64,000 nucleotides of DNA, taken from assembly GCA_903893745.1 (NCBI GenBank), contig CAITNF010000001.1, positions 62,001 to 126,000 of the forward strand, given 5' to 3'. Positions 1-64,000 of this stretch are shown here, piece after piece (the first letter of the stretch is position 1; each line of letters starts with the position of its first letter). Under the pieces are notes generated by a model. The model saw nothing but the letters and a program-made list of their open reading frames with translations, did not search any database and was not told the DNA's origin. Position numbers and translations under genes: made by a program. This DNA comes from an uncultured Actinomycetes bacterium (GTDB taxonomy: Bacteria; Actinomycetota; Acidimicrobiia; Acidimicrobiales; RAAP-2).

Positions 1-335
1 GGCACCAGGTCGCGTCGGTACTGACGATGCGTAGCTTCAACGTGTGAGCGCGACTCGCTGGCCAGAGTCGCAAGCTGCTCGCGCGCCTGCGCGAGTTGGA
101 TCTCCAGGGCCATGATTCGCCGAACTCCTTCAAGATTGACGCCATCATTGGTGAGTTCTTGAATCCGGCGAAGGGCCGCAAGGTCCGCCTCGGAGAAACG
201 ACGAGACCCGCCACTCGTACGTTGGGGATTGAGTAGTCCGCTGCGTTCGTAGTTACGCAGCGTCTGGGGGTGAACGCCCGCCAACTCGGCGAAGACCGAG
301 ATGACGTAGACAGCGTGGTGTTGGCGTTCGTTCAT
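1..335 (-). CDS. hspR: HspR-type MerR family heat-shock repressor (3' part missing)
   Basis: Only the first 111 residues are present because the frame runs off the left edge. They form a MerR-type winged helix-turn-helix: residues 20 to 37 read GVHPQTLRNYERSGLLNP, followed by GGSRRFSEADL and the start of a coiled coil rich in Ala, Glu and Gln. This matches HspR, which in actinobacteria represses the dnaK operon together with DnaK. Its ATG overlaps the dnaJ stop codon as ATGA, so translation is probably coupled. It is the last visible gene of dnaK-grpE-dnaJ-hspR, the order known from Streptomyces and Mycobacterium. The C-terminal tail is not visible, so a different MerR protein is possible but unlikely in this position. 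Confidence 0.9.
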   Translation of the reverse strand, partial: MNERQHHAVYVISVFAELAGVHPQTLRNYERSGLLNPQRTSGGSRRFSEADLAALRRIQELTNDGVNLEGVRRIMALEIQLAQAREQLATLASESRSHVEATHRQYRRDLV

Positions 336-1405
336 TCAGTCACCTCTTCGTGCAGGGCTTTGGCTAGTCGTTCTACTAGTGATCGCTGTTCCTTATTGAG
401 TTTTTTTGGAATCGTGACGTTCAGCGTTACCAAGAGGTCGCCCGCGGCATGCTTGCCGGCGGCGGGAACTCCTCGGCCCCGTACCCGCATTGTCGTACCG
501 CTCTGGGTGCCCGCCGGAATTTTCAACGTCACCGGTTCGTCGAGGGTCGCCACCTCGAGCGTGGTACCCAGCATCGCGGCGGTAGCGGGCACGGATACCG
601 TCGTGGTCACGTGACGTCCCTTCATGGCGAAGTGGCTATCGACCGCGACGTGGACGTCGACGAAGAGATCGCCGGCTGGTCCTCCTTGACTACCTGGGGT
701 GCCCTTGCCCTTGAGGCGAATACGTTGACCGGCGATAACTCCCGCGGGGATCCGTACGTTCACCCGTCGCGACGATGGTTCACGGCCGGTACCGTGACAG
801 CTCAAACATGGCGTCACGATTCGTCCCCCGCGACCTTGGCAGGCCGAGCAGACACTCGACATGGCGAACGGGCCCTGGTCGTCATTGAGTACCCCGCGAC
901 CCTGACAGCGCTCACAGGTGGCAAAGCCGCTACCGGGAGCCGCACCGCGTCCTCCACAAGTACGACAGGCGTCGTTGCTCGGCAGCGTCACCGTCGTGGT
1001 GACTCCAACCACGGCATCTCGAAAGCTTAAGTGCAGTGCAGTTTCTAGGTCAGCCCCCCGTTGGGCTCGTTGGCGTGAGCGACCCCCAAAGAGGCCACCA
1101 AAAATATCGCCGAGGTCGCCGAGGTCGCCCGGATTGAAGTTGCCACCAGCGCCCGGTCCCCCGAACCCCGCAGCGGCGGGACCCAGACGACGAACCTCGT
1201 CATATTCTTTACGCTTTTGTGCGTCGCCCAGTACGTCGTAGGCCACGGAAACTTCTTTGAACTTCTCTTCCGAGCCCGGATTCGTGTCGGGGTGCAGTGA
1301 CTTGGCCAGTTTGCGATAGGCGCGAGTGATCTCCTTATCGGTTGAACTCGACGTCAAACCGAGGACTTTGTAGTAGTCCTTATCGAACCACTCGCGCTCC
1401 GCCAT
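332..1405 (-). CDS. dnaJ: Chaperone protein DnaJ
   Basis: DnaJ (Hsp40) delivers unfolded clients to DnaK and stimulates its ATPase. The 357 residues show the J domain with HPD at 38 to 40, a Gly/Phe-rich linker (about 75 to 110), then four CxxCxGxG zinc-binding repeats (CRTCGGRG, CERCQGRG, CSACQGRG, CLSCHGTG) and the C-terminal substrate-binding beta domains. The length is normal for the family. The ATG follows the grpE stop codon with no intervening base, and the stop overlaps the hspR start by four bases. The gene belongs to the heat-shock operon and should follow the promoter upstream of dnaK. It resembles the operon-linked DnaJ1 of actinobacteria. Confidence 0.97.
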   Translation of the reverse strand: MAEREWFDKDYYKVLGLTSSSTDKEITRAYRKLAKSLHPDTNPGSEEKFKEVSVAYDVLGDAQKRKEYDEVRRLGPAAAGFGGPGAGGNFNPGDLGDLGDIFGGLFGGRSRQRAQRGADLETALHLSFRDAVVGVTTTVTLPSNDACRTCGGRGAAPGSGFATCERCQGRGVLNDDQGPFAMSSVCSACQGRGGRIVTPCLSCHGTGREPSSRRVNVRIPAGVIAGQRIRLKGKGTPGSQGGPAGDLFVDVHVAVDSHFAMKGRHVTTTVSVPATAAMLGTTLEVATLDEPVTLKIPAGTQSGTTMRVRGRGVPAAGKHAAGDLLVTLNVTIPKKLNKEQRSLVERLAKALHEEVTE

Positions 1406-1921
1406 CTAGCCCTTCACTCTCACCATCGCTGGTCGTACGACGTTGCCCTTCCAGCGATAACCAGCTCGCAGCACTTCATCGATAATCTGGTCGCCGCCAT
1501 CGTTATCAACGTGGGCGACCGCGTCGTGAATCTGTGGGTCAAACGCCACGCCCACCTCGGCCAGACGCTCTAAACCATCCTTAGCCAACGTCTCGAGGAG
1601 CAGACTGCGCGACTGCGAAATTGCGGCGGCCTCGTCACTCTGCGACGACACAAAATGGGCTTGCGCCAGGTCTAGTGCATCGAGAACCGGCAAAAGCTTC
1701 ATGACCAAGTCGCCACTCGCCCGTTGAGCCGCCGAGTCAGCCTCTCGAATCACTCGCTTACGAAAGTTTTCGTAGTCGGCCTGCAGCCGCTGGAGCATGT
1801 CACGATACTCATCGCGCTCTCGCTCAATTTCACTCCGCGGATCGACAGTCTCAGACTCGGCGTCTACTGACGCCGAGTCTGAGACATTCGACACGACTTC
1901 ATCAATCGTTTCGTCACTCAC
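1406..1921 (-). CDS. grpE: Nucleotide exchange factor GrpE
   Basis: GrpE releases ADP from DnaK. The protein has 171 residues: an acidic, Ser/Glu-rich tail to about residue 35, a long coiled coil with the typical QADYENFRKRV segment, and the C-terminal beta domain with the signature that begins HDAVAHV and includes YRWKGNVVRPAMVRV. The start codon is GTG, two bases after the dnaK stop codon, and the stop directly abuts the dnaJ ATG. This packing indicates translation from a polycistronic heat-shock mRNA. No unusual features. Confidence 0.96.
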   Translation of the reverse strand: MSDETIDEVVSNVSDSASVDAESETVDPRSEIERERDEYRDMLQRLQADYENFRKRVIREADSAAQRASGDLVMKLLPVLDALDLAQAHFVSSQSDEAAAISQSRSLLLETLAKDGLERLAEVGVAFDPQIHDAVAHVDNDGGDQIIDEVLRAGYRWKGNVVRPAMVRVKG

Positions 1922-1923
1922 AA

Positions 1924-3732
1924 CTAATCGACAATCTCGGCATCAACAATGTCGTCGTCGTTGCCCTCGGGCGCGGACGTACCAGCATTCGCCTTGGCGG
2001 CCTCCTCGTAGAGACGCTGACTGAAACCCTGACTCGTCGTGAGCAGCTTTTCCGTAGCGTTCTTGATTGACTCGATGTCGGTGCCATTGAGCGCCTCCTT
2101 CAGAGCCTGCAGCGCTCCATCAACGTCGTCACGCTCGGTCCCTTGGAACGACTCCGCCTGATCCTTCAGGAGTTTCTCGGTCTGGTACACGAGTCCATCG
2201 GCGTTGTTGCGCACCTCGGCCTCGTCTCGACGCTGACGGTCTTCTTCGGCGTGGGCCTCGGCGTCGCGGACCATTCGGTCGATTTCATCCTTCGAAAGTG
2301 ACGAACCACCCGTAATAGTCATTGATTGCGTCGTCCCCGTGGCGGTGTCCTTCGCCGAGACGTGCACGATGCCGTTCGCGTCGATGTCGAAGGTGACCTC
2401 AATCTGGGGGACTCCACGCTGCGCCGGAGGAATACCAACGAGCTGGAACTTGCCCAGAGTCTGGTTATACGACGCCATCTCACGCTCACCTTGGAGCACG
2501 TGGACTTCCACGCTGGGCTGATTGTCGTCAGCCGTAGTGAAGATCTGACTTTTCTTCGTCGGAATAGTCGTGTTGCGCTCAATGATCTTGGTCATGACGC
2601 CACCCTTGGTCTCAATACCCAATGAGAGTGGCGTGACGTCCAAGAGCAAGATGTCCTTCACGTCGCCCTTGAGCACACCCGCTTGCACTGCCGCACCCAC
2701 GGCAACGACTTCGTCCGGGTTGACACTCTTGTTGGGCTCTTTACCGGTCACACTCTGGATGAGATCTTGGACCGCGGGAATACGCGTCGATCCTCCGACC
2801 ATGATGACGTGATCAATCTTGTCGAGGGTCAAGCCCGCGTCCTTAATAGCTTGGTTGAACGGCTTTCGACACTTCTCGACCAGGTCGGCGGTGAGTTCGT
2901 TGAACTTAGCTCTCGTCAGTTTCACGTCAAGGTGCTTGGGGCCGTCGGCGGTCGCCGTGATAAAGGGCAGATTGATCTGCGTCTCTTGCACACTGGACAG
3001 TTCAATCTTGGCCTTCTCCGCAGCTTCTTGTAGGCGCTGCACGGCCATTTTGTCGGCGGAGAGGTCGACACCTTCGGTGTCCTTGAAGGTCTTGATGAGC
3101 CACTGCTTCACGGCGTTATCCCAGTCATCGCCACCCAGGTGCGTGTCACCGTGCGTGGACTTCACTTCAAAGACTCCGTCGGCGATTTCGAGAACGGAGA
3201 CGTCAAAGGTGCCACCACCAAGGTCGAAGACCAGCACGGTCTCTTCCTTGCCACCCTTATCGAGCCCGTAGGCGAGAGCGGCCGCGGTGGGCTCGTTAAC
3301 GATGCGCAGCACCTCGAGCCCGGCGATCTGGCCGGCCTCTTTGGTAGCGGTGCGCTGGGCGTCGTTGAAGTACGCCGGAACGGTAATGACCGCCTGGGTC
3401 ACACTGTCACCAAGGTAGGCCTCGGCGTCACGCTTTAGTTTTTGCAAAATTCGCGCCGAGATCTCTTGGGCGGTGTACTTGGTGCCGTCAATATCGACCG
3501 ACCAGTTTTCGCCCATGTGTCGCTTGACCGAGCGGATAGTCCGGTCAGGGTTAGTAATGGCCTGGCGCTTGGCCACTTCGCCGACGAGGACTTCACCGGT
3601 CTTAGAAAAACCAACCACCGAGGGGGTCGTACGGCCACCTTCGGCATTGGGGATTACTACGGGCTCGCCCGCTTCCAGCACGCTGACCACTGAGTTGGTG
3701 GTCCCGAGGTCGATTCCGACTGCCTTTGCCAT
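1924..3732 (-). CDS. dnaK: Chaperone protein DnaK (Hsp70)
   Basis: Hsp70 chaperone, first gene of the operon. I start it at the ATG giving [16 protein letters not shown], 602 residues, because an AAGGAG ribosome binding site lies six bases upstream. A GTG five codons earlier is in frame, but its first codons are the Shine-Dalgarno sequence itself. Visible Hsp70 landmarks are DLGTTNS (phosphate 1), [10 protein letters not shown] (phosphate 2), a [10 protein letters not shown] motif, the linker [17 protein letters not shown] and a substrate-binding domain. It ends in the acidic tail [11 protein letters not shown] that is typical of actinobacterial DnaK. Expression is probably controlled by HspR, encoded at the end of the operon. 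Confidence 0.98.
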
Positions 3733-3796
3733 GAACTGCTCCTTCACTCTGTCCGTGCCCCGCGGACCTTCCGATGGGACCAGACTCGTGGAATCT

Positions 3797-3829
3797 AGTG
3801 TACAGAGTTTAGCCCCTTCTTGTCAAGAA
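3797..3829 (-). promoter_or_regulatory. dnaK operon promoter with palindrome over the -35 box
   Basis: On the minus strand TTGACA (3821 to 3826) is followed after 18 bases by TACACT (3797 to 3802), a good vegetative promoter that would give a leader of roughly 60 bases. The -35 box is the core of a perfect 13-base palindrome, TTCTTGACAAGAA (3817 to 3829). The CTTG/CAAG half-sites recall the ends of the HAIR operator bound by HspR (CTTGAGT-N7-ACTCAAG), but the spacing differs, so binding by HspR is an inference. Confidence 0.6.
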
Positions 3830-3924
3830 AACTTATAGGGTACTAAGTAACTAATTGGGATCCTTCTAATAAGAGGCTTTTCTCCACTTCCCGACTGGCC
3901 GAACCTAGGTTGGTGGGACTTCGG

Positions 3925-3930
3925 TACGCT
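3925..3930 (+). promoter_or_regulatory. -10 hexamer of a leaderless gpmA transcript
   Basis: TACGCT lies exactly six bases before the GTG that opens the phosphoglycerate mutase frame, and no Shine-Dalgarno sequence is visible. A TAnnnT hexamer at this distance is the arrangement of leaderless mRNAs that are common in actinobacteria. No clear -35 box is seen. Confidence 0.45.
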
Positions 3931-3936
3931 GGTTTC

Positions 3937-4692
3937 GTGCCTGATCTCATACTCCTGCGCCACGGCCGCTCCGAATGGAACGAGCGCAACCTCTTTACGG
4001 GGTGGCAGGACGTGGACCTAACGACGCAGGGCGAAGCGGAAGCTACCGCCGCCGGACTGCTGCTGGCCGGCGAAACGGACCTTGATCTGCGCGTCCTGCA
4101 CACCTCAGTGCTGACTCGCGCTATTCGAACCGCGGAACTCGCCCTTCACGCCGCGCAGCGCTCGTGGCTGCCGGTGCACCGCAGTTGGCGGCTCAATGAA
4201 CGTCACTACGGTGACCTCACCGGTCGCGATAAGAAAGAGACCACCGAGAAATTCGGGGCCGACCAAGTCAAGCTCTGGCGCCGCTCCTACGACGTACCGC
4301 CACCGCCGCTACCTGAGGGTGACGAGCGGTCCAACACCTCCGACCCGCGCTATCGCGACGTGCCCCGCGCGTTCATCCCCGCGACCGAATGTCTTAAAGA
4401 TGTGGTGGCGCGTGTCACGCCTTATTTTCGTGACGTGGTCGGCGAAGACCTTCGACGCGAAGCCGTGCACGGTGGTGCGGTGCTCGTGGTCGCCCACGGT
4501 AACTCACTTCGCGCTCTACGCATGATGCTCGAGCAGATCTCCGAGGACCGCATCGCCGAACTCGAAATTCCTACCGGTATCCCCTACCGAATTGTTCTCG
4601 ACCCCGAACTCAACGTGCTGCGAGCAGGGTACCTCGGTGACCCCGCCGCCGCCGCCGAAGCGGCCGCAGCGGTGGCTCGCCAAGCTGGCTGA
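3937..4692 (+). CDS. gpmA: 2,3-bisphosphoglycerate-dependent phosphoglycerate mutase
   Basis: Interconverts 3- and 2-phosphoglycerate in glycolysis and gluconeogenesis. From the GTG start the protein has 251 residues and begins [20 protein letters not shown]; His9 in LRHG is the residue that becomes phosphorylated in this family. Further hallmarks are [31 protein letters not shown] and the second catalytic histidine in [11 protein letters not shown]. In-frame TTG and GTG codons up to nine codons earlier exist, but a -10-like TACGCT placed six bases before the chosen GTG suggests a leaderless start there. The gene is convergent with the P-II gene, leaving only two bases between them. Confidence 0.93.
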
Positions 4693-4694
4693 AT

Positions 4695-5033
4695 CTAGAG
4701 CGCGGCTGGTCCGCGTTCGTTGGTTCGAATACGCACGACGTGTTCGATGTCGGTGACCCACGCGACACCATCACCAACGGTGTCAGTGCGCGCGGCGTTC
4801 ACGATGGCTTCGATTACTGCGTCGACGAGTTCATCAGTGCAGACACACTCAACACGAATCTTGTCCACGAAATCGAACTCGTACTCTTTGCCTCGATAGA
4901 TTTCGATGTGGCCTCCGGTGTGTCCGAAGCCCCGCGCTTGAGTCACCGTCATTCCGGTCACCCCCGCGGCCTTTACGGCAACTTTTACTTCATCGAGTTT
5001 GAACGGTTTCACGACTGCGGTAACGAGTTTCAT
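4695..5033 (-). CDS. glnK: Nitrogen regulatory protein P-II
   Basis: P-II signal proteins bind ATP/ADP and 2-oxoglutarate and gate AmtB-type ammonium channels. The second of two nearby ATGs is chosen because AAGGAG then sits seven bases upstream and the product becomes 112 residues, the standard P-II length. The T-loop contains Tyr46 and the modifiable Tyr51 (IYRGKEYEF), and the B-loop TDTVGDGVAWV is present. The gene lies 11 bases downstream of the ammonium transporter gene in the same orientation, the classical amt-glnK pair, so the symbol glnK rests on context. Whether Tyr51 is uridylylated or adenylylated here cannot be told. Confidence 0.93.
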   Translation of the reverse strand: MKLVTAVVKPFKLDEVKVAVKAAGVTGMTVTQARGFGHTGGHIEIYRGKEYEFDFVDKIRVECVCTDELVDAVIEAIVNAARTDTVGDGVAWVTDIEHVVRIRTNERGPAAL

Positions 5034-5044
5034 GATCATTCTCC

Positions 5045-6460
5045 TTAAACGTTGTCGGGGTGAAGGTGACTAGGCGACGAGACTGGTTCTCCGAACGTCG
5101 GCTCGGGGAAGGCCTCTTCTTCGTGGATAGCGATGTCGCCGTCGCGCAGGTCCTCATCAGACTCACGCAGACCACTAACCAGCCACTTCACGAGCGTAAA
5201 CACGACCGTCGTCCCCACAGCGGTATACCCAATGATCCAGAGTGCCGCCAGGAACTGCTCCCAAAGCTGGTGAAAGGAGTGGCCGTAGAACCAGCCGGCG
5301 ACCCTAAAACTTCCCTCGCCTTTGTAGTTCGATCCCGACACGCCGTACGTCACCATTCCCGGGTCCGCGAGGATGCCGACCAAGAGACCGCCGACGAGCC
5401 CCGCGACGCCGTGGGTGTAGATCACGCCCATCGCGTCGTCAACCTTATTGAAGGGGCGGACCTTAGAGAGGAAGTTCCAGGCCACCCAGACAATGGAGGC
5501 CGAAATGAGTCCCACAAGAATCGCGCCCGTCCCATTGACCCAACCAGCTGAAGGGGTAATAGCGACGAGACCACAGAGCATGCCGTTTAACGCCCCGAGG
5601 AATGTTGCTTTCTTTTGACGTGAGAACATCATGTCCATGACGAGCCACGTCAGCACACCACAGGCCGCCGCCACGTTGGTATTTAGCACGGCGCTCGCCG
5701 CGTCAACACCCGCGTAGAACGGGCCACCGCCATTAAACCCATTCCAGCCCATCCACAAGATGCCCGCACCAATCGCGACCATCATTAGGTTGCTCGGAAA
5801 GGCGTTCTCGCGGTCCTGCCAACGACGCGGCCCAACAATGGCCGCACCAACGAATGCCGCAACACCAGCACTGAGGTGGATCACGTACCCACCCGCAAAG
5901 TCCACGGCACCCTTTTGCGAGAAGAAGCCACCGCCCCAGAGCAGCGCGGCATTGACGCAATAGACCATCGTGATCCACAGGGGCACGATCAGCAGCCAGG
6001 CCTTGAACTTGAGTCGACCCACCAAGCCACCGAGAAACAGCAACGGCGTTATTGCGGCGAAGGCGAACTGGAAGTAGGCAAGCGTCGCGGTGGGAAAGTG
6101 ATAGGGGACGAGCGAGTTGGCGCCCGAAACAGCCTGGCCCTGCACGGCGCCAGCTGAGGTGAGGGGCTTGAAGTGCCCGATGAAGCCACTCCAGAACGAC
6201 CCCGTCGGCCCGAAGTGCGACAGCTCGCCGAAGGCCATGTTGTAGCCCCACAGCATCCACACCAGCAACGTGAGGGAAAAGCCCGTAAAGACCATGAGCA
6301 TGGTGTTGACAATCCACTTCTTTCGCACCAGTCCTCCGTAGAGGACGGCGAGACCGGGCAAACTCATGAGGCCCACCAAGGTGGCGGAAATCATCTGCCA
6401 CGAGTTATCGCCAGAATTTAACCACTGGGGATAGGGGATGTTCGTCGCCGCGTAGAGCAC
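5045..6460 (-). CDS. amt: Ammonium transporter Amt
   Basis: Integral membrane ammonium channel with about 11 membrane segments. Family landmarks are GDNSWQMISATLVGLMSLPG near the N-terminus, the first pore histidine in VIHLSAGVAAFVGA and the second in IYTHGVAGLVGG. I place the start at a GTG because AAGGAG lies five bases upstream, giving 471 residues. Two further in-frame GTGs lie upstream, but the Shine-Dalgarno sequence falls within that stretch. The charged C-terminal tail is rich in Glu and Asp. It heads a two-gene operon with the P-II gene, which normally plugs the channel when nitrogen is sufficient. I found no convincing GlnR box in the 109 bases upstream. Confidence 0.95.
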   Translation of the reverse strand: MLYAATNIPYPQWLNSGDNSWQMISATLVGLMSLPGLAVLYGGLVRKKWIVNTMLMVFTGFSLTLLVWMLWGYNMAFGELSHFGPTGSFWSGFIGHFKPLTSAGAVQGQAVSGANSLVPYHFPTATLAYFQFAFAAITPLLFLGGLVGRLKFKAWLLIVPLWITMVYCVNAALLWGGGFFSQKGAVDFAGGYVIHLSAGVAAFVGAAIVGPRRWQDRENAFPSNLMMVAIGAGILWMGWNGFNGGGPFYAGVDAASAVLNTNVAAACGVLTWLVMDMMFSRQKKATFLGALNGMLCGLVAITPSAGWVNGTGAILVGLISASIVWVAWNFLSKVRPFNKVDDAMGVIYTHGVAGLVGGLLVGILADPGMVTYGVSGSNYKGEGSFRVAGWFYGHSFHQLWEQFLAALWIIGYTAVGTTVVFTLVKWLVSGLRESDEDLRDGDIAIHEEEAFPEPTFGEPVSSPSHLHPDNV

Positions 6461-6569
6461 GTCCACTCCTTTATGCACTCGGAGAGGGCGGCGCTGACCT
6501 CAGTCTTGTTCCACCAGTGTGGCAACTGAGGATTTCGGTTTCATTAGCGCCGTGTTTCGGCTGTATGAA

Positions 6570-8669
6570 TTACGACGCTGACGAGGGGGCCGGGCTACTC
6601 GTTGGGGCCAGCAGGGAGCGTTCGACGACCTGGGAGATGTCCATGACGCTGACTTCGTCACCCTTGCCATTGGCCTTCACCGCGTCATCGAGCATGATCA
6701 TGCAGAACGGACAGGCCGTGGACACGATGTCGGCACCCGTACCGAGCGCTTCACCCGCCCGTTCCATGTTGACGCGTTTGCCAATGTTTTCTTCCATCCA
6801 CATTCGAGCACCGCCCGCCCCACAACAAAAGCCCTTCTCGCGGTGTCGTTCCATCTCGACCTGACGCACGCCCGGGATTGCGTCGAGCACGTTACGTGGC
6901 TCATCAAAGATTCGATTGTGACGGCCGAGGTAGCACGGGTCGTGGTAGGTGACCGTGCCGGTGTAGGACACCCCCGGGACGAGCCGTCCATTGGCCACGA
7001 GGTGACTCAAGAGCTCGGCGTGGTGAATCATCTCGTAGTCGCCGCCGAGATCGGGGTACTCGTTCTTCAAGGTGTTAAAGCAGTGTGGGCAACTCGCCAC
7101 GATTTTCTTCGCGCCCACTTCGTTCAACGTGGCGATGTTGGCCTTCGCCATTTCTTGGAAGAGGTACTCGTTACCCATTCGTCGCGCCGGATCACCGGTG
7201 CACGACTCGCGCGGGCCAAGAATTCCAAACGTCACACCAGCGCGGTGCAGCATTCTCGCGGTTGACTCCACCTGCTTGCGGCCACGCTCGTCGAGCGAGC
7301 CAGCACAACCAACCCAGTAGAGGTACTCAACGTCATCGGGGATTGGTCCGTCAATGATTGGCACTTCGAAGTCCAGCGCCGAGAGCCACTCGGTGCGCTT
7401 GGACGAGCCCAGTCCCCACGGATCGCCTTGATTCTCGAGATTGCGCAGCAAGAGTCCGGCCTCGGTGGGGAAGCGCGACTCCATCAAGACCTCGTAACGA
7501 CGCATGTCAATAATGGCGTCAACGTGCTCGATGTCGACCGGACACTGTTCAACGCAGGCGCCACACGTTGTGCACGACCAGAGAACGTCGGGGTCAATCG
7601 TCGTAGGTACCAACGTGGCGACTTCGCCTTCGCCACCCGAGAGCAGTCGATCGGCGGACAGGAACATGTTGTCGCGCAGACCCATAATCAGTAGTTTCGG
7701 GCTCAGTGGTTTACCCGTATTCCAAGCCGGACAGACCGACTGACAACGACCGCATTCGGTACAGGTCGAAAAGTCCAGCATCTGCTTCCAGGTGAAGTCG
7801 CCAACGGTGCCCACACCAAAGACCGTGTCCTCGGTCACGTTCTCCACATCCATGTCGGGGGTCTTGTCAAGACCACCGAGCGCGCGCGGACGACGCGAGA
7901 ATGCAATATTGATGGGCGCCAGGAAAATGTGCAGGTGTTTGGAGTACGAGACGAATACAAGAAAACCAGCGATTACCCCCACATTGGCGAGCAAGAAGAC
8001 CACTTCAATCACGCTGTTGACGCCAGCGCCTAACGGGTGAAGCCAACTAGCGATCACCTTGCTCGCGAAGGCCCACGACGATCCCGTGGCCGCAATTGGG
8101 TCTGGGCCATGACTCACGTGGTTCTGCATGAAGGGGAAGTGGCCGGTGTTGATCTGGGCCGCCCGGTACAAGAGCAGGGTGATGATAACGAGCGAGATCA
8201 TGGCGAGCACGGCCCACGCGGCACCCAGATGGCTGCCGTAGAAACGACTTGAGCGATCTTTACGCGAGGGCGCATTTTTCACACGAATAATGGAAAAGAC
8301 CACGAGCGAGACGAGCACGGCCGTGGCGAAAAAGTCCTCAACAAACGCCAGCCAGTTATCAGTGCCGATGAAGGGAATATGAAAGTCGCGCTGAAAGAGC
8401 GCCCCGTACGCCTCGATGATGGTGGTGAAGAGGACGGTGAAGCCCCACATGGTGAAGAAGTGAGCGAGACCCGGAACCGTCCAACGAAGAATCTTCTGTT
8501 GTCCCGCAACTTCGAGAACCTCGGCTTCACCCGCTTTTCGCACGCCCTGCCAGCGTCGTGGTGCTTCTTTGCCCGAACGAATCAATTTCGACAACCAGAA
8601 GAAACGGCGACCGGCGATGGCGAAACAGATCGCCGAGACGCCAAGACCGATAAGAATTCGAGCTAACAC
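6570..8669 (-). CDS. Membrane-anchored Fe-S oxidoreductase (EtfD / Rv0338c-like)
   Basis: A 699-residue fusion. The first 260 residues hold about six membrane helices resembling the nitrate reductase gamma (cytochrome b) type. Then come two [4Fe-4S] motifs ([12 protein letters not shown] near residue 304 and [12 protein letters not shown] near 370) and two CCG cysteine-rich domains ([26 protein letters not shown]). This architecture matches mycobacterial Rv0338c, described as EtfD, which takes electrons from the electron-transfer flavoprotein used by acyl-CoA dehydrogenases and passes them to the membrane quinone pool. That role suits the two acyl-CoA dehydrogenases in this window. Of two adjacent GTGs I chose the second, five bases after GGAG. 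It lies 42 bases downstream of dcd. A heterodisulfide-reductase-like role in another pathway is the alternative. Confidence 0.8.
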
Positions 8670-8711
8670 CACTACTCCTCTTCTGTCGCTACCAACGATT
8701 AATCGATAACT

Positions 8712-9281
8712 CTACTTTTTTGGAAAATTCTCCCAGTACCGACTAGGTGTTGGTCCACGTTGACCGCGATACTTTGAACCGAGACCCGCCGAACCATACG
8801 GCCGCTCTGCCGGAGTCGTCATCTCGAAGAAGCTAATTTGACCAATTTTCATTCCGGGGTACAGAGTCATCGGGAGGTTTGCCAAATTCGCGAGTTCCAA
8901 CGTAATGTGCCCGTCCCAGCCCGCGTCGATAAACCCAGCGGTTGAATGGATCACGAGGCCGAGCCGCCCCAGCGAGCTCTTGCCTTCGAGGCGCGCCACC
9001 ATATTGTCCGGCACGGCCACTCGTTCCAGTGTTGAGCCCAGCATGAACTCGCCCGGGTGTAACAAAATCGGTTCGTCGGGCCCCATATCGACTAACTCGG
9101 TCAAATCTTCCATTGGCTCTCGCACGTCAATGACCCGATAGGAGTGATTACGAAAGATACGAAAATACTGATCAATATGAAGATCAACCGAGGACGGCTG
9201 AATGCAGCCGTCACCCAACGGCTCGATGATGATGCTCCCTTGAGCCAGGGCTTCCTTTATCGACCGGTCTGAGAGCACCAT
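8712..9281 (-). CDS. dcd: dCTP deaminase, probably bifunctional (dUMP-forming)
   Basis: Converts dCTP to dUTP, and in the mycobacterial type on to dUMP, supplying thymidylate synthesis. The 189-residue protein begins MVLSDRSIKEALAQG and carries HPGEFMLGSTLE, LEGKSSLGRLGL, STAGFIDAGWDGHITLELAN and the C-terminal GSKYRGQRGPTPSR. By memory it is close to the M. tuberculosis enzyme, which has both deaminase and dUTPase activity. An in-frame extension runs upstream into the reverse strand of the tRNA-Gly gene, so it cannot all be coding. The ATG before MVLSD fits the family length best, with an alternative ATG two codons earlier. The bifunctional assignment is by family similarity only. Confidence 0.92.
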   Translation of the reverse strand: MVLSDRSIKEALAQGSIIIEPLGDGCIQPSSVDLHIDQYFRIFRNHSYRVIDVREPMEDLTELVDMGPDEPILLHPGEFMLGSTLERVAVPDNMVARLEGKSSLGRLGLVIHSTAGFIDAGWDGHITLELANLANLPMTLYPGMKIGQISFFEMTTPAERPYGSAGLGSKYRGQRGPTPSRYWENFPKK

Positions 9282-9365
9282 ACGCATGGCAACGCTACTC
9301 CCCATTGACGCCAGGTCGCTTACAGGCCTTTTAAATCTGAGAAAATTGGCAACTCCCGCGCCCAC

Positions 9366-9371
9366 TACAAT
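9366..9371 (+). promoter_or_regulatory. -10 box for tRNA-Gly
   Basis: TACAAT ends nine bases before the first base of the tRNA, the right place for a -10 hexamer. A TTGGCA at 9346 to 9351 could be the -35 box, but its spacing of 14 is short. Confidence 0.45.
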
Positions 9372-9380
9372 TGGACGCGC

Positions 9381-9454
9381 GCGGGCGTAGTTCAGCGGCA
9401 GAACATCAGCTTCCCAAGCTGAGAACGCGGGTTCGATTCCCGTCGCCCGCTCCA
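9381..9454 (+). tRNA. tRNA-Gly (anticodon CCC)
   Basis: The 74 bases fold into a complete cloverleaf. The acceptor arm GCGGGCG pairs perfectly with CGCCCGC, the D arm contains TTCAGCGGCAGAA, and the anticodon arm TCAGC-TTCCCAA-GCTGA places CCC at positions 34 to 36. The T loop is TTCGATT. The discriminator base is T, as usual for bacterial tRNA-Gly, and the CCA end is encoded. It decodes GGG. Confidence 0.95.
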
Positions 9455-9530
9455 AGGAACCTATTGCCCACTCGGGGACTGAGAACTCTCACCAACCTGC
9501 ATAGCGTGAGCGTCACGTCTCACCATAGGG

Positions 9531-9791
9531 TCACGTACTCGATCGGAGTTTGGTAACCCAGTTTGCCTGATTTACGACTGCAAGAAGTGTCTCGCTGGTT
9601 CGAAGCTCGTCAGTGGCTACGTCATCAACGCGCGGCACGCCTCGCGGCGAAGCCCAATTCAGCGCGGCCGAAATCTCGCTCGCTCGAGTAGCAAAGCCGT
9701 CTGCGATCAGTCCCGCGCTTTCGTCACGCTCGAGTACACACCGTGCGAAAATCCCTTGAATCTCTTCCCGAAGCAGGAGATAATCGATAAA
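9531..9791 (-). pseudogene. Possible 3' remnant of an unidentified gene
   Basis: Between the tRNA and the DMT transporter gene (about 425 bases) the minus strand holds an 86-codon open frame. It starts right after a stop codon, has no early ATG, GTG or TTG, and ends in TGA. The translation looks protein-like: LLLREEIQGIFARCVLERDE, then a middle with AALNWASPRGVPRVDD, ending NQANWVTKLRSST. Codon use resembles the neighbouring genes. I do not recognise the family. Absence of a usable start with a stop just upstream suggests a gene that has lost its 5' part. A short gene with a non-standard start, or chance, cannot be excluded. I see nothing else in this interval. Confidence 0.35.
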
Positions 9792-9879
9792 CTAGGCGAA
9801 TCATTAGCATAAAGATCAGTAGTAAATCTCGTGAACCTTTAGTTCTTCGTGGACGAGCTGCAGAGTCCATTTACTTGAA

Positions 9880-10818
9880 ATGAGTCCAGAAATAGCAAAG
9901 CCCGAATTTCAAATTACTGCCAGATCGTGGCTTGGTCCCTATGCGGGGATCGCTCTGGCGTGGGGTGGCTCGTTTATGTTCATAAAACTCGCACTGAGCG
10001 CGTTCACCCCGTTCGGTGTCGTCTTTCTTAGCAGCACCACTGGGTCAATTCTCATGTTATTAGTCGCACGGATCAAACACGTTGCGTTGCCTCGGGGCTG
10101 GCGGGTCTGGCTCAAGCTCTGGTTCATGGCACTCAGCATTTCCGCCGCGCCTGGTGTTCTGACTGCCGTGGCTGAATCACACGCATCGTCATCTTTTGTT
10201 GGCATCGTGCTGAGTGGGCTGATTCCCTTGATGTCACTATTCTTCATCGTTATTGTGTTTCGCGACGAACCGATTTCTTCGGCACAAGTCATTGGACTTG
10301 TTGTAGGGCTTATAGGTGTTCTGGTGATTTTCGCCATATGGCAAGGTGTTGGTCACAATCTCTGGTGGGCGGTGATTGCGGTCATTGCGGCGGCGGGATG
10401 CGTTGGTTTTTCCTACCCATTCTCGCGTCGCTACCTGGTCAGTCTCGATATTGACCCGATTGCGCTCTCTTGCGCCCAACTTATTTTGACGACCATCACG
10501 CTCTTACCCGCGTTCTTGCTCGACGGACGATCGTCCAGCGCCATTCCCGTAAAGGCAATTTTTGGAGTTCTGTGTCTAGGAATCTTTGCCAATGGCCTAG
10601 CCTTTATGTGGAATTTTCAAGTTGTCCGTGCGGTCGGTAGTTCAGTCGCTAGCACCGTCAATTTTCTTTCGCCAGCCGTTGCCCTGCTCTGCGGGATCAT
10701 TCTCCTTCACGAGCACCTGACGTGGTACGAACCAGTGGGTGGCTGCATCATTCTGTTAGGTGTTGCCATTAGTCAAGGTCGATTGACGTTACCTATCAAG
10801 CGTCGCTCGGCGACGTAG
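9880..10818 (+). CDS. DMT superfamily (EamA) transporter
   Basis: A 312-residue inner-membrane protein with about ten helices arranged as two EamA repeats. The first starts at WLGPYAGIALAWGGSFMFIK and the second around LWWAVIAVIAAAGCVGFSYP. The second repeat has the typical helix pair with the segment SSVASTVNFLSPAVALLCG followed by LHEHLTWYEPVGGCIILLG. Members export amino acids, nucleosides or other metabolites; the substrate cannot be deduced here. It is a single gene, divergent from the remnant frame upstream and convergent with the alcohol dehydrogenase gene. No Shine-Dalgarno is evident before the ATG. A 15-bp hairpin overlaps its last codons. Confidence 0.85.
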   Translation: MSPEIAKPEFQITARSWLGPYAGIALAWGGSFMFIKLALSAFTPFGVVFLSSTTGSILMLLVARIKHVALPRGWRVWLKLWFMALSISAAPGVLTAVAESHASSSFVGIVLSGLIPLMSLFFIVIVFRDEPISSAQVIGLVVGLIGVLVIFAIWQGVGHNLWWAVIAVIAAAGCVGFSYPFSRRYLVSLDIDPIALSCAQLILTTITLLPAFLLDGRSSSAIPVKAIFGVLCLGIFANGLAFMWNFQVVRAVGSSVASTVNFLSPAVALLCGIILLHEHLTWYEPVGGCIILLGVAISQGRLTLPIKRRSAT

Positions 10819-10837
10819 TTCACTACGTCGCCGAGCG
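10804..10837. terminator. Convergent hairpin terminator without U-tract
   Basis: CGCTCGGCGACGTAG and its exact reverse complement are separated by TTCA, a perfect 15-bp stem. The left arm is the last five codons of the DMT transporter, including its TAG stop. No T-run follows on either strand, so this would be an I-shaped actinobacterial-type terminator serving both convergent genes. Confidence 0.6.
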
Positions 10838-10858
10838 GTCCGCACAAAGATAAAACTT

Positions 10859-11812
10859 CTAGTCCAATAGTGCGACGAGCCGACCTTGGACTTCATGATT
10901 CTTCAATCGATCGAGACCCGCGGGGATCTCGTCGAAGGTCACTGTGGCGATCTGCGGACTGAGTTTTCCCGTGGCGAAGAGATCGTATATTCCACGAATA
11001 TCGTCAACCGTGCCGCCCATACTCCCCAAGAGTTCAACCTGTTTCAAAATTAACTGACCAGTGTCGATTGTCGCTTCCAAGACACCCATACCCACTTGAA
11101 CAACACGACCCTTGGGACCAACAGCGAGAATCGCGTCAGCAGTTGTAGTGCCAAAACCGGCAAAGTCAATAATCACGTCAAGTTCGAGCGGCTGGAACTC
11201 CATCACGTCGGTAAAAACTTCCTTAATACCAATTGACGGTCCCAGAGCTCGAGCGGTTGGACTGATGTCACAGGCGTAGACCTCAGCACCAGCAATCACT
11301 GCTGCTCGGGCGCCCAACTGACCGAGCCCGCCGAGACCAATCATGCCAACGCGCGTGCCCGCAGTGACCCGACCCACCACCATGGTCGCGTGATAGGAAG
11401 TCATTCCGGCATCAGTGCCTAGGGCGGCTTGCATAAACGACACGTTTTGCGGAATACGCACTAGGTCTTCGGCCATGGCTACTGCCTTAGTGGCGTAGCC
11501 ACCATCCCAGTGATTACCGGGTGAACCACCACTCGTCTTAGCAACTGGGCAGACTCCGACGCGGTCGCCCAGAGAATATTCGGTTACCCCGGCACCCACT
11601 TCGGCAACGACACCGGCGAATTCGTGGCCCAGAATAACTGGAAATTTATGGATGATCTTCATCCAACCCGGGTCAACGAGTGCGCCAACATCAGAGTGAC
11701 AAAGTCCCGTCGCCTTAATTTCGATCACTACTTCACCGGTGCCAGCACGCGGATCATCTTGCTCAATGAGCCGTAACGGCTCACCAGTTCTCGTGAATTG
11801 CCAACCCTTCAT
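10859..11812 (-). CDS. Zinc-binding alcohol dehydrogenase family protein (MDR)
   Basis: Medium-chain dehydrogenase/reductase of 317 residues starting MKGWQFTRTGEPLRL. It shows the catalytic zinc Cys in LCHSDVGAL, GHEFAGVVAEVG, and the Rossmann motif GLGGLGQLGARAAV with an acidic residue (CD) at the end of the second strand, suggesting NAD(H). The lobe that normally carries four cysteines for the structural zinc reads GVCPVAKTSGG and has a single Cys, so that site is missing. The next genes in this orientation are separated by a hairpin, so it is probably transcribed alone. An upstream in-frame ATG would add 23 residues that do not fit the family. Confidence 0.82.
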   Translation of the reverse strand: MKGWQFTRTGEPLRLIEQDDPRAGTGEVVIEIKATGLCHSDVGALVDPGWMKIIHKFPVILGHEFAGVVAEVGAGVTEYSLGDRVGVCPVAKTSGGSPGNHWDGGYATKAVAMAEDLVRIPQNVSFMQAALGTDAGMTSYHATMVVGRVTAGTRVGMIGLGGLGQLGARAAVIAGAEVYACDISPTARALGPSIGIKEVFTDVMEFQPLELDVIIDFAGFGTTTADAILAVGPKGRVVQVGMGVLEATIDTGQLILKQVELLGSMGGTVDDIRGIYDLFATGKLSPQIATVTFDEIPAGLDRLKNHEVQGRLVALLD

Positions 11813-11999
11813 AGACTTCAACCCCCAATTAGTTGCTGTTTGGTTTCTAAAAAGCTTTCGATTTGAATTGATGCCGAACACTGCTTCACCAGAGTGATTC
11901 CATGTGAATCACTCTTCAAACATTTGAACCGTCAAATGCCTACGAAGCACCCAGGACTTGACGTTCACTTACTTCGTATCCACTCAATGGAACTTGAAG

Positions 12000-12037
12000 C
12001 ACAACGCGCACCCCGCCGAGACGGGGTGCGCGTTGTG
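12000..12037 (-). terminator. Hairpin downstream of sugar-binding protein gene (copy 1)
   Basis: A 16-bp perfect stem (CACAACGCGCACCCCG and its complement, loop CCGAGA) lies 54 bases after the stop codon of the binding-protein gene. A second small hairpin, GACGCC-ATC-GGCGTC at 12056 to 12070, lies between. There is no T-run. It probably terminates transcription or protects the 3' end of the binding-protein mRNA. Confidence 0.65.
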
Positions 12038-12090
12038 TACTCCATAATCTGCCCCGACGCCATCGGCGTCAGTTCAGTTCGAAGTCAAAA

Positions 12091-13167
12091 CTATTTCTTA
12101 ACCTTGACGCCTTCGGCTATCCAGCGATTCACGAAGAACGGCTTGAAGCTGGGCCACTTGTAAACGTCGCCAGTTGCCTGAACGTTGCTCGGAGTGATCA
12201 ACGTGTAGGGCAGCGGGTGAATGTTCATGTTGGTCAGCCAGTTCTTCTTGTGAAGGACGAACTTGTTGACGATCGCGTCAAAGCAGTACCAACCGCTGTT
12301 GTAGACCGGTGAGTCAGCAATGGCCATTGGCTGCGTGCTACCCGAGGCCTTCGCCGCGCGCAAGATTCCAAAGTCAACTGGATCTTGGTAGAAGCCATAG
12401 ACGCCAATCTTCCCCAAGTTCTGCGACGAAATTACCTGCAGCGCCGTTGAGAACTCAAAGTCCTGGAGACCCCAAACCATATTGATTGATGGGTTGGCGT
12501 GTAGTGCGTCGGCCACCGCAGTCTGGGTGTCGGTCACTGCGTTTGCCAAGTCCGTCTCGTGCGTCGCAGCAACCTGAACCACGCCCGACGTGGCCTTAGC
12601 CAATGCCTGGTAGCGAATCACGATTGCGGCCAGCGCGGAGGCGTTGATACTGAGGGCCTTACCACCGTTGGGGTAGTCCTTCAAGATCTGGGCGCCAAGG
12701 AGTCGGGCCATTTTTGCGTCACTCGGTGCGTACACCGCTGCCGCCTGGTGCTGTGGGTCAATCAGTGGAGCTGCCTCAGCGATAATTGGAATCCCCTTCT
12801 GCTTCGCCGCAGCGAATGCAGCAGGCGCGAGTGATGGGTTGATGGCAATGTCAATGATTGCTGAAACATTCTGATTAACCAGCGCTGACATAATCTGCGC
12901 CATCTGAGCTGGGTCACCATTCGCGTTCAGTACGACCAGGTTGAAGCCAAGCGCCTTAGCGGCCAGTTTGTCAACTTCGATCATCTGCAACACAACCGGC
13001 GATTGCTCAGTAATTGCGGCAACCCCTACGGTGATCTTCTTTGCTGCTCCAGCATTACTGGCAGGAACAATTGCCACACCAGCCAAAACAGCGAGAGTCG
13101 TCAACGAAGCGAGCGTTCTCGCACCCTTAGACAGCACTCTCTTACGGAACACTCCATTTTGATTCAT
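12091..13167 (-). CDS. Ribose-type ABC importer substrate-binding protein, copy 1
   Basis: Exported 358-residue binding protein of the periplasmic-binding-protein type 1 (RbsB-like) family. An N-terminal signal sequence (basic residues, then TLASLTTLAVLAGVAIVPA, probably cleaved around residue 42) precedes ITVGVAAITEQSPVVLQ, GDPAQMAQIMSALVNQNV and KQKGIPIIAEAAPLIDPQH. By eye it is more than 80% identical to the binding protein at 41638 to 42717, and the two share an upstream element. This copy has no permease or ATPase next to it. It probably feeds the importer encoded about 25 kb away, or is a recent duplicate with altered specificity. RBS is GGGGGGAAAGA directly before ATG. The gene has its own promoter and 3' hairpins. 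Confidence 0.88.
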   Translation of the reverse strand: MNQNGVFRKRVLSKGARTLASLTTLAVLAGVAIVPASNAGAAKKITVGVAAITEQSPVVLQMIEVDKLAAKALGFNLVVLNANGDPAQMAQIMSALVNQNVSAIIDIAINPSLAPAAFAAAKQKGIPIIAEAAPLIDPQHQAAAVYAPSDAKMARLLGAQILKDYPNGGKALSINASALAAIVIRYQALAKATSGVVQVAATHETDLANAVTDTQTAVADALHANPSINMVWGLQDFEFSTALQVISSQNLGKIGVYGFYQDPVDFGILRAAKASGSTQPMAIADSPVYNSGWYCFDAIVNKFVLHKKNWLTNMNIHPLPYTLITPSNVQATGDVYKWPSFKPFFVNRWIAEGVKVKK

Positions 13168-13305
13168 TCTTTCCCCCCAGGTTGAGTAACTTCATTTGTA
13201 AGATAGTTCTGGCAAGTAAAATATTTATGTCGGCCACCGCGGGAAAGAGCCCCGAAACAACTAACCCAAGAATTTTGTATCTGCCAAATCAACTCTCTTA
13301 CATTC

Positions 13306-13333
13306 ATTATAACTATTCGGATGATAAAAGCAA
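13306..13333 (-). promoter_or_regulatory. Promoter of binding-protein gene copy 1
   Basis: TTGCTT (13328 to 13333) and TATAAT (13306 to 13311) are 16 bases apart on the minus strand, giving a leader of about 130 bases. The stretch CGAATAGTTATAAT recurs with one change upstream of binding-protein copy 2, suggesting shared control. The rest of the 282-base interval between the regulator gene and this gene shows nothing else clear. Confidence 0.6.
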
Positions 13334-13449
13334 GTTGCCGTATCAGCCTTCGAGAGGCAGTGGACGCTCCCTATTCGAGGTCCAGAAATATCGTTCCCCG
13401 TAAAATCTGGACGTATTCGCCAAAACTACGTTCGCATTTACTACGGGCA

Positions 13450-14253
13450 CTACGTCGCGATATCGCTCCAGGAGAGCTTGCTGTCGTAGACGCTGGAGTA
13501 GTAGCGATCGAGATAACGTCCGAATTCACCAATGTGGTGCGCCATCGCGGCTTCAGCCTTGTCACCATCACCCTCAGCAATCGCCTTATAAACAACTTCG
13601 TGTGCGTCGACCACTGCATCACGACGCCCTTCGGGGTAGTCGACGCCTAGCGGCGAGCCGTCAGTTATCCAATGGAGTGATCCGATTAGTAACGCGAACA
13701 CGACGTTGGCTGACGCCCGAGCGACTGCGTGGTGAAATCGTTCGTTGGATTCAAGAAAAGTATCCTCGTTGTCAAGATTTAGTCGCATTTGTTCAACTGA
13801 CTGACGGATCTCTTCCAATCCTTCTGGAGTCGCGTGCAGCGCCGCCAACCGAGCGATGGTCGGTTCAATGTGCAAACGAACTTCGACAATGGAGCGGAAC
13901 GGAGTTCCATTCAATTGGAGAAACAGTGCGAGAGTTCCGGCCAGGTCACGAGCATCAGGTTGGCCAGTGAAGGGTCCACCTCCCGGTCCAGGTTTCATCG
14001 TGATGACGCCATTCATCTCGAGGAATCGAAGTGACTCACGAAGTGTTCCGCGACCCACGCCATACTCTTCGAGCATCTCGCGTTCAGTGGGTAGCTTGGT
14101 CCCCGGGGGTAAGTCATTCAGTGAGATTTTGTGCACAATTTCTTGAGCAATTACCATTGCGGCCTTGTGGGCACGGGCGGGCTTGGCACGGGTAGTAAAT
14201 GCTCGTGATGAGGTACTTCGTTCGACGTCGCCGTCAATTCCGTCCTTTTTCAT
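13450..14253 (-). CDS. GntR/FadR-family transcriptional regulator
   Basis: A 267-residue repressor or activator. After a basic N-terminal extension, a winged helix-turn-helix occupies roughly residues 30 to 100 (PPGTKLPTEREMLEEYGVGR, GTLRESLRFLEMNGVI). An FCD ligand-binding domain follows, with candidate metal ligands in NERFHHAVARAS, DAHEVVYKAI and AMAHHIGEF. FCD regulators sense small carboxylic acids or acyl-CoAs. It is the last gene of an operon that begins with the amidohydrolase gene at 18739, 16 bases after the acyl-CoA ligase gene, and is followed by the sugar-binding protein gene. It probably controls one or both of them. RBS is AGGAAGG before ATG. Confidence 0.88.
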   Translation of the reverse strand: MKKDGIDGDVERSTSSRAFTTRAKPARAHKAAMVIAQEIVHKISLNDLPPGTKLPTEREMLEEYGVGRGTLRESLRFLEMNGVITMKPGPGGGPFTGQPDARDLAGTLALFLQLNGTPFRSIVEVRLHIEPTIARLAALHATPEGLEEIRQSVEQMRLNLDNEDTFLESNERFHHAVARASANVVFALLIGSLHWITDGSPLGVDYPEGRRDAVVDAHEVVYKAIAEGDGDKAEAAMAHHIGEFGRYLDRYYSSVYDSKLSWSDIAT

Positions 14254-14269
14254 TGCGCCCTTCCTCGTT

Positions 14270-15925
14270 CTAACTGGGAATCAAATTTCGGTCGTGGACC
14301 GTCGAATCAACTCCCATTGCTCGCAGGCTACCCTTCTGGACCTTCTCCGAAGGCGTTTTTGGAAGCGCATCGAGATACCGCAGGTATCGCGGTACTGCGA
14401 AATAGGGCAATCGGCGATCACAGAAATGCCAAAACTCCTCAGGGTCGAGTTCAGAACCCGCCGCACGAACGACGATGGCCATCACTTCATCCTCGCCGGC
14501 CTCTTGATCAGCCGGTACCGCCACGACCGCACATTCAGCAACTGCGGGGTGTTGCAGCAGGGCCTGCTCCACTTCGTAGGAGCTGATGTTCTCTCCACGT
14601 CGTCGTAGAGCATCCTTTAATCGATCAACAAAGTAGAACCACCCGTCCGCGTCGCGACGCAGGCCATCACCAGTATGAAACCAGCAGTTTCGCAGCGCTT
14701 CAACTGTTCGGTCCGGCATGCCAAAGTAACCAACCGTCATTGTAAACGGGAAGATTGGACGGACAACTAGTTCACCAAGTTCCCCTACGGGAACTTCTTC
14801 ATCGGTTTCGGGGTCAACCAGTCGTACGTCGAACCAATCGGCGACGACCTTGCCCACCGCACCGGGTGGACGTTTCACACCGTACGGGGTCATGAGGGGC
14901 ATCGAAGTCTCGGTCAAACCAAAGACTTCGACAAAGGTCTCAACACCAAAACGTTCCTTGAAGCCATCAACGATTGAACTTGCCGTTGGCGCCGCAAAAA
15001 TGCATCGCAGATTATTATCCCGATCGTTAGGCGCTGGCGGTTGCTTCCAAACGAAGTCCATCATGACCCCGACGAAGTTGGTGACCGTCGCTCCCGAGTC
15101 GCTGATCCACCCAGCCCAACGTGAAGCACTGAAGCGCTCACGCAGTACGAATCGTGCCCCCGCCAGTAGCGCCGGATAGGCCGCGAGAAACTGGGCGTTA
15201 CCGTGAAAGAGCGGCCCCACTGATAAGTACGTATCGGCATCAGTTAGTCGCGTCAACGAGATGCACTCATCGGCCTCGAACACCATATGCGCGTGGGTCA
15301 TGGTTACACCCTTGGAGAGGCCCGTGGTGCCCGAGGTGAAAAAGACCGATGCCAAGTCGCGCGCCATTACTTCTGGCAACTCCACCGAAGGTGACGCCAG
15401 CAGGTTCCTAAAGGGTTCGACTTTGTAACCCACCGCACTCAGCTTGGCGATGGTCTCCGCTTCTTGGACCATATCGTCGCTAACCACGTACACGTGATGA
15501 ATGCTGGTGCAGGCTTCTGATGACTCAATAAAACGCTCCGCAAATGAGTCGTGCACGATCGCTCCGGTTGGGGCAACCGTACGCACTTGGTGTTCAAAGA
15601 AACTTCCGCGGTACGCCGTATTTATAGGGACTTCGGCAATCCCGGCCATCCCGGTGCCGAGCCAGCCCAGGATGTACTCCGCACGGTTGGGGAGCATGAT
15701 GACGACGCGGTCACCCTTTTCGTGACCGCGCATCAGCAGGCCCGACCCAATGGCAACGGCGAGGTCGTGCACTTCGCCGTAGGTGTAGCGAAGGTTGTCG
15801 CCCGGTACATCGAGGTAGATTGAATCGCGGTGCGTTTTCGCACGCAGCGCCACAATATTTGGGAGAGTCCACTCAGTTCGATTACGTAACGTCGGCTGAT
15901 ACTCGTCGTACGTCGTACTCGTCAT
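14270..15925 (-). CDS. AMP-dependent acyl-CoA ligase
   Basis: ANL-superfamily enzyme of 551 residues that activates a carboxylic acid with ATP and CoA. The P-loop-like motif TSGTTGLSKG is at about 197 to 206. The A5/A7 region reads EVFGLTETSMPLM and TGDGLRRDADGWFYFVDRLKDA is split between A7 and A8. The hinge is RRRGENISSYEVE, and the catalytic Lys528 lies in PKTPSEKVQK, where the usual Gly before Lys is Glu. It resembles the CaiC/crotonobetaine-CoA ligase group, but the substrate is unknown. The ATG overlaps the stop of the upstream crotonase gene as ATGA. The pair sits in a five-gene operon with a class II aldolase, an amidohydrolase and a FadR-type regulator. Confidence 0.88.
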   Translation of the reverse strand: MTSTTYDEYQPTLRNRTEWTLPNIVALRAKTHRDSIYLDVPGDNLRYTYGEVHDLAVAIGSGLLMRGHEKGDRVVIMLPNRAEYILGWLGTGMAGIAEVPINTAYRGSFFEHQVRTVAPTGAIVHDSFAERFIESSEACTSIHHVYVVSDDMVQEAETIAKLSAVGYKVEPFRNLLASPSVELPEVMARDLASVFFTSGTTGLSKGVTMTHAHMVFEADECISLTRLTDADTYLSVGPLFHGNAQFLAAYPALLAGARFVLRERFSASRWAGWISDSGATVTNFVGVMMDFVWKQPPAPNDRDNNLRCIFAAPTASSIVDGFKERFGVETFVEVFGLTETSMPLMTPYGVKRPPGAVGKVVADWFDVRLVDPETDEEVPVGELGELVVRPIFPFTMTVGYFGMPDRTVEALRNCWFHTGDGLRRDADGWFYFVDRLKDALRRRGENISSYEVEQALLQHPAVAECAVVAVPADQEAGEDEVMAIVVRAAGSELDPEEFWHFCDRRLPYFAVPRYLRYLDALPKTPSEKVQKGSLRAMGVDSTVHDRNLIPS

Positions 15926-16698
15926 TTAGATCCTCGTCGTCTGAATTTAGGCTGGCGCTTTTCCATAAAGGCGGTCGCCCCTTCTCGCATATCGTCTGAT
16001 CCAATGGCCTGCACCAACATCCCGAGCCCCGAAACGAAATTGTCACGACATGCGTTCCACCAAACGTTGGAGGACAGTTTCGCAATTTCAAGGTACCGAG
16101 GACTCATCAAGGCCAACTCAGCCACCATCGCCGCAACGGCAGAGTCCAGCTGGTCATCATCAACAACTTCATTGATCCAACCCAGCGATTCGGCGGTCTC
16201 GGCGTCGTACTTGCGACACAACATTGAGACTTCTTTCGCCCTCTTCTCGCCTACCGAAATTGCCAACATATTGGTACCACCAAGTACTGGCGCACTACCG
16301 ATGCGCACTCCCGTTTGACCAAACGTCGCTGAGCGAACGGCAATAGCGAAGTCACAGGCCACTACCAACTCATTGCCACCTCCCGCTGCAACGCCATTCA
16401 CGGCCGCAATCACCGGGATGGGAGCGTTACGTATGGCGTCGAAAAGCTCGAGCGAGCCAAAGAACATCGAGCGAAGTTGAACCGGATCGGGCGACGCCAG
16501 TTCTTTCAAGAATCCACCGGCACAAAATGAGTCACCCGAACCAGTAATCACCAGCGCCGTGATGTCACTATTTTGCGCTTCCTTAATCGCGGCCACAATC
16601 TCTGCGCACATTTTGGGGTCGTACGCATTTTTGCGCTCGGGCCGATTCAGCCGAATCCACGTTGCGTTGTCCCGTCGTTCTACCACTACATCAGCCAT
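15922..16698 (-). CDS. Enoyl-CoA hydratase/isomerase family protein, MenB/BadI-like
   Basis: Crotonase-fold protein of 258 residues. Oxyanion-hole segments are GSGDSFCAGGF and GVAAGGGNELVVACD. The first catalytic Glu of true hydratases is absent: the usual GQPE segment reads GQTGVRIGS. That sequence and the later LCRKYDAETAESLGWINEVV are instead characteristic of the MenB/BadI branch (dihydroxynaphthoyl-CoA synthase and 2-ketocyclohexanecarboxyl-CoA hydrolase), where LCRQYDA is typical. A Glu is kept in RAKEVSML. I infer a ring-cleaving or C-C bond hydrolysing role rather than hydration. It follows the class II aldolase gene by 46 bases and overlaps the ligase gene by four. Confidence 0.82.
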   Translation of the reverse strand: MADVVVERRDNATWIRLNRPERKNAYDPKMCAEIVAAIKEAQNSDITALVITGSGDSFCAGGFLKELASPDPVQLRSMFFGSLELFDAIRNAPIPVIAAVNGVAAGGGNELVVACDFAIAVRSATFGQTGVRIGSAPVLGGTNMLAISVGEKRAKEVSMLCRKYDAETAESLGWINEVVDDDQLDSAVAAMVAELALMSPRYLEIAKLSSNVWWNACRDNFVSGLGMLVQAIGSDDMREGATAFMEKRQPKFRRRGSK

Positions 16699-16744
16699 CG
16701 GTCGCTCCTCTTATCTTCGAACCACAGACCAAACGTACTCGTGG

Positions 16745-17446
16745 CTAAGCAAGAGTCTGTGGCTGAATGGTTCCGTTGACGAGAGCGCGGGCAGCCCGGC
16801 GCTGCATCAAAGCCCAGGTCTTCTCGAGGTAGTCGGCTTTACCCAGCAGGATCTGAATGTGCTCGAGGATATCGGGCGTCATAACCGGTGCGTCAGTGGG
16901 TGACAAGGTCACGTCTAATTTTGCGACGTAGTCAAACGTCACGTGTCGAGATGCGGCTTCACCCATAGTGGAGCCAACCGTGATTGCGCCATGCCACGGG
17001 ATGACAATGGCGACATCCTCATCACGCAGAGCCGGAGCGATTGATTCGATCTCGTCGTCGGGCGCAATGGCAGTTTTTTCATAAAAGTACGTCGCCAAAT
17101 TGTGGTACACGCGTGGGGGGCGACCAAAGGCTGACTGAGCCGTTACCCAAAATCCGTGAGTGTGGACAATCGCGTTAACGTCCGGACGCAGGTCGTAGAT
17201 ACCGGGGTGGAATCCAATACCCGGGCTGACGTCGCGGCCTTCGCCCACATCCTCACTACCAAAATCGAGCAGAAATATATCGTCAATAGTCATCTCTTCA
17301 AATGCCCGGTCCAGGGCATTGGTCCAGTAACGACGTTCGCCGGGCACGCGAACACTGACGTGGCCACCGATTACTGATCCGAGTCCGTACACCGCCAAGG
17401 CGTGGCAAGCATCGAGAACCTCACGAGCTAATGGGTCACTTTTCAT
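16745..17446 (-). CDS. Class II aldolase/adducin family protein
   Basis: A 233-residue zinc-dependent aldolase-fold protein. Metal ligands are visible in IVHTHGFWV and in PWHGAITVG, and the N-terminal segment GLGSVIGGHVSVRVPG is the usual phosphate/substrate loop in which Asn of the sugar-phosphate aldolases is replaced. Family members are fuculose- or rhamnulose-phosphate aldolases, ribulose-phosphate epimerases and decarboxylases of aromatic acids. Placement between an amidohydrolase gene and a crotonase gene suggests a decarboxylase or aldolase step in a carboxylic-acid pathway rather than sugar use. It starts 48 bases after the amidohydrolase gene. Confidence 0.82.
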   Translation of the reverse strand: MKSDPLAREVLDACHALAVYGLGSVIGGHVSVRVPGERRYWTNALDRAFEEMTIDDIFLLDFGSEDVGEGRDVSPGIGFHPGIYDLRPDVNAIVHTHGFWVTAQSAFGRPPRVYHNLATYFYEKTAIAPDDEIESIAPALRDEDVAIVIPWHGAITVGSTMGEAASRHVTFDYVAKLDVTLSPTDAPVMTPDILEHIQILLGKADYLEKTWALMQRRAARALVNGTIQPQTLA

Positions 17447-17494
17447 GAATTGCTTCCTTTCAGTAGATGGTTAGTGCGATTATCGAACGTGTAA

Positions 17495-18739
17495 CTAGGG
17501 AAGTGGATTCGCGGGGAGTGGATGCCGGAAGAGTTTGGCGGCATTTCCGTAAGTGATTTGACGAATTGTCTCAACGGGTAGCCCCCCCAAGAGGTCAACG
17601 GCCGTATCTTGCACCCGGGGCCACAGCGAGTCTGCATGTGGATAGTCAGTTTCAAAGAGAATGCGATCGGTGCCAATTCGATCGAGAATGGGCATCACTG
17701 ACGGGTCATCGAGCATGCAGAACCAGAAGTTGCGAAGTAACACTTCGGCCGGACTCGGCGCTCCATCGGGCCACGCCGTACTGCGTAGTCCCGAGTGGTC
17801 CGCAATAAAACGAAGTCGGTCAAGCAGCATTGGCACCCAGCCAATCCCGCCTTCCGATAAGACAATCTTCACGTCGGGGAAGCGAACGGGGATGCTTGAC
17901 CACAGCCACTCAGCGCAGGTAACAATCGAAAGTGTTGAGAAAAGTGTGGAAGCGAGCTGCAACTTCGGTGCGTCATCGGCACTGGGCAGAAGTCCAGATG
18001 ATCCGACGTGAAGACAGATCACCGTATCGGTATCCACGCAGGCCTGAATAATTGGGTCCCAGTAACGAGACGATACCGATGGGAGACCAATCCGGTGAGG
18101 CTGCTCGGGCAGTGTCACTGCAGTGAACCCACGTGCCGCGTTACGTCGAATCTCTTTAGCCCCAAGTTCGGGGTCAGTAAGCCACGTAATACCCATGGGG
18201 ATACTTCGATCCGGGTACGGAGCCCACCATTCTTCCGCAAACCAGTCATTCCACGCTCGCGTCACTGCTTGGCCGAGTTCTGGATCACTGCATCGCGAAT
18301 AGACCGAACCACAAAAACCGCTGATCTGTGAAGGGAAGTTCGTCGAGGCGTAAATGCCACCAAGATCCATGTCACGAATTCGCGCGTTGATATCCCAGCA
18401 GCCGGGGCGAATTTCATCGAACGAAGTAGCTTCAAGCGACCAATCTTCTTTTGGTCGGCCAGCCACGGCGTTGAGGCCGACTTGCAGATACGTCTTGTCG
18501 TCAAAGACCCACGCCTCGCTACCATCACCTTGAGGGATCAACTTTGGCGCCAGCTCTTGAAATTTCTTAGGCAGTCGGCCTTCAAACATATGAGGTGGTT
18601 CGACTAGATGATCATCGACAGAAATCACCGTGTACCGGACTTCTTGTTGCTCGGGGTCCGGTAAAAGTCCGTGGGTTTCGTGGCGTTCAGTAGGCACCGC
18701 CAGCAAAGTTCCCCGGTCATCAGTCTGCATCTCAGCCAT
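17495..18739 (-). CDS. Amidohydrolase family protein (ACMSD-like metal-dependent hydrolase/decarboxylase)
   Basis: TIM-barrel protein of 414 residues of the amidohydrolase-2 family. Barrel features are VDDHLVEPPHMF at about residue 40, VICLHVGSSGLLP, LSEGGIGWVPMLLDRL and the C-terminal metal/acid motif ILFETDYPHADSLW. The usual HxH of the first strand is DDH, a variant I associate with the actinobacterial branch of this family. Members hydrolyse C-N bonds or decarboxylate aromatic-type acids such as aminocarboxymuconate semialdehyde. It is the first gene of the operon with the aldolase, crotonase, ligase and FadR-type regulator. The ATG follows a pyrimidine-poor leader with GGGGGG upstream, and a clear promoter precedes it. 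Confidence 0.8.
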   Translation of the reverse strand: MAEMQTDDRGTLLAVPTERHETHGLLPDPEQQEVRYTVISVDDHLVEPPHMFEGRLPKKFQELAPKLIPQGDGSEAWVFDDKTYLQVGLNAVAGRPKEDWSLEATSFDEIRPGCWDINARIRDMDLGGIYASTNFPSQISGFCGSVYSRCSDPELGQAVTRAWNDWFAEEWWAPYPDRSIPMGITWLTDPELGAKEIRRNAARGFTAVTLPEQPHRIGLPSVSSRYWDPIIQACVDTDTVICLHVGSSGLLPSADDAPKLQLASTLFSTLSIVTCAEWLWSSIPVRFPDVKIVLSEGGIGWVPMLLDRLRFIADHSGLRSTAWPDGAPSPAEVLLRNFWFCMLDDPSVMPILDRIGTDRILFETDYPHADSLWPRVQDTAVDLLGGLPVETIRQITYGNAAKLFRHPLPANPLP

Positions 18740-18765
18740 TACTACCCCCCTATTTCCTAGTAATT

Positions 18766-18793
18766 ATTATAATCGTCTTTCTTCTACTCGCAA
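18766..18793 (-). promoter_or_regulatory. Promoter of the amidohydrolase-aldolase-ligase operon
   Basis: TTGCGA (18788 to 18793) and TATAAT (18766 to 18771) are separated by 16 bases on the minus strand and lie about 30 bases before the ATG. The ATTATAAT core is self-complementary and recurs upstream of other catabolic genes here, so it may overlap an operator for the operon's own FadR-type regulator. Confidence 0.6.
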
Positions 18794-18826
18794 TTCACTG
18801 GGGTGGTAGCCCTACTCGTGCACTAC

Positions 18827-19684
18827 TTAACCTCGCGAAGGACGCTCGAACTCAACGAGTAGCCGGGCTGCTTCATCGGCCCGCATGCCAATCGTGACAC
18901 CCGCTTCGAGCGCCCAACGATTACACGCACTGATCACGCCATCTTCGTAGGAGCTTTGGCCACTTCCCATCCGAGCGCCACGAGCGTCAACCGTGGCGCC
19001 GGGGATCCCCATTGGCTCGATGATGGTAAGCCCCACTACGCCCGAGCGGTCCCTCCCCATTGCTCCATCGGAGCAAATGAAACCGTAGGGCTGCGCGGAT
19101 TCCAGATAGGGGACGGCACTACGTCCAGTGTGACCGGCAGTGACGAGCACGTTGTGATGGCGATCCTCGGGGAGGGCGAAGGCGATGGAGTCAGTGCAGA
19201 CCACTTGGCGACCAGTGGACGACTCGAAGACTACGTGTCGATTCGTTACTTGCGAAGCGCTCGAAGCCACGGGATCCGCGTCAAGCATGAGTTGTGCGGC
19301 TTCAATCACTGTCATTCCGGCGAGTACGCCACAGTCAGCGGCAGGCTGGTTGAGTCGACTCACAATTCCATTTCGATAGACATCTTCACCGTTGCCCAAA
19401 AGAACGGTTTCAATGGCGGCGGTCGCTGCGGGAATATTGAGCGCTTCGAGATACCACAGCCCAGCAATTGATGCGCCTTCGGGACCAATGCCACAGTCAA
19501 CGCCGACGACACCACGCGGTTGGTGCTCCCCCATGAACCGGGCTGGCAGGACTCCACAGTATGAGGCCGCGACTACAACATCGCGATTGCGATTGGACTC
19601 ATCGACGTGATAAGCAGAGTCCATCGCCGTAATGCGACCACGAGAGCTAGTGAGGAGCTCAATCTGAGAGATGTCATCCGCCAT
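18827..19684 (-). CDS. Unassigned protein with two tandem copies of one domain (paralogue of 34277-35194)
   Basis: I do not recognise this 285-residue protein. It is built from two homologous halves: residues 35 to about 133 (VVVAASYCG, GVDCGIGPEG, YLEALNIPAA, YRNGIVSRLN, GMTVIEAAQLM) and 177 to about 277 (VLVTAGHTG, ICSDGAMGRD, IEPMGIPGAT, YEDGVISACN, GMRADEAARLL). A linker with VVCTDSIAFALP joins them. It has no signal peptide or membrane segment and so is probably cytosolic. A clear paralogue with the same duplication is encoded about 15 kb away next to DUF35, ligase and oxidase genes. This copy is divergent from an acyl-CoA dehydrogenase gene, with 88 AT-rich bases between. Repeated Gly-rich loops and conserved Asp residues suggest a ligand-binding or enzymatic fold, but no function is claimed. 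Confidence 0.7.
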   Translation of the reverse strand: MADDISQIELLTSSRGRITAMDSAYHVDESNRNRDVVVAASYCGVLPARFMGEHQPRGVVGVDCGIGPEGASIAGLWYLEALNIPAATAAIETVLLGNGEDVYRNGIVSRLNQPAADCGVLAGMTVIEAAQLMLDADPVASSASQVTNRHVVFESSTGRQVVCTDSIAFALPEDRHHNVLVTAGHTGRSAVPYLESAQPYGFICSDGAMGRDRSGVVGLTIIEPMGIPGATVDARGARMGSGQSSYEDGVISACNRWALEAGVTIGMRADEAARLLVEFERPSRG

Positions 19685-19772
19685 GAGTTCTATTCTCTCG
19701 TATTGATTTCATATGTATAGTTATAATAGATTCCCCCAAAATAGTTAATTAGGCAGATTTTCGAGGAGACCG

Positions 19773-20912
19773 ATGAACGTTTTAGCCCGGTTACCCGAGT
19801 CGTACGAGGCGATTCGACTCGAAGCGGAGACTTTTGCCAACAGTCTCGAGGCGATGTCGGTCGAGGCTGACGCGAGCAACGACGTACATCCCGGCGTCCT
19901 TCAGGCGGTTCGCGACAGTGGTCTCATCCGCTATACCGTCCCCGCCGAGTACGGGGGCGCCTTCGAAAAAGTCGACCCCTTCGCGGTGTGTCTCATTCGC
20001 GAAGAACTCATGAAGGTCTGCTCGCACGCCGACTCCCTATTCGCCCTGCAAGGGATTGGGAGTTTCGCAATTTCAGTTGCGGGCTCAAGCGCTATGAAGG
20101 ACGAATGGCTTCCACGAGTCGCTACCGGCGAGGTTTTGGCCGGCCTGGCACTCACTGAACCCGTTGCCGGCTCCGATCTCAAGAGCATTGTCACGACCGC
20201 TCGCCAAGACGGCGACTCCATCGTCATCGACGGGCACAAGTCATTCATTTCTAACGCGGGCGCCGCCGGTTACTACACCGTGCTCGCGAAAGAGGGCGAC
20301 CTGGGCCTCTCGGCATTTTTAGTGCCCGCCGACACTCCCGGACTTTCGACTCGTCCCGCCCCAGAACTTATTGCGCCGCACGTGCTCGGTGACGTGCTGC
20401 TTGATTCGGTCACTATTCCCGCTTCGTCACGAATTGGTGAGCCCGGTAAAGGTCTCGCCCCTGTGCTCGCGACACTGGCGGTCTTTCGAATTTCAGTTGC
20501 GGGCGCTGCGGTTGGCCTCGCCCAACGAGCCCTCGAAGAAGCAACGCGACATGCACGGTCGCGCGAACAGTTCGGGCGCCCCCTCTTGCGTCTCGGTCCA
20601 GTCGCGGGACTACTCGCTGACTCGTGGGCTGACGTTGCGTCGACTCGCCTGCTCACCTACCAAGCAGCCCAACTCGCTCAAGAAGATCCGCAGCGTCACC
20701 TCGAACACTCGTCACTCGCGAAGTTGGCCGCCACGGAGGCGTGCTCTCGGGTAGTAGATCGTTGCGTCCAAGTGATGGGGCGTTGGGGACTTATCCACGA
20801 TTCACGAATTGAGCGCTGCTACCGCCAGGCCCGCGCCATGCGCATCTACGAAGGCGCTTCAGAAGTTCTTCGACTCGGCATCGCCCGCGAACTTGGTAGC
20901 GAGGTCTCCTAG
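19773..20912 (+). CDS. Acyl-CoA dehydrogenase
   Basis: FAD enzyme of 379 residues that introduces an alpha,beta double bond into an acyl-CoA and passes electrons to ETF. The N-terminal helical domain is followed by the flavin/substrate motif LALTEPVAGSDLKSI and the C-terminal four-helix domain with REQFGRPLL. The probable catalytic base is Glu360 in IYEGASEVLR. Start ATG has GGAG four bases upstream. Its stop is followed after one base by the GTG of the SDR gene, and an amidohydrolase gene comes next, making a plus-strand operon of three. TATAAT at 19722 to 19727 is a likely -10 box. Chain length specificity is unknown. Confidence 0.9.
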   Translation: MNVLARLPESYEAIRLEAETFANSLEAMSVEADASNDVHPGVLQAVRDSGLIRYTVPAEYGGAFEKVDPFAVCLIREELMKVCSHADSLFALQGIGSFAISVAGSSAMKDEWLPRVATGEVLAGLALTEPVAGSDLKSIVTTARQDGDSIVIDGHKSFISNAGAAGYYTVLAKEGDLGLSAFLVPADTPGLSTRPAPELIAPHVLGDVLLDSVTIPASSRIGEPGKGLAPVLATLAVFRISVAGAAVGLAQRALEEATRHARSREQFGRPLLRLGPVAGLLADSWADVASTRLLTYQAAQLAQEDPQRHLEHSSLAKLAATEACSRVVDRCVQVMGRWGLIHDSRIERCYRQARAMRIYEGASEVLRLGIARELGSEVS

Positions 20913-20913
20913 C

Positions 20914-21663
20914 GTGGATATGCAGATAAGTGGACGAGTTGCCATCGTCACGGGGGCGAGCAAGGGACTAGGCGAAGCAATCGTGCGCGCCTACGCGCAA
21001 GAGGGAATGAGGGTTGTCGCAGCTGCCCGTAGTGCACAAGCCCTCACCGCTCTCGCCGAAGAGTTCCCCACCTCAGTTGAAGCAGTGGTGTGTGACGTCG
21101 CTGATCCCCAGCAGGTGACCGACCTCGTGGCTCGGGCCCTGTCGAAATTTGGAGCACTCGACGTGATTGTGAATAACGCGGGAATCGCTCCCGCCGGCGC
21201 CTTTATCGACATGCCGGCGTCCACATGGTCTGACGTTTTCGCCGTCAATCTATTCGCTCCAGTAGCCCTCGCCAAGGCTGCGGGACCAATCTTCCTCGAA
21301 CAGCGTCGTGGAAAAGTAATCAACGTTGCCTCAACTTCGGGTCTGCGCGGCAAGCCCGTTCTGGCCGCTTACTCGTCATCCAAAGGCGGACTACTGCGCT
21401 TTACCGAGGCGCTCGCGGGTGAGTGGGCCCAGTTCAACGTGCAGGTCAACGCCATTGCCCCGGGTGCCTTTGCCACCGACGCGCAGCAAGCCGTCCTTGA
21501 AAACCCTGACGTGCTCGCGCGACGCCTTCGAAAAATACCCACTGGACGAATGGGCGACGTCGAAGAGATTGGGGCCCTTGCTTGCTACCTCGCTTCGCCG
21601 CTCTCGGACTTCGTAACCGGCGCCACCTACGTCATCGACGGTGGTGAGTCGGCCAAACTGTAG
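20914..21663 (+). CDS. SDR family oxidoreductase
   Basis: Classical short-chain dehydrogenase of about 249 residues. The cofactor motif is TGASKGLG, the structural motif NNAGIAP, and the active site Ser-Tyr-Lys is seen as VASTSGLRGK then AYSSSKGG. The C-terminal part has the common ending YVIDGGESAKL. Starts at a GTG one base after the acyl-CoA dehydrogenase stop; an ATG two codons later is an alternative. It is probably 3-hydroxyacyl-CoA or alcohol oxidising in the same pathway as its neighbours, but the family is too broad for a firm substrate. Confidence 0.85.
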   Translation: MDMQISGRVAIVTGASKGLGEAIVRAYAQEGMRVVAAARSAQALTALAEEFPTSVEAVVCDVADPQQVTDLVARALSKFGALDVIVNNAGIAPAGAFIDMPASTWSDVFAVNLFAPVALAKAAGPIFLEQRRGKVINVASTSGLRGKPVLAAYSSSKGGLLRFTEALAGEWAQFNVQVNAIAPGAFATDAQQAVLENPDVLARRLRKIPTGRMGDVEEIGALACYLASPLSDFVTGATYVIDGGESAKL

Positions 21664-21673
21664 GCCGGGCATC

Positions 21674-22459
21674 ATGATCATTGACTTCCACAACCATGTT
21701 TGGCCCGACGCAATTGCCCCGCGTGCGCTCGGGGGCAACATCCCTGGCATGGATCTCTTTGGTGATGGCACCGTAGCCGGACTCGCTGCCGCGCAAGACG
21801 AGGCCGGGGTTGACCGTTCGGTCTGTCTTACCGTAGCGAATACACCCGCCCAACTCGCGTCAGCAAACCGTTTTGCGGGGTCGCTCGACCGGTCTCGCTT
21901 CATTCCGTTTGGCACGATTCACCCGTTGGTGTCGCCCGAGGAAAATCTTGCTCACCTTCGCGACAACAATGTTGCGGGCGTCAAGTTACATCCCGTCTTT
22001 CAAGGATTCAGCCTTGACTCCCCGGCATTATTCGATACCCTGGCCGCCCTGGAAGGTGAGTTTTGTGTGATCACCCACGTGGGTGATGGTGGTGGGGGTG
22101 ATGGCACCACGTGCACTCCCCAGATGGTCGCCAAGATTGCCACAACATTTCCACGACTCTCACTCGTGGCCTGTCACTTCGGTGGCTACCACTTCCTCGA
22201 CCAAGCGCATGAAGCGTTGGCGGACATACCAATCATGATTGACACCTCGTGGCCGCCGAGCCTCGCCACGCTCGATCCCGAACTAGTCCGCGCGACAATC
22301 CGACGACACGGTGCCGAACAGGTCTTGTTCGCATCAGATTGGCCCACCGCCAAACCAGCCGCGGAGATTGCGGCAATTCGAAATCTCGGGTTAAACGATG
22401 ATGAGACCACGCTGATTCTCGGAGCCAACGCCCAGCGACTGTTGGGTCTTTCCAACTAG
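21674..22459 (+). CDS. Amidohydrolase family protein
   Basis: A 261-residue metal-dependent hydrolase or decarboxylase of the amidohydrolase-2 family. It begins MIIDFHNHVWPD, where the HxH of the first barrel strand is intact, unlike in the amidohydrolase at 17495 to 18739. Other landmarks are VKLHPVFQGFSLD, ITHVGDGGGGDG, LVACHFGGYHFLD and the metal-binding Asp in LFASDWPTAK. The ATG lies 11 bases after the SDR stop codon; an earlier in-frame start would overlap the SDR and add no family sequence. It is the third gene of an operon with acyl-CoA dehydrogenase and SDR genes. Substrate unknown. Confidence 0.82.
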   Translation: MIIDFHNHVWPDAIAPRALGGNIPGMDLFGDGTVAGLAAAQDEAGVDRSVCLTVANTPAQLASANRFAGSLDRSRFIPFGTIHPLVSPEENLAHLRDNNVAGVKLHPVFQGFSLDSPALFDTLAALEGEFCVITHVGDGGGGDGTTCTPQMVAKIATTFPRLSLVACHFGGYHFLDQAHEALADIPIMIDTSWPPSLATLDPELVRATIRRHGAEQVLFASDWPTAKPAAEIAAIRNLGLNDDETTLILGANAQRLLGLSN

Positions 22460-22476
22460 TCACTGGTGCAGTGACT
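22458..22476. terminator. Short convergent hairpin overlapping a stop codon
   Basis: AGTCACTG and its reverse complement CAGTGACT are separated by GTG. The first two bases belong to the TAG stop of the amidohydrolase gene, and the minus-strand crotonase gene ends four bases further on. No T-run. It repeats the arrangement seen after the DMT transporter gene. Confidence 0.4.
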
Positions 22477-22479
22477 GGG

Positions 22480-23241
22480 CTAATCGTTCGGAGATTGCCG
22501 ATCAGCGAGCAGGGTGAGTAGCACGTCAAGTTCACGCTCAATTCCCGGTGCCTGCGCAACCTCGGCACTCATCCGGAGGAGTTCTTTCGCGTAGATCAGT
22601 GCCCGATGAGGTTGAGCGGCGATCGCGGACGCCAGCTCAGCGGCGGCCGACTGAAGCTCCTCGGGCGCAACGCAGCGGTTGACGACGCCCCACGCCAGCG
22701 CTTCGGGTCCACTCAGACGTAAGCCGAGGTAGAGCATTTCTGCGGCTCGGGCAATACCAATCAGCCGCGGCAGGCGCTGTGTGCCACCACCACCAGGTAC
22801 TAAACCATGCGTCAGCTCAGTGAGTCCCACTTGCGCGTTCTGCGCGATAAGTCGAATATCGCACGCCAACGCCATTTCAAATCCTCCCCCGAGGGCGTAA
22901 CCATTTATCGCCGCCACGGTCGGCTGGGGTAGCGACGCGAGTAGTTCAATGTCGCGACTTGACTTCAAACGGTCACGACGTTCGGCGGGCGACTCGGGCG
23001 CACCCGCTTCTTTTAAATCCATCCCCGCGCAAAAGAAACGATCACCGGCGGCGGTGAGAATGACCGCGCTGACGTCGGCTCGACTGCCAACGTGATCCCA
23101 AATCTGAACGAGTTCTGTGCGCATGGTCTGGTTACGAGCATTTGCCGCATCGGGGCGTTGCAAAGTAACGGTAGCGACCGCGCCCTCAATAGTTAGTGAA
23201 GTCGCCTCTAGGTCACTCACCCAGGTTGGTTCAAGCGCCAT
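22480..23241 (-). CDS. Enoyl-CoA hydratase
   Basis: Crotonase of 253 residues starting MALEPTWVSDLEATS. Both catalytic glutamates expected of a hydratase are present: one in GLTELTHGLVPG and one in ARAAEMLYLG. Oxyanion-hole segments are AGDRFFCAGMDLKE and GYALGGGFEMALACD. It hydrates 2-enoyl-CoA in beta-oxidation. Its start lies 11 bases inside the 3' end of the hydroxyacyl-CoA dehydrogenase gene, so the two are probably translationally coupled. It is the last gene of a five-gene beta-oxidation operon starting at 27882. Confidence 0.9.
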   Translation of the reverse strand: MALEPTWVSDLEATSLTIEGAVATVTLQRPDAANARNQTMRTELVQIWDHVGSRADVSAVILTAAGDRFFCAGMDLKEAGAPESPAERRDRLKSSRDIELLASLPQPTVAAINGYALGGGFEMALACDIRLIAQNAQVGLTELTHGLVPGGGGTQRLPRLIGIARAAEMLYLGLRLSGPEALAWGVVNRCVAPEELQSAAAELASAIAAQPHRALIYAKELLRMSAEVAQAPGIERELDVLLTLLADRQSPND

Positions 23242-24112
23242 GCTCTTCCACCTTCGCTCCGTCGGCACCGTAGCGATAGATTCCCCAACCAGTCTTTCGA
23301 CCCAACCGTCCCGCCGCAACCAAGTTGCGCAGCGTCACGGTCGGTCGGAATCGCTCACCGTGAGCGACTTCGAGCGCCTCGAGGGCGTGAAGGTACGTAT
23401 CAAGCCCATTGAAGTCACCCAGTTCCAACGGACCCATTGGAAAGTTCAACCCGAGGCGCAATGCTTTGTCAATATCGGCGGGCGTGCCCACCCCCTCTTC
23501 AACCATCTTTAAACACTCCAGTCGGACAATGGCTGAGACCCTCGAGGTCATGAAACCAGGGCTGTCTTTTCGACACACCACCGTCTCTTTACCCAAACCC
23601 TGCGCAAAGGCCTCGGCGCGAGTAACGGTCTCCTCAGTGGTTTGGAGTCCAACCACTAGCTCTACCAACCGCATCAGTACTGGGGGATTAAAGAAATGCA
23701 TACCAACGAGGCGGCCACCCTGGTCACCCAGGGCCGACGCAATTCGAGTGATTGACAGCTGTGACGTATTGGTTCCTAGCAACGCACCGCTCGGAGCGGC
23801 GGCAATAACCTCCCGGAATACTTCGTGCTTCACCTCGAGTCGCTCGACCACCGTCTCAATCACCACGTCGGTGCCCTCGCACGCCGCGGTGATTGAGGTG
23901 ACAGTACTCACCCGGCCCAAAACCTGATCGGGTAGTTCGCCTCCGAGTCGGTCCTTCGACGCAAGCTTGGCGAGACTACTTTTCATTGACTCGAGAGCAA
24001 GGTCACCCTTGGTTGGGTCACTGTCGACGACGACGACCACATGGCCCGCCATGGCACACACCTGTGCGATACCCGAACCCATAGTTCCTGCTCCAATTAC
24101 GGCAACCTTCAC
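23231..24112 (-). CDS. 3-hydroxyacyl-CoA dehydrogenase (3-hydroxybutyryl-CoA dehydrogenase type)
   Basis: Oxidises L-3-hydroxyacyl-CoA with NAD. The 293 residues start at GTG (KVAVIGAGTMGSGIAQ, the NAD-binding fingerprint) with AGGAG six bases upstream. The catalytic His is in GMHFFNPPVLMRLVE. The SPGFMTSR segment and the C-terminal dimerisation domain (GLNFPMGPLELGDFNGLD) are complete. It is monofunctional, without a fused hydratase. The gene lies 25 bases downstream of the thiolase gene and overlaps the hydratase gene, which provides the preceding step. Confidence 0.93.
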   Translation of the reverse strand: MKVAVIGAGTMGSGIAQVCAMAGHVVVVVDSDPTKGDLALESMKSSLAKLASKDRLGGELPDQVLGRVSTVTSITAACEGTDVVIETVVERLEVKHEVFREVIAAAPSGALLGTNTSQLSITRIASALGDQGGRLVGMHFFNPPVLMRLVELVVGLQTTEETVTRAEAFAQGLGKETVVCRKDSPGFMTSRVSAIVRLECLKMVEEGVGTPADIDKALRLGLNFPMGPLELGDFNGLDTYLHALEALEVAHGERFRPTVTLRNLVAAGRLGRKTGWGIYRYGADGAKVEEHGA

Positions 24113-24137
24113 GATTTTCTCCTACGTTGTTCGTTCA

Positions 24138-25310
24138 CTACATCCGTTGTGCAATATTGACGCACGTCACTTGACCGTTACCACCGACGTTGTGCGTTAA
24201 CCCAATTCGGGCTCCTTCAACCTGTCGCTCTCCAGCTTCACCACGAAGTTGCCAGAAGATTTCACAGAGTTGGGCAACCCCCGTTGCACCAATGGGGTGA
24301 CCCTTTGATAGAAGTCCACCACTCGGATTACAGGGCAACGAACCACCGAGCGAAGGAGCGCCCGAGCGAAGCCAGGCCGACGCGCCGCCTCGTTCGCAAA
24401 AACCGAGATCTTCGTAGGCGAGCAATTCGGCGACAGTGAAACAGTCATGCAGTTCGGCCACGTCGATATCCGATGGCGCGATGCCGGCCATTTTGTAAGC
24501 ATCAAGCGCAGCCCGAGTGGGACCTGCCTGCTCGCCAAAGATGGGCTTCGTATGCGAGTACATGGTGTCCGTTGCCAGTCCCGTTGCCACCAGTTCGACT
24601 GGCGCACTGGTGAATTGATGCGCCAGCTCGCTACGACAGAGAATCAGCGCGGCCGCACCATCGGTCGTAGGACAACAATCAAGGACGGTGAGTGGCTCAC
24701 AGATCGGTGGCGACGCCAGAACCTGCTCGACGGTTACGGGCTTTCGCATAAACGCATTCGGATTCAAGACGCCATGATCATGGTTCTTGACCGACACCAA
24801 TGCCATATCCTCACGGGTTATTCGACCTTGCTCCATCATGACGGTCGCGTGCTGACCAAAGAGATACGGCGACGTTGCCCCGCGAGGATGCCACCAAAGA
24901 TGGCTCATCGTCCCGCGTTGGGCAATGAGACTGGCCTTCGTTGGTAGGTCGCGCATCTTCTCGACACCCAATACCAACACCACGTCGTAGATCCCCGCCG
25001 CAATGGCGAACGCAGCGTTGCGAATCGCGTCACTTCCACCAGCGCAGGCGTTCTCAATGCGAGTAACTGGGCGAGGGTAAAAATTGAGTGGGTCGGCGAG
25101 ACTCGCGCCGGTCACCGCCTCACGTCGAATCAGTCCACCCAATGCAGTCGACAGCCACGCCGCCTCCACACGGTCTGGAGTGAGGTCACCTTCGGGGTCA
25201 GCGAGCAGTGCATTCCACACATCGACCATCAGGTCCTCGTAACTTGATTCAAAACGTTCACCGAAACGAACCATGCTCGCCGCGACTATTGATACCCCAG
25301 AACCAATCAC
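24138..25310 (-). CDS. Thiolase family protein (SCP-x/lipid-transfer type)
   Basis: Catalytically equipped thiolase of 390 residues. The nucleophile is Cys89 in ENACAGGSDA, with further active-site motifs ELHDCFTVAELLAYEDLGF and His338 in GHPIGATGVAQ. The C-terminal part reads GLTHNVGGNGQVT, as in the SCP-2/non-specific lipid-transfer thiolases. It would cleave a 3-ketoacyl-CoA with CoA. The GTG start overlaps the stop of the upstream HMG-CoA-synthase-like/DUF35 gene as GTGA. Thiolases of this subgroup often need a DUF35 partner, and the fused DUF35 domain of the upstream protein is the obvious candidate. Confidence 0.88.
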   Translation of the reverse strand: MIGSGVSIVAASMVRFGERFESSYEDLMVDVWNALLADPEGDLTPDRVEAAWLSTALGGLIRREAVTGASLADPLNFYPRPVTRIENACAGGSDAIRNAAFAIAAGIYDVVLVLGVEKMRDLPTKASLIAQRGTMSHLWWHPRGATSPYLFGQHATVMMEQGRITREDMALVSVKNHDHGVLNPNAFMRKPVTVEQVLASPPICEPLTVLDCCPTTDGAAALILCRSELAHQFTSAPVELVATGLATDTMYSHTKPIFGEQAGPTRAALDAYKMAGIAPSDIDVAELHDCFTVAELLAYEDLGFCERGGASAWLRSGAPSLGGSLPCNPSGGLLSKGHPIGATGVAQLCEIFWQLRGEAGERQVEGARIGLTHNVGGNGQVTCVNIAQRM

Positions 25311-26734
25311 GACAACCTCCCGGGGGTGACTTCGTCGCTCGAGTCGGTGACGGAGCGAACTTTCCAGCCGTACTTGACCAGGCCATCATCGACACCGAGA
25401 CGCCGGTAGACAATTTTCACCGCAGTACCAACCTTTAATTCATCAAGTTTGGTGTCACAGAACATCGCCGAAATCTGTCCACCTCGTGAACCGGTCTCGC
25501 CCTTCAGGCGAACCACTCCAACTGCTACCGGAGCCGGCTCGGGGTGCACCGCGACCACGTGTTGCACATTGAACGTCACCACTTCGCCAAATCGCACTGC
25601 TCGTTCGAAAGTGAACTCGCTGGTTCCGCAATCGACACAGAGACGGCGCGGTGGGATGTTGAACGATTGACACGCGACACACCTGGCGCCGGTGAGACTG
25701 CCCTCCAAATCAGACCGTGCCGCACCGGGTGTGGCGGCGTAGGGGACAATCGGCGACGGGGGCATCGGACCCTCAATAACGCCAAAACGTTGCAAATACT
25801 CTACGTAACTGATGGGTGTGGGTTCGGGAAGATGCGCGGTGACCCGGATTGGTCCATTCACGTCCAGTGTGAAGCCAGTCGCCCCCGAACCAGACTCCAC
25901 CCCAACGCAGGCGACTAGTACCGATTCTTGATTGGTCACGACTCCCGCAAGATCAAAGAGTGGGCCACCACTTCCGAGCTCGCCTGTTTGGGAGAAGTCA
26001 AACGATGAATCTGTCGCGTCAAAATTCGTCGAGCGCAGCAGTGCAGTGCGTGATCGAACGTCCAGCGGCCCAACGGCGAGTTGCGTCGCGCCGGGCGCCA
26101 ACTGGCTCAGCACGCCCTTCAGCGCGGGTTCAATCTGACCCACCAGTTCATAGCGCTGGTCGTCGTAGTTACGCAGCACTCCGGTGCTTTCTGATCGCCA
26201 CCTCGTCGGCACACCGTGCCGGTACGAAACACTCGGTCCCAAAGTCGAAGTGGCCTCACTACTTATCAGCAGCGCAACCGCGCCCGCGCCTAGCGCTTCA
26301 ACCGCAGAACCCGGAGCACCGCGACGTCGCTCCGCGGCAACCACGAGCACGCGCGTAGCGTTACCCGCCACAATCGCACCGCGAGCAATCTCGACAGCAT
26401 TAACCCCGCCGAGCGTTGAGCCAGCCACGTCAACAATTGCCGCCGTCGGTTCGAGCGCCAAGGCCCGAGCAATTTCGGCCGCGGCCGAGTGCTCGGTATA
26501 GGGCGACGAGCAGGTCGCGACAATCAAGAGATCAACTGACGCTACGGTAACGCCCGACAATGCAGCTTCCGCTGCTTCAACACCCATGGTGACGATGTCT
26601 TCGTCGTACCCAGCAACCGTAACGGTCTTTACTCCACCGGGGGTGGGGACACCGGGCCAATGTTGACGCAGCTCACTGATTGCCAATCTGCCCGAAGGGA
26701 CGTAGGTACCAATCGCCTCGACCCCAACGTGCAT
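25307..26734 (-). CDS. Fusion of a thiolase-fold (HMG-CoA synthase/KAS III-like) domain and a DUF35 zinc-ribbon/OB domain
   Basis: The 475 residues fall into a condensing-enzyme-like domain (1 to about 305) and a DUF35 domain (about 340 to 450). The first begins VEAIGTYVPSGRLAISEL, as in archaeal-type HMG-CoA synthases. The expected nucleophile position reads VDVAGSTLGG, with Ser or Gly instead of Cys, so thiolytic or condensing activity is doubtful. The second holds a C4 zinc ribbon (CVAC at 352, CVDC at 366) and an OB-fold segment VVTFNVQHVVAV. In archaea separate thiolase, HMG-CoA synthase and DUF35 proteins form a complex; here two parts are fused and the active thiolase gene follows with a four-base overlap. 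I infer a scaffold or substrate-presenting subunit. The ATG shares one base with the preceding TAA. Confidence 0.78.
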   Translation of the reverse strand: MHVGVEAIGTYVPSGRLAISELRQHWPGVPTPGGVKTVTVAGYDEDIVTMGVEAAEAALSGVTVASVDLLIVATCSSPYTEHSAAAEIARALALEPTAAIVDVAGSTLGGVNAVEIARGAIVAGNATRVLVVAAERRRGAPGSAVEALGAGAVALLISSEATSTLGPSVSYRHGVPTRWRSESTGVLRNYDDQRYELVGQIEPALKGVLSQLAPGATQLAVGPLDVRSRTALLRSTNFDATDSSFDFSQTGELGSGGPLFDLAGVVTNQESVLVACVGVESGSGATGFTLDVNGPIRVTAHLPEPTPISYVEYLQRFGVIEGPMPPSPIVPYAATPGAARSDLEGSLTGARCVACQSFNIPPRRLCVDCGTSEFTFERAVRFGEVVTFNVQHVVAVHPEPAPVAVGVVRLKGETGSRGGQISAMFCDTKLDELKVGTAVKIVYRRLGVDDGLVKYGWKVRSVTDSSDEVTPGRLS

Positions 26735-27882
26735 TATGAATCAGCCCGGATACCCAGTGCCATTTCGCCAATGAGCGCACGGTGCAGATCATTACTACCT
26801 TCAACGATTTGAAGAACTTTTGCGTCACGGAACAGTCGACCAATGGCGTACTCCGGCGACACTCCGTAGGCACCGTGAATCTGCAACGCATCCGTTGCAC
26901 TCCGAAAGGCGATATCGCTGGCGTACATTTTGGCCATGCTCGTCAACCGACGAGCGCGCTCGCCGCGCTCGAGTGCGTCAGCCGCGTCGTTGACCAGCAA
27001 CCGCGCGGTGTGCACTCCAACTTCCATATCGGTGACCTTAGACTGCACGATCTGAAACTCGGAAATTGGGTGACCAAAGGCAATCCGCTCTTTCGCGTAT
27101 GAGACTGCCTGATCGAGACAGGCCTGTGCGACACCTACCGAGCGAGCGGCCACTCCGAGGCGACCCCGTTCGACCGCGGTCATCGCCACTTCAAAGCCGT
27201 GACCCTCCTCGCCAAGTAGCGCGTCCGGTCCTAAGCGCAGATCCTTAAAGACCACTTCACCAGTGCAAATGGGTCGAAAGCCCAGCTTGTCACGATAAGG
27301 GTTTAGTTCCAATCCAGGGGTATCACGCGGAATGAGAAACGCGGTGACGCCAGCATGGCGAAGCGAACGATCCTTCGTTGCGAACGACAGAAAGAAATCA
27401 GCAATATCGAGGTTGGAGATCCACGCTTTCGTGCCGTTGAGGATATAACTCTCGCCATCTTTCTTGTACGTAGTGTCCATCCCGGCGACGTCGCTACCGG
27501 AACGGGGCTCGGTCACTGCAGAACCGCCAAAGATTCGCCCTTCCGCGAGGGGGCGTAGCCAACGTTCCTTTTGCTCGATAGTGCCAAAATTGGCGATACC
27601 GGCTCCGACAAGCCCCGAAGGCATCGAAACCAAGGTCCCCATGATGTGGCAAGTTTGACTTACTTCTTCAACGAAGGCGACGAAGGTGCGGTAGTCGAGA
27701 CCAAGCCCACCCCACTCGACGGGAACGACCCCACCGAAGAAACCAAGTTCAGCCATTTTGTCGAGCAGATCGCGCGGGATTTTTTCATCGCGGTCGTACT
27801 GCGCTACGCGAGGCGCAATCTCGCGTCGCGAAAACTCGCCAGCTAATTCAACAATTGCCGCTCCAGACTGGATTACCGTCAT
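26734..27882 (-). CDS. Acyl-CoA dehydrogenase
   Basis: FAD-dependent dehydrogenase of 382 residues beginning MTVIQSGAAIVELAG; the ATG has GGAG seven bases upstream, and an earlier in-frame start adds only five residues. Landmarks are GGSAVTEPRSGSDVAGM for flavin binding, RIAFGHPISEFQIVQSK in the C-terminal domain, and Glu361 in QIVEGSNDLHR as likely catalytic base. It is the first enzyme gene of the beta-oxidation operon that continues with the thiolase-fold/DUF35 fusion, thiolase, hydroxyacyl-CoA dehydrogenase and hydratase, so all four steps are covered. Electrons probably go through ETF to the Fe-S oxidoreductase encoded at 6570. Confidence 0.92.
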   Translation of the reverse strand: MTVIQSGAAIVELAGEFSRREIAPRVAQYDRDEKIPRDLLDKMAELGFFGGVVPVEWGGLGLDYRTFVAFVEEVSQTCHIMGTLVSMPSGLVGAGIANFGTIEQKERWLRPLAEGRIFGGSAVTEPRSGSDVAGMDTTYKKDGESYILNGTKAWISNLDIADFFLSFATKDRSLRHAGVTAFLIPRDTPGLELNPYRDKLGFRPICTGEVVFKDLRLGPDALLGEEGHGFEVAMTAVERGRLGVAARSVGVAQACLDQAVSYAKERIAFGHPISEFQIVQSKVTDMEVGVHTARLLVNDAADALERGERARRLTSMAKMYASDIAFRSATDALQIHGAYGVSPEYAIGRLFRDAKVLQIVEGSNDLHRALIGEMALGIRADS

Positions 27883-27974
27883 CTCGAATCTCCTCAAAAA
27901 ACTTACGATTGTGTGTGAATATCTCTAATCCAACTTTTCCCACCGCAGCGATTTCAGTAGCGGTAGGGTCTTAC

Positions 27975-28388
27975 TTAGTCGAAAATCCCATCCATAGTGA
28001 GGTGGCGACGGGCAAACTGAGGACCCGCCGGACCCCAGACAATGTTGTCCTCGTACAGTCCACTCTGCTTAATCTGCAAACCTCGATACTGCGCCACACC
28101 CAGCAGAAGGTAGGACGTAATGTGTGCCGTAGTTTCAGTGAGCGCGATAATCCGAAGATTTGTAGAAAAGTGTCGACGAATATCACCTTGAGACTCCATC
28201 GACGAGCGCATCAGCTCCTCAATCTCTTCTCGCCCGTTAAATACAAGAGGTGGGCCATCGTTGCCATTGATTACAAGTTCGAAGACTGCATCATCGGTGA
28301 AGCATTCGCCAATCATCGGCACGTTGTTCGTGTCGTTACCCACCGCGTACTTCGCGAGCAGGCTGGTTATCTGTGCCAACTGTTCCAT
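27975..28388 (-). CDS. SnoaL-like (NTF2-fold) protein
   Basis: A 137-residue protein with the cone-shaped NTF2-like fold pattern: an N-terminal helix (MEQLAQITSLLAKYAVGND), then CFTDDAVFEL and NGREEIEELM, then beta strands with HFSTNLRII and a terminal GPQFARRHLTMDGIF. The family includes ketosteroid isomerase, polyketide cyclases and the small subunit of ring-hydroxylating dioxygenases. The ATG chosen has GGAGA four bases upstream; a longer in-frame start adds 14 residues without family match. It lies 92 bases upstream of the acyl-CoA dehydrogenase gene and may head that operon. A second family member is encoded at 36392. A role as isomerase or hydratase is a guess. Confidence 0.7.
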   Translation of the reverse strand: MEQLAQITSLLAKYAVGNDTNNVPMIGECFTDDAVFELVINGNDGPPLVFNGREEIEELMRSSMESQGDIRRHFSTNLRIIALTETTAHITSYLLLGVAQYRGLQIKQSGLYEDNIVWGPAGPQFARRHLTMDGIFD

Positions 28389-28553
28389 ATCTTCTCCCAC
28401 CCACAGGACAACGATTGCTTTCGATGCCACAACGAATTCACTGAATCCTCGAAGATGGTCGGGTGACTGCCCTGCCCAACAGCAAATCGGGCGGTCGAGA
28501 CCAACTTTTCAATTCCGCACGGCCAACTACAATAATTCGTGATATTGATTTAC

Positions 28554-28559
28554 ATTATA
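28554..28559 (-). promoter_or_regulatory. -10 box upstream of the SnoaL/beta-oxidation operon
   Basis: TATAAT on the minus strand lies within the AT-rich divergent interval of 373 bases between the SnoaL-like gene and the P450 gene. No good -35 box is seen at the matching distance, so an activator may be needed. The interval also holds the P450 promoter; no gene is visible in it. Confidence 0.35.
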
Positions 28560-28654
28560 ACATGATTAGCTCTGGATCAGCCGAAAGGTCTTTCTACGAG
28601 GGAAATCTACCCTCTGGTAACTTTTTCTTCCACTGAGCCCAGTAGTTTCACGCT

Positions 28655-28683
28655 TTGCACATATCAGATTTAGATAGCATAAT
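28655..28683 (+). promoter_or_regulatory. Promoter of the cytochrome P450 gene
   Basis: TTGCAC (28655 to 28660) and CATAAT (28678 to 28683) are 17 bases apart, about 80 bases before the ATG. Directly downstream is an AT-rich stretch with two ATTATTAG-like repeats that could be an operator. The ATG has a strong GGGAGGG ribosome binding site. Confidence 0.55.
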
Positions 28684-28761
28684 CATTATTAGGTAAATTA
28701 ATTATTAGTTCGCTTCGGATAGCCTCATCGGCTCCAGCGTTCCAAAACCAGGGAGGGAAAA

Positions 28762-30063
28762 ATGAGTTCAACCGAGGAAATTAGTTTCTTTGACCCCGAG
28801 GTGAATCGGTGTCCCTATCCCGCGTACAAACAACTCCAAGATGAAGCGCCGGTCTGGCAGGACCCTCAGACCGGTATGTACGTGGTGACTCGTTATGACG
28901 ACATTCGCGAAGTCCTTATGGACCGCGAGACTTTCACTAACCGAGTCGGTAGTGCCGCTGGTATGACCGAAAAGGCAGTTCGTCCGAGCAACCCCGAAGA
29001 AGCTGCGCGCATGGACGCCGAAGCTGAGTGGGAACGAAAAATCAAGCAGGTCTACGTTGAAGAGGGTTGGGAGACCGTCGGAACACTCGACGCTCTAGAC
29101 CCACCCGAGCACGGGCAACTGCGTTCCATGTTCCAAGTTGCGTTCCGTCCGTCACGAATCGCCGAACTCGATCCTTACGTAGAGCAGCTCACCAATAAGT
29201 TGATGGACGCGTTTATCGAAAAAGGACGCTGTGAGTGGGTCGCCGAATACGCGGTACCCGTTCCGCTGTACACGATTGGTAAGCAGATGGGCGTGCCCGA
29301 AGCCGACATGCCCCAGATTAAGAAGTGGACCGACGCGTGGGTCCAGCGACTCGGTCTGATGCAGACTCCCGAAGAGCGGCTGTGGTCAGCGAAGAAAGAA
29401 GTTGAAGCGCAGCAGTACTTCCAGCCAATTTTTGAACGTCTGCGTCAGCACCCTGAAGACACGTTGCTCAGCGATGTTGTCAACAAGGAAATTCCAGAAT
29501 GGGGACGCAAGCTCAACGACAACGAGCTGCACTCAGAGATGATGGCCGACTTCTTCGTTGGGGGTAGTGAGACCACCGCGAATTCAATCGCAGCCGGAAT
29601 GGTGGCCCTGATTGAGCGTCCCGAGTTGTGGGAACGACTCTGCGAAGACCCTGAAAAGTACATCCCCATCTTCTCCGAGGAAGTCATTCGAATCGAAGGT
29701 CCAGTTCAAGGTCTGTTGCGTGAGACGTCCAAGGACGTGGAGATGCACGGTGTCAAGATTCCTGCCGGTTCAATTGTCAACGTTCGTTTCGCGGCGGGTA
29801 ATCGTGACGAGCGCCACTTCCCACACGCCGATCAAATTGACCTTGACCGTCAACACTCCAAGGCCCACTTGGGCTTCGGACTCGGGGAGCACTTCTGCCT
29901 TGGCGCTCCACTCGCTCGACGTGAAATGTACTGGGCGTTCAAGACTCTCGTTAACCGAGTTGAGTCGATGAGGTTTGTCGAGGGTGCTAACGACTTTGAA
30001 TTTAATGCCAGTTACTTCTTGCGCGGTATAAAGGAACTGCACATCGAATTAACCCCCCGCTAA
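28762..30063 (+). CDS. Cytochrome P450
   Basis: Soluble bacterial-type P450 of 433 residues that would hydroxylate a hydrophobic substrate. The oxygen-activation helix reads FFVGGSETTANSIAAGM, the K-helix ExxR is in SEEVIRIEGP, and the haem-binding loop FGLGEHFCLG puts the ligand at Cys379. No membrane anchor. It is a single-gene unit with its own promoter and a classical terminator, divergent from the SnoaL/beta-oxidation operon and next to SDR, thiolase-like and DUF35 genes. In actinobacterial steroid and terpenoid pathways such P450s oxidise a terminal methyl or ring carbon before CoA activation; that this one does so is inference. No ferredoxin gene is adjacent. Confidence 0.93.
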   Translation: MSSTEEISFFDPEVNRCPYPAYKQLQDEAPVWQDPQTGMYVVTRYDDIREVLMDRETFTNRVGSAAGMTEKAVRPSNPEEAARMDAEAEWERKIKQVYVEEGWETVGTLDALDPPEHGQLRSMFQVAFRPSRIAELDPYVEQLTNKLMDAFIEKGRCEWVAEYAVPVPLYTIGKQMGVPEADMPQIKKWTDAWVQRLGLMQTPEERLWSAKKEVEAQQYFQPIFERLRQHPEDTLLSDVVNKEIPEWGRKLNDNELHSEMMADFFVGGSETTANSIAAGMVALIERPELWERLCEDPEKYIPIFSEEVIRIEGPVQGLLRETSKDVEMHGVKIPAGSIVNVRFAAGNRDERHFPHADQIDLDRQHSKAHLGFGLGEHFCLGAPLARREMYWAFKTLVNRVESMRFVEGANDFEFNASYFLRGIKELHIELTPR

Positions 30064-30120
30064 AGGCGAAAACCTACAGCAGGAACAACGTTCCACAATT
30101 TCTCATTTCCCCTGAGACCG

Positions 30121-30156
30121 AAAAATGGGGGTCATAGCAATACGGCCCCCATTTTT
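30121..30156. terminator. Bidirectional Rho-independent terminator
   Basis: AAAAATGGGGG pairs perfectly with CCCCCATTTTT around a 14-base loop, so each strand has a GC-rich stem followed by a T-run. It lies between the convergent P450 and SDR genes and can serve both. It is the only U-tract terminator I found here. Confidence 0.85.
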
Positions 30157-30184
30157 CAATTCAATTGCGTAATGACTAGTTTTG

Positions 30185-31009
30185 CTACATCCCCAGCGAC
30201 TGCACGCTGTCACGCCAGGCGAGCACGCCACCGTCAATCAACCAGTTCACACCGTTCACGAACGATGACTGCGAACTTGCCAAGAAGCAGACCAACTCGG
30301 CCACGTCGTCGGGTTCACCGATTCGATGAACGAGGTGGGTATCAATCGGGCTACCACCGCTATCAGTGTCGGCGTCGGCCGGAGCCGCGGCCATCAGTGT
30401 TGCAGTGACATCTTTCACCATGTCAGTGTCTACCGAGGCCGGACAGTAGCAATTCGCTCGAATCCCGAAGGGTGCCAGAGCCACCGCAAGGTTCTTAGTT
30501 AGTAACGCAATTGCGCCCTTACTCGTTCCGTACGCCAGGCCGAATGGATAACCAACCCAGGATGCGGTCGATCCCGCATTAATCACCGATGGGGATTTTT
30601 TACTCTTTTTCAAGTACGGAAGTGCCGCCTTGGTGCACATGAAAACTCCACGTACGTTAACATTCATCACTCGATCAAATGTCTCGACGGACATTGACTC
30701 AAAGGTGAAGTCCTTTGAAATCATGGTCTCATGGATACCAGCATTGTTGTGCAACACGTCGATACCACCAAAGTGCTTTGCAGCGGTCTCCATTAGTGCG
30801 GTGACATCAGATTGTGAGGACACGTCACAGTGGGCGTAAATTGCTCGGCCCCCCGCAGCGATGATCTTTGCGACGGTGGCTTCACCGACCTCATCGATTA
30901 CATCCGAGATGACTACGTTGGCGCCACGTGCTGCGGCCATTGCTGCAGTGGCCGCCCCAATTCCTCGAGCACCTCCGGTAATGACAATCGTTACATCCTT
31001 CAACGACAT
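30185..31009 (-). CDS. SDR family oxidoreductase
   Basis: Short-chain dehydrogenase of 274 residues starting MSLKDVTIVITGG. Cofactor motif TGGARGIG, an Asp at the end of strand 2 (ISDVID) favouring NAD, NNAGIHE, and the active-site Ser, Tyr and Lys in INAGSTASWVG and AYGTSKGA. The end reads VNWLIDGGVLAW. The ATG has GGGGG six bases upstream. An earlier in-frame start would add 12 residues. It follows the thiolase-like gene by 120 bases, with an ATTATAAT element between them, so it may have its own promoter. Probably oxidises a hydroxyl made by the P450 or beta-oxidation, by context only. Confidence 0.87.
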   Translation of the reverse strand: MSLKDVTIVITGGARGIGAATAAMAAARGANVVISDVIDEVGEATVAKIIAAGGRAIYAHCDVSSQSDVTALMETAAKHFGGIDVLHNNAGIHETMISKDFTFESMSVETFDRVMNVNVRGVFMCTKAALPYLKKSKKSPSVINAGSTASWVGYPFGLAYGTSKGAIALLTKNLAVALAPFGIRANCYCPASVDTDMVKDVTATLMAAAPADADTDSGGSPIDTHLVHRIGEPDDVAELVCFLASSQSSFVNGVNWLIDGGVLAWRDSVQSLGM

Positions 31010-31074
31010 ACAGTTCCCCCTTTTCACGACTCGTGAGTTCGTCACTCACGCCACCGTTTTAGTTTATGAATTTG

Positions 31075-31082
31075 ATTATAAT
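31075..31082. promoter_or_regulatory. ATTATAAT element upstream of SDR gene
   Basis: The self-complementary octamer ATTATAAT contains TATAAT on both strands and lies about 65 bases before the SDR start, in the gap after the thiolase-like gene. A -35 box is not obvious. The same octamer occurs in the promoter of the amidohydrolase operon. Confidence 0.35.
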
Positions 31083-31129
31083 GAATTCTAGATGGGCGAC
31101 CAGATACGCCCAACCTTGAGCAGTACTGA

Positions 31130-32296
31130 CTAATCGTCTCGACCGAGCACCAAAACGTTGTGATACTGCGCTCCCGAACCGGCCCCCGTCACCAATGCCG
31201 TGCGAGCCCCGGCCACCTGTCCCGACTTTGCCTCGCCCCTTAGCTGGTGCACCGCTTCAACAATCTTTAAGGTGGGTCCACCCCAGCCAATATGCGCGAA
31301 CGACAAAAGGCCACCATCAGTGTTGATCGGAAGTCGGCCGTCTTCGCTAATTCCCGCTTCAAAAGCGAAGTCGGTACCTTCACCTTCGCCACAAAACCCG
31401 AGTACCTCTAACTGGCGGACTACTTCGAAAATATTAATGTCGTATAACTCGAGCACGTCAACATCGGCGGGTACCATACCGGCCATGGCGAAGGCACGTC
31501 GCCCAGCGTCTTCACCAATTCGTCCGACTTCGTCGTACCTCGGGGGGTCAACATACTGCTGGCGGAACCATTCACACGCCCCACCCAGAAGTTGGACCGG
31601 CGTCTGAGGAAGGTCTCGAGCACGCTCACGTGACGTCAGCACCATGGCGGCGGCACCTTCGGTCGCCAAGCAAACCTCAAGAAGATGGAAAGGACTCGCA
31701 ATCATTGGTGACGCCAGCACGTCAGCCGACGTGTACGGACCTCGGCCACTCATCACTGCTTTGGGATTCTTTGATCCCGAGTTCCGAATCATTGCTGCAA
31801 GGGAGGCGAGCCGTTCACGATCAGGCCCGTATCGATCGAAGTAGACCTGAGCAACCAGTGCAAACTGAGCCTGGGTAATTGATCCCCAGCACGAGAGAAA
31901 CTCGTTGTCGGGTCGAGTGTACGAAGCAACTTTCCCGCCACCCGCAAGGTCGGCCTGACCACCAACGACGAGCACTGTTTCGCACTGTCCTGTGCTGATT
32001 GCCGCCGCCGCCTCGAGCGCGGCCGGTACCCCTTGTGGGTACGTATCACCAATCCAACGTAACGGCACACCGAGCAGCTTGGACCAATCCGATGAACCGG
32101 GTTGAAACACGGTGCCACCTGGTCCGGGCCAGCGAGCAGAAATTCCATCAATATCGTGCACCGTCAGACCAGCATCCGCCAGAGCAGCTAAAGCCGCGTC
32201 TAAACAGGCGCGTAGCGTGCTGGTTTCAAGGTGCCGGGCCATCGCCGTACGTCCGACCCCGACAATCGCGACCTCATGCAGGGGATTCGAACTCAT
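31130..32296 (-). CDS. Thiolase-like protein (lipid-transfer/Ltp2 type) lacking canonical catalytic residues
   Basis: A 388-residue thiolase-fold protein. It begins EVAIVGVGRTAMARHLE and has family segments SPFHLLEVCLATEGAAAMVLTS split around residue 215, ELYDINIFEVVRQLEVLGF and TDGGLLSFAHIGWGGP. Where thiolases carry the nucleophilic Cys this protein reads IGDTYPQGVPAAL, and GHPIGATG is FAHIGWGG, so a standard thiolysis mechanism is unlikely. In Mycobacterium and Rhodococcus Ltp2-type proteins of this kind pair with a DUF35 protein and act as retro-aldolases on steroid side chains. A DUF35 gene lies two genes upstream in the same operon. The ATG overlaps the ligase stop as ATGA. Confidence 0.8.
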   Translation of the reverse strand: MSSNPLHEVAIVGVGRTAMARHLETSTLRACLDAALAALADAGLTVHDIDGISARWPGPGGTVFQPGSSDWSKLLGVPLRWIGDTYPQGVPAALEAAAAISTGQCETVLVVGGQADLAGGGKVASYTRPDNEFLSCWGSITQAQFALVAQVYFDRYGPDRERLASLAAMIRNSGSKNPKAVMSGRGPYTSADVLASPMIASPFHLLEVCLATEGAAAMVLTSRERARDLPQTPVQLLGGACEWFRQQYVDPPRYDEVGRIGEDAGRRAFAMAGMVPADVDVLELYDINIFEVVRQLEVLGFCGEGEGTDFAFEAGISEDGRLPINTDGGLLSFAHIGWGGPTLKIVEAVHQLRGEAKSGQVAGARTALVTGAGSGAQYHNVLVLGRDD

Positions 32297-33840
32297 ACTT
32301 GGCGCTCACCATTCCACAGCGGTCGACGTACGGCCTGTTTATCAATCTTTCCCACGGCATTCTTAGGCAGGGCCTCCATAAAAATCACTTCTTCCGGTCG
32401 AACGAATTTAGGTAGTTCTTGTGCGGCAAACTCCAAGAGCTCCTGCGCCGAAGCCTCATTATTGGGGCGAAGTACGACTACCGCAACAATTCGTTCACCC
32501 CATTCGATGTCCGGAGCGCCCACCACGGCCACTTCGAGTATCGAGGGATGACGGTAAAAGACGTTCTCAATATCAGTGGGGGCGATGTTCTGGCCACCTC
32601 GAATGATGAGGTTCTTCAGCCGATCAACGATGTACACGTAGCCGTGCTCATCGACTTCAGCGATATCGCCCGAGTGCATCCAACCATCAATAACCGATTC
32701 ACCCGTACGTTCCGGGTCGCGATAGTAGCCCTTCATGAGGTGAGGGCCGCGAAAGATAACCTCACCGCGTTCTCGAACTGCCACATCACGTCCTTGATCA
32801 TCAACGACGCGCACGGTAACGGCCAGCGAAGGCTGTCCGGCGGAGCGGAGTAACTCTGGTTGATCACTTAACGCGTGTGCGTGGTCTTGTTTGCGCAACA
32901 GCGTTCCAATCGAAGCAATCTCCGCCATCCCGTACAGCTGGATGAAAATTGATCCAAACCGGTCAACCAAGAGGCGCAAACGGTCAGGAGATATTGGTGA
33001 TGATCCGTAGCCCAATGTCTCGAGTGTGGCCAGTCGCTCTACCAAGCCGGGGCCGCTTTCGAGCACTCTCATCAGTTGGGTAGGTACCAAAAATGAGTGA
33101 GTCACCCGTTCGCCAGCGACAACGTCGGCGAAGCGTTCAGGGTCGAAGCTCCGATTATCGGCGAACCCTAATGCCGCGCCGATAACAAAGCAGGGCATCA
33201 TCGTAATATTGACGCTCGAGTTATGGGGAATTTGGATGAGGTAGCGACTCTCTGGGGATAGTTCATACTCAATGCACGCGACCGTGGCGTGCTGCATCAT
33301 TGCGTCATGGGTAAACAGCACACCCTTAGGCCGCCCCGTTGTTCCCGACGTGTACACAATGCAGGCATCTTCGCTTCCGCGAGCTTCGTACAATGACTTT
33401 GGTGGTTCCACTGACGCCGACGTCAGTAACGCTTCGTAGCCATTGCTGCCGCGGTCGTCAAGATCAAGCCACTGACAATTGTGTCGAGCCGCTAACAGTC
33501 GCCCCTCTTCGGCGAACTCTCCCGCGCCAATGAGCAGACGTGGTTCAGCGTTCTCCAAGGCAGCATCCAGATCATTGTCGCTCATTCGAAAGTTCAAGCC
33601 CACGTACACGCAACCGGACTTATGCGTCGCAGCCAGTACCTCAGCTACCTCGATTCGGTTTGGGCACAACAACGCGATCCGGTCTCCGGTCGTGACCGAG
33701 AAATGTTCCAGCACTACGTTCGCCAGCTGGTTGGTGCGTACGTCGAACTCCGACCATGTGCGGCGACGTTGTTGATCGAAAAGCGCCAGAGCATCAGGTC
33801 GGCGTCGTGCCTGGCGCGCTACCGCGCGTCCGACACTCAC
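32293..33840 (-). CDS. AMP-dependent acyl-CoA synthetase/ligase
   Basis: ANL-family ligase of 515 residues with GTG start. Motifs: YTSGTTGRPKG at about 163 to 173, FIQLYGMAEIASIG, HSGDIAEVDEHGYVYIVDR, RGGQNIAPTDIE, and the catalytic Lys498 in LPKNAVGKIDKQ, fully conserved here. It would activate a fatty or cyclic carboxylic acid as CoA thioester. The GTG overlaps the DUF35 stop as GTGA, and its own stop overlaps the thiolase-like start, so DUF35, ligase and thiolase-like protein are likely made in fixed ratio. It is only distantly similar to the other ligase at 14270. Confidence 0.9.
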   Translation of the reverse strand: MSVGRAVARQARRRPDALALFDQQRRRTWSEFDVRTNQLANVVLEHFSVTTGDRIALLCPNRIEVAEVLAATHKSGCVYVGLNFRMSDNDLDAALENAEPRLLIGAGEFAEEGRLLAARHNCQWLDLDDRGSNGYEALLTSASVEPPKSLYEARGSEDACIVYTSGTTGRPKGVLFTHDAMMQHATVACIEYELSPESRYLIQIPHNSSVNITMMPCFVIGAALGFADNRSFDPERFADVVAGERVTHSFLVPTQLMRVLESGPGLVERLATLETLGYGSSPISPDRLRLLVDRFGSIFIQLYGMAEIASIGTLLRKQDHAHALSDQPELLRSAGQPSLAVTVRVVDDQGRDVAVRERGEVIFRGPHLMKGYYRDPERTGESVIDGWMHSGDIAEVDEHGYVYIVDRLKNLIIRGGQNIAPTDIENVFYRHPSILEVAVVGAPDIEWGERIVAVVVLRPNNEASAQELLEFAAQELPKFVRPEEVIFMEALPKNAVGKIDKQAVRRPLWNGERQV

Positions 33841-34277
33841 GACATCGCCTCTTGTGGTGTGAACATAGGCAGCACGCGGTGTGGCGGTCGATTTTCAGGG
33901 ACGAAAACCACTTTGACGTCAAGCCCAATCACGTCTCGAGGTGAGGCCTCATCAGGTGGGGTAATGACTAGTTGGCTCAACATGGTCCAACCTTCACTCA
34001 TGTCAATGATCGCGAGTACGTACGGGACCTCCCACGTCGAGTCCGGACCCCGATGAACCGTGGTGTAGCTGTACACCCGACCTAGGCCGCTGCTGGGCTG
34101 GTAGGCCCACTCTGTGCTTTGACACGCTGGACAGACCAGTGACGGCGTAAAGAAGTTGGTGCCACAGGCATCACAGACTGGTCGAACCAAGATTCCGCGC
34201 GCGCACGCCTCCCAAAAAGGAGTTGTCAGTTCATTATCATTCTCGTTCGCAAGGTCACCGTTATTCACAAACCCCAT
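33837..34277 (-). CDS. DUF35 OB-fold/zinc-ribbon protein
   Basis: A 146-residue acyl-CoA-binding accessory protein. The N-terminal helix (NELTTPFWEACARG) is followed by a C4 zinc ribbon with Cys35, Cys38, Cys49 and Cys52 (CDAC, CPAC) and an OB-fold (GLGRVYSYTTVHRGPD). DUF35 proteins bind thiolase-fold partners, for example ChsH2 with Ltp2 in steroid breakdown and the archaeal thiolase/HMG-CoA synthase complex. The partner is probably the thiolase-like protein encoded two genes downstream. The ATG shares one base with the TAA of the upstream unassigned gene. Confidence 0.87.
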   Translation of the reverse strand: MGFVNNGDLANENDNELTTPFWEACARGILVRPVCDACGTNFFTPSLVCPACQSTEWAYQPSSGLGRVYSYTTVHRGPDSTWEVPYVLAIIDMSEGWTMLSQLVITPPDEASPRDVIGLDVKVVFVPENRPPHRVLPMFTPQEAMS

Positions 34278-35194
34278 TAGACCAAACCGGTCAAGAGGTG
34301 TCGCGCGGCTTCTCGCACCGTCTGCCCGACGGCGACCCCACGCTGTTTCGCCAATTCATTCACCCTTGAAATAATGCCCCTGTCCCACGCGTCGTAGGCG
34401 TCACCCATCGCCGCGGTCATCACGTCATAGCAAGCCCCGGCTAATCCAGCGGCGTCGAGTACTGGTAGTCCGGCGTAGCCCGAACCATTTTTTGCGCTGC
34501 CCCCATCGGCGCAAATAAAACCCCAGGGGGAGACCTCTTCGATGAATTTGGCTCCAGTACTTCCGGTGTGTCCGGCCGTCACCAAAACGTTGGCCGAGTC
34601 CTCAGCGCGAGCGAAGACAATTGAATCGGTGACCACAATGCGGTGCCCGTCGATCATCTCGCCCACAACTTTTCGACGAACTTTGGTGCCGGCCGTAATA
34701 TCACCGGGTTCGTTTATTGCCAATGCCTTTGCGGCCTCAATAACCGACATACCCGGTTCGACACCGCAACGTTCGGCGAGTACGTTGACCCTCGAAATTC
34801 TGCCATGGTCATACATATCTTGTGCGTTACCCAATTCACCAGTGGCACCGTCAACGGCAGCTGCGGGGATCCCTAACGCCTCTAAATACGCCAACCCCAT
34901 AATGCCCGAGCCGTCGGCAGCGATACCAACGTCGTGGAACATTGCCCCACGCGGGGAGTATGGTGCCACGAGGCGAGCGGGCAAAGTACCCCCATACGAA
35001 GCGGCGATAACGACTTCACCACGATTTCGCTCGTCACAATAACGAGCCGAATCAATCAACATCACGCGGACGTTATCGTGTCGGGCGGCCTCTACCTGAG
35101 GGCGGTCTTGCTCACTTTCGGCGTCGAGCATCGGCGCGTGGTCTTGGGGCCCTGATGAAGTCAACCTCGTATTCCTTTCGTCGTTACGACTCAC
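34277..35194 (-). CDS. Unassigned protein with two tandem copies of one domain (paralogue of 18827-19684)
   Basis: I do not recognise this protein (up to 305 residues). After a variable hydrophilic N-terminus it shows two homologous halves: about 58 to 156 (VVIAASYGGTLPARLV, MFHDVGIAADGSG, YLEALGIPAA, YDHGRISRVN, GMSVIEAAKAL) and 201 to 299 (NVLVTAGHTGSTG, ICADGGSAKNGSG, LDAAGLAGA, WDRGIISRVN, GQTVREAARHL). The linker contains HRIVVTDSIVFARAE, which matches the paralogue. The GTG start is seven bases after the FMN oxidase stop; a TTG ten codons later has AAAGGA eight bases upstream and may be the true start. Its stop shares one base with the DUF35 start, so it belongs to the oxidase-DUF35-ligase-thiolase operon. 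No export signal. Function unknown. Confidence 0.7.
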   Translation of the reverse strand: MSRNDERNTRLTSSGPQDHAPMLDAESEQDRPQVEAARHDNVRVMLIDSARYCDERNRGEVVIAASYGGTLPARLVAPYSPRGAMFHDVGIAADGSGIMGLAYLEALGIPAAAVDGATGELGNAQDMYDHGRISRVNVLAERCGVEPGMSVIEAAKALAINEPGDITAGTKVRRKVVGEMIDGHRIVVTDSIVFARAEDSANVLVTAGHTGSTGAKFIEEVSPWGFICADGGSAKNGSGYAGLPVLDAAGLAGACYDVMTAAMGDAYDAWDRGIISRVNELAKQRGVAVGQTVREAARHLLTGLV

Positions 35195-35201
35195 CCTTGG
35201 A

Positions 35202-36374
35202 CTACAAAGTCCGGCGGCCCGAATTCATTAACAATCGATCTGCCTGACCGTAGATCTCCGCCATCGTTGGTGTCCCCAACAATGCCAGATCTCGATCAAT
35301 CTCCGTCTGCAGTATCTCAATCACGCGCGAAACACCTTCTTCACCCGCCACCGCGAGTCCCCAAAGGTACGGTCGACCAAAGAGGCAGGCCGATGCCCCG
35401 AGGGCCACCGCTTTCAACACGTCCGAACCGCGTCTGACCCCACCATCCATCAGCACCGGAATCCGTCCGCCCACTGCGTTAACCACGTGAGGCAGTGCTG
35501 CAATTGCCGGAATTGCTCCGTCGAGTTGGCGTCCGCCGTGATTCGAGACGATCACCGCATCAACCCCTTCATCAGCAAGTCGTTTGGCCGCAATAGGGTC
35601 GAGGACACCTTTCACGATGAGGGTACCCGACCACTTTTCACGTAACCATCGAAGATCATCCCAACTAGCTGAAGGATTCAGTTGGCTGTTAACGTACGCA
35701 CCCAGCGCCAACGTTCTGCCACGGTGGCCATCACTGACGTTGGCAAACGTGACGGGTGCGCCGGCCATCTTTATCATCCAACCCGGGTGACGTAAGACTC
35801 CAAGCGAATTCTTTGTACGAATCTTGGGAGGAATTGTCATACCGTTGCGCAAGTCTCGTTCACGCGAACCAGAAAGTGGCACGTCCACGGTGAGACAGAT
35901 GGCGTCGTAGCCGGCGTTGTGTGCCCGATCAACCAAACTCCCCGTTACCTCACGGTCTCGCCACAGATAGAGCTGCAGCCACAGGAGCCCTTTGGCTGCA
36001 GCACGGACCTCTTCGATTGAGCAACTAGAGGCCGTGGAAACGGCAAAAGGAATCCCGGCCTTTGAAGCGGCAGCGGCCGCCGCAACTTCGCCACGGGGCC
36101 AGACCAAACCTGCGAGACCCGCCGGTGCAAGCAGCAAGGGGGTTGGCATAGTTTGACCGAACAACTTCACCGACTGATCTCTAAGCGAGACATCATTTAG
36201 TACTTGGGGGCGTAGCCACCAGTCATCAAAACTGGTTATATTCTCTCGGACCGTCGACTCATCTTGCGCACCACCATCAACGAAGTCGAAGATCATGGGT
36301 GGAAGTTTCCGTCGAGCTCGTCGGCGGAACTCCTCCACGGAAAATAGTCCGTCGAGCCGACGGGACGTGGTCAT
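35202..36374 (-). CDS. FMN-dependent alpha-hydroxy-acid oxidase/dehydrogenase
   Basis: TIM-barrel flavoenzyme of 390 residues of the lactate/glycolate/mandelate oxidase family. The substrate-oxidising His and Arg are in VSNHGGRQLDG, FMN phosphate binding in LMDGGVRRGSDVLKAVALGA, and the N-terminal signature LPPMIFDFVDGGAQDEST is intact. It oxidises an L-2-hydroxy acid to the 2-keto acid. ATG is preferred because it gives MTTSRRLDGLFSVEEF at the normal family start; a longer frame exists upstream. The start lies 17 bases after the SnoaL-like gene. Next to acyl-CoA genes it may remove 2-hydroxy acids that block beta-oxidation, an inference. Confidence 0.9.
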   Translation of the reverse strand: MTTSRRLDGLFSVEEFRRRARRKLPPMIFDFVDGGAQDESTVRENITSFDDWWLRPQVLNDVSLRDQSVKLFGQTMPTPLLLAPAGLAGLVWPRGEVAAAAAASKAGIPFAVSTASSCSIEEVRAAAKGLLWLQLYLWRDREVTGSLVDRAHNAGYDAICLTVDVPLSGSRERDLRNGMTIPPKIRTKNSLGVLRHPGWMIKMAGAPVTFANVSDGHRGRTLALGAYVNSQLNPSASWDDLRWLREKWSGTLIVKGVLDPIAAKRLADEGVDAVIVSNHGGRQLDGAIPAIAALPHVVNAVGGRIPVLMDGGVRRGSDVLKAVALGASACLFGRPYLWGLAVAGEEGVSRVIEILQTEIDRDLALLGTPTMAEIYGQADRLLMNSGRRTL

Positions 36375-36391
36375 TGCGAAGTAGCCCGTAT

Positions 36392-36799
36392 TTAGTAGTG
36401 GACGTCGAGATCGAGATGGCGTCGGCGAATCTTCCAACTACCTCCATCAACCACAAATTGATCACGATAGACACCGGTGGCCTGCAGACGCGTACTCCCC
36501 TCATCGGTCACCAGCAGCGAGAGATACGACGTGACCGTCGCCGATGTTGCGGTGGCGTCATCAATCACCACGTTGGTCGTCACGTGACGACGCTGGTCCG
36601 TTTGAATCGCGTGGTGATCGGTGAAGTGCTTCATCACCTCGGCGTGGCCTTCGTAGGGACCCATCTGCTCACTGCCCCCAATATCCATCGTCATCACCGC
36701 ATCAGCAGTAAAACAATTCGCCATGCGCGGTACATCTCGTTCGTCATATCCCAACGCCCAAGAAGCTAGAACATTTTCAATAGCATTTCGGTCAGTCAT
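36392..36799 (-). CDS. SnoaL-like (NTF2-fold) protein
   Basis: Small 135-residue NTF2-fold protein: N-terminal helices (AIENVLASWALGYDERD), CFTADAVMTMDI, EGHAEVMKHFTDHHA, RRHVTTNVVIDD and a final GSWKIRRRHLDLDVH. It aligns along its length with the SnoaL-like protein at 27975 (helix, FTDDAV/FTADAV, RRH at the end), so they are distant paralogues. Family activities include isomerisation, cyclisation and dehydration of steroid-like or aromatic rings; many members are of unknown function. It appears to be the first gene of the operon running to the thiolase-like gene, although no clear promoter is seen in the 63 bases upstream and a transcript from the ABC importer cannot be ruled out. Confidence 0.7.
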   Translation of the reverse strand: MTDRNAIENVLASWALGYDERDVPRMANCFTADAVMTMDIGGSEQMGPYEGHAEVMKHFTDHHAIQTDQRRHVTTNVVIDDATATSATVTSYLSLLVTDEGSTRLQATGVYRDQFVVDGGSWKIRRRHLDLDVHY

Positions 36800-36862
36800 G
36801 TTGCATTTCTCTCTTTCTTTTTTACCTTCAACTGTCGAAGTATTCGTAGTCGGCGAAGCACT

Positions 36863-38452
36863 TCAATGAGCATTCGATGTGGCACCGAGGTCTTGTTGGG
36901 CACACATCGCTGCCAACTCGAACGACGTCACCTCCCCTCGAGTCACCACGTCAAAAATTCCCCCATCTCGGATCACATAAATACGGTCACAGTGGTCGAT
37001 TAATTCTTGGATCTCCGAACTCACCATGACAGCAGCTCGACCTTGGCGAACAAGGTCAGTGACTAAGGAGAGAATTTCCTCCTTGGCCACTACGTCCACT
37101 CCAGCAGTCGGTTCATCCAGCAACATAATCCGAGAATTCGCCATTACCCATCGGGCCAAAATTACTTTCTGCTGATTACCGCCCGAAAGTGACGACAGAT
37201 AGGACTCCGTAGAAGAACACTTGATACCAAATTCGTCAACGGCATCTTTAGAAATCTTTAGTTCACGTGCGCGGTCCAACCAACCCATCCGGCGTGATGG
37301 AATCTTCGGGAGCACGAGATTGTCTCGTATTGATAGGCCCAGCAGTCCACCTTGATTACGTCGGTCCTCGGGAATAAGTCCTACTCCCGCAGCAACCGCT
37401 TGGTGTGGGCTCTTGAAGTTCACCCGCTTGCCAAATACTTCGATCTCTCCCGACGTCAGTGGGTCAGCGCCAATAATGGCGCGAAGAATCTCGGTACGTC
37501 CAGAGCCCAGCAGACCGGCTAAGCCCACAATCTCGCCCACTCGTACTTCGAACGAAATATCCTTCAACCGACGATTTTGAAGTCCTCGGCATCGAAGAGC
37601 TAACTCCGCATTCGCGGTAGGAGCCGCCTCGACAGTCGATCCAGGCTGCGTAGTTCCCACATCATGTTTCGCGGCGCTCGAACCAACGAGACCAACTTCA
37701 ATCGCCCGAGTTACGAATTCAGTTGTTGCCGGTCCCTCCATGACCACGCAACCATCGCGCAATACCAACACGCGGTCACACAGCTTTTGAATTTCGGCCA
37801 TGCGGTGCGAAATATAGATAACGCTGATCCCATCCTTGACCAGTTTCCTCGAGATTGACGCAACGCGATCAGCTTCGAGATCGGCAAGCGCGGCGGTGGG
37901 TTCATCGAGAATAAGAATCTTGGGTTTAGCGATGAGCGTCCGCGCAATCATGACCAGACGCTTCTCACCTGGGCTCAGGCGCCCAACGGCTGTCTGCGTT
38001 GATACCTGCAACCCAACCATGTCAAGAACTTCTTGAACGGCTTTCAGGCTGGCGGCAATACGCACCACACCCTTTGAACTCAACCAACCGGCCGCCAACA
38101 CGTTTTCGGCCACGGTGAGGTCATCGGCTACACCAAGTTCTTGAGGAACAAAACCAACCCCACTCTGTCGAGCATCACTCACGCTCTTCCATTGGTGGAT
38201 CGTGCCGCCCACGATTACGTCACCCGAGTCGGGAATAACCGCGCCGGTCAGCACCTTCACGAGTGTGGATTTACCCGCACCGTTTGAGCCAATGAGTGCT
38301 AGCGCCTCACCGGGGTAGAGCGACATTGAGACATCGTCGAGCGCCCGCACTCCGCCGTAGCGCTTGGAAATACCCCGAACGCCAATGACCGCTTCCGCGT
38401 CCGAACGATTCTCGCGACCTGCGCTTGACGAGGTCGTGCTGTGGTCGGTCAT
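36863..38452 (-). CDS. Sugar-type ABC importer ATP-binding protein (RbsA/MglA family)
   Basis: Double ATPase of 529 residues that energises a ribose-type importer. The first nucleotide-binding domain has Walker A GSNGAGKST, signature LSPGEKRLVM and Walker B KILILDEPTA. The second has the degenerate Walker A GLLGSGRTE normal for this family, signature LSGGNQQKV and IMLLDEPTAG. The chosen ATG begins MTDHSTTS one base after the permease stop; an in-frame start 13 codons earlier would lie inside the permease gene. It is the last gene of the operon binding protein, ThDP enzyme, permease, ATPase. Confidence 0.92.
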   Translation of the reverse strand: MTDHSTTSSSAGRENRSDAEAVIGVRGISKRYGGVRALDDVSMSLYPGEALALIGSNGAGKSTLVKVLTGAVIPDSGDVIVGGTIHQWKSVSDARQSGVGFVPQELGVADDLTVAENVLAAGWLSSKGVVRIAASLKAVQEVLDMVGLQVSTQTAVGRLSPGEKRLVMIARTLIAKPKILILDEPTAALADLEADRVASISRKLVKDGISVIYISHRMAEIQKLCDRVLVLRDGCVVMEGPATTEFVTRAIEVGLVGSSAAKHDVGTTQPGSTVEAAPTANAELALRCRGLQNRRLKDISFEVRVGEIVGLAGLLGSGRTEILRAIIGADPLTSGEIEVFGKRVNFKSPHQAVAAGVGLIPEDRRNQGGLLGLSIRDNLVLPKIPSRRMGWLDRARELKISKDAVDEFGIKCSSTESYLSSLSGGNQQKVILARWVMANSRIMLLDEPTAGVDVVAKEEILSLVTDLVRQGRAAVMVSSEIQELIDHCDRIYVIRDGGIFDVVTRGEVTSFELAAMCAQQDLGATSNAH

Positions 38453-38453
38453 A

Positions 38454-39515
38454 TCAACCCAGCCTTCGCGATGCGGCCTTCGATCCGACAACGGCGAGCA
38501 CCAGGACTGAACCTTGTACGACCTGAGCTAGCCACGACGAAACGCCCACCATAATCAGACCATCTTGAATCGTGGCGAGGAAGGCAACTCCAATGATGGT
38601 GCCGGTCACTTCGAAAAGATTGGGGCGAAAGACCGTCGTTCCGAGGAAGCACGCGGCGTACGCCGGCAGCATTTCAGCTCCCAGCGCGTTGGGGTAGTAG
38701 GAAGATGACGAGGCGGTGAAGAGCACGGCAGTTACCACCCCAGCAATTGCGGCGATGACGAAGCCAATGGCTCGGAGTTGATTGACCTTTACTCCAGAGA
38801 GCCGAGCTGCTTCAGAATTACCACCGATGGCGCGCATTCGTCGACCAGCGACCGTTCGCTCCATAACTAACCAAATTAATAAGGCAAAGCCCAGACCCAC
38901 CAACGTTGAAATGGGAACGCCGAAGATATTGCCCGTTCCAATCTTGATGTATGACAGTGGAACACCATTGAATATCGTGGCGCCGTGAGCAATACCAAAT
39001 TCAATTCCCGCCATAAAGGTTCCCGCACCAAGCGTGACGATGAAGGCGTTAACACCAGAACGTACGATAATGAAACCGATCAAACTACCCACCAAGATTG
39101 CTCCGAGCAGATCAATTAAAACAGCAACTCCCCAGTTGAGGCCCACGACGCTGACGAGCGACATGATCACCGCCCCCGAAAGCTGCGCACTGTTCGTAAT
39201 CGAGAGGTCGAACTCGCCCATGCTGAGCGGCACCGTCAATCCAATCGCCATCACCATCAGTGGGGCGGCGAGCGCAATTGTCGACTTGAGATTTGGAATG
39301 GTGAGGAACACCGTTGGTTTTAGAATTCCAAAAACGGCGATAATGAACAAGAGGGCGGCAATGAGGCCGAACCGAGCTGCTCGTTCAACGAATTTGTTGG
39401 AGTTCTTGGCGTTCTTACCGAGGTCAAAACCCTCCGCAATTTCGACTCCCGTCTCAACGGACTGTGACAGCGCAGTACTCTCTGCTGTCGTACGACTCTC
39501 AGTGAACTGATCCAC
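38454..39515 (-). CDS. Sugar-type ABC importer permease (RbsC family)
   Basis: Membrane permease of 353 residues of the BPD_transp_2 family, with about ten hydrophobic helices after a charged N-terminal tail of some 45 residues. Landmarks are LTVPLSMGEFDLSITNSAQ, FIVTLGAGTFMAGIE and the coupling loop segment AIGGNSEAARLSGVKVNQL. Only one permease gene is present, so the channel is probably a homodimer. The GTG start has GGGGGG a few bases upstream. The 276-base gap to the upstream ThDP gene contains a 12-base palindrome and may hold a secondary promoter. Confidence 0.9.
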   Translation of the reverse strand: MDQFTESRTTAESTALSQSVETGVEIAEGFDLGKNAKNSNKFVERAARFGLIAALLFIIAVFGILKPTVFLTIPNLKSTIALAAPLMVMAIGLTVPLSMGEFDLSITNSAQLSGAVIMSLVSVVGLNWGVAVLIDLLGAILVGSLIGFIIVRSGVNAFIVTLGAGTFMAGIEFGIAHGATIFNGVPLSYIKIGTGNIFGVPISTLVGLGFALLIWLVMERTVAGRRMRAIGGNSEAARLSGVKVNQLRAIGFVIAAIAGVVTAVLFTASSSSYYPNALGAEMLPAYAACFLGTTVFRPNLFEVTGTIIGVAFLATIQDGLIMVGVSSWLAQVVQGSVLVLAVVGSKAASRRLG

Positions 39516-39791
39516 GTTCCCCCCTCATTGTGCTCAGTGCCGATTCTTCGGCGATACAGGATTATTCAAGACCCCTGAAGCCCTACGTAGGGTACCTTAT
39601 ATTGATATGCATGATATGTCCTTGCGGGCGGCTCGCCTCGCGATTCCATGCTCCGTGAGGCCCCACATAATTTCAGCTCCGATTCTCCAGCAAAACAAGG
39701 TAAATGACGGCATTTCCCTGTGCACGGTCGACAACCTGTTGCGGTAGCGGTCCCATGGGTACATCGCTCGATCATCAACCAAAACGAGAAA
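39516..39791. other. Intergenic region between ThDP-enzyme and permease genes
   Basis: No gene is visible. It contains a perfect 12-base palindrome CCCTACGTAGGG at 39581 to 39592 and an AT-rich stretch around 39596 to 39620 with TATAAG on the minus strand. These could be an operator and -10 box for internal expression of the permease and ATPase genes. No -35 box was found, so this is tentative. Confidence 0.3.
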
Positions 39792-41441
39792 CTATTCCCT
39801 GACGAAAGCCTCATCCAGCCAGGCTGCCCTCATCTTGCGGGTGATGGCGCAGTCCAGCACGATTGGACCCTCCTCGAGCGCGAGATCACCCAGCTCATTG
39901 AGATCATCCAAGGTTCGAATCGATACTCCGCGAGCACCCATCGAGCGGGCAATTGAGGCGTAATCGACCGAGGGAAATACTGAAAGCTCCACCGGAAGTC
40001 CCCACAGCTCCATGATCTGCAGCTCAGAGCCGAATGCCGCATCGTTCATGACCACAATGATGAGTGGCAATTTATAACGCACGGCAGTCTCAATGTCACC
40101 GAGGCTCATGTGGAGACCACCGTCGCCAACGAAGAGCACGATGGGCCGGCCGGGGTAGGCGACTGAGACACCCATCGCGTGGCCAATACCAAGACCGATT
40201 GATCCAAAATCGATTCCGCACACGAATGACCGAGCATCAGAGATTCTCATATAGGTGCAGGGGTTCCCAAAGAAGTGACCGGCGTCCGTGACTACCGCAC
40301 GATTGTGGGGTAACAATTCGTTTAACCGAATAGTGAGCGTTCGAGGATCCATGTAGTTCGGATCGTTGGCAACAGTGATCTCCGACTCTGGCACAAATGA
40401 CGCAAGTTCTTCGGACAAATCAATAGTCCGATAACCGAGATTCTTGATATCTTTCGCACTGATTGCATCCAGCAACTTCGGAATTAGTAGTCCGGCATCA
40501 CCGGCCAGTTCACAGAGCTCACCCGAGGGGCGACCAATACCTCGAGGAGCGAGGTCACAGTTGACCACACTGGCTGAGTCGCCGAGGAGAGTCTGGTGCA
40601 TCGTCGTAAAGTCGTTCATGCCGGCTCCGACGACTAGCGCGACGTCAGCTTCGCCGATTAATTTCGCACAGAGATTTGTCCCGAGGCCTCCGGCGATACC
40701 TATGAGGTAGGGATCGCCGTCAAACTGCCCCTTACCGCGAAGCGTCGTCGCCAAGAGCGCGCCGGTCAGTTCAGCAATCTCAATGAGCGTCGATTCACAT
40801 CCGGACTCGACCGCTCCTCGTCCAGCGATGATGACTGGCTTTCGAGCAGTGAGCAGCATTGATGCGGCTCGCTCGAAGTCGGCATCTGTTACTACGGACG
40901 TTGTACCCTCCAGAGTCTCTTCTTCGCCCGGCTCGTCGTTCCACGCCCGCCAGTCCATCTCTTGGATGTCAATTGGCATGTTCACCGCGACCGGACCACC
41001 CGACGAGCGAGCCAATCGATAGGCGCGGAATATTTCGGCGAAAGGCGAGTCAGCATCTTTAATCTGCACAACGGGGACCCCCGCAGCTGCGAACACTGCC
41101 ATGTGATCGATATCTTGGGGCCATCCCTTTTGGGTTTCGGCAACGTCGCCGGCCAGAAGAAGTATCTGCGATCCGGCCTTTCTGGCGGTGATGAGAGCGG
41201 TGAGTGAATTGGTGACGCCGGGTCCCTGCGTCACGGTGCAGACGCCGACTTCGCCCGTAGCTCGAAAGTAGCCATCGGCCATTGAGATCGCTGCCGACTC
41301 ATGGCGAGTGCCGTGGTAACTCTTTTCCATCTCACTAGTCCAGTAGGTGAGGAGTTTCAGGTTACCGTCACCCATAAGACCAAAGATCTCACTGACTGAT
41401 GCTTCATTTAGGGCATTCGCAATTGCTTCAAAAACCTTCAT
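39792..41441 (-). CDS. Thiamine-diphosphate-dependent enzyme (acetolactate synthase-like)
   Basis: A 549-residue enzyme with the three ThDP-enzyme domains. The N-terminal pyrimidine domain has the cofactor-activating Glu in GTRHESAAISMADGY and VTQGPGVTNSLTAL. The central domain shows PVIIAGRGAVESG, and the C-terminal pyrophosphate domain the metal motif from VGDGGLHMSLGDIETA to VVMNDAAFGSE. It groups with acetolactate synthase, benzoylformate decarboxylase and related 2-keto-acid enzymes; the FAD-dependent subtype cannot be judged. It lies within a sugar-type ABC importer operon, after the binding protein and a strong hairpin. This suggests that it acts on the imported compound or a 2-keto acid from it. 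An anabolic acetolactate synthase is less likely because no small subunit is adjacent. Confidence 0.85.
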   Translation of the reverse strand: MKVFEAIANALNEASVSEIFGLMGDGNLKLLTYWTSEMEKSYHGTRHESAAISMADGYFRATGEVGVCTVTQGPGVTNSLTALITARKAGSQILLLAGDVAETQKGWPQDIDHMAVFAAAGVPVVQIKDADSPFAEIFRAYRLARSSGGPVAVNMPIDIQEMDWRAWNDEPGEEETLEGTTSVVTDADFERAASMLLTARKPVIIAGRGAVESGCESTLIEIAELTGALLATTLRGKGQFDGDPYLIGIAGGLGTNLCAKLIGEADVALVVGAGMNDFTTMHQTLLGDSASVVNCDLAPRGIGRPSGELCELAGDAGLLIPKLLDAISAKDIKNLGYRTIDLSEELASFVPESEITVANDPNYMDPRTLTIRLNELLPHNRAVVTDAGHFFGNPCTYMRISDARSFVCGIDFGSIGLGIGHAMGVSVAYPGRPIVLFVGDGGLHMSLGDIETAVRYKLPLIIVVMNDAAFGSELQIMELWGLPVELSVFPSVDYASIARSMGARGVSIRTLDDLNELGDLALEEGPIVLDCAITRKMRAAWLDEAFVRE

Positions 41442-41538
41442 CTCGTGGACCTCAATGTTCTCGGCTGGTTTGCTGTTGCGTACTGAGTGTTGCTTTCAAT
41501 TACTACTTCTAGAGATGCTCACATCATTCTTCCCCAAA

Positions 41539-41582
41539 AGGAGGAATCGTGCACCACATTTTGGTGTGGTGCACGATTCCTC
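41539..41582 (-). terminator. Long hairpin between binding-protein (copy 2) and ThDP-enzyme genes
   Basis: A perfect 19-bp stem (GGAGGAATCGTGCACCACA and its complement) with loop TTTTGG lies 55 bases after the binding-protein stop. It extends beyond an AA/AA mismatch by CCCAA/TTGGG. There is no T-run. It probably lets most transcripts end after, or be stabilised at, the binding-protein gene, with read-through for the importer genes. Confidence 0.7.
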
Positions 41583-41637
41583 CAATTGGGTCCTGACAAC
41601 TCCGCCAGTGGCTTTATTGTCAGCACTACTTCAGGTA

Positions 41638-42717
41638 CTAACCCTTGACCTTCACGCCTTCGTTCTTCCAACGCTTTACGAAGAAGGGCTTGAAGCTGGG
41701 CCACTTGTAGACGTCGCCAGTTGCCTGAACGTTGTCCGGAGTGATCAGTGTGTAGGGCAGTGGGTGAATGCTCATGCTGGTAACCCAGTTCTTCTTGTGC
41801 AGAATGAACTTATTGACCATTGAGTCAAACGCGTACCAACCACTGTCGTAGACCGGTGAGTCGGCAACTGCCATTGGCTGGGTGCTACCCGAGGCCTTGG
41901 CGGCGCGCAAGATACCAAAGTCAACTGGGTCCTGGTAGTAGGAGAAGACTCCAACCTTGCCAAGATTCTGCGAGGAGATCGTCTGCAAAGCAGTCGAGAA
42001 CTCGAAGTCCTGGAGGCCCCAAATCATATTGATTGAAGGGTTCGCGTGGAGTGCGTCAGCCACTGCAGTTTGAGTGTCGGACACGGCGTTCGCCAAGTCA
42101 GTTTCGTGGGTTGCGGCAACCTGCACCACACCCGACGTGGCTTGGGCCAAAGTCTGGTAGCGAATCACAATCGCGAGAATTGCCGACGCGTTAAGGCTGA
42201 GGGCCTTACCACCATTCGGGTAGTCCTTCAAGATTTGCGCCGCTAGAAGCTTTGACATTTTGGCGTCACTCGGTGCGTACGTTGCCGCGGCGTAGTGCTG
42301 CGGGTCAATCAACGGTGCTGCCTGAGCAAAGATTGGTATCCCCTTCTGCTTGGCGGCAGCAAAGGCAGCTGGAGCCTGTGAAGGGTTGATTGCGATGTCA
42401 ATGATTGCTGAGACGTTCTGGTTAACGAGCGCCGACATGATCTGAGCCATCTGTGCTGGGTCGCCATTCGCGTTCAAAATAACAACCTTGAACCCGAGCA
42501 ACTTGGCGGCCATCTTGTCGTATTCCAGTTGCTGCAATACGTTCGGCGACTGCTCAGTAATAGCGGCAATTCCGACTGTCACTTTTGCTGTCTTAGCGGT
42601 AGCCGCTCCAGCGGGAATAAATGATGCCCCCGCCAATACGGCAACGGTAGCAACGGTGGCGATTGCCCTACTTCCCTTACTCATAAAACTCTTTCGAGCC
42701 ACTACTCCATGCTTCAT
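41638..42717 (-). CDS. Ribose-type ABC importer substrate-binding protein, copy 2
   Basis: Exported binding protein of 359 residues. The signal sequence (AIATVATVAVLAGASFIPAGA) precedes VTVGIAAITEQSPNVLQ and the type 1 periplasmic-binding fold. Long stretches such as ANGDPAQMAQIMSALVNQNV and ATHETDLANAV are identical to copy 1 at 12091. The differences cluster near the N-terminus, in the helices, and in a few positions such as FSYYQD versus YGFYQD that may line the pocket. It is the first gene of the operon with ThDP enzyme, permease and ATPase, so this is the cognate binding protein. RBS is AGGGGG before ATG. The ligand is unknown. Confidence 0.9.
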   Translation of the reverse strand: MKHGVVARKSFMSKGSRAIATVATVAVLAGASFIPAGAATAKTAKVTVGIAAITEQSPNVLQQLEYDKMAAKLLGFKVVILNANGDPAQMAQIMSALVNQNVSAIIDIAINPSQAPAAFAAAKQKGIPIFAQAAPLIDPQHYAAATYAPSDAKMSKLLAAQILKDYPNGGKALSLNASAILAIVIRYQTLAQATSGVVQVAATHETDLANAVSDTQTAVADALHANPSINMIWGLQDFEFSTALQTISSQNLGKVGVFSYYQDPVDFGILRAAKASGSTQPMAVADSPVYDSGWYAFDSMVNKFILHKKNWVTSMSIHPLPYTLITPDNVQATGDVYKWPSFKPFFVKRWKNEGVKVKG

Positions 42718-42780
42718 CGGTCCCCCTAGGATCGCTTAGTTAATGCAATCGAGCCGCTAGTTGCGCACTTGATGTAATTG

Positions 42781-42799
42781 ATTATAACCATTCGGCGAG
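42781..42799 (-). promoter_or_regulatory. -10 box and shared element of binding-protein gene copy 2
   Basis: TATAAT (42781 to 42786 on the minus strand) lies about 65 bases before the ATG and is preceded by CGAATGGT, so the block CGAATNGTTATAAT is shared with copy 1. The -35 region (CTTTTA or TTTTAA) is poor, unlike in copy 1, which suggests weaker basal expression or activator dependence. Confidence 0.5.
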
Positions 42800-42927
42800 T
42801 AATTAAAAGAGCGCCCCTCATTTTTATCATAAATCCTGATCAGATGGCTTATGCACCGACCAAAAGTCAAAGTCATAATTTCGGTGATTTCTTCTCACTC
42901 AGGCCCCTTTACGGGTCGCTTCAAGAA

Positions 42928-43698
42928 CTATGTCGTCAGACCGCAGTCCGCAACCAGATTCTGCCCGGTCATCGCCGTTGCGTCAAGAGCGAGGAAAAGT
43001 GCCGTTTTACCCATCTCTTCAACCGTCGCGGCCCTTCGCATGGCCGACATTCCCTCAAGCAGCGGGATCATCTCGTCCTCGCTAAAACCCATCGCTTTAG
43101 CGATACCGGGCATGGCCGAGTCAAAGATGGCGGTGGTGGTCATCGCGCCGGGGGTTAAGACGTTGACCCTCACCCCTTCCGGGCTCACCTCGGCCGCCAG
43201 AGTGCGGGCAAATCCAAGCAGCGCTGACTTGGTCGCCGCGTAAGGAGCGGCCAGAGGAAAGCCCCGCAGCACGCCGGCGCTCGAAACCAAAACAATCGAT
43301 CCTCGACCCGTGGGCAGCATCTGTTTGAGAGCGGCCTGCGTTACGAGAAAAGAAGAGAAGAGATTCGTGTTAACGACGTGGTTCCATTCTTCGACCGAAA
43401 CGTCTACTAGACGCATTGGTGTGCCGTGGGTCGCCGCCGCGTGAATAAGTACCGAGCAAGGACCGAACGATGACGATGTCAGCGCAAAGAGCTTGTCAAT
43501 ATGTTGTTTATCGCTGACGTCGCCCGCAAGCGCAAGGGCCTCTCCACCAACGGCTTTCACCGCCGCCATCGTTTCATCCAGTGTCGCTTGCGTGCGTCCG
43601 GTCACCACAACTGATACCCCTCGCTGGGCAAGTTCAACCGATACGTTGCGCCCGAGACCGCCACCGCCACCCGTCACTAAAGCTACTTCGCGCTCCAT
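42928..43698 (-). CDS. SDR family oxidoreductase
   Basis: Short-chain dehydrogenase of 256 residues starting MEREVALVTGGGGGLG, with GGGGGG five bases upstream of the ATG. The cofactor motif is TGGGGGLG, the usual NNAG is HAAATHG, and the active-site Ser, Tyr and Lys are in LVSSAGVLRG and PYAATKSA. An Arg after strand 2 (TGRTQ) hints at NADP(H). The C-terminus ends TGQNLVADCGLTT. It stands between the importer operon and a quinone-oxidoreductase-like gene, both on the minus strand, separated from the latter by 137 bases. Substrate unknown. Confidence 0.86.
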   Translation of the reverse strand: MEREVALVTGGGGGLGRNVSVELAQRGVSVVVTGRTQATLDETMAAVKAVGGEALALAGDVSDKQHIDKLFALTSSSFGPCSVLIHAAATHGTPMRLVDVSVEEWNHVVNTNLFSSFLVTQAALKQMLPTGRGSIVLVSSAGVLRGFPLAAPYAATKSALLGFARTLAAEVSPEGVRVNVLTPGAMTTTAIFDSAMPGIAKAMGFSEDEMIPLLEGMSAMRRAATVEEMGKTALFLALDATAMTGQNLVADCGLTT

Positions 43699-43835
43699 GC
43701 TTCCCCCCATTACTATCTGCGCTCGCCTCGATTGACGACCTAACAGTGATTATTGTTATCAGTAATTCATATCGGGTGTCAATCTCGCGTCATACCCCAG
43801 CAGTGGCGCATCGTTCAGTTGAGTGCGTTCGCTCG

Positions 43836-44822
43836 TTAGGTGAGCCATTCGCGCGGTATCACGGCAACTTTTCCCACGACCTGTCGATTTCGGATCGCCC
43901 GAAGTGTCTCACTTACCTCGGCCAGCGAGACAGTTTTTGGTTCTAGGGGGTGGTAGTGCCCTTCACGCAGACCCGTCATTACGTCGTCGTACAGAGATCG
44001 AGCTAGTTCGGGATTTTTTTCAAAAGCTATAGCCGACTCAACGCCAATAACTGATCGGTTATTGAGTAAAACAAGATTGAGAGGGATTTTGGGAATTGTG
44101 CCCGAGGCGAACCCGACAACTAAATAGTGCCCCCCATAGCCAAGGGCTCGTAGTGCTGGTTCCGCGAGCGTTCCACCAACCGGATCAACCACCACATCTA
44201 CGCCAGTGCTAAAGAGCTCGCGGGTTCTCATTTTGAGATCTTCGGATGCGGGATCGATCACGTGCTGAGCACCCAATGACGTTGCTGCCCTGCGCTTCTC
44301 TGGGCTTGACGCCACCGCCACCACCGATGCGCCAAGTGATATCGCCACATCCACACACGCGAGACCAACTCCGCCGCCAGCACCCAACACGAGAAGTGAT
44401 TGACCCGGCACCACCACTGTTCTTCGAGTTAACGCGTAGAGCGCCGTGGAATAACTCTGCAGCACCGTGGAGGCGAGGGTGGTGCTGATCCCCACTGGGA
44501 CTTTCGTTAGCTGAAGTCGCGAGACGGCTACGCGCTCGGCCAGAGCGCCCACTATTGATTCACCAGCCACCACATCACCAACCGTGAAATCGCTGACGTA
44601 CTCGCCAACTTCGACCACGCGACCCGCGAATTCGCCGCCCGGAATAAATGGCGTGGGGTGAGCAATCTGGTACGTACCCTCAATGAAGACAGCATCGAGA
44701 TACGAAAGTCCTACGGCCTCTACCTGCACGACGACCTGGTCAGACCCGACCACAGGCTCGTCGACGTCATCAACCTGAAGATTGTCAGACAAATTCAAAC
44801 TATGGCAAACCACGGCACGCAC
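43836..44822 (-). CDS. Zinc-independent MDR oxidoreductase (NADPH:quinone reductase-like)
   Basis: A 328-residue medium-chain reductase. It lacks the catalytic-zinc cysteine: the N-terminal domain reads GLSYLDAVFIEGTYQ where alcohol dehydrogenases have GxCxxD. It has PFIPGGEFAGRVVEVGE and the NADP-binding motif VLGAGGGVGLACVDVA followed by VVAVASSPEKR. These mark the quinone oxidoreductase/acryloyl-CoA reductase branch, whose members reduce enoyl compounds or quinones. The C-terminus VVGKVAVIP is typical. ATG start; divergent from the PaaG-like crotonase gene, with 150 bases between. Confidence 0.87.
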   Translation of the reverse strand: MRAVVCHSLNLSDNLQVDDVDEPVVGSDQVVVQVEAVGLSYLDAVFIEGTYQIAHPTPFIPGGEFAGRVVEVGEYVSDFTVGDVVAGESIVGALAERVAVSRLQLTKVPVGISTTLASTVLQSYSTALYALTRRTVVVPGQSLLVLGAGGGVGLACVDVAISLGASVVAVASSPEKRRAATSLGAQHVIDPASEDLKMRTRELFSTGVDVVVDPVGGTLAEPALRALGYGGHYLVVGFASGTIPKIPLNLVLLNNRSVIGVESAIAFEKNPELARSLYDDVMTGLREGHYHPLEPKTVSLAEVSETLRAIRNRQVVGKVAVIPREWLT

Positions 44823-44972
44823 GACGCCGAGTCTGCCACGAGTGCGCCACGAGCGACTGCTTTGTCATGATCTGCATTGCGCGTTTGACAACGACGACGT
44901 TCTTGACAACACTTACTAGTGGGTGGCCTCAAAGTGAGGTGCCAATCCCCTTCGGACAGTAATGGTGGGTAC

Positions 44973-45803
44973 ATGCCTGACTCAAATGAAACTGAACGAC
45001 ACGCGCCTAATGACCCTGTGGTACACCAACCTCGGCTGAACGTAGCAATAGAGGCTGGCATCGGACGCGTCACCCTCGCTCGTCCAGACGGAGCGAACGC
45101 TATCGATTTAGAGTTCGCCAAAGAATTCGAAGCCGCCGCACAAACTTGCCTCGAAAGCCACGTTCGTGTCGTACTCATAAGCGCACAGGGGCGACACTTC
45201 TGTGCCGGTGGTGACGTAAAGGCATTCGTGGATCAACCAGATCTTCCCCATTATCTAGAAGAGGTAACGAAACACCTGCACGCCGGTATCGTCGCGTTCG
45301 TCGAGATGGATGCTCCCGTCGTGGTGGTCGTGCAGGGGTCGGCTGCGGGAGCGGGAATTGGTCTGAGCGCTGCGGCAGACATTGTGATCGCGGGCACATC
45401 CGCCAAATTCGTTATGGCCTACACGGCCATTGGGCTCACGCCGGATGGATCGTCGAGTTGGTTCCTGCCACGACACGTTGGGCTCCGTCGGGCCCTTGAT
45501 CTCACGCTCAGCAATCGTGTGCTCTCGGCCGAAGAAGCACTCGCGTGGGGGCTGGTGAGTCGAGTTGTCGCAAATGAGATGCTCACTGCAGAAGCTGAGC
45601 AACTTGTGGCGCAGCTGGCAGCTGGCCCCACTGCCGCTTACGGAGCAGCAGCGCGACTGTTGCGAGCAGCCGGCGATAACACACTCCGTTCTCACCTCGA
45701 GGCCGAAGCGGCTTCGATTGTGCAACATTCGCGTTCGGCCGATGGTGTTGAAGGGATACTCGCTTTCACGGAGCAACGCCCAAGTAAATTCATCGGATTG
45801 TAG
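44973..45803 (+). CDS. Enoyl-CoA hydratase/isomerase family protein, PaaG-like
   Basis: Crotonase-fold protein of 276 residues starting MPDSNETERHAPND. Oxyanion-hole segments are SAQGRHFCAGGDVKAF and GSAAGAGIGLSAAAD. The catalytic region reads YTAIGLTPDGSSSW, where the hydratase Glu is lost and an Asp is present. This is the pattern of PaaG-type isomerases acting on 1,2-epoxyphenylacetyl-CoA or shifting enoyl double bonds. I therefore prefer isomerase to hydratase. A weak GGTGGG lies before the ATG, and an upstream in-frame start adds 18 residues without family match. Two TTGACAAC repeats 18 bases apart (44885 and 44903) lie upstream and one may be its -35 box. Confidence 0.83.
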   Translation: MPDSNETERHAPNDPVVHQPRLNVAIEAGIGRVTLARPDGANAIDLEFAKEFEAAAQTCLESHVRVVLISAQGRHFCAGGDVKAFVDQPDLPHYLEEVTKHLHAGIVAFVEMDAPVVVVVQGSAAGAGIGLSAAADIVIAGTSAKFVMAYTAIGLTPDGSSSWFLPRHVGLRRALDLTLSNRVLSAEEALAWGLVSRVVANEMLTAEAEQLVAQLAAGPTAAYGAAARLLRAAGDNTLRSHLEAEAASIVQHSRSADGVEGILAFTEQRPSKFIGL

Positions 45804-45819
45804 AGACTCTGAGCCACTC

Positions 45820-45866
45820 GGGGTTGTCTATTCAAGTTCACGATAGTGAAATCTGACAACTACCCC
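45820..45866. terminator. Imperfect convergent hairpin
   Basis: GGGGTTGTC (45820 to 45828) can pair with GACAAC-TA-CCCC (45855 to 45866), with a two-base bulge and an inner stem TTCAC-GATA-GTGAA. It lies between the convergent crotonase and DUF2079 genes and overlaps the stop codon of the latter. No T-run on the plus strand. Confidence 0.4.
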
Positions 45867-47947
45867 TTTGGTGGCGTCTTCGTTGCGGCGGCGCTCAACT
45901 GAAATAATGACAGTCGGCAGACTGACCGAGAGCCGCCACCGGGTGACCATAAGCGAATCTCCACCGTATCTTCGGGCAAGGGTGGTAACTGGGCAAAATG
46001 ATAGGGCCACCATCCCTTAAAGAGCGGATCATGATAAAAGTTCTTTGCGGTAATCGAGAAGGGAAGGATGAGCGACTGCATGCCTACCGCTTGGTTATCG
46101 TACGACCGTGCCAGAAGCTGGTGCGTGTCAGCGTCGAGAACCTCGAGCACGAGAGGAGTCTGCGAATCGACACTCACGACCGCTTGATACGTTCCCAACG
46201 GTAGGTGCTGGGTCAGGCGCGACACAAGGTAGCCGCCTCCCGATTGGTGGAAGGAAAGACATCCCTGATTCGTGACGTGAGCCTGAGGTTCTTCGCTCGT
46301 GGGAAATGGCAGGACGCTTCCAGGGATATTGGCGTACGACACGTCTTCGTACAAAATATTCTGACCAGGTTTGCGATTGTACGAAAAGAGCCACACCTGG
46401 TCCTTGTGGTACACCAATTTCACTGCTGAATCGCGTGAAAGACCGCCCAGAATTCCAATTTGGTTTGGCCCCTGCAAGGCCAGTCCCGTCCATGGCGCCA
46501 CAACGAAATCAACTTGTGGCGTCAACAGACGAAATCCCAGTTCTTTATGAAGGTTTACCTTGAGCGGGAACGTACGTAGATACTGTCGCTGTCCGAAGCG
46601 ACCGAGCACGGCCCACGAGCCAAAGACTTGATTTTCGTGGGGCACAAGTTTCAAGATGTGGCTAAGTGCGTCGGCGGTGCCGGGCCGAGTGAGGTTGATG
46701 TTGTGCACCTCGTCGGGAATCCACATGCCGCCCCATATCAGGGTATTTAGAAGCAGAACACTGACAATGGCACGCTTGTGTCGTAGCGACCATGGACCGA
46801 GACCGCCGCGTCGACTCATGATCCAGCCGATGGCGATAACTGAGCATGGAGCCGCCATGTACGTTGCGGCAATCATCTGCCAGGGGGACATTGAAATTGA
46901 GCCAAACGTGTGGCCCGCCTTGCGGCCCAGTCCACCTTCGAGCAACGTCAGCATCATCGGACCACCAAGAGGACTAAAGATGCCAACTAGTCCACCCGCA
47001 CTGAGGTAACCAAAAATTGAACCCATGGCGTGGCCTAAGTGCACCGCGGCGAGAACCGGATGTTTCGCGATGGCGACGACTACGTCAACTGATGTCGCTT
47101 TTCTGGCACTGGCACCAAGCAGGTAGCCGAAGTGCAACTTAAGGTTGGAGCCAGCAGCCCCACCCATTTTGGCGACGAACTTGATCCAACCGAAACCAGT
47201 AATCAGTAGCAGCACACCGGCGAACCGGAATCGCCACTGGCGCCACCCCACCAGCAAGATACTGGCGGCGACACTAAGCAAGAACGGACCGGCGAGGTCT
47301 GCGCAGGAGAGACACAATACGGTGGCAACGCTCATCTTCACCCACTTCTGAGCGAGCGCAAAGTAGAGAACCAGGATGCCAGCCGCGGCCATACCTATCG
47401 CGTGAAAGTGAGCATCATCACTCGCCGCCCAAAAAATCCATGGGTTCATCACAAAGAGCCCCACCGTAATCCACTTCGTTTTTAATCCTGAAGGCCACCA
47501 GGACCTCTGAGCGAAGAGCTCCACCAAAAGGATCGCAGCCACTTCTCCCATCGTGATGAAACTGTTCTGAATGATGAACGCCCAAAAGTCGTAGGGCCAA
47601 ACCTTTGACAAAAAGGAGAGTGGCAGACTGATCAACTCAAAGTGGTCGGCAAGAAAGGTGTGATGCCATAGCGGAATTCGTGGGTTCCAATTTCCGTGGG
47701 TCATTCCCCACCAACCCATGGAAACACCAGCGAAGTCAACTCGCACATTGAAAAAAGAAAAGACGCGCCAGCACCAGGCATTCAGTGCTACCCACTGCAA
47801 CACGAGCACGAGTACCACCCCTCGAGTGAAAATTCTCGCCGGTGGTACTGCGTCGATTGCTGGAACTTCGAACTCAAAAATTCGGTCTCGTTCGACCTCG
47901 TCGAGGTGAGGCTCGACGAGTGGCCGAGGCATCAAACCAATACTCAT
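45860..47947 (-). CDS. DUF2079-type polytopic membrane protein
   Basis: A 695-residue protein with about ten to twelve hydrophobic segments between residues 40 and 430 and a soluble C-terminal part with beta-rich sequence. The first extracytoplasmic loop contains WNPRIPLWHHTFLADHFELI, the pattern I associate with DUF2079 proteins, which look like GT-C glycosyltransferases (acidic and His residues after the first helix, many helices). A possible role is sugar transfer to lipids or wall polymers at the membrane surface. It is transcribed alone, divergent from the OmpA-domain gene group. The symbol and substrate are unknown. Confidence 0.65.
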   Translation of the reverse strand: MSIGLMPRPLVEPHLDEVERDRIFEFEVPAIDAVPPARIFTRGVVLVLVLQWVALNAWCWRVFSFFNVRVDFAGVSMGWWGMTHGNWNPRIPLWHHTFLADHFELISLPLSFLSKVWPYDFWAFIIQNSFITMGEVAAILLVELFAQRSWWPSGLKTKWITVGLFVMNPWIFWAASDDAHFHAIGMAAAGILVLYFALAQKWVKMSVATVLCLSCADLAGPFLLSVAASILLVGWRQWRFRFAGVLLLITGFGWIKFVAKMGGAAGSNLKLHFGYLLGASARKATSVDVVVAIAKHPVLAAVHLGHAMGSIFGYLSAGGLVGIFSPLGGPMMLTLLEGGLGRKAGHTFGSISMSPWQMIAATYMAAPCSVIAIGWIMSRRGGLGPWSLRHKRAIVSVLLLNTLIWGGMWIPDEVHNINLTRPGTADALSHILKLVPHENQVFGSWAVLGRFGQRQYLRTFPLKVNLHKELGFRLLTPQVDFVVAPWTGLALQGPNQIGILGGLSRDSAVKLVYHKDQVWLFSYNRKPGQNILYEDVSYANIPGSVLPFPTSEEPQAHVTNQGCLSFHQSGGGYLVSRLTQHLPLGTYQAVVSVDSQTPLVLEVLDADTHQLLARSYDNQAVGMQSLILPFSITAKNFYHDPLFKGWWPYHFAQLPPLPEDTVEIRLWSPGGGSRSVCRLSLFQLSAAATKTPPKG

Positions 47948-48303
47948 AGAAGCCTGAATCCTAATCCGTGATTGACGAAAAATTTAAAGTCGTCAAGACT
48001 TTGGTCGAGCACTTTCGCCGAACCAAACTTGAAGCAGGGATCGTGGTTCACAGATTTTGAACACCATCGTTGTGTGAAGGCTTCGTGAACAACGTGTCAC
48101 GTACAACTACTAAGAGCCCATCGTCGCAAGAATGGTCCGCAGTCCTTCTCGCAATCACGGGTATTGAGTCAAATAACCAGTCAACGGAGCCTCGAATCAA
48201 CGAGCGCTCCGGGTCTGCATCATTCACTCAAAGTTCACCTTCTCGTATGCCAGTAGCCCGATTCGTTCACTAAACCGTAATCTCGATTTCGTAGGTTTGG
48301 ACC
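47948..48303. other. Divergent intergenic region, about 355 bases
   Basis: No gene is visible between the DUF2079 gene and the OmpA-domain gene. It holds an inverted repeat GTTCA-N7-TGAAC (48046 to 48062), a possible operator, and at its right end the -10 box of the leaderless OmpA-domain gene. Short frames in it show no protein-like sequence. Confidence 0.4.
48292..48297 (+). promoter_or_regulatory. -10 hexamer of a leaderless transcript
   Basis: TAGGTT lies exactly six bases before the GTG of the OmpA-domain gene, the same geometry as upstream of gpmA (TACGCT, six bases, GTG). No Shine-Dalgarno sequence is present. Confidence 0.45.
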
Positions 48304-49335
48304 GTGAAAAGGTTGACGGGACACGGCCTCTGGGGTTTCGTGGCGGCCATTTTGCTTACCACGGCGATACTCCCGTCGGTCAATGCCCCCGCAGCATCTG
48401 CCGCGGGGGCCAGCTACGCCGGAGGTGCCGTCGGGGCGAACGTCCGACTCGCTTCACTACGCGTGCTTCTCGCGGTCCCCATGAGTAAACGTGGGGGAAG
48501 TTACGTAGTGAGAAACTCACGAATTCCCATGACGATTGTCGTTCCACCTAATGACTTCGGCCCACCCTACAAACTCGTCGTGGCACTTTCAATACCTCAA
48601 CTAGTGCCCCTCAAGGGAAAGACAACGCTGAGCGCATTTTTTATCGGTGTCTTTCTCGGCGCCCGCAGTATTGTCAAGCCCTTTCCAATCCCAATCACCG
48701 TTATTATTCGCTCCAACCGAATCACCATTCACGACGGAGTGTACCGAAGCGTGGGTCGAAAGTGGGTTATCTACAGTGGCCGCGCGATTCAATCGAGTGC
48801 GGCCACAGCCAGCGTACGAACGAGTCACGTGGTAAGTAAAACGCCGCCGAAAACTACCGGAAATCAGATCCGGCCACACGTAGCGATACTCAAAATTCGA
48901 CTCAGCGACTTCTACCAGTTGGTTGCGCCACGTCCGGTTACCCACCCTCAATACCTCCTTTGTACAATCCCCTTTAATTTCGGCTCTTCAAAGATTCCTC
49001 CCGCCTCAAAAGCTGCCGCGATTATCGCTAAATGCTCAAAACTCATCGCTCGGGGCCACTTCGCGACGATTACCATCACCGGCCGAACCAACTACTTGGG
49101 GAGCGTCGATTACAACAAGACCTTGGGCCTGGGCCGAGCCTTCTCAACACAAATTGCGATCGAGCACCAACTAGTTCGGCTTCACGCTCCGCCCGTCAAG
49201 TTCATTGCACGACACGCGACGACTTCGGCACACATCCGCACTCTGAGCGCGAATCGAACCGCAACCGTCACGGGAGATCGACCACCACCGACCAAGCCAA
49301 AGCGAAAGGTGGTCGTCAAAACCAAGACGAAGTGA
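48304..49335 (+). CDS. Exported protein with C-terminal OmpA-like domain
   Basis: A 343-residue secreted protein. Residues 1 to about 35 form a signal peptide (basic start, FVAAILLTTAILP, then an Ala-rich cleavage region). The middle part is beta-rich without a recognised domain. Residues about 215 to 310 resemble an OmpA/MotB peptidoglycan-associated domain: IPFNFGSSKIPPASKAAAI, then ITITGRTNYLGSVDYNKTLG and LGRAFSTQIAI. The family Asp in G-x-T-D is Asn here. The tail is Lys-rich (PKRKVVVKTKTK). Such domains bind peptidoglycan, so a wall-associated role is likely. Translation probably starts at a leaderless GTG. It is followed by the beta-propeller and glycosyltransferase-like genes. Confidence 0.75.
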   Translation: MKRLTGHGLWGFVAAILLTTAILPSVNAPAASAAGASYAGGAVGANVRLASLRVLLAVPMSKRGGSYVVRNSRIPMTIVVPPNDFGPPYKLVVALSIPQLVPLKGKTTLSAFFIGVFLGARSIVKPFPIPITVIIRSNRITIHDGVYRSVGRKWVIYSGRAIQSSAATASVRTSHVVSKTPPKTTGNQIRPHVAILKIRLSDFYQLVAPRPVTHPQYLLCTIPFNFGSSKIPPASKAAAIIAKCSKLIARGHFATITITGRTNYLGSVDYNKTLGLGRAFSTQIAIEHQLVRLHAPPVKFIARHATTSAHIRTLSANRTATVTGDRPPPTKPKRKVVVKTKTK

Positions 49336-49413
49336 GGACAATAGAAGTGCCTCGACTGGCCCAACAATCTTCTCAGATTCACCACAAGCTAACTATCCGA
49401 AAGGTATGAATAA

Positions 49414-50310
49414 ATGAGTATCAAGAATTCAAAGAGAAACGCGATCATCGTCTCAATCACGGTGATTGGGTTACTGGCTGCGGGTGGCGGTGCCTACGTG
49501 TACAAGCACCACGGCCGCGCTCATTCAGGATCTTCCGCTAAACCACTCTCGGTGGTCCCCGCCCCCGCTGGTCTCATCGGTGGCACTTCACTTAACCTTG
49601 GGGGAGATATTTTGACCCTCGTCAACCTCAATGGTCGAGCGAACTTGCAGCTGATCAAGACATCAGGTCAGGGGACGACGACGATTGTGCCGGTTTCGAG
49701 CGCTGCTACCTCAGTGGCCGCCAACGTCAACAACGTCGTGGCCCTCGGGCTTAATACCGGCACCGGCGGCGCCGTACAGTTTTTCTCGACCGAAGGATTT
49801 AAGAGTCTCAGTACGGTTTCAGTGTCAGGCCCAGTTCTTGCGCTCGCTAACACCGGTGGTGCTGACTTTTACGCTCTCGTCCAGGTTGGACAAGTTATGA
49901 GTGTGGCAATCATCGATAGTCAAAGCCACCGCATCATCGCCTCAATTCCTATGCCATCTCGAACAAATTCAGTGGCGGTAAGCCCCGATAACACCTCCGT
50001 GTACGCGTTGCAAGGCTCTGGTGTGGTATCCGTAATCAGCATTTCAACGAGCAAGGTGTTTCAAACATTCGCGGTGACCCCGGGCGCACGACAGCTCGCG
50101 TTTAGTCCCGATGGATCGAGGCTGTACGTACTTAAAGGTGCGGGCGGGGTGAACAATATTGCGGTGGTAAATCTGGCCACGCAGTCCACCGTGCAAGTCC
50201 TACCGGCCCCGGCTTACTGCCAAGCAATTGTCGTCGGCAACAACGGTAATCTCTACGATCTCGTGGGTTCACCCCAGTTCGGCAACATCCAGGTTTACGC
50301 GGCTCCGTAA
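49414..50310 (+). CDS. Membrane-anchored beta-propeller protein (YVTN-like)
   Basis: A 298-residue protein with one N-terminal helix (AIIVSITVIGLLAAGGGAYV) acting as signal anchor, then repeats of about 40 residues typical of YVTN/NHL beta-propellers. Examples are SVAVSPDNTSVYALQGSG and LAFSPDGSRLYVLKGAG, each with VVSVI/IAVVNL strands. The domain would face outward. Beta-propellers of this kind mediate protein or carbohydrate contacts; no enzyme motif is seen. It lies 78 bases after the OmpA-domain gene and 24 bases before the membrane transferase gene, suggesting an envelope operon. Confidence 0.72.
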   Translation: MSIKNSKRNAIIVSITVIGLLAAGGGAYVYKHHGRAHSGSSAKPLSVVPAPAGLIGGTSLNLGGDILTLVNLNGRANLQLIKTSGQGTTTIVPVSSAATSVAANVNNVVALGLNTGTGGAVQFFSTEGFKSLSTVSVSGPVLALANTGGADFYALVQVGQVMSVAIIDSQSHRIIASIPMPSRTNSVAVSPDNTSVYALQGSGVVSVISISTSKVFQTFAVTPGARQLAFSPDGSRLYVLKGAGGVNNIAVVNLATQSTVQVLPAPAYCQAIVVGNNGNLYDLVGSPQFGNIQVYAAP

Positions 50311-50334
50311 TCACTGACTGTTAGAGGACGTCTA

Positions 50335-52359
50335 GTGAGAATCCAGGGTGATCGCGTCGCGTGGGTACTGGTCGGAGCGACCATATTCACGTGGTGCTTT
50401 CTCCTGTTCGGTTATAACGACTCGTACCCTTGGCTCGCGCTCGCTGAAGTCGGAGGTGGATTGTTCGCGATGGTCATCGTCAGTACCGCGTTGTCGAACA
50501 GTGGGAAAACTAATCCCGCACCGCTGGGCGCGAGTGCGTTGATTGTTTCAACGATTCTGTTCTTTATTTGGTGTTGGATCCAGATCCGGATCGCACCCTC
50601 ATACGGAACCGACGAGGCCGCTTTCGACCAGTACGCGGCCCAGCTCTTCGTTCACGGTCATAACCCCTACGCCGCATCGATGGCGCCATCATTTTCAATC
50701 TTTCACGTCTCGCCAGATGGTTTTACATTTCGGCTCGACGGTACGCCCGTAACGCAGTTGAGCTACCCAGCTCTGAGTTTTCTCCTCTACGCACCGCTCC
50801 TACTCGTCGGCGTCACGTCACAGGCGGCGATTCTGATGAACGTGGTGGGCTGGGCGCTCGCCGTTGCCATTGCTTACTTTCTGCTTCCACGAGAGTTCAA
50901 ACCACTGGCAATTGTGCTCGGCTCCTTCGTCATTTTCACCGGCTTCGCCGTCGGTGGTGTGACCGACGCTCTGTACGTGCCGTTCCTCATCATCGCGGTG
51001 TATCGATGGGATCGATTCATCAACCTCTCAGGTTGGCAGCGTTGGGTTTCACCAGCCGCAATGGGACTATCGCTGGGCATTAAGCAAACCCCCTGGTTCA
51101 TTGTGCCGTTCCTGGTTATTGGTCTCTATTTAGAAAAGCGACTGGTGAGCCCCGAACCGACACGCCCGTACTTTGTCGTGTGGCAGTACCTCTGGCGGCT
51201 CCTGGTTGTTTTTTTGATTCCCAATCTCTACTTCATAGCGATTAACCCCAGTGCTTGGTTTCGCGGAATCCTGACGCCCTTCATTGATCACCTCGTGCCG
51301 GCCGGTGAGGGCATCGTGGCGATTGCGAACTTTATGGGGCGAGGTGGTGGTTTGCTCGCGGCCTATAGCGCGCTCTCGGCCGCAGTGTTGTTGTTCAGCA
51401 TTGTGCTCTTTGTAAATTCTTACCCACGCTCTAAGGGTCTGCTGGTCTTTATTCCTTCGTTGATTCTCTTCTTTTCAGAACGATCGTTTTCAAACTACTT
51501 CGTTATGTTTCTACTTCCTGCCGTGGTAGCGGCGAGTTCACTTCGTGGTGTGCCCGAAACAGACCTCACTATCTGGGCCAATCTTCGAAAGACTGGTCGG
51601 CGCCAGGCGGCTCTTGCTCTTTCGCTTTTGCTCGTCTTCTTATCACTCGCCTTGGTTACCTTGTCCCCTCAACCAATATCGCTCCACGTAATTTCGGTCT
51701 CGACTACCGGTCAACTCGCGACGGTGATTAGAACTAAAGTTTCCGTTACCAACCGAACGAATCACGTGCTCACACCGGTCTTTACGAGTGAGGGCGGTGG
51801 CGCCATCACTGCACCGTGGCTCGTCATAAAGGGTCCCCGGCAACTCCGTCCCGGCGCAACGACTATTTATCGGCTCCAGGCACCCAATTTCCCTGCGCAA
51901 CCGGCGCTCAGTGGTGGATTCCAAATGGTTGCGCTGACAACCTCACCCGCCGCGATGAGCGTATCGGCGCCCTTCACTCCCACTTTCTGGCACGTCGCGC
52001 TCAACCCTCAGGCGTTCAATAAACCAATCCCCGTCAATCAGTACGTAACCTTCGCTGCGCAAGTTCTCAGTCCCACCGATAACCCCGTCAACGTCGCTGG
52101 CATTCCTGTGTATCTCGGTCAAATTAGTTACACGCAACAAGGGCTCAGTTACACCGAAGCCGTCATCAATTCGGGAGCCCAAGGTCAGTCGCCGGTCGAA
52201 GCTCTCACTGACTCGCACGGAGTTGCCTACTTCACGTTACGAGGAACTGTGGTGGCACGCGACCCCGTCTACTTTGAGGCCAACCTCGTCAATGGTCAAT
52301 CGGCCTACCCGTATGGCTACTCAAATATTGTGCCGATCCTCTTCAGCCCTATTCAATAG
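50335..52359 (+). CDS. Polytopic membrane protein, GT-C/GT87-like glycosyltransferase candidate
   Basis: A 674-residue membrane protein with about 11 helices up to residue 440 and an extracytoplasmic beta-sandwich-like C-terminal part of some 230 residues. The first large outer loop has SYGTDEAAFDQYAAQLFVHG followed by HNPYAASM, with the acidic residues expected of GT-C enzymes using polyprenyl-phosphate sugars. GIKQTPWFIVPFLV is similar to a conserved GT87 mannosyltransferase segment. The GTG start has GAGG seven bases upstream. It is the last gene of the envelope group. Donor and acceptor are unknown, and the C-terminal domain is not recognised. Confidence 0.65.
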   Translation: MRIQGDRVAWVLVGATIFTWCFLLFGYNDSYPWLALAEVGGGLFAMVIVSTALSNSGKTNPAPLGASALIVSTILFFIWCWIQIRIAPSYGTDEAAFDQYAAQLFVHGHNPYAASMAPSFSIFHVSPDGFTFRLDGTPVTQLSYPALSFLLYAPLLLVGVTSQAAILMNVVGWALAVAIAYFLLPREFKPLAIVLGSFVIFTGFAVGGVTDALYVPFLIIAVYRWDRFINLSGWQRWVSPAAMGLSLGIKQTPWFIVPFLVIGLYLEKRLVSPEPTRPYFVVWQYLWRLLVVFLIPNLYFIAINPSAWFRGILTPFIDHLVPAGEGIVAIANFMGRGGGLLAAYSALSAAVLLFSIVLFVNSYPRSKGLLVFIPSLILFFSERSFSNYFVMFLLPAVVAASSLRGVPETDLTIWANLRKTGRRQAALALSLLLVFLSLALVTLSPQPISLHVISVSTTGQLATVIRTKVSVTNRTNHVLTPVFTSEGGGAITAPWLVIKGPRQLRPGATTIYRLQAPNFPAQPALSGGFQMVALTTSPAAMSVSAPFTPTFWHVALNPQAFNKPIPVNQYVTFAAQVLSPTDNPVNVAGIPVYLGQISYTQQGLSYTEAVINSGAQGQSPVEALTDSHGVAYFTLRGTVVARDPVYFEANLVNGQSAYPYGYSNIVPILFSPIQ

Positions 52360-52433
52360 TGCATTTCGTAGTTAGCGGCCCTGCGTACCCTTCGAGAGGC
52401 GGGCGCACCACGTAAATCAGAGGCAGTTCTAAT

Positions 52434-53288
52434 TCAACCAAATCGTCCACTAATGTAGTCCACGGTTCTCGAGTCATCTGGGTTCGAGAAGAGTTTGGCG
52501 GTGGGTGAAAACTCAATTAACTCGCCGGCTCGATCGTCGGCCATGAGCAAGAACGCGCAGTCGTCAGAGATCCGTGAGGCCTGCTGCATATTGTGGGTAA
52601 CAATGATAATGGTCGCCAACTCTTTTAGTGAGGTCATGAGCTCTTCAATTTGACCAACCGCAATTGGGTCCAGTGAGGATGTTGGTTCATCCATGAGTAG
52701 TACTTCAGGCTCGATGGCGAGTGCCCGCGCAATGCACAGACGCTGTTGTTCTCCTCCCGACAGAGAAGATGCTGGACTCTTCAGTCGATCCTTCACCGAA
52801 TCCCATAACGCCGCCGCGCGAAGGGACTCTTCAACTGAGTCTTGAATCAGACTCTTGCCCCGCACGCCATTAAAGGTCAGCCCCGAAGCCACGTTCTCAA
52901 ATATCGAGGCTGCGGGAAATGGATTAGGTCGCTGAAAGACCATCCCCACGCGACTACGCAAGACACCGGGAGCCATTGCTTTCCCGTAGATGTCCACCCC
53001 GTCGAGCGTGATGGTGCCAGTAACTTGCGCAGTCTTGGTTCGGTCATGGAGTCGATTCAAGGCGCGTAACAATGTCGTTTTACCCGAACCCGACGGCCCA
53101 ATCAGAGCCGTAACCCGATTGCGCGTTACGTCGAAACTAATATCACGCACTGCGGGACGACCAGAAAATGACACCGAGACCTGCCGCAGTTCCATGACAG
53201 TGGCGTCAATCTGTGGAGGTTCGAAATCTCGAATACCATTTACGAAACTCGACACCTGTTCAATTCTTTCAACATCACTAACGCTCAT
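52434..53288 (-). CDS. pstB: Phosphate ABC importer ATP-binding protein PstB
   Basis: ATPase of the high-affinity phosphate importer, 284 residues from the ATG giving MSVSDVERIE. It has Walker A GPSGSGKTT, the PstB-specific RPNPFPAASIFENV around the Q-loop, signature LSGGEQQRL and Walker B VLLMDEPTSSLDP. The N-terminal extension before VMELRQVSVSF is longer than in typical PstB. A second possible ATG eight codons upstream lies one base after the pstA stop; I prefer the downstream one because GGGAG precedes it. It is the last gene of pstS-pstC-pstA-pstB; no phoU gene follows. Confidence 0.93.
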   Translation of the reverse strand: MSVSDVERIEQVSSFVNGIRDFEPPQIDATVMELRQVSVSFSGRPAVRDISFDVTRNRVTALIGPSGSGKTTLLRALNRLHDRTKTAQVTGTITLDGVDIYGKAMAPGVLRSRVGMVFQRPNPFPAASIFENVASGLTFNGVRGKSLIQDSVEESLRAAALWDSVKDRLKSPASSLSGGEQQRLCIARALAIEPEVLLMDEPTSSLDPIAVGQIEELMTSLKELATIIIVTHNMQQASRISDDCAFLLMADDRAGELIEFSPTAKLFSNPDDSRTVDYISGRFG

Positions 53289-53313
53289 TACGAATTCAAC
53301 TCCCGCTGGCATG

Positions 53314-54219
53314 TCATCGTGACTTCGCCAAGAACGACCGACCAATGATATTTAAGGTAAGCACTCCGGCCATTAAAATTATGGCTACGCCCCAACATTC
53401 TTGACGCTGGCTGGGAAAGACACCTTGCAGCAGTTGCCACACCAGCGTCGGCAAGGCAGTGGTCTGTTTAAAAGGATTCCACTGCGGCGTTGACGATATT
53501 CCAATCACCAGCAAGATCGGAGCTGTCTCACCCGACGCCCTCGCGAGGGCTAAGAATATGCCAGTGATGATTCGTGGGAGCGCCATTGGCATCGTGACCC
53601 GTGACATCACCTTCGATGGCGCAGCGCCGAGGGCAAGAGCCGCCTCGACGTAAGTTTTAGGAACGCTACGTAGCGCCTCCTCGCCCGAGATAGCAATGAC
53701 GGGAACCATCAGAATGCTGAGCGCAACTATTCCTGCGACGCCCGAGGATGGAGCATGAAACCGGAGAAGAAATGCTGCGACAAATATTCCAAAAAGTACC
53801 GAAGGTAGGCCGAGCAACACGGCGAGGCTCGTGCGCAGAGTCTCAGTCACTGATCCCTTCAACTCGCAGAGCGCGACGCTAATTCCAATCCCGATAGGCA
53901 CCGAAAGAGTGAGTGCTAACCCGACGACCACAATCGTCCCCACGAGACCATTAACGATGCCGCCCACTGCGTCGAGGTGGGTAATGGTTGGTTCAGCCGG
54001 CACTTTCGTGAGAAAGGACCACGTAAGGAAGTGGTAGCCATTGGAGATAATGGTCTGCAGCAGCAGCACCAGCGGGACTAATGCAATGATCAGTGCCAAA
54101 ATAGTCAAACTCAAATAGACCGTCGAGAATGATTGGCGACGGCGATTGGTTGTCGCCGATACATGCTGTATGTATCGCCGCTTCCAACCCTCTTCGGTCG
54201 ACTCCACAGATTTTTTCAC
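53314..54219 (-). CDS. pstA: Phosphate ABC importer permease PstA
   Basis: Permease subunit of 301 residues with six membrane helices. Characteristic segments are IVNGLVGTIVVVGLALTLSV followed by PIGIGISVALCE, GLPSVLFGIFVAAFLL and the coupling loop EALRSVPKTYVEAALALGA. The GTG start overlaps the pstC stop as GTGA, so the two permeases are translationally coupled. The N-terminal cytosolic tail of about 35 residues is somewhat longer than usual. Confidence 0.94.
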   Translation of the reverse strand: MKKSVESTEEGWKRRYIQHVSATTNRRRQSFSTVYLSLTILALIIALVPLVLLLQTIISNGYHFLTWSFLTKVPAEPTITHLDAVGGIVNGLVGTIVVVGLALTLSVPIGIGISVALCELKGSVTETLRTSLAVLLGLPSVLFGIFVAAFLLRFHAPSSGVAGIVALSILMVPVIAISGEEALRSVPKTYVEAALALGAAPSKVMSRVTMPMALPRIITGIFLALARASGETAPILLVIGISSTPQWNPFKQTTALPTLVWQLLQGVFPSQRQECWGVAIILMAGVLTLNIIGRSFLAKSR

Positions 54220-55199
54220 GAAAGCCTGCTCAGATTTCGCCGGAAGATGATTCGCGCATACAGCGACGCGGCGGCAACAAGAACGAAGAGTACTACTCCC
54301 AAGCAGTACAACACCGAAGTATTCCCTTCTCCAGAACTGAAGTCGGTCACGATTCGCGCCGCCAAGGTTGAGCCAGTGGCCAGGAGACTTTTAGGTAAGG
54401 GCGTTGCGTTAATTCCACCTAAAACTGTCGCCACCGCGACCGTTTCCCCAAGAGCCCGCGCCATTCCCAGACTTACGGCTCCCACCAACCCGGAACGACA
54501 ACTCGGGAGAATGACTTTTCGTAAAATCCGTCCACGAGTCGCGCCCAGCGCGAGGGCCCCTTCAATCACGTCGTCGGGCACTGCCGCGACCACGTCGGAG
54601 CTCATCGCCGTGATAATTGGCAGAATCATTACGGCCAAAATGATTGAGCCCACCATGATGCCCGCACCACGAGGAACTCCCGAGAAGGGCCAATGGCCGT
54701 GGGAAATTTGGATAAGCCAGGGTTCGGCGTTAAAGCTTGACCACTTCACCAGGGTCAGTACGCCCCAGATTGCGAAGACGATTGACGGGACGATGGCTAA
54801 GAGCCCGATTACCGAAGAGATCAGAAGTTGCAATCGCTTGGGGATTAAGAAGACGATCGCGAGTGCCGAACCAATCGCAATGGGAGTCGCGAGAACGAGC
54901 GCGAGCAGTGTAGTCAGCACGGTGCCCACAACAAGAGAAAGTACGCCGTACGACTGGCCGTAGACCCAGAATTGGTTCGACCAGAAGCCGTGGCCAATGA
55001 CTTTCCAGCCCGGAGCTGATTGCCAAGCCAGAGCGCCTATAAACAGCAGAATAAAAATACCAGTCGCCGTCATAATGCCCAACAAACTGAATCGATAGAA
55101 ACGATCAGTACCCCCCGAGAGTTGATGCTCTCGGGGGGTACTGATCCGTTCAGCTACGGATTCGACAACCGCCACTTGTGGCGGAAAAGTCGGATCCAC
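54216..55199 (-). CDS. pstC: Phosphate ABC importer permease PstC
   Basis: Permease subunit of 327 residues, with helix 1 at LLGIMTATGIFILLFIGALAW and the coupling loop around DVVAAVPDDVIEGALALGA. The GTG start is supported by AGGA seven bases upstream, overlapping the pstS stop codon. Codons 18 to 33 form a perfect 19-bp inverted repeat, so the mRNA would fold into a strong hairpin soon after the start codon. The cytosolic tail it encodes (ISTPREHQLSGG) shows no domain and may be tolerated for its RNA structure. An ATG after the hairpin (at 55073) would remove part of the first helix and has no ribosome binding site. Confidence 0.92.
   Translation of the reverse strand: MDPTFPPQVAVVESVAERISTPREHQLSGGTDRFYRFSLLGIMTATGIFILLFIGALAWQSAPGWKVIGHGFWSNQFWVYGQSYGVLSLVVGTVLTTLLALVLATPIAIGSALAIVFLIPKRLQLLISSVIGLLAIVPSIVFAIWGVLTLVKWSSFNAEPWLIQISHGHWPFSGVPRGAGIMVGSIILAVMILPIITAMSSDVVAAVPDDVIEGALALGATRGRILRKVILPSCRSGLVGAVSLGMARALGETVAVATVLGGINATPLPKSLLATGSTLAARIVTDFSSGEGNTSVLYCLGVVLFVLVAAASLYARIIFRRNLSRLS
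55103..55146 (-). terminator. Perfect 19-bp hairpin inside the 5' end of pstC
   Basis: GATCAGTACCCCCCGAGAG and its exact reverse complement flank a six-base loop (TTGATG). It starts about 60 bases after the pstS stop and lies wholly within the pstC frame. No T-run. It may end or stabilise the pstS transcript and so reduce permease expression relative to the binding protein, as the hairpin after binding-protein copy 2 probably does. Confidence 0.6.
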
Positions 55200-55208
55200 T
55201 TACTATTC

Positions 55209-56591
55209 CTAGTTTGCAGTAGTTAAGGCGAACGCCGTCGCAGCACCAACACCGGTCGGGTAGGTCACCGTTCCGAGCTTGGTTTCAGCCAAAGCTTGCA
55301 GCGCTGCTGGCAGTGCCACGTAACTTAACGCGGCAGCATTGGACTGACCATACGCAGTGCCAGTGTGAGTTAAGAACTCAAGGAACTGGACAATTGCCTT
55401 CGCTTGGTACTCATTGGTCTGAGCCTTGCGAACGATTGCCCAACTCACACCGACCATTGGGTACGAGGTCTTACCTGGCTCGTTAACCAACGCGTAGTGT
55501 GAAGCTTGGTCAGCGGCAAAGTTCGTTCCAATGACAGCCAAGCCCTTCTTCGCGGCGGCCCCGATGGTTGCGGTGGTGCACTTCACGTACTTCCCACTCG
55601 CATTCTTCACGACAGCCACATTCAGCGTGCCCGGAGTAGCAGCGTTGGCGATGATTGCGTACGACGACTCAACGTACCCAATGGATCCGTCAGTGCTACC
55701 AACGGCGGCAGAAAGCAGCGCGGAGCTTGAGCTCTGGACCATTCCGGTAACCGTGGGGAGTGTGGAAAGAGGATTTGGGAATTCCGTCGCATCAACCTTT
55801 TGCAGGTACGTCGAGAACATAAACGTCGTACCTGAGCCAGCCGTACGGTCTTCGAGCGTAATGGTCTGCGTCGTCAAGTGGGCCAAACAGTTGTAGGGCG
55901 TAGTTCCCTTTGCACCCTTGATCTGCAGACTCTTGTTCGTGGCAGCAATCGCGGCAGCGTTCCAGTTAGTGACCGTACCCTTGAAAATCTGACCAATGGT
56001 CTTGCCATCAAGCTTCAGACCATTCTTCGTGAAGTTCGTCTGACAAATTGCGTTGGCATCACTGGCGAAGCCGATCTTGAAAATAATTGCAATTCCACCA
56101 ATAGTTACTGGAACTTGCACATAGTCTGCCGCACTCTTACCGGAAGGATAGAGCGCTGAGTCAAGTGGAGCAGCAACTGTCTCGTTGTCTAGTGAGATAT
56201 CGCTAAAACCAATTGCGCCGTAGCCATCAGTGGGAATTGTTGGGCAACCACTACTGTTTGAAAGAGTGGCGGGACTGGAACCCAAATAACCAAGGGCCAG
56301 TTCACGTCCACAGAGTGAGTTTTTCGACCCGTAAGTGGTAATCCAACCAGAGTTATTGGCGCCGGCGGCATTGAACTGTGTAATCGCAGCAGCGACGAGC
56401 GGCTGGTCAAAACTGGATCCACCAATTGCTAGCGCGGCCCCGGTCGTTCCCGATTGCGCAGCAGCGATTGACAGTGAGTTTTTCAACGTGGGATTACTCT
56501 TGCTCTTCGCACTCGCTGGCATGATGCCAACCGCGAGCACTGTCGCGCCGACAGCCAACATGGCTACGGACGACCGGTAAATTCGATTCAT
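55209..56591 (-). CDS. pstS: Phosphate-binding protein PstS
   Basis: Exported phosphate-binding protein of 460 residues, longer than the 320 to 370 usual for PstS. The ATG giving MNRIYRSS has AGGAGG six bases upstream. The signal peptide AMLAVGATVLAVGIMPASA is cleaved near residue 28, without a lipobox Cys. Phosphate-site segments are IGGSSFDQPLVAAA, the anion-binding DRTAGSGTTFMFSTYL and GSIGYVESSYA. The extra length comes from loops that include two Cys-containing segments (LCGRELALG and SSGCPTIP). It heads pstSCAB and is preceded by a probable PhoP box. Confidence 0.93.
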   Translation of the reverse strand: MNRIYRSSVAMLAVGATVLAVGIMPASAKSKSNPTLKNSLSIAAAQSGTTGAALAIGGSSFDQPLVAAAITQFNAAGANNSGWITTYGSKNSLCGRELALGYLGSSPATLSNSSGCPTIPTDGYGAIGFSDISLDNETVAAPLDSALYPSGKSAADYVQVPVTIGGIAIIFKIGFASDANAICQTNFTKNGLKLDGKTIGQIFKGTVTNWNAAAIAATNKSLQIKGAKGTTPYNCLAHLTTQTITLEDRTAGSGTTFMFSTYLQKVDATEFPNPLSTLPTVTGMVQSSSSALLSAAVGSTDGSIGYVESSYAIIANAATPGTLNVAVVKNASGKYVKCTTATIGAAAKKGLAVIGTNFAADQASHYALVNEPGKTSYPMVGVSWAIVRKAQTNEYQAKAIVQFLEFLTHTGTAYGQSNAAALSYVALPAALQALAETKLGTVTYPTGVGAATAFALTTAN

Positions 56592-56665
56592 TTGCTTCCT
56601 CCTAGAAGATAGTTTGTGCCTCGAATTCGTCACGACTCCCATCGTTGTGAACCCAAGACCTGCGT

Positions 56666-56720
56666 AACTTAGGATTCAAAAATGAACTAAAGGTGACCAT
56701 ATGCGGACTACAGGGTGAGC
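56666..56720 (-). promoter_or_regulatory. Probable PhoP (PHO) box and -10 region of pstSCAB
   Basis: On the minus strand four GTTCA-like pentamers occur at exact 11-base steps: GCTCA (56716 to 56720), AGTCC (56705 to 56709), GGTCA (56694 to 56698) and GTTCA (56683 to 56687). Two are followed by CC, as in GTTCACC. Tandem 11-base direct repeats of this kind are the PhoP site of Streptomyces. TAAGTT at 56666 to 56671 could be the -10 box. The remaining 346-base interval between pstS and the transketolase gene shows no gene. Confidence 0.65.
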
Positions 56721-56937
56721 ACCATGCACCAATTTGGCAACTATTTCGAGTGGTGGAGGATAATCGACCGGATTAGTCCGAACCTTAAAATCTGCGCAAA
56801 ATCTTCGACGGGGCGCTTTCAACAAATGCGCGAACTTTACGGTCAACCGAAGCGTTTTCGTCACGATCTTTGTAAAAACACGACCCTGAGGGAAATGACA
56901 CTGTTTGAAGCTAAGCAATCTGGAGAGGGTACGCAAC

Positions 56938-57972
56938 CTAGGAAAGAAATTTGGTCACCACTGCAGCGATGCCCTGAGCGTCGAGTCGATAGTGCTGGTA
57001 AAGAGAGACTGGTGGGCCAATGAGGACATACTCGTCGTGCACTCCATGGCGTAAGAACGCGACACCCGTCGAATGATCAGCTAACACTTCGGCGACCGCA
57101 CCGCCGAGGCCCCCAATGACGCTGTGCTCCTCCACCGTCACAATTGCTTTCGTTTCTGCAGCAGCCGCGAGAATTGCCTCCTGGTCTAACGGCTTGATGG
57201 TGTGCATGTCAAGCACCCGTACCGACAGACCCTGAGACTGCAAAATTTCTGCGGCACCAAGTGCTGGATGTACTTCGGAACCGGTAGCAATGATGGTGAC
57301 GTCGGAACCTTCTTGCAGCTTCACCGCACGACCAAACGAGAAGTCTGCGGGGACTTCGCTATAGACCTCGGGGTCACGCCCTCGACCAAGTCGCAGGTAC
57401 AGCGCACCCGGTAAATCTAGTGATGCACGCAACATTGCCCGTAACTGATTCCCGTCAACCGCACAAGCCACCGTCAGGTCAGCTACGGCACGCATCGCCG
57501 CGAGGTCTTCCAGCGCATGATGGCTTGACCCGTAGTAGCCGAGCGACATGCCCGAGTGGTGAGCCAAAATTCGAACCGACATTCCCGGGTACGCACAGTC
57601 GGTCCGTATCTGTTCGTAACCGAGCAGGGAGGCGAAAGAGGCGAAGGTCCCCACGAAGGGGATGAGTCCCGTGGAAGCCATGCCCGCCGCCGCGCTAATC
57701 ATGTTCTTTTCCGCAATACCTAAATTGAAAAATCGATGCGGATGACGACTCGAAAAATCATTTAAACGATTTGCTGACGCGAGGTCGGCAGTGAGGACAA
57801 CAACTCGCTCGTCGGAGTCAGCCAAGTTCGCGAGCTCCTCACCCGCCACAAACGCGGGCACTGATGCTCGAGCAATCCCTTTACCGGTCTCACGATCGGC
57901 CTTCGCCGCCGTGGCTACTCCCCGGAATACTTCACTCTGATCTTGACCCTCATGGGTCGAACGAGAACTCAT
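56938..57972 (-). CDS. Transketolase C-terminal subunit (split transketolase)
   Basis: A 344-residue protein covering the pyrimidine-binding and C-terminal domains of transketolase. The cofactor-activating Glu is in FFNLGIAEKNMISAAAGMA, followed by PFVGTFASF, IIATGSEVHPALGA and the C-terminal VEEHSVIGGLGGAVAE. It works only with the N-terminal subunit encoded just upstream; the ATG overlaps that stop as ATGA. The N-terminus has about 35 hydrophilic extra residues. Split transketolases are common in archaea and in catabolic operons of bacteria. Linkage to a peptide/nickel-type importer suggests a role on an imported sugar or sugar-like compound. Confidence 0.9.
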   Translation of the reverse strand: MSSRSTHEGQDQSEVFRGVATAAKADRETGKGIARASVPAFVAGEELANLADSDERVVVLTADLASANRLNDFSSRHPHRFFNLGIAEKNMISAAAGMASTGLIPFVGTFASFASLLGYEQIRTDCAYPGMSVRILAHHSGMSLGYYGSSHHALEDLAAMRAVADLTVACAVDGNQLRAMLRASLDLPGALYLRLGRGRDPEVYSEVPADFSFGRAVKLQEGSDVTIIATGSEVHPALGAAEILQSQGLSVRVLDMHTIKPLDQEAILAAAAETKAIVTVEEHSVIGGLGGAVAEVLADHSTGVAFLRHGVHDEYVLIGPPVSLYQHYRLDAQGIAAVVTKFLS

Positions 57973-58808
57973 CGGATAGTCCCTTCACGCAGCTCTTGTT
58001 CAACTGCGGCGTAGTCCTCGGCATTCAAGTTCCCCACGTGCCAGTGCACGTCACCCTCCATTCGCGCGACTCCCTTTCCCTTAATGGTGTCCGCAATAAG
58101 GACGTGTGGTCGATCTGATGTACTCGAATTAATTCGATCGAAAGCACCGGTAATCGCACCTAAATCATGACCATTAATGCGCTGTACGTCCCAACCGAAT
58201 GCGCCAAAGCGTTCGTCGATTGGTTCAGCAGTCATAATCTCCTCAGTCGGACCGTCAATCCCCAAACGATTACGGTCCACAATGCACACAAGCGACTCGA
58301 GTCGATAGTGACTCGCCGACATGACCGCTTCCCAGACCTGACCTTCAGCTAATTCACCATCACCGACCATGACGTAGGTGCGATAGTCACGGCCCTGTAC
58401 TCGAGCGCCCATCGCCATCCCCACGCCAATGGAGAGGCCGTGACCGAGTGAACCCGAACTGAAGTCGATGCCGCGAATCTTTCGCATATCGGGATGGTCG
58501 CCAAAGGCACTGCCCAGTCGGGTGTAGTCGTCAAGCTCCGAAGGTTCGAAGTAACCCAAGTCAGCGAGCACTGGATAAAGTCCAATCGCCGCGTGGCCCT
58601 TGCTCAAGACGAATCGATCCCGATCGGGCCAGTCCGGTCTCAAGGGATCAAGGCGAAGTTGGTGGTAGTAGAGCACGGCGAGTAGTTCCGCCGCCGAGAA
58701 CGTGCCGCTGTAGTGACCCGCACCAGCAATGCGCGAGAGGCGTAACGTTTCTAACCGGATGAATAGCGCTCTATCTACTAATCGATCAATCGTTGCGGAT
58801 TGATTCAT
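57969..58808 (-). CDS. Transketolase N-terminal subunit (split transketolase)
   Basis: A 279-residue protein corresponding to the ThDP pyrophosphate-binding domain. Landmarks are the early HYSGTFSAAELLAVLYY, DRFVLSKGHAAIGLYPVLA, GSLGHGLSIGVGMAMGA and the metal motif from VMVGDGELAEGQVWEA to VCIVDRNRLGIDG. It transfers two-carbon units between ketose and aldose phosphates together with the C-terminal subunit. The ATG overlaps the stop of the ABC ATPase gene as ATGA, binding the enzyme tightly to the transporter operon. Confidence 0.91.
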   Translation of the reverse strand: MNQSATIDRLVDRALFIRLETLRLSRIAGAGHYSGTFSAAELLAVLYYHQLRLDPLRPDWPDRDRFVLSKGHAAIGLYPVLADLGYFEPSELDDYTRLGSAFGDHPDMRKIRGIDFSSGSLGHGLSIGVGMAMGARVQGRDYRTYVMVGDGELAEGQVWEAVMSASHYRLESLVCIVDRNRLGIDGPTEEIMTAEPIDERFGAFGWDVQRINGHDLGAITGAFDRINSSTSDRPHVLIADTIKGKGVARMEGDVHWHVGNLNAEDYAAVEQELREGTIR

Positions 58809-59650
58809 ACTGAACCTCCTCGTGGCGTCGGCGCGGTGTGACTTGGATGGGCGGCGAGCAGCGACCGGGTGTAGTCGTGTTGAGGGCGGTGAAAGACTTC
58901 CGCCGTTGGGCCAATCTCGACAATCTTTCCTTCGTGCATGATGGCCACCCGGTCAGCAACTTCAGCAATGACCGATAACTGGTGGGCTACGAAGATAATA
59001 GAAAGTCCCAACTCATCACGAAGATCCAGAAAGAGATTAAGCAATTGCGTTTGAATTGATACGTCCAAAGCACTCACTGCTTCGTCGGCAATCAAGACTT
59101 TTGGACCTACTGCCAGCGCACGAGCAATCGCGACGCGCTGTCGCTGCCCTCCGGAAAGTTCCTGCGGAAAGCGGCGAGCAGCACTCGCGGGCAGACGAAC
59201 TAGATCGAGTACTCGGGCGACGAATGCTGCTTCGTCGTCGACGCCCGGCTGGTGGTGAACTTTTCCCGCTTCAAAAATCGCCGCTCCGATACGCATGCGT
59301 GGATTAAGCGATGAATAGGGATCTTGGAAGACCATCTGCATTTGACGGCGAATTTCTCGCAGCGCGTGACCACTGGCCGCACGCACGTCACTATCGCCGA
59401 ACATGATCTGCCCATCGTCCGGTTCGACCAAGCGAATCAACATACGCGCGAGTGTCGTTTTCCCGCTCCCCGAACCGCCAGCTAGTCCGAGCACCTCGCC
59501 ACTGCCTAACTCAAACGAGACGTGGTCAACTGCGGTGTGCAACACTCCAGGTCGACGAGCCACGCGATCGCCCAATGTGCGACGTAAGACAAACTGCTTC
59601 ACCGCTTGAGTCACTCGAAGAAGTGGCAGTGTGTCAGGGGACGCGTTCAC
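58805..59650 (-). CDS. Peptide/nickel-type ABC importer ATP-binding protein (DppF/OppF-like)
   Basis: ATPase of 281 residues. GTG start with GGGAG six bases upstream, overlapping the preceding ATPase stop as GTGA; a longer in-frame start upstream would lie inside that gene. Walker A is GGSGSGKTT, the Q-loop MVFQDPYSSLNPRM, signature LSGGQRQRVA and Walker B VLIADEAVSALD, with the usual second Glu as Ala-Val in DEAVS. The C-terminal oligopeptide extension is short (PQHDYTRSLLAAHPSH). Partner of the DppD-like ATPase gene upstream. Confidence 0.92.
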   Translation of the reverse strand: MNASPDTLPLLRVTQAVKQFVLRRTLGDRVARRPGVLHTAVDHVSFELGSGEVLGLAGGSGSGKTTLARMLIRLVEPDDGQIMFGDSDVRAASGHALREIRRQMQMVFQDPYSSLNPRMRIGAAIFEAGKVHHQPGVDDEAAFVARVLDLVRLPASAARRFPQELSGGQRQRVAIARALAVGPKVLIADEAVSALDVSIQTQLLNLFLDLRDELGLSIIFVAHQLSVIAEVADRVAIMHEGKIVEIGPTAEVFHRPQHDYTRSLLAAHPSHTAPTPRGGSV

Positions 59651-60630
59651 GAACCACTCCCAATCGTGACCGGGCAGGCGCTGGTATGACCAGGACCGAC
59701 TTCGCGCATTGAAAGTTCCAGGGTCCGACAAGCGTCACTTGCGTAGCTACAGCGATTCACGAATGGACAACCTTGTTCAATTTCTCCCAAACTTGGCGGT
59801 TGGCCCGGTATGCCGTCGCGTCGAATCCGCTGACCGGCTGACTCGATTGTGGGGATTGAATCAAGTAGTGCTCGCGTGTAGGGATGCTGCGGTCGATTGC
59901 AAATATCGGCGACTGGTCCGAACTCAACAACGTAGCCGCCGTACATCACGGCAACTCGATCGCAGACTTGGGCAATCACTCCAAAGTCGTGTGATACCAG
60001 CAGCACCGACATTCCGATTTCGCGTCGCAAACGCACAATCAGGTCGAGTATTTGTGCCTGCGTCGTTACGTCAAGAGCAGTTGTCGCTTCGTCCGCAATC
60101 AATAATTTAGGTTTCGTCGCTACCGCAATCGCGATCATCACTCGCTGTCGCATCCCTCCGGAAAGTTCATGCGGATACGCGAGATAACGCCGTTCTGGTG
60201 AAGAAATTCCTACATCTTCTAGTAACGAAAGTGCCTGAACTTTCGCCGCTTCACGATCCAGCCCTACGTTCACTCGCAGCGTTTCAGCAATCTGCTCACC
60301 AATTCGTTTGGTCGGATCTAAACAACTAAATGGATCTTGAAATATCATGCCCACGTTGTGCGCCCGGTGTGCTCGCAAGGCATCGCGATCGAGCGACTGG
60401 ACATCGACACCTTCAAAGAGCACCCGATTAGCGGTCATTTCGCCTCCGGGTGGCAGCAATCGAATTACCGACCGACAGGTCAAACTCTTGCCAGAACCGG
60501 ACTCGCCTACTAAGCCCACTACTTCGCCAGAGCCAACTTCGAGCGAGACGCCATTAACGGCAGCCACTCTTCGATCGTCCTTTCCAAAGGAAATTCGAAG
60601 GTTTTCAATGCGTAAAAGAATGTCGCTCAT
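59647..60630 (-). CDS. Peptide/nickel-type ABC importer ATP-binding protein (DppD/OppD-like)
   Basis: ATPase of 327 residues with Walker A GESGSGKS, Q-loop MIFQDPFSCLDPTKR, signature LSGGMRQRVMI and Walker B LLIADEATTALD. The C-terminal oligopeptide-importer extension has the conserved cysteines of an OppD-type [4Fe-4S]-like motif (QGCPFVNRCSYASDAC then SACP). The ATG overlaps the stop of the permease gene upstream as ATGA. Substrates of this transporter class are peptides, nickel chelates or oligosaccharides. Confidence 0.92.
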   Translation of the reverse strand: MSDILLRIENLRISFGKDDRRVAAVNGVSLEVGSGEVVGLVGESGSGKSLTCRSVIRLLPPGGEMTANRVLFEGVDVQSLDRDALRAHRAHNVGMIFQDPFSCLDPTKRIGEQIAETLRVNVGLDREAAKVQALSLLEDVGISSPERRYLAYPHELSGGMRQRVMIAIAVATKPKLLIADEATTALDVTTQAQILDLIVRLRREIGMSVLLVSHDFGVIAQVCDRVAVMYGGYVVEFGPVADICNRPQHPYTRALLDSIPTIESAGQRIRRDGIPGQPPSLGEIEQGCPFVNRCSYASDACRTLELSMREVGPGHTSACPVTIGSGS

Positions 60631-61484
60631 ACGGTGGCCATTGAAAGTTCGCCTCGAGTGAGACCATCACCAATCATGCTGACGCCGATGCCAAACAGCA
60701 CCAACACCGTGCCCGGGATCGTCGTAATCCACCACGCCGTCAGCAAGTAGCCCTGCCCACTCGCAATAATCGAACCTAAGTCAGCACCGGGAGCTTGTTG
60801 ACCAAGCCCGAGATACGACATGCCCGCCAAAACCAACATATTGACGACTACGTCGACCGTTGAATAGACGAGGCTGCTGCGCACCAGGTTCGGTAGTGCG
60901 TGGCGAAAGATCGCCCGTGGCGTGGAGTAACCGAGGGCACGAGTAGCAAGCATGAAGGGCTGCTCACGCATCGCCAACATTTCAGAACGTGCGAGCCGTG
61001 AGTAGAGCGCCCAACCGACTAACACAATTCCAATCGCCACTCCTTTGAGACCAGGGCCCACAATCGCGACCACAGCAAGCACGAGGACAATGAAAGGAAA
61101 CGAAACCACAGTGTCCGTCACTCGACCAATAATGGCGTCGAGCCATCCGCCAAAGTAACCCGCCACCGTTCCGATGATCACTCCAATAACCAAGCCGGCG
61201 TAAGTGATGAGCGCCACTACGAAGACGTCAATTCTTACGCCATACAGCACGCGCGAAAAGACGTCGCGACCAACGAAATCTGTACCCATGAGATGCGAAA
61301 ATGACGGCGCCTGGAGACTGTGAAGAATGTCGATTTGATTTGGCGGATAGGGAGCCAGTAGCGGCGCGAAGAGTCCCGCGATAACAATGATCCCGAGCAT
61401 CGCGACCCCGAGGGAAAGTTCCCAATTTCGTATTCGAAAACGGAAACGAGTGGTGCGGCTAGTCGTGGTGAAAGTGTCAGACAC
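60627..61484 (-). CDS. Peptide/nickel-type ABC importer permease (DppC-like)
   Basis: Permease of 285 residues with about six membrane helices. The N-terminal part has the DppC signature HLMGTDFVGRDVFSRVLYG; the coupling loop is LAMREQPFMLATRALGYS. The GTG start is chosen because GGAGG lies five bases upstream; it sits eight bases inside the end of the other permease gene. A TTG four codons earlier is in frame but overlaps the Shine-Dalgarno sequence. Confidence 0.92.
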   Translation of the reverse strand: MSDTFTTTSRTTRFRFRIRNWELSLGVAMLGIIVIAGLFAPLLAPYPPNQIDILHSLQAPSFSHLMGTDFVGRDVFSRVLYGVRIDVFVVALITYAGLVIGVIIGTVAGYFGGWLDAIIGRVTDTVVSFPFIVLVLAVVAIVGPGLKGVAIGIVLVGWALYSRLARSEMLAMREQPFMLATRALGYSTPRAIFRHALPNLVRSSLVYSTVDVVVNMLVLAGMSYLGLGQQAPGADLGSIIASGQGYLLTAWWITTIPGTVLVLFGIGVSMIGDGLTRGELSMATV

Positions 61485-62424
61485 TCTTACCTCCAAGGCG
61501 TACGCGAGGATCCACGATTCCCTGCATAATGTCAGTGGAGAGATTCAACAGAACGACGACCGCACCCGACAGCACCGCGAGTGTCTCAACGAGTGGATAA
61601 TCGCGTTGTTGTACCGCTTGGAACAGCAACGTGCCAAGTCCCGGAATTTGGAAGACCTGTTCGAGCACAACAGTGCCGCCAATGAGGAAACCGACGTTAA
61701 CGGCCAGCACTGTTGCGGTAGGCATGATGGCGTTGCGCATCACGTGCTTAAAGAGAATTCGAGGAGTTGAGAAGCCCCGAGCCTGCGCCGCCTCAACGTA
61801 CTCGAGCGATAACACGTGGCGGACACTCGAACGTAGCGTTCGCACGATGACCGCAAGCAACGAAAGACCCAACGCAATGGCCGGAAGCGTGAGCGAACGC
61901 ACGATCCCGACAAATCCCGGCGTGTAACCCGACACTGGCAGCCAGTTCAACTTCAACGCAAAAATCAGCGCCAGCACTAGCCCCGACCAGAACGTCGGCA
62001 TTGCGAAGCTCACCGTGGTAAAGATTCGTATTCCGTGGTCAATCGGCCGGTCGCTGCGTAACGCCCCCACCACGGCCAGTGGCACACCGATCAGCAGCGC
62101 CACCAACGTGCCAAAGAGAATCAGCATCACGCTGGGCAACAGACGCTGGGAAATGAGTGAACCTATTCCCTGACTAAAGGTGAAGGACTGACCGAAGTTT
62201 CCGGTCAGCAGATGGCCAAGAAATCCCAAGAACTGGTTAATGAGGGGGCGCGTCAGGCCAAGGGCCTCACTCACCTGGTGCACCTGCTGGGGCGAAGCTC
62301 GTCCACCCAGCATGGTGCGAACCGGATTGCCGGGAACGAGATGAATCAACGTGAACGAGAGCAGGGCCAAACCTAGTAACTGAATCACGCTCGACCCGAC
62401 TCGCCGCGCCAAGTAGTTCAGCAT
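61477..62424 (-). CDS. Peptide/nickel-type ABC importer permease (DppB-like)
   Basis: Permease of 315 residues beginning MLNYLARRVGSSVIQLLG, with the DppB landmark FTLIHLVPGNPVRTMLG and the coupling loop LRSSVRHVLSLEYVEAAQARG. About six helices. The ATG has GGAGCAGGG as ribosome binding region and follows the binding-protein gene by 66 bases. No strong hairpin separates this permease gene from its binding-protein gene, unlike in the other two importers. Confidence 0.93.
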   Translation of the reverse strand: MLNYLARRVGSSVIQLLGLALLSFTLIHLVPGNPVRTMLGGRASPQQVHQVSEALGLTRPLINQFLGFLGHLLTGNFGQSFTFSQGIGSLISQRLLPSVMLILFGTLVALLIGVPLAVVGALRSDRPIDHGIRIFTTVSFAMPTFWSGLVLALIFALKLNWLPVSGYTPGFVGIVRSLTLPAIALGLSLLAVIVRTLRSSVRHVLSLEYVEAAQARGFSTPRILFKHVMRNAIMPTATVLAVNVGFLIGGTVVLEQVFQIPGLGTLLFQAVQQRDYPLVETLAVLSGAVVVLLNLSTDIMQGIVDPRVRLGGKSV

Positions 62425-62490
62425 TTAGTTACCCTGCTCCCGTCACCACGTAGATTGCACTAGCCCCGTAAGGCGACTCGGCTGAACTCC

Positions 62491-64000
62491 CTACTTAGCG
62501 ATCCAGGTGTACTGCAGCGAATCGGCTCCGAGTGGGTTCAGGTAGGTCCCACACACGTTGGACTTGTGCGCGTTCACGAATGGCAGGTCCAAAATGTTAA
62601 TGAAGGGCGTCTGGTCAAACATTGCCTTTTGGATTTTGGGCCACTGTACGGCACGCGTTGCGTCACTCGCGGTGTGAGTAAAGGTGGTCACCATCTTCGC
62701 GATTGTGGGGTTATTCCACCACGAGTAGAAGCTGTAACCCCCACCGGCGTACGTCGTCACAAAGGGCGCGTACTCGTCAGGTACCGTCACGTCACTCGTG
62801 AACTCAGCGTACGGGAACGTCATGTCATACTTACCGCTGGTGTAGTCCTGCGTCTCCGTTGCCTGGTCCATGCTCTGCAACTTCACTTTGATACCCAGCG
62901 CAGCCCACTCGGCCTGCAAGACGAGCACCAAGTTGGTGTAGGCCGCGTAGCCGCTCGGGTACTGCAAGGTCACCGAGAATCCCTTCGGGAACTTTGACTT
63001 TGCCATCAGCTGCTTGGCCTTAGCCAGATCAAAGTTGTAGGGCTTGATCACGCTGTTGGGTGCATCAAACCTCAGCTGGGGCAGGACGCTATTGGGATTA
63101 GTTCCCAGGCCGGCGTAGATCTGCGAATTGATGAGTGGGCGATTGATGGCGTATTCCATCGCGAGTCGAACGTTCAGGTCCTGGAAGGGCTTGCGCTGGT
63201 GGTTTAGCCACAGGCCAACCCAGTACGGAACTTTGGCGCTCTGTACTGAGATAGTGCTGTTCGCCTTCAGCGACTTAATTTGCGCGAATGGGATTCCATC
63301 GGCGATTTGTGCCTGCCCGTTTTGTAGATCAAGTAACCGCGTGTTGTCATTAGCCGCGTACAGGTAGGTCACCTTGTTCAAGTAGGGCAGACCCGACTCC
63401 CAGTAGTAAGGGTTACGAACAAAGGTTATTGACGAGCCACGGATCCAACTCGAGAGCTTGAACGGACCAGTACCAACCGGGTTGTCCCAGAACTTCTTTC
63501 CCTCTTTTTGTACCAGCGCCTTGGGCACAATGAACGCGTCAAAAATGCTCATGTTGTACAAGATCCCCGGGGTTGGCGTAGTGAGGTTCATCTGCACGGT
63601 TGATGCGTTGACTACGACCGAGTTCTTATAGCCCGACGAGAGCACTGCGGTCTCGTCCAGTTTTGGATTGGCGAAGTAATTAAGTGAGAACACTACGTCT
63701 GCCGCGGTCACTGGTTGTCCGTTAGAGAACTTGATACCCGGACGAAGGTGGAACGTGTAGCTAAGTCCGTCTTTCGATTCAGTCCAACTGCTCGCGACCG
63801 CCGGTACGACGTTCTGAGTCGCACCCTTGGGGTCGGGCATGATGAGCCCCTGGTACAAGAGCGTGTCAGCGAAGATGTCGCCGTTACCGTTCGTAGGGAA
63901 GAACGTATTGAGTGTGAGCGGACCAGTTTGGCGCGCGTACACCAACGACCCACCCTTCACGGGCGTACCCTGGCAGGCCGTTGACGTGTTCACCCCTGAT
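62491..64000 (-). CDS. Peptide/nickel-type ABC importer substrate-binding protein (5' end missing)
   Basis: SBP_bac_5-family protein of which 503 codons are visible; the frame continues beyond the right edge. An internal GTG near the edge could be mistaken for the start, but the visible sequence begins with what looks like the post-signal region (TACQGTPVKGGSLVYARQTGP). Family segments are DTLLYQGLIM, LRPGIKFSNGQPVTAADVVF, AMEYAINRPLINSQIYAG and VTLQYPSGYAAYTNLVLVLQ. It delivers peptides or other compounds to the DppBCDF-like importer. As the first visible gene of the operon it probably sets the substrate for the transporter-transketolase unit. Confidence 0.92.
   Translation of the reverse strand, partial: SGVNTSTACQGTPVKGGSLVYARQTGPLTLNTFFPTNGNGDIFADTLLYQGLIMPDPKGATQNVVPAVASSWTESKDGLSYTFHLRPGIKFSNGQPVTAADVVFSLNYFANPKLDETAVLSSGYKNSVVVNASTVQMNLTTPTPGILYNMSIFDAFIVPKALVQKEGKKFWDNPVGTGPFKLSSWIRGSSITFVRNPYYWESGLPYLNKVTYLYAANDNTRLLDLQNGQAQIADGIPFAQIKSLKANSTISVQSAKVPYWVGLWLNHQRKPFQDLNVRLAMEYAINRPLINSQIYAGLGTNPNSVLPQLRFDAPNSVIKPYNFDLAKAKQLMAKSKFPKGFSVTLQYPSGYAAYTNLVLVLQAEWAALGIKVKLQSMDQATETQDYTSGKYDMTFPYAEFTSDVTVPDEYAPFVTTYAGGGYSFYSWWNNPTIAKMVTTFTHTASDATRAVQWPKIQKAMFDQTPFINILDLPFVNAHKSNVCGTYLNPLGADSLQYTWIAK

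Follow-up and report, generated by a model that had tools for sequence, protein, structure and literature searches.

A fused pair of DUF1805-like domains in catabolic gene clusters: a tentative case for an enzyme of carboxylic-acid breakdown

What is the role of an unassigned two-domain protein whose gene runs directly into that of a DUF35 protein in an acyl-CoA operon, and to which family does it belong? The gene, here called D1805x2_A, lies in a stretch of 64,000 nucleotides (the window) from an uncultured actinobacterium, and an earlier note on this DNA had described its product as two tandem copies of a domain of about 100 residues for which no family could be named. The coordinates of the gene, its neighbours and the window's other gene of this family, D1805x2_B, are collected in Table 1.

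Table 1. Features of the two D1805x2 loci in the window
Feature	Position	Strand	Remarks
D1805x2_A, gene of the finding	34277..35194	-	Uninterrupted reading frame; 305 aa with GTG as start codon, 295 aa with TTG at 35164
D1805x2_A N-terminal domain copy, residues 41-160	34715..35074	-	Halves align; AlphaFold2 domain model pLDDT 91.3
D1805x2_A C-terminal domain copy, residues 182-302	34289..34651	-	Halves align; 1qw2 match of the full model falls here (Z 8.3, 93 residues)
DUF35 protein (zinc ribbon and OB fold, as in ChsH2)	33837..34277	-	PF01796 54.8 bits, PF12172 32.5 bits, both over cut-off
Acyl-CoA ligase (AMP-binding)	32293..33840	-	Best NCBIfam model PRK06187, 417.7 bits, below cut-off 476
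Thiolase-like protein without nucleophilic Cys, YD motif as in Ltp2/Sal aldolases	31130..32296	-	
SDR oxidoreductase, after the thiolase-like gene	30185..31045	-	
FMN 2-hydroxyacid dehydrogenase/oxidase	35202..36437	-	NCBIfam PRK11197 E 2.1e-109, below its cut-off
SnoaL-like protein	36392-36799	-	
ABC ATPase	36863-38491	-	Sequence reading
Sugar-type ABC permease	38454-39515	-	
TPP enzyme, acetolactate-synthase group	39792-41441	-	
Solute-binding protein	41638-42717	-	Sequence reading; no NCBIfam match at 1e-10
D1805x2_B, second two-domain gene, same family	18827..19684	-	285 aa, 44% identical to A
D1805x2_B domain copies	19280-19642 and 18851-19216	-	
B-type surroundings	14270..24112	.	AMP ligase, BadI-like crotonase, class II aldolase, two amidohydrolases, acyl-CoA dehydrogenase, SDR (assigned through its similarity to another SDR), second crotonase, 3-hydroxyacyl-CoA dehydrogenase

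The tandem duplication is borne out. The two halves of D1805x2_A align without gaps (residues 40-160 against 182-303) with a score of 195, where 2000 shuffles gave 60 at most, and profiles of the two halves of the family align with a probability of 99.9% (E 4.4e-37, 37% identity over 120 columns). D1805x2_A is two tandem copies of one domain, with a likeness far above chance. All of the motifs listed in the earlier note (VxxAxxxG, DxGxxxxG, GIPAA-like, GxISRVN and a helix with EAA) are present in both halves, but the repeat unit is about 120 rather than 100 residues long, the first strand and a conserved Asp-Ser (residues 48-49 and 190-191) having been omitted. The one-base overlap with the DUF35 gene is found as described, at position 34277, whereas the spacing of seven bases from the FMN gene hinges on the start codon: it holds for the GTG at 35194 and becomes 37 bases for the TTG at 35164. 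Reading of the sequence suggests that the TTG fits better, as it lies eight bases after AAAGGA and matches the ATG start of a homologue on a MAG contig (L004, 74% identical) better than the GTG does.

A remote family can be named for this protein, namely DUF1805, itself listed as uncharacterised in the literature searched. The DUF1805 profile (PF08827) matches 17 of 20 full-length members at E values up to 0.1, the best being 1.8e-7, while the gathering cut-off of 29.5 bits is missed by both window proteins (A 25.8 bits, B 18.7 bits); among seven relatives scanned singly, only the Aminobacter protein L023 lies above it, at 31.7 bits. At a threshold of E 0.001, PF08827 matched 0/149 actinobacterial genomes, the window's own among them. 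The alignment spans almost the entire profile, and so more than the motif discussed below, in window A (positions 9-62), L022 (9-61), L021 (7-62) and L024 (9-64), and starts late in L011 (position 36), L023 (25) and window B (36, covering 36-63 only). Among single domain copies PF08827 matches 15/35, and the unrelated IMS profile 19/35. Because IMS matches so many copies, and because window B matches DUF1805 only at this short stretch, part of the DUF1805 signal is one shared motif; as the same strand-helix motif also lies inside the DUF1805 profile, we do not trust the profile matches alone.

The case for DUF1805 likeness is carried by the structure match. An AlphaFold2 model of the first domain, built from six rows (the copies of both window genes and of L004), reached a pLDDT of 91.3, and a model of the full protein from three rows 75.5, its four other models scoring 51.8 or less. 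The earlier note had proposed a structural search with such a model, and here the two tools diverged. In VIA-align, 1qw2 (TA1206) headed the list for the domain model, with Z 7.7 and rmsd 3.3 over 81 residues against 5.9 for the next row, and again for the full model, where the match fell on the second copy with Z 8.3 over 93 of 102 residues against 5.4, leads of 1.8 and 2.9 in a tool that itself describes best Z values of 7-8 as common without a clear match. In Foldseek, 1QW2 was not within the first 50 rows for either model. Nor was its chain among the PDB sequence matches of the family profiles A1 and A4 (E up to 10) or of single sequences. Structure rows for LarE/LarB, SteA, Rossmann dehydrogenases and PRPP synthetase were judged to reflect a common alpha/beta arrangement.

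1QW2, a structure released in 2004, is tabulated as DUF1805/COG3377 (PMC9425974), and YunC of bacilli appears as COG3377 and as an uncharacterised DUF1805 protein (PMC10050317, PMC11417686). With 1QW2 as the best structural match for both copies and the profile matches set beside it, we consider the D1805x2 protein very probably DUF1805-like. It would be a remote relative, and we do not file it as a DUF1805 member because the window protein scores below the family cut-off; it also differs in having two tandem copies with a linker and in its setting in catabolic operons. In this reading the protein is a fused pair of DUF1805-like alpha/beta domains and probably a pseudo-dimer. The name brings no activity with it: the papers found list DUF1805 only as uncharacterised (PMC9425974, PMC10050317, PMC11417686), and literature on DUF1805, Ta1353, YunC/COG3377, Rhodococcus WAY2, RLP/sugar kinase/apionate and apiose, PMC7276702 included, yielded no function for the D1805x2 protein.

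The last motif of each copy, GxISxxNxxAxxxGVxxGM (34751-34804 and 34325-34378), also occurs in Y-family DNA polymerases, and in Foldseek rows 27 residues fit within 0.3-0.6 A. The IMS profile of these polymerases (PF00817) matched 13/20 members, with a best E value of 1.7e-10, and DNA polymerase rows also appear in PDB and NCBIfam searches with the family profiles or sequences. Window B even exceeds the IMS cut-off, with 26.6 against 23.2 bits, but the best-matching part spans positions 31-71 of the 148, and window A scores 22.3 over positions 30-57; in the proteins scanned only 26-41 of the 148 positions are covered. We reject kinship with the polymerases, as the likeness is one short strand-helix motif and the whole palm/finger domain is absent. 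The motif may reflect convergence or an old shared fragment.

Conservation was counted over 35 domain copies. N97, A100, G104 and G108 are invariant, and D8 is kept in 34, D48 in 33 (Asn in the other two), S94 in 32 and S9 in 31. Position 83 is Asp in 21 and Asn in 13, position 26 Ser in 24 and Gly in 10, and position 27 His in 23 and Tyr in 11. In the AlphaFold2 secondary structure, D8-S9, positions 26-27, D48, G82-83 and S94/N97 each fall after or at the end of a predicted strand. Both copies would keep one and the same site, with Asp-Ser behind the first strand, Ser/Gly-His/Tyr behind the second, Asp behind the third, Gly-Asp/Asn behind the fourth and Ser...Asn at the fifth. In D1805x2_A a conserved Asp falls at residues 88 and 230 and a conserved Asn at 137 and 279. 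These residues may meet in one pocket, and the site may bind a small acid rich in oxygen or the corresponding cyclic ester. No catalytic triad was recognisable among them, and the set would also suit binding without catalysis.

At 1e-5, D1805x2 matches 7/396 actinobacterial genomes, a count that takes in the genome of the window; one actinobacterial genus has four genomes with two copies each, and single-domain relatives occur in 3/39 genomes of another actinobacterial family. No convincing copy was found among 36 genus-mates of the window genome, where the only two matches were judged chance and no genome had more than two. By tblastn the window protein matches 13 plasmid records (three of Rhodococcus, five of haloarchaea and five of alphaproteobacteria, rhizobia being among the organisms), of which 12 call the product 'hypothetical protein' and the remaining one carries no annotation. 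WP_159928433.1 of Rhodococcus sp. WAY2 and the haloarchaeal WP_339106093.1 are examples of the family. One additional record, a haloarchaeal gene remnant, was matched with a haloarchaeal query. On the Halomarina plasmid NZ_CP119993.1 (L060), two equal-scoring remnants lie near both record ends (18963-19085 and 1141854-1141976), perhaps an assembly overlap or a duplicated stretch. Both Aminobacter copies open with what reads like a Tat signal, a stretch running from MNRRIFLGSS to ALAQA; the Tat-type N-terminus of one of them (L023:9860-10810) has no counterpart in the other rows of alignment A1.

Profile A1 was built from 20 full-length members, excluding the near-copies L029 and L031, the G451 genes (L044, L045) and the G418 gene (L037/L055). 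Profile A4 was built from 33 of the 39 listed halves and two single-domain proteins, excluding both halves of the near-copies L028, L030 and L032; the short C-half of L025 had been omitted from the list of 39. Weak matches to CoA-transferase subunits (L003, E 0.03; L005, E 2.4e-4; L006, E 6.9e-4), whose translations were read, were judged to be chance and removed from the family, as was a match in G254 (E 6.8e-4).

In a tree of the domain copies, those from the N-terminal halves of the actinobacterial A and B genes form one group (86/92) and those from the C-terminal halves another (97/98), which suggests a duplication older than the split between A and B. The deepest branch is weak (58/69), and the haloarchaeal/alphaproteobacterial pair may stem from this duplication or from a second one. 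A foreign origin or misbinning of the window is unsupported, since its GC content (0.55-0.57, against 0.51-0.61) and its tetranucleotides (correlations 0.80-0.94) resemble those of ten other stretches of the same genome. The catabolic region, with its native-looking base composition, sits in a genome of 1.66 Mb that is 96.4% complete, although its 36 genus-mates yielded no convincing copy of the gene.

To which chemistry does the genomic context point? Outside the window, relatives in haloarchaea and in another actinobacterial family stand in clusters that suggest sugar-acid breakdown. The gene lies directly before that of a RuBisCO-like protein (RLP) in 6/6 haloarchaeal records with a match (L022, L026, L027, L028, L032 and the L060 remnant), and a single-domain gene takes the same place in all three matching genomes (L053, L054, L059) of the 39 in their actinobacterial family. 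The RLP is followed by a DUF1537-type kinase in 8/9 of these stretches (L028 by annotation; L054 ends at the contig with the RLP only), and a PGDH_C protein is found in 6/9. Two of the clusters (L053:4907-10914 and L059:3886-9902) comprise a Zn-dehydrogenase, the single-domain D1805 protein, RLP, kinase, PGDH_C protein and BKACE; the RLP frame of L053 is broken, and the kinase match of L059 is split over two overlapping frames. For two RLPs the best NCBIfam model is OiaX (515.6 and 550.5 bits) and for two kinases OiaK (438.3 and 441.4 bits), in each case below the equivalog cut-off of 700. In these partners and in PGDH_C the clusters resemble the D-apionate module (ApnL, ApnO, OiaK, OiaX), from which they differ in their sub-cut-off scores and in lacking ApnL. 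No RLP was found in the 64-kb window, and of 339 plasmid records with an RLP-family match (1e-30) at most 14 hold a D1805 domain.

The distribution of ApnL was followed by protein searches of whole records or genomes, as the NCBIfam model for ApnL matched 0/4 genomes but no control either. In Shinella, the neighbours of the same RLP-kinase pair are a Gfo/Idh dehydrogenase and a protein resembling ApnL (312.8 bits against a cut-off of 750). No ApnL match was found in the six haloarchaeal records and three genomes with a D1805 domain (0/9), whereas two of the three searched RLP records without the domain have an ApnL-like lactonase, namely Shinella (the query's own record) and Labrenzia; the third, from Halalkalicoccus, has neither and carries a GntP permease in its cluster. 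The comparison covers these 12 cases; L072 and L076, RLP records that likewise lack the domain, lie outside it. This complementary pattern suggests a lactonase, with the qualification that it follows taxonomy (archaea and actinobacteria against alphaproteobacteria) and draws on plasmid records without their host chromosomes. ApnL is not among the four NCBIfam models matched by any of the 20 D1805x2 members (E 0.1).

The gene next to the Ponticoccus copy, on the opposite strand, encodes a glucose/sorbosone dehydrogenase, a family that can form lactones. Presuming that the clusters follow the logic of the D-apionate route, in which we take ApnL to perform the lactone step in Shinella, the D1805 protein would hydrolyse the lactone made by the cluster's sugar dehydrogenase, the step of the ApnL-like protein there. 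As the Aminobacter copy starts like a Tat signal, an enzyme acting on free acids or lactones would suit better than one acting on CoA esters. By elimination, lactone hydrolysis is the leading single candidate for D1805x2, albeit a weak one that taken by itself we hold to be doubtful.

The second gene of the window, D1805x2_B, lies in a different acyl-CoA cluster from D1805x2_A. Five B-type loci were mapped (the window, L046, L048, L050 and L052): all five have a crotonase related to the window's BadI-like one in the same cluster, in four a ligase of the second kind present in the window lies no more than a few kb away, and four (not L050) have an acyl-CoA dehydrogenase and an SDR. There are hints that the B cluster may work on alicyclic acids, since its dehydrogenase is closest to the model for cyclohexane-1-carbonyl-CoA dehydrogenase and its crotonase to that for BadI, both below the equivalog cut-offs. 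The neighbours seen across the family, RLP, BKACE, BadI-like crotonase and HpcH aldolase, belong to families of which many do beta-keto- or beta-hydroxy-acid chemistry. They would also fit another isomerase, an epimerase, a tautomerase or a decarboxylase acting on a hydroxy or oxo acid, a reading about as doubtful as the lactonase; neither sequence nor any convincing fold match links the protein to such an enzyme of known mechanism.

The A-type operon offers a more specific alternative. Its order, D1805x2 - DUF35 - AMP ligase - thiolase-like, is kept in 8/8 loci mapped (the window, L004, L046, L047, L049, L051, L020 and L030), which agrees with the view of the earlier note that the protein is a working part of the pathway and with the co-occurrence with DUF35 and thiolase-like genes that it had thought worth checking. 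L031 (USK10, with 1 kb flanks) was not counted, and no other reference gene was matched on the 4.8 kb contig L055. The FMN 2-hydroxyacid dehydrogenase gene stands just before D1805x2_A in the window and in L004. Near it in the window lies the TPP enzyme, a pairing that would presumably suit a 2-hydroxyacid such as mandelate.

In all eight thiolase-like proteins DTYPQG occupies the site at which two comparison thiolases, the window's other one and one more from Rhodococcus, carry the nucleophilic Cys; HDCF, found in the former, is replaced by YD(I/V)(N/T). Ltp2 and Sal, two steroid aldolases, rely on the Tyr of a YDHF/YDCY motif, and at the Cys position Sal carries Gly (PMC12329534); the hydratase partner of such aldolases carries a MaoC domain (PMC11321319), and DUF35 ties the partner enzymes together (PMC12329534, PMC11321319). 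By these motifs the thiolase-like protein of the window looks like a retro-aldolase of the Ltp2/Sal type. A search with the PF01575 model of MaoC gave no match up to 30 kb from the A gene in any of five genomes (one of them, G317, limited to a 22.7 kb contig). As the thiolase-like and DUF35 proteins resemble those of the Ltp2/Sal systems and no PF01575 match lies near in the five genomes, the A-type operon probably ends in retro-aldol cleavage, with D1805x2 where a hydratase would be expected. It shares with the Shy-Sal and ChsH1-ChsH2-Ltp2 complexes a DUF35 and a cysteine-less YD-motif thiolase-like protein in one operon, and differs from them in that DUF35 stands alone, PF01575 is absent nearby and an unrelated two-domain protein stands in front.

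D1805x2 might accordingly be imagined as a hydratase or isomerase that docks on DUF35 and makes the beta-hydroxyacyl-CoA for the DUF35/thiolase-like retro-aldolase, in place of the MaoC hydratase of those complexes. The position directly before a stand-alone DUF35 gene and the Tyr kept in the YD motif, each in 8/8 loci, together with the lack of a nearby PF01575 match in the five genomes and the known tying role of DUF35, speak for this. Crotonase-type hydratases, however, lie elsewhere in the A-type clusters and could do the hydration step, the top structural matches of D1805x2 are neither MaoC nor crotonase, and Rhodococcus DMU1 has the thiolase-like (46.8% identical), DUF35 and ligase genes without a D1805x2 gene. 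Moreover, no DUF35 was matched in the mapped stretches around the B-type genes of L048, L050 and L052 or around L021, L023 and L024, and none is annotated beside the haloarchaeal genes examined. We therefore regard this role as unlikely, somewhat more so than either of the preceding two. The acyl-CoA operon in which the earlier note had placed the gene thus stands for the A-type loci, but it is only one context of the family; as haloarchaeal and other actinobacterial relatives sit with RLP and sugar-acid kinase, acyl-CoAs may not be the substrate of D1805x2.

A non-catalytic binding, chaperone or regulatory subunit would agree with the variation of positions 26 and 27 between domain copies and with the literature searched, in which no activity was found for DUF1805, but is improbable given the strand-end polar residues kept in both copies from bacteria to archaea, the varied partners, which make a fixed scaffold unlikely, and the apparent Tat export predicted from the sequence of one member.

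We thus return to the fused DUF1805-like pair as a catabolic enzyme, which we consider likely. The best single explanation, which we put forward tentatively and at a little under even chances, is an enzyme of carboxylic-acid breakdown whose reaction, by elimination, would most likely be lactone hydrolysis. The two genes of the window may have been recruited to ring-opening or related steps of CoA-linked pathways, one of which would end in a DUF35/thiolase-type retro-aldolase. In its widest and most speculative form, which we consider unlikely, this proposal would make the DUF1805-like domain a new catalytic unit: the single form and the fused pseudo-dimer would hydrolyse lactones in OiaX/OiaK-like pathways without ApnL, and the fused A and B forms would have been recruited to CoA-linked pathways, the A form alongside a cysteine-less DUF35/thiolase retro-aldolase.

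Through the D1805x2 branch a DUF1805-like domain is linked with catabolic clusters of organisms in culture (Rhodococcus, haloarchaea and rhizobia), so its function is directly testable. The family would give a name to a protein now annotated as 'hypothetical protein' and, if the proposed function is true, it would provide the first biochemical role for a domain of the DUF1805 kind and an unrelated replacement for ApnL.
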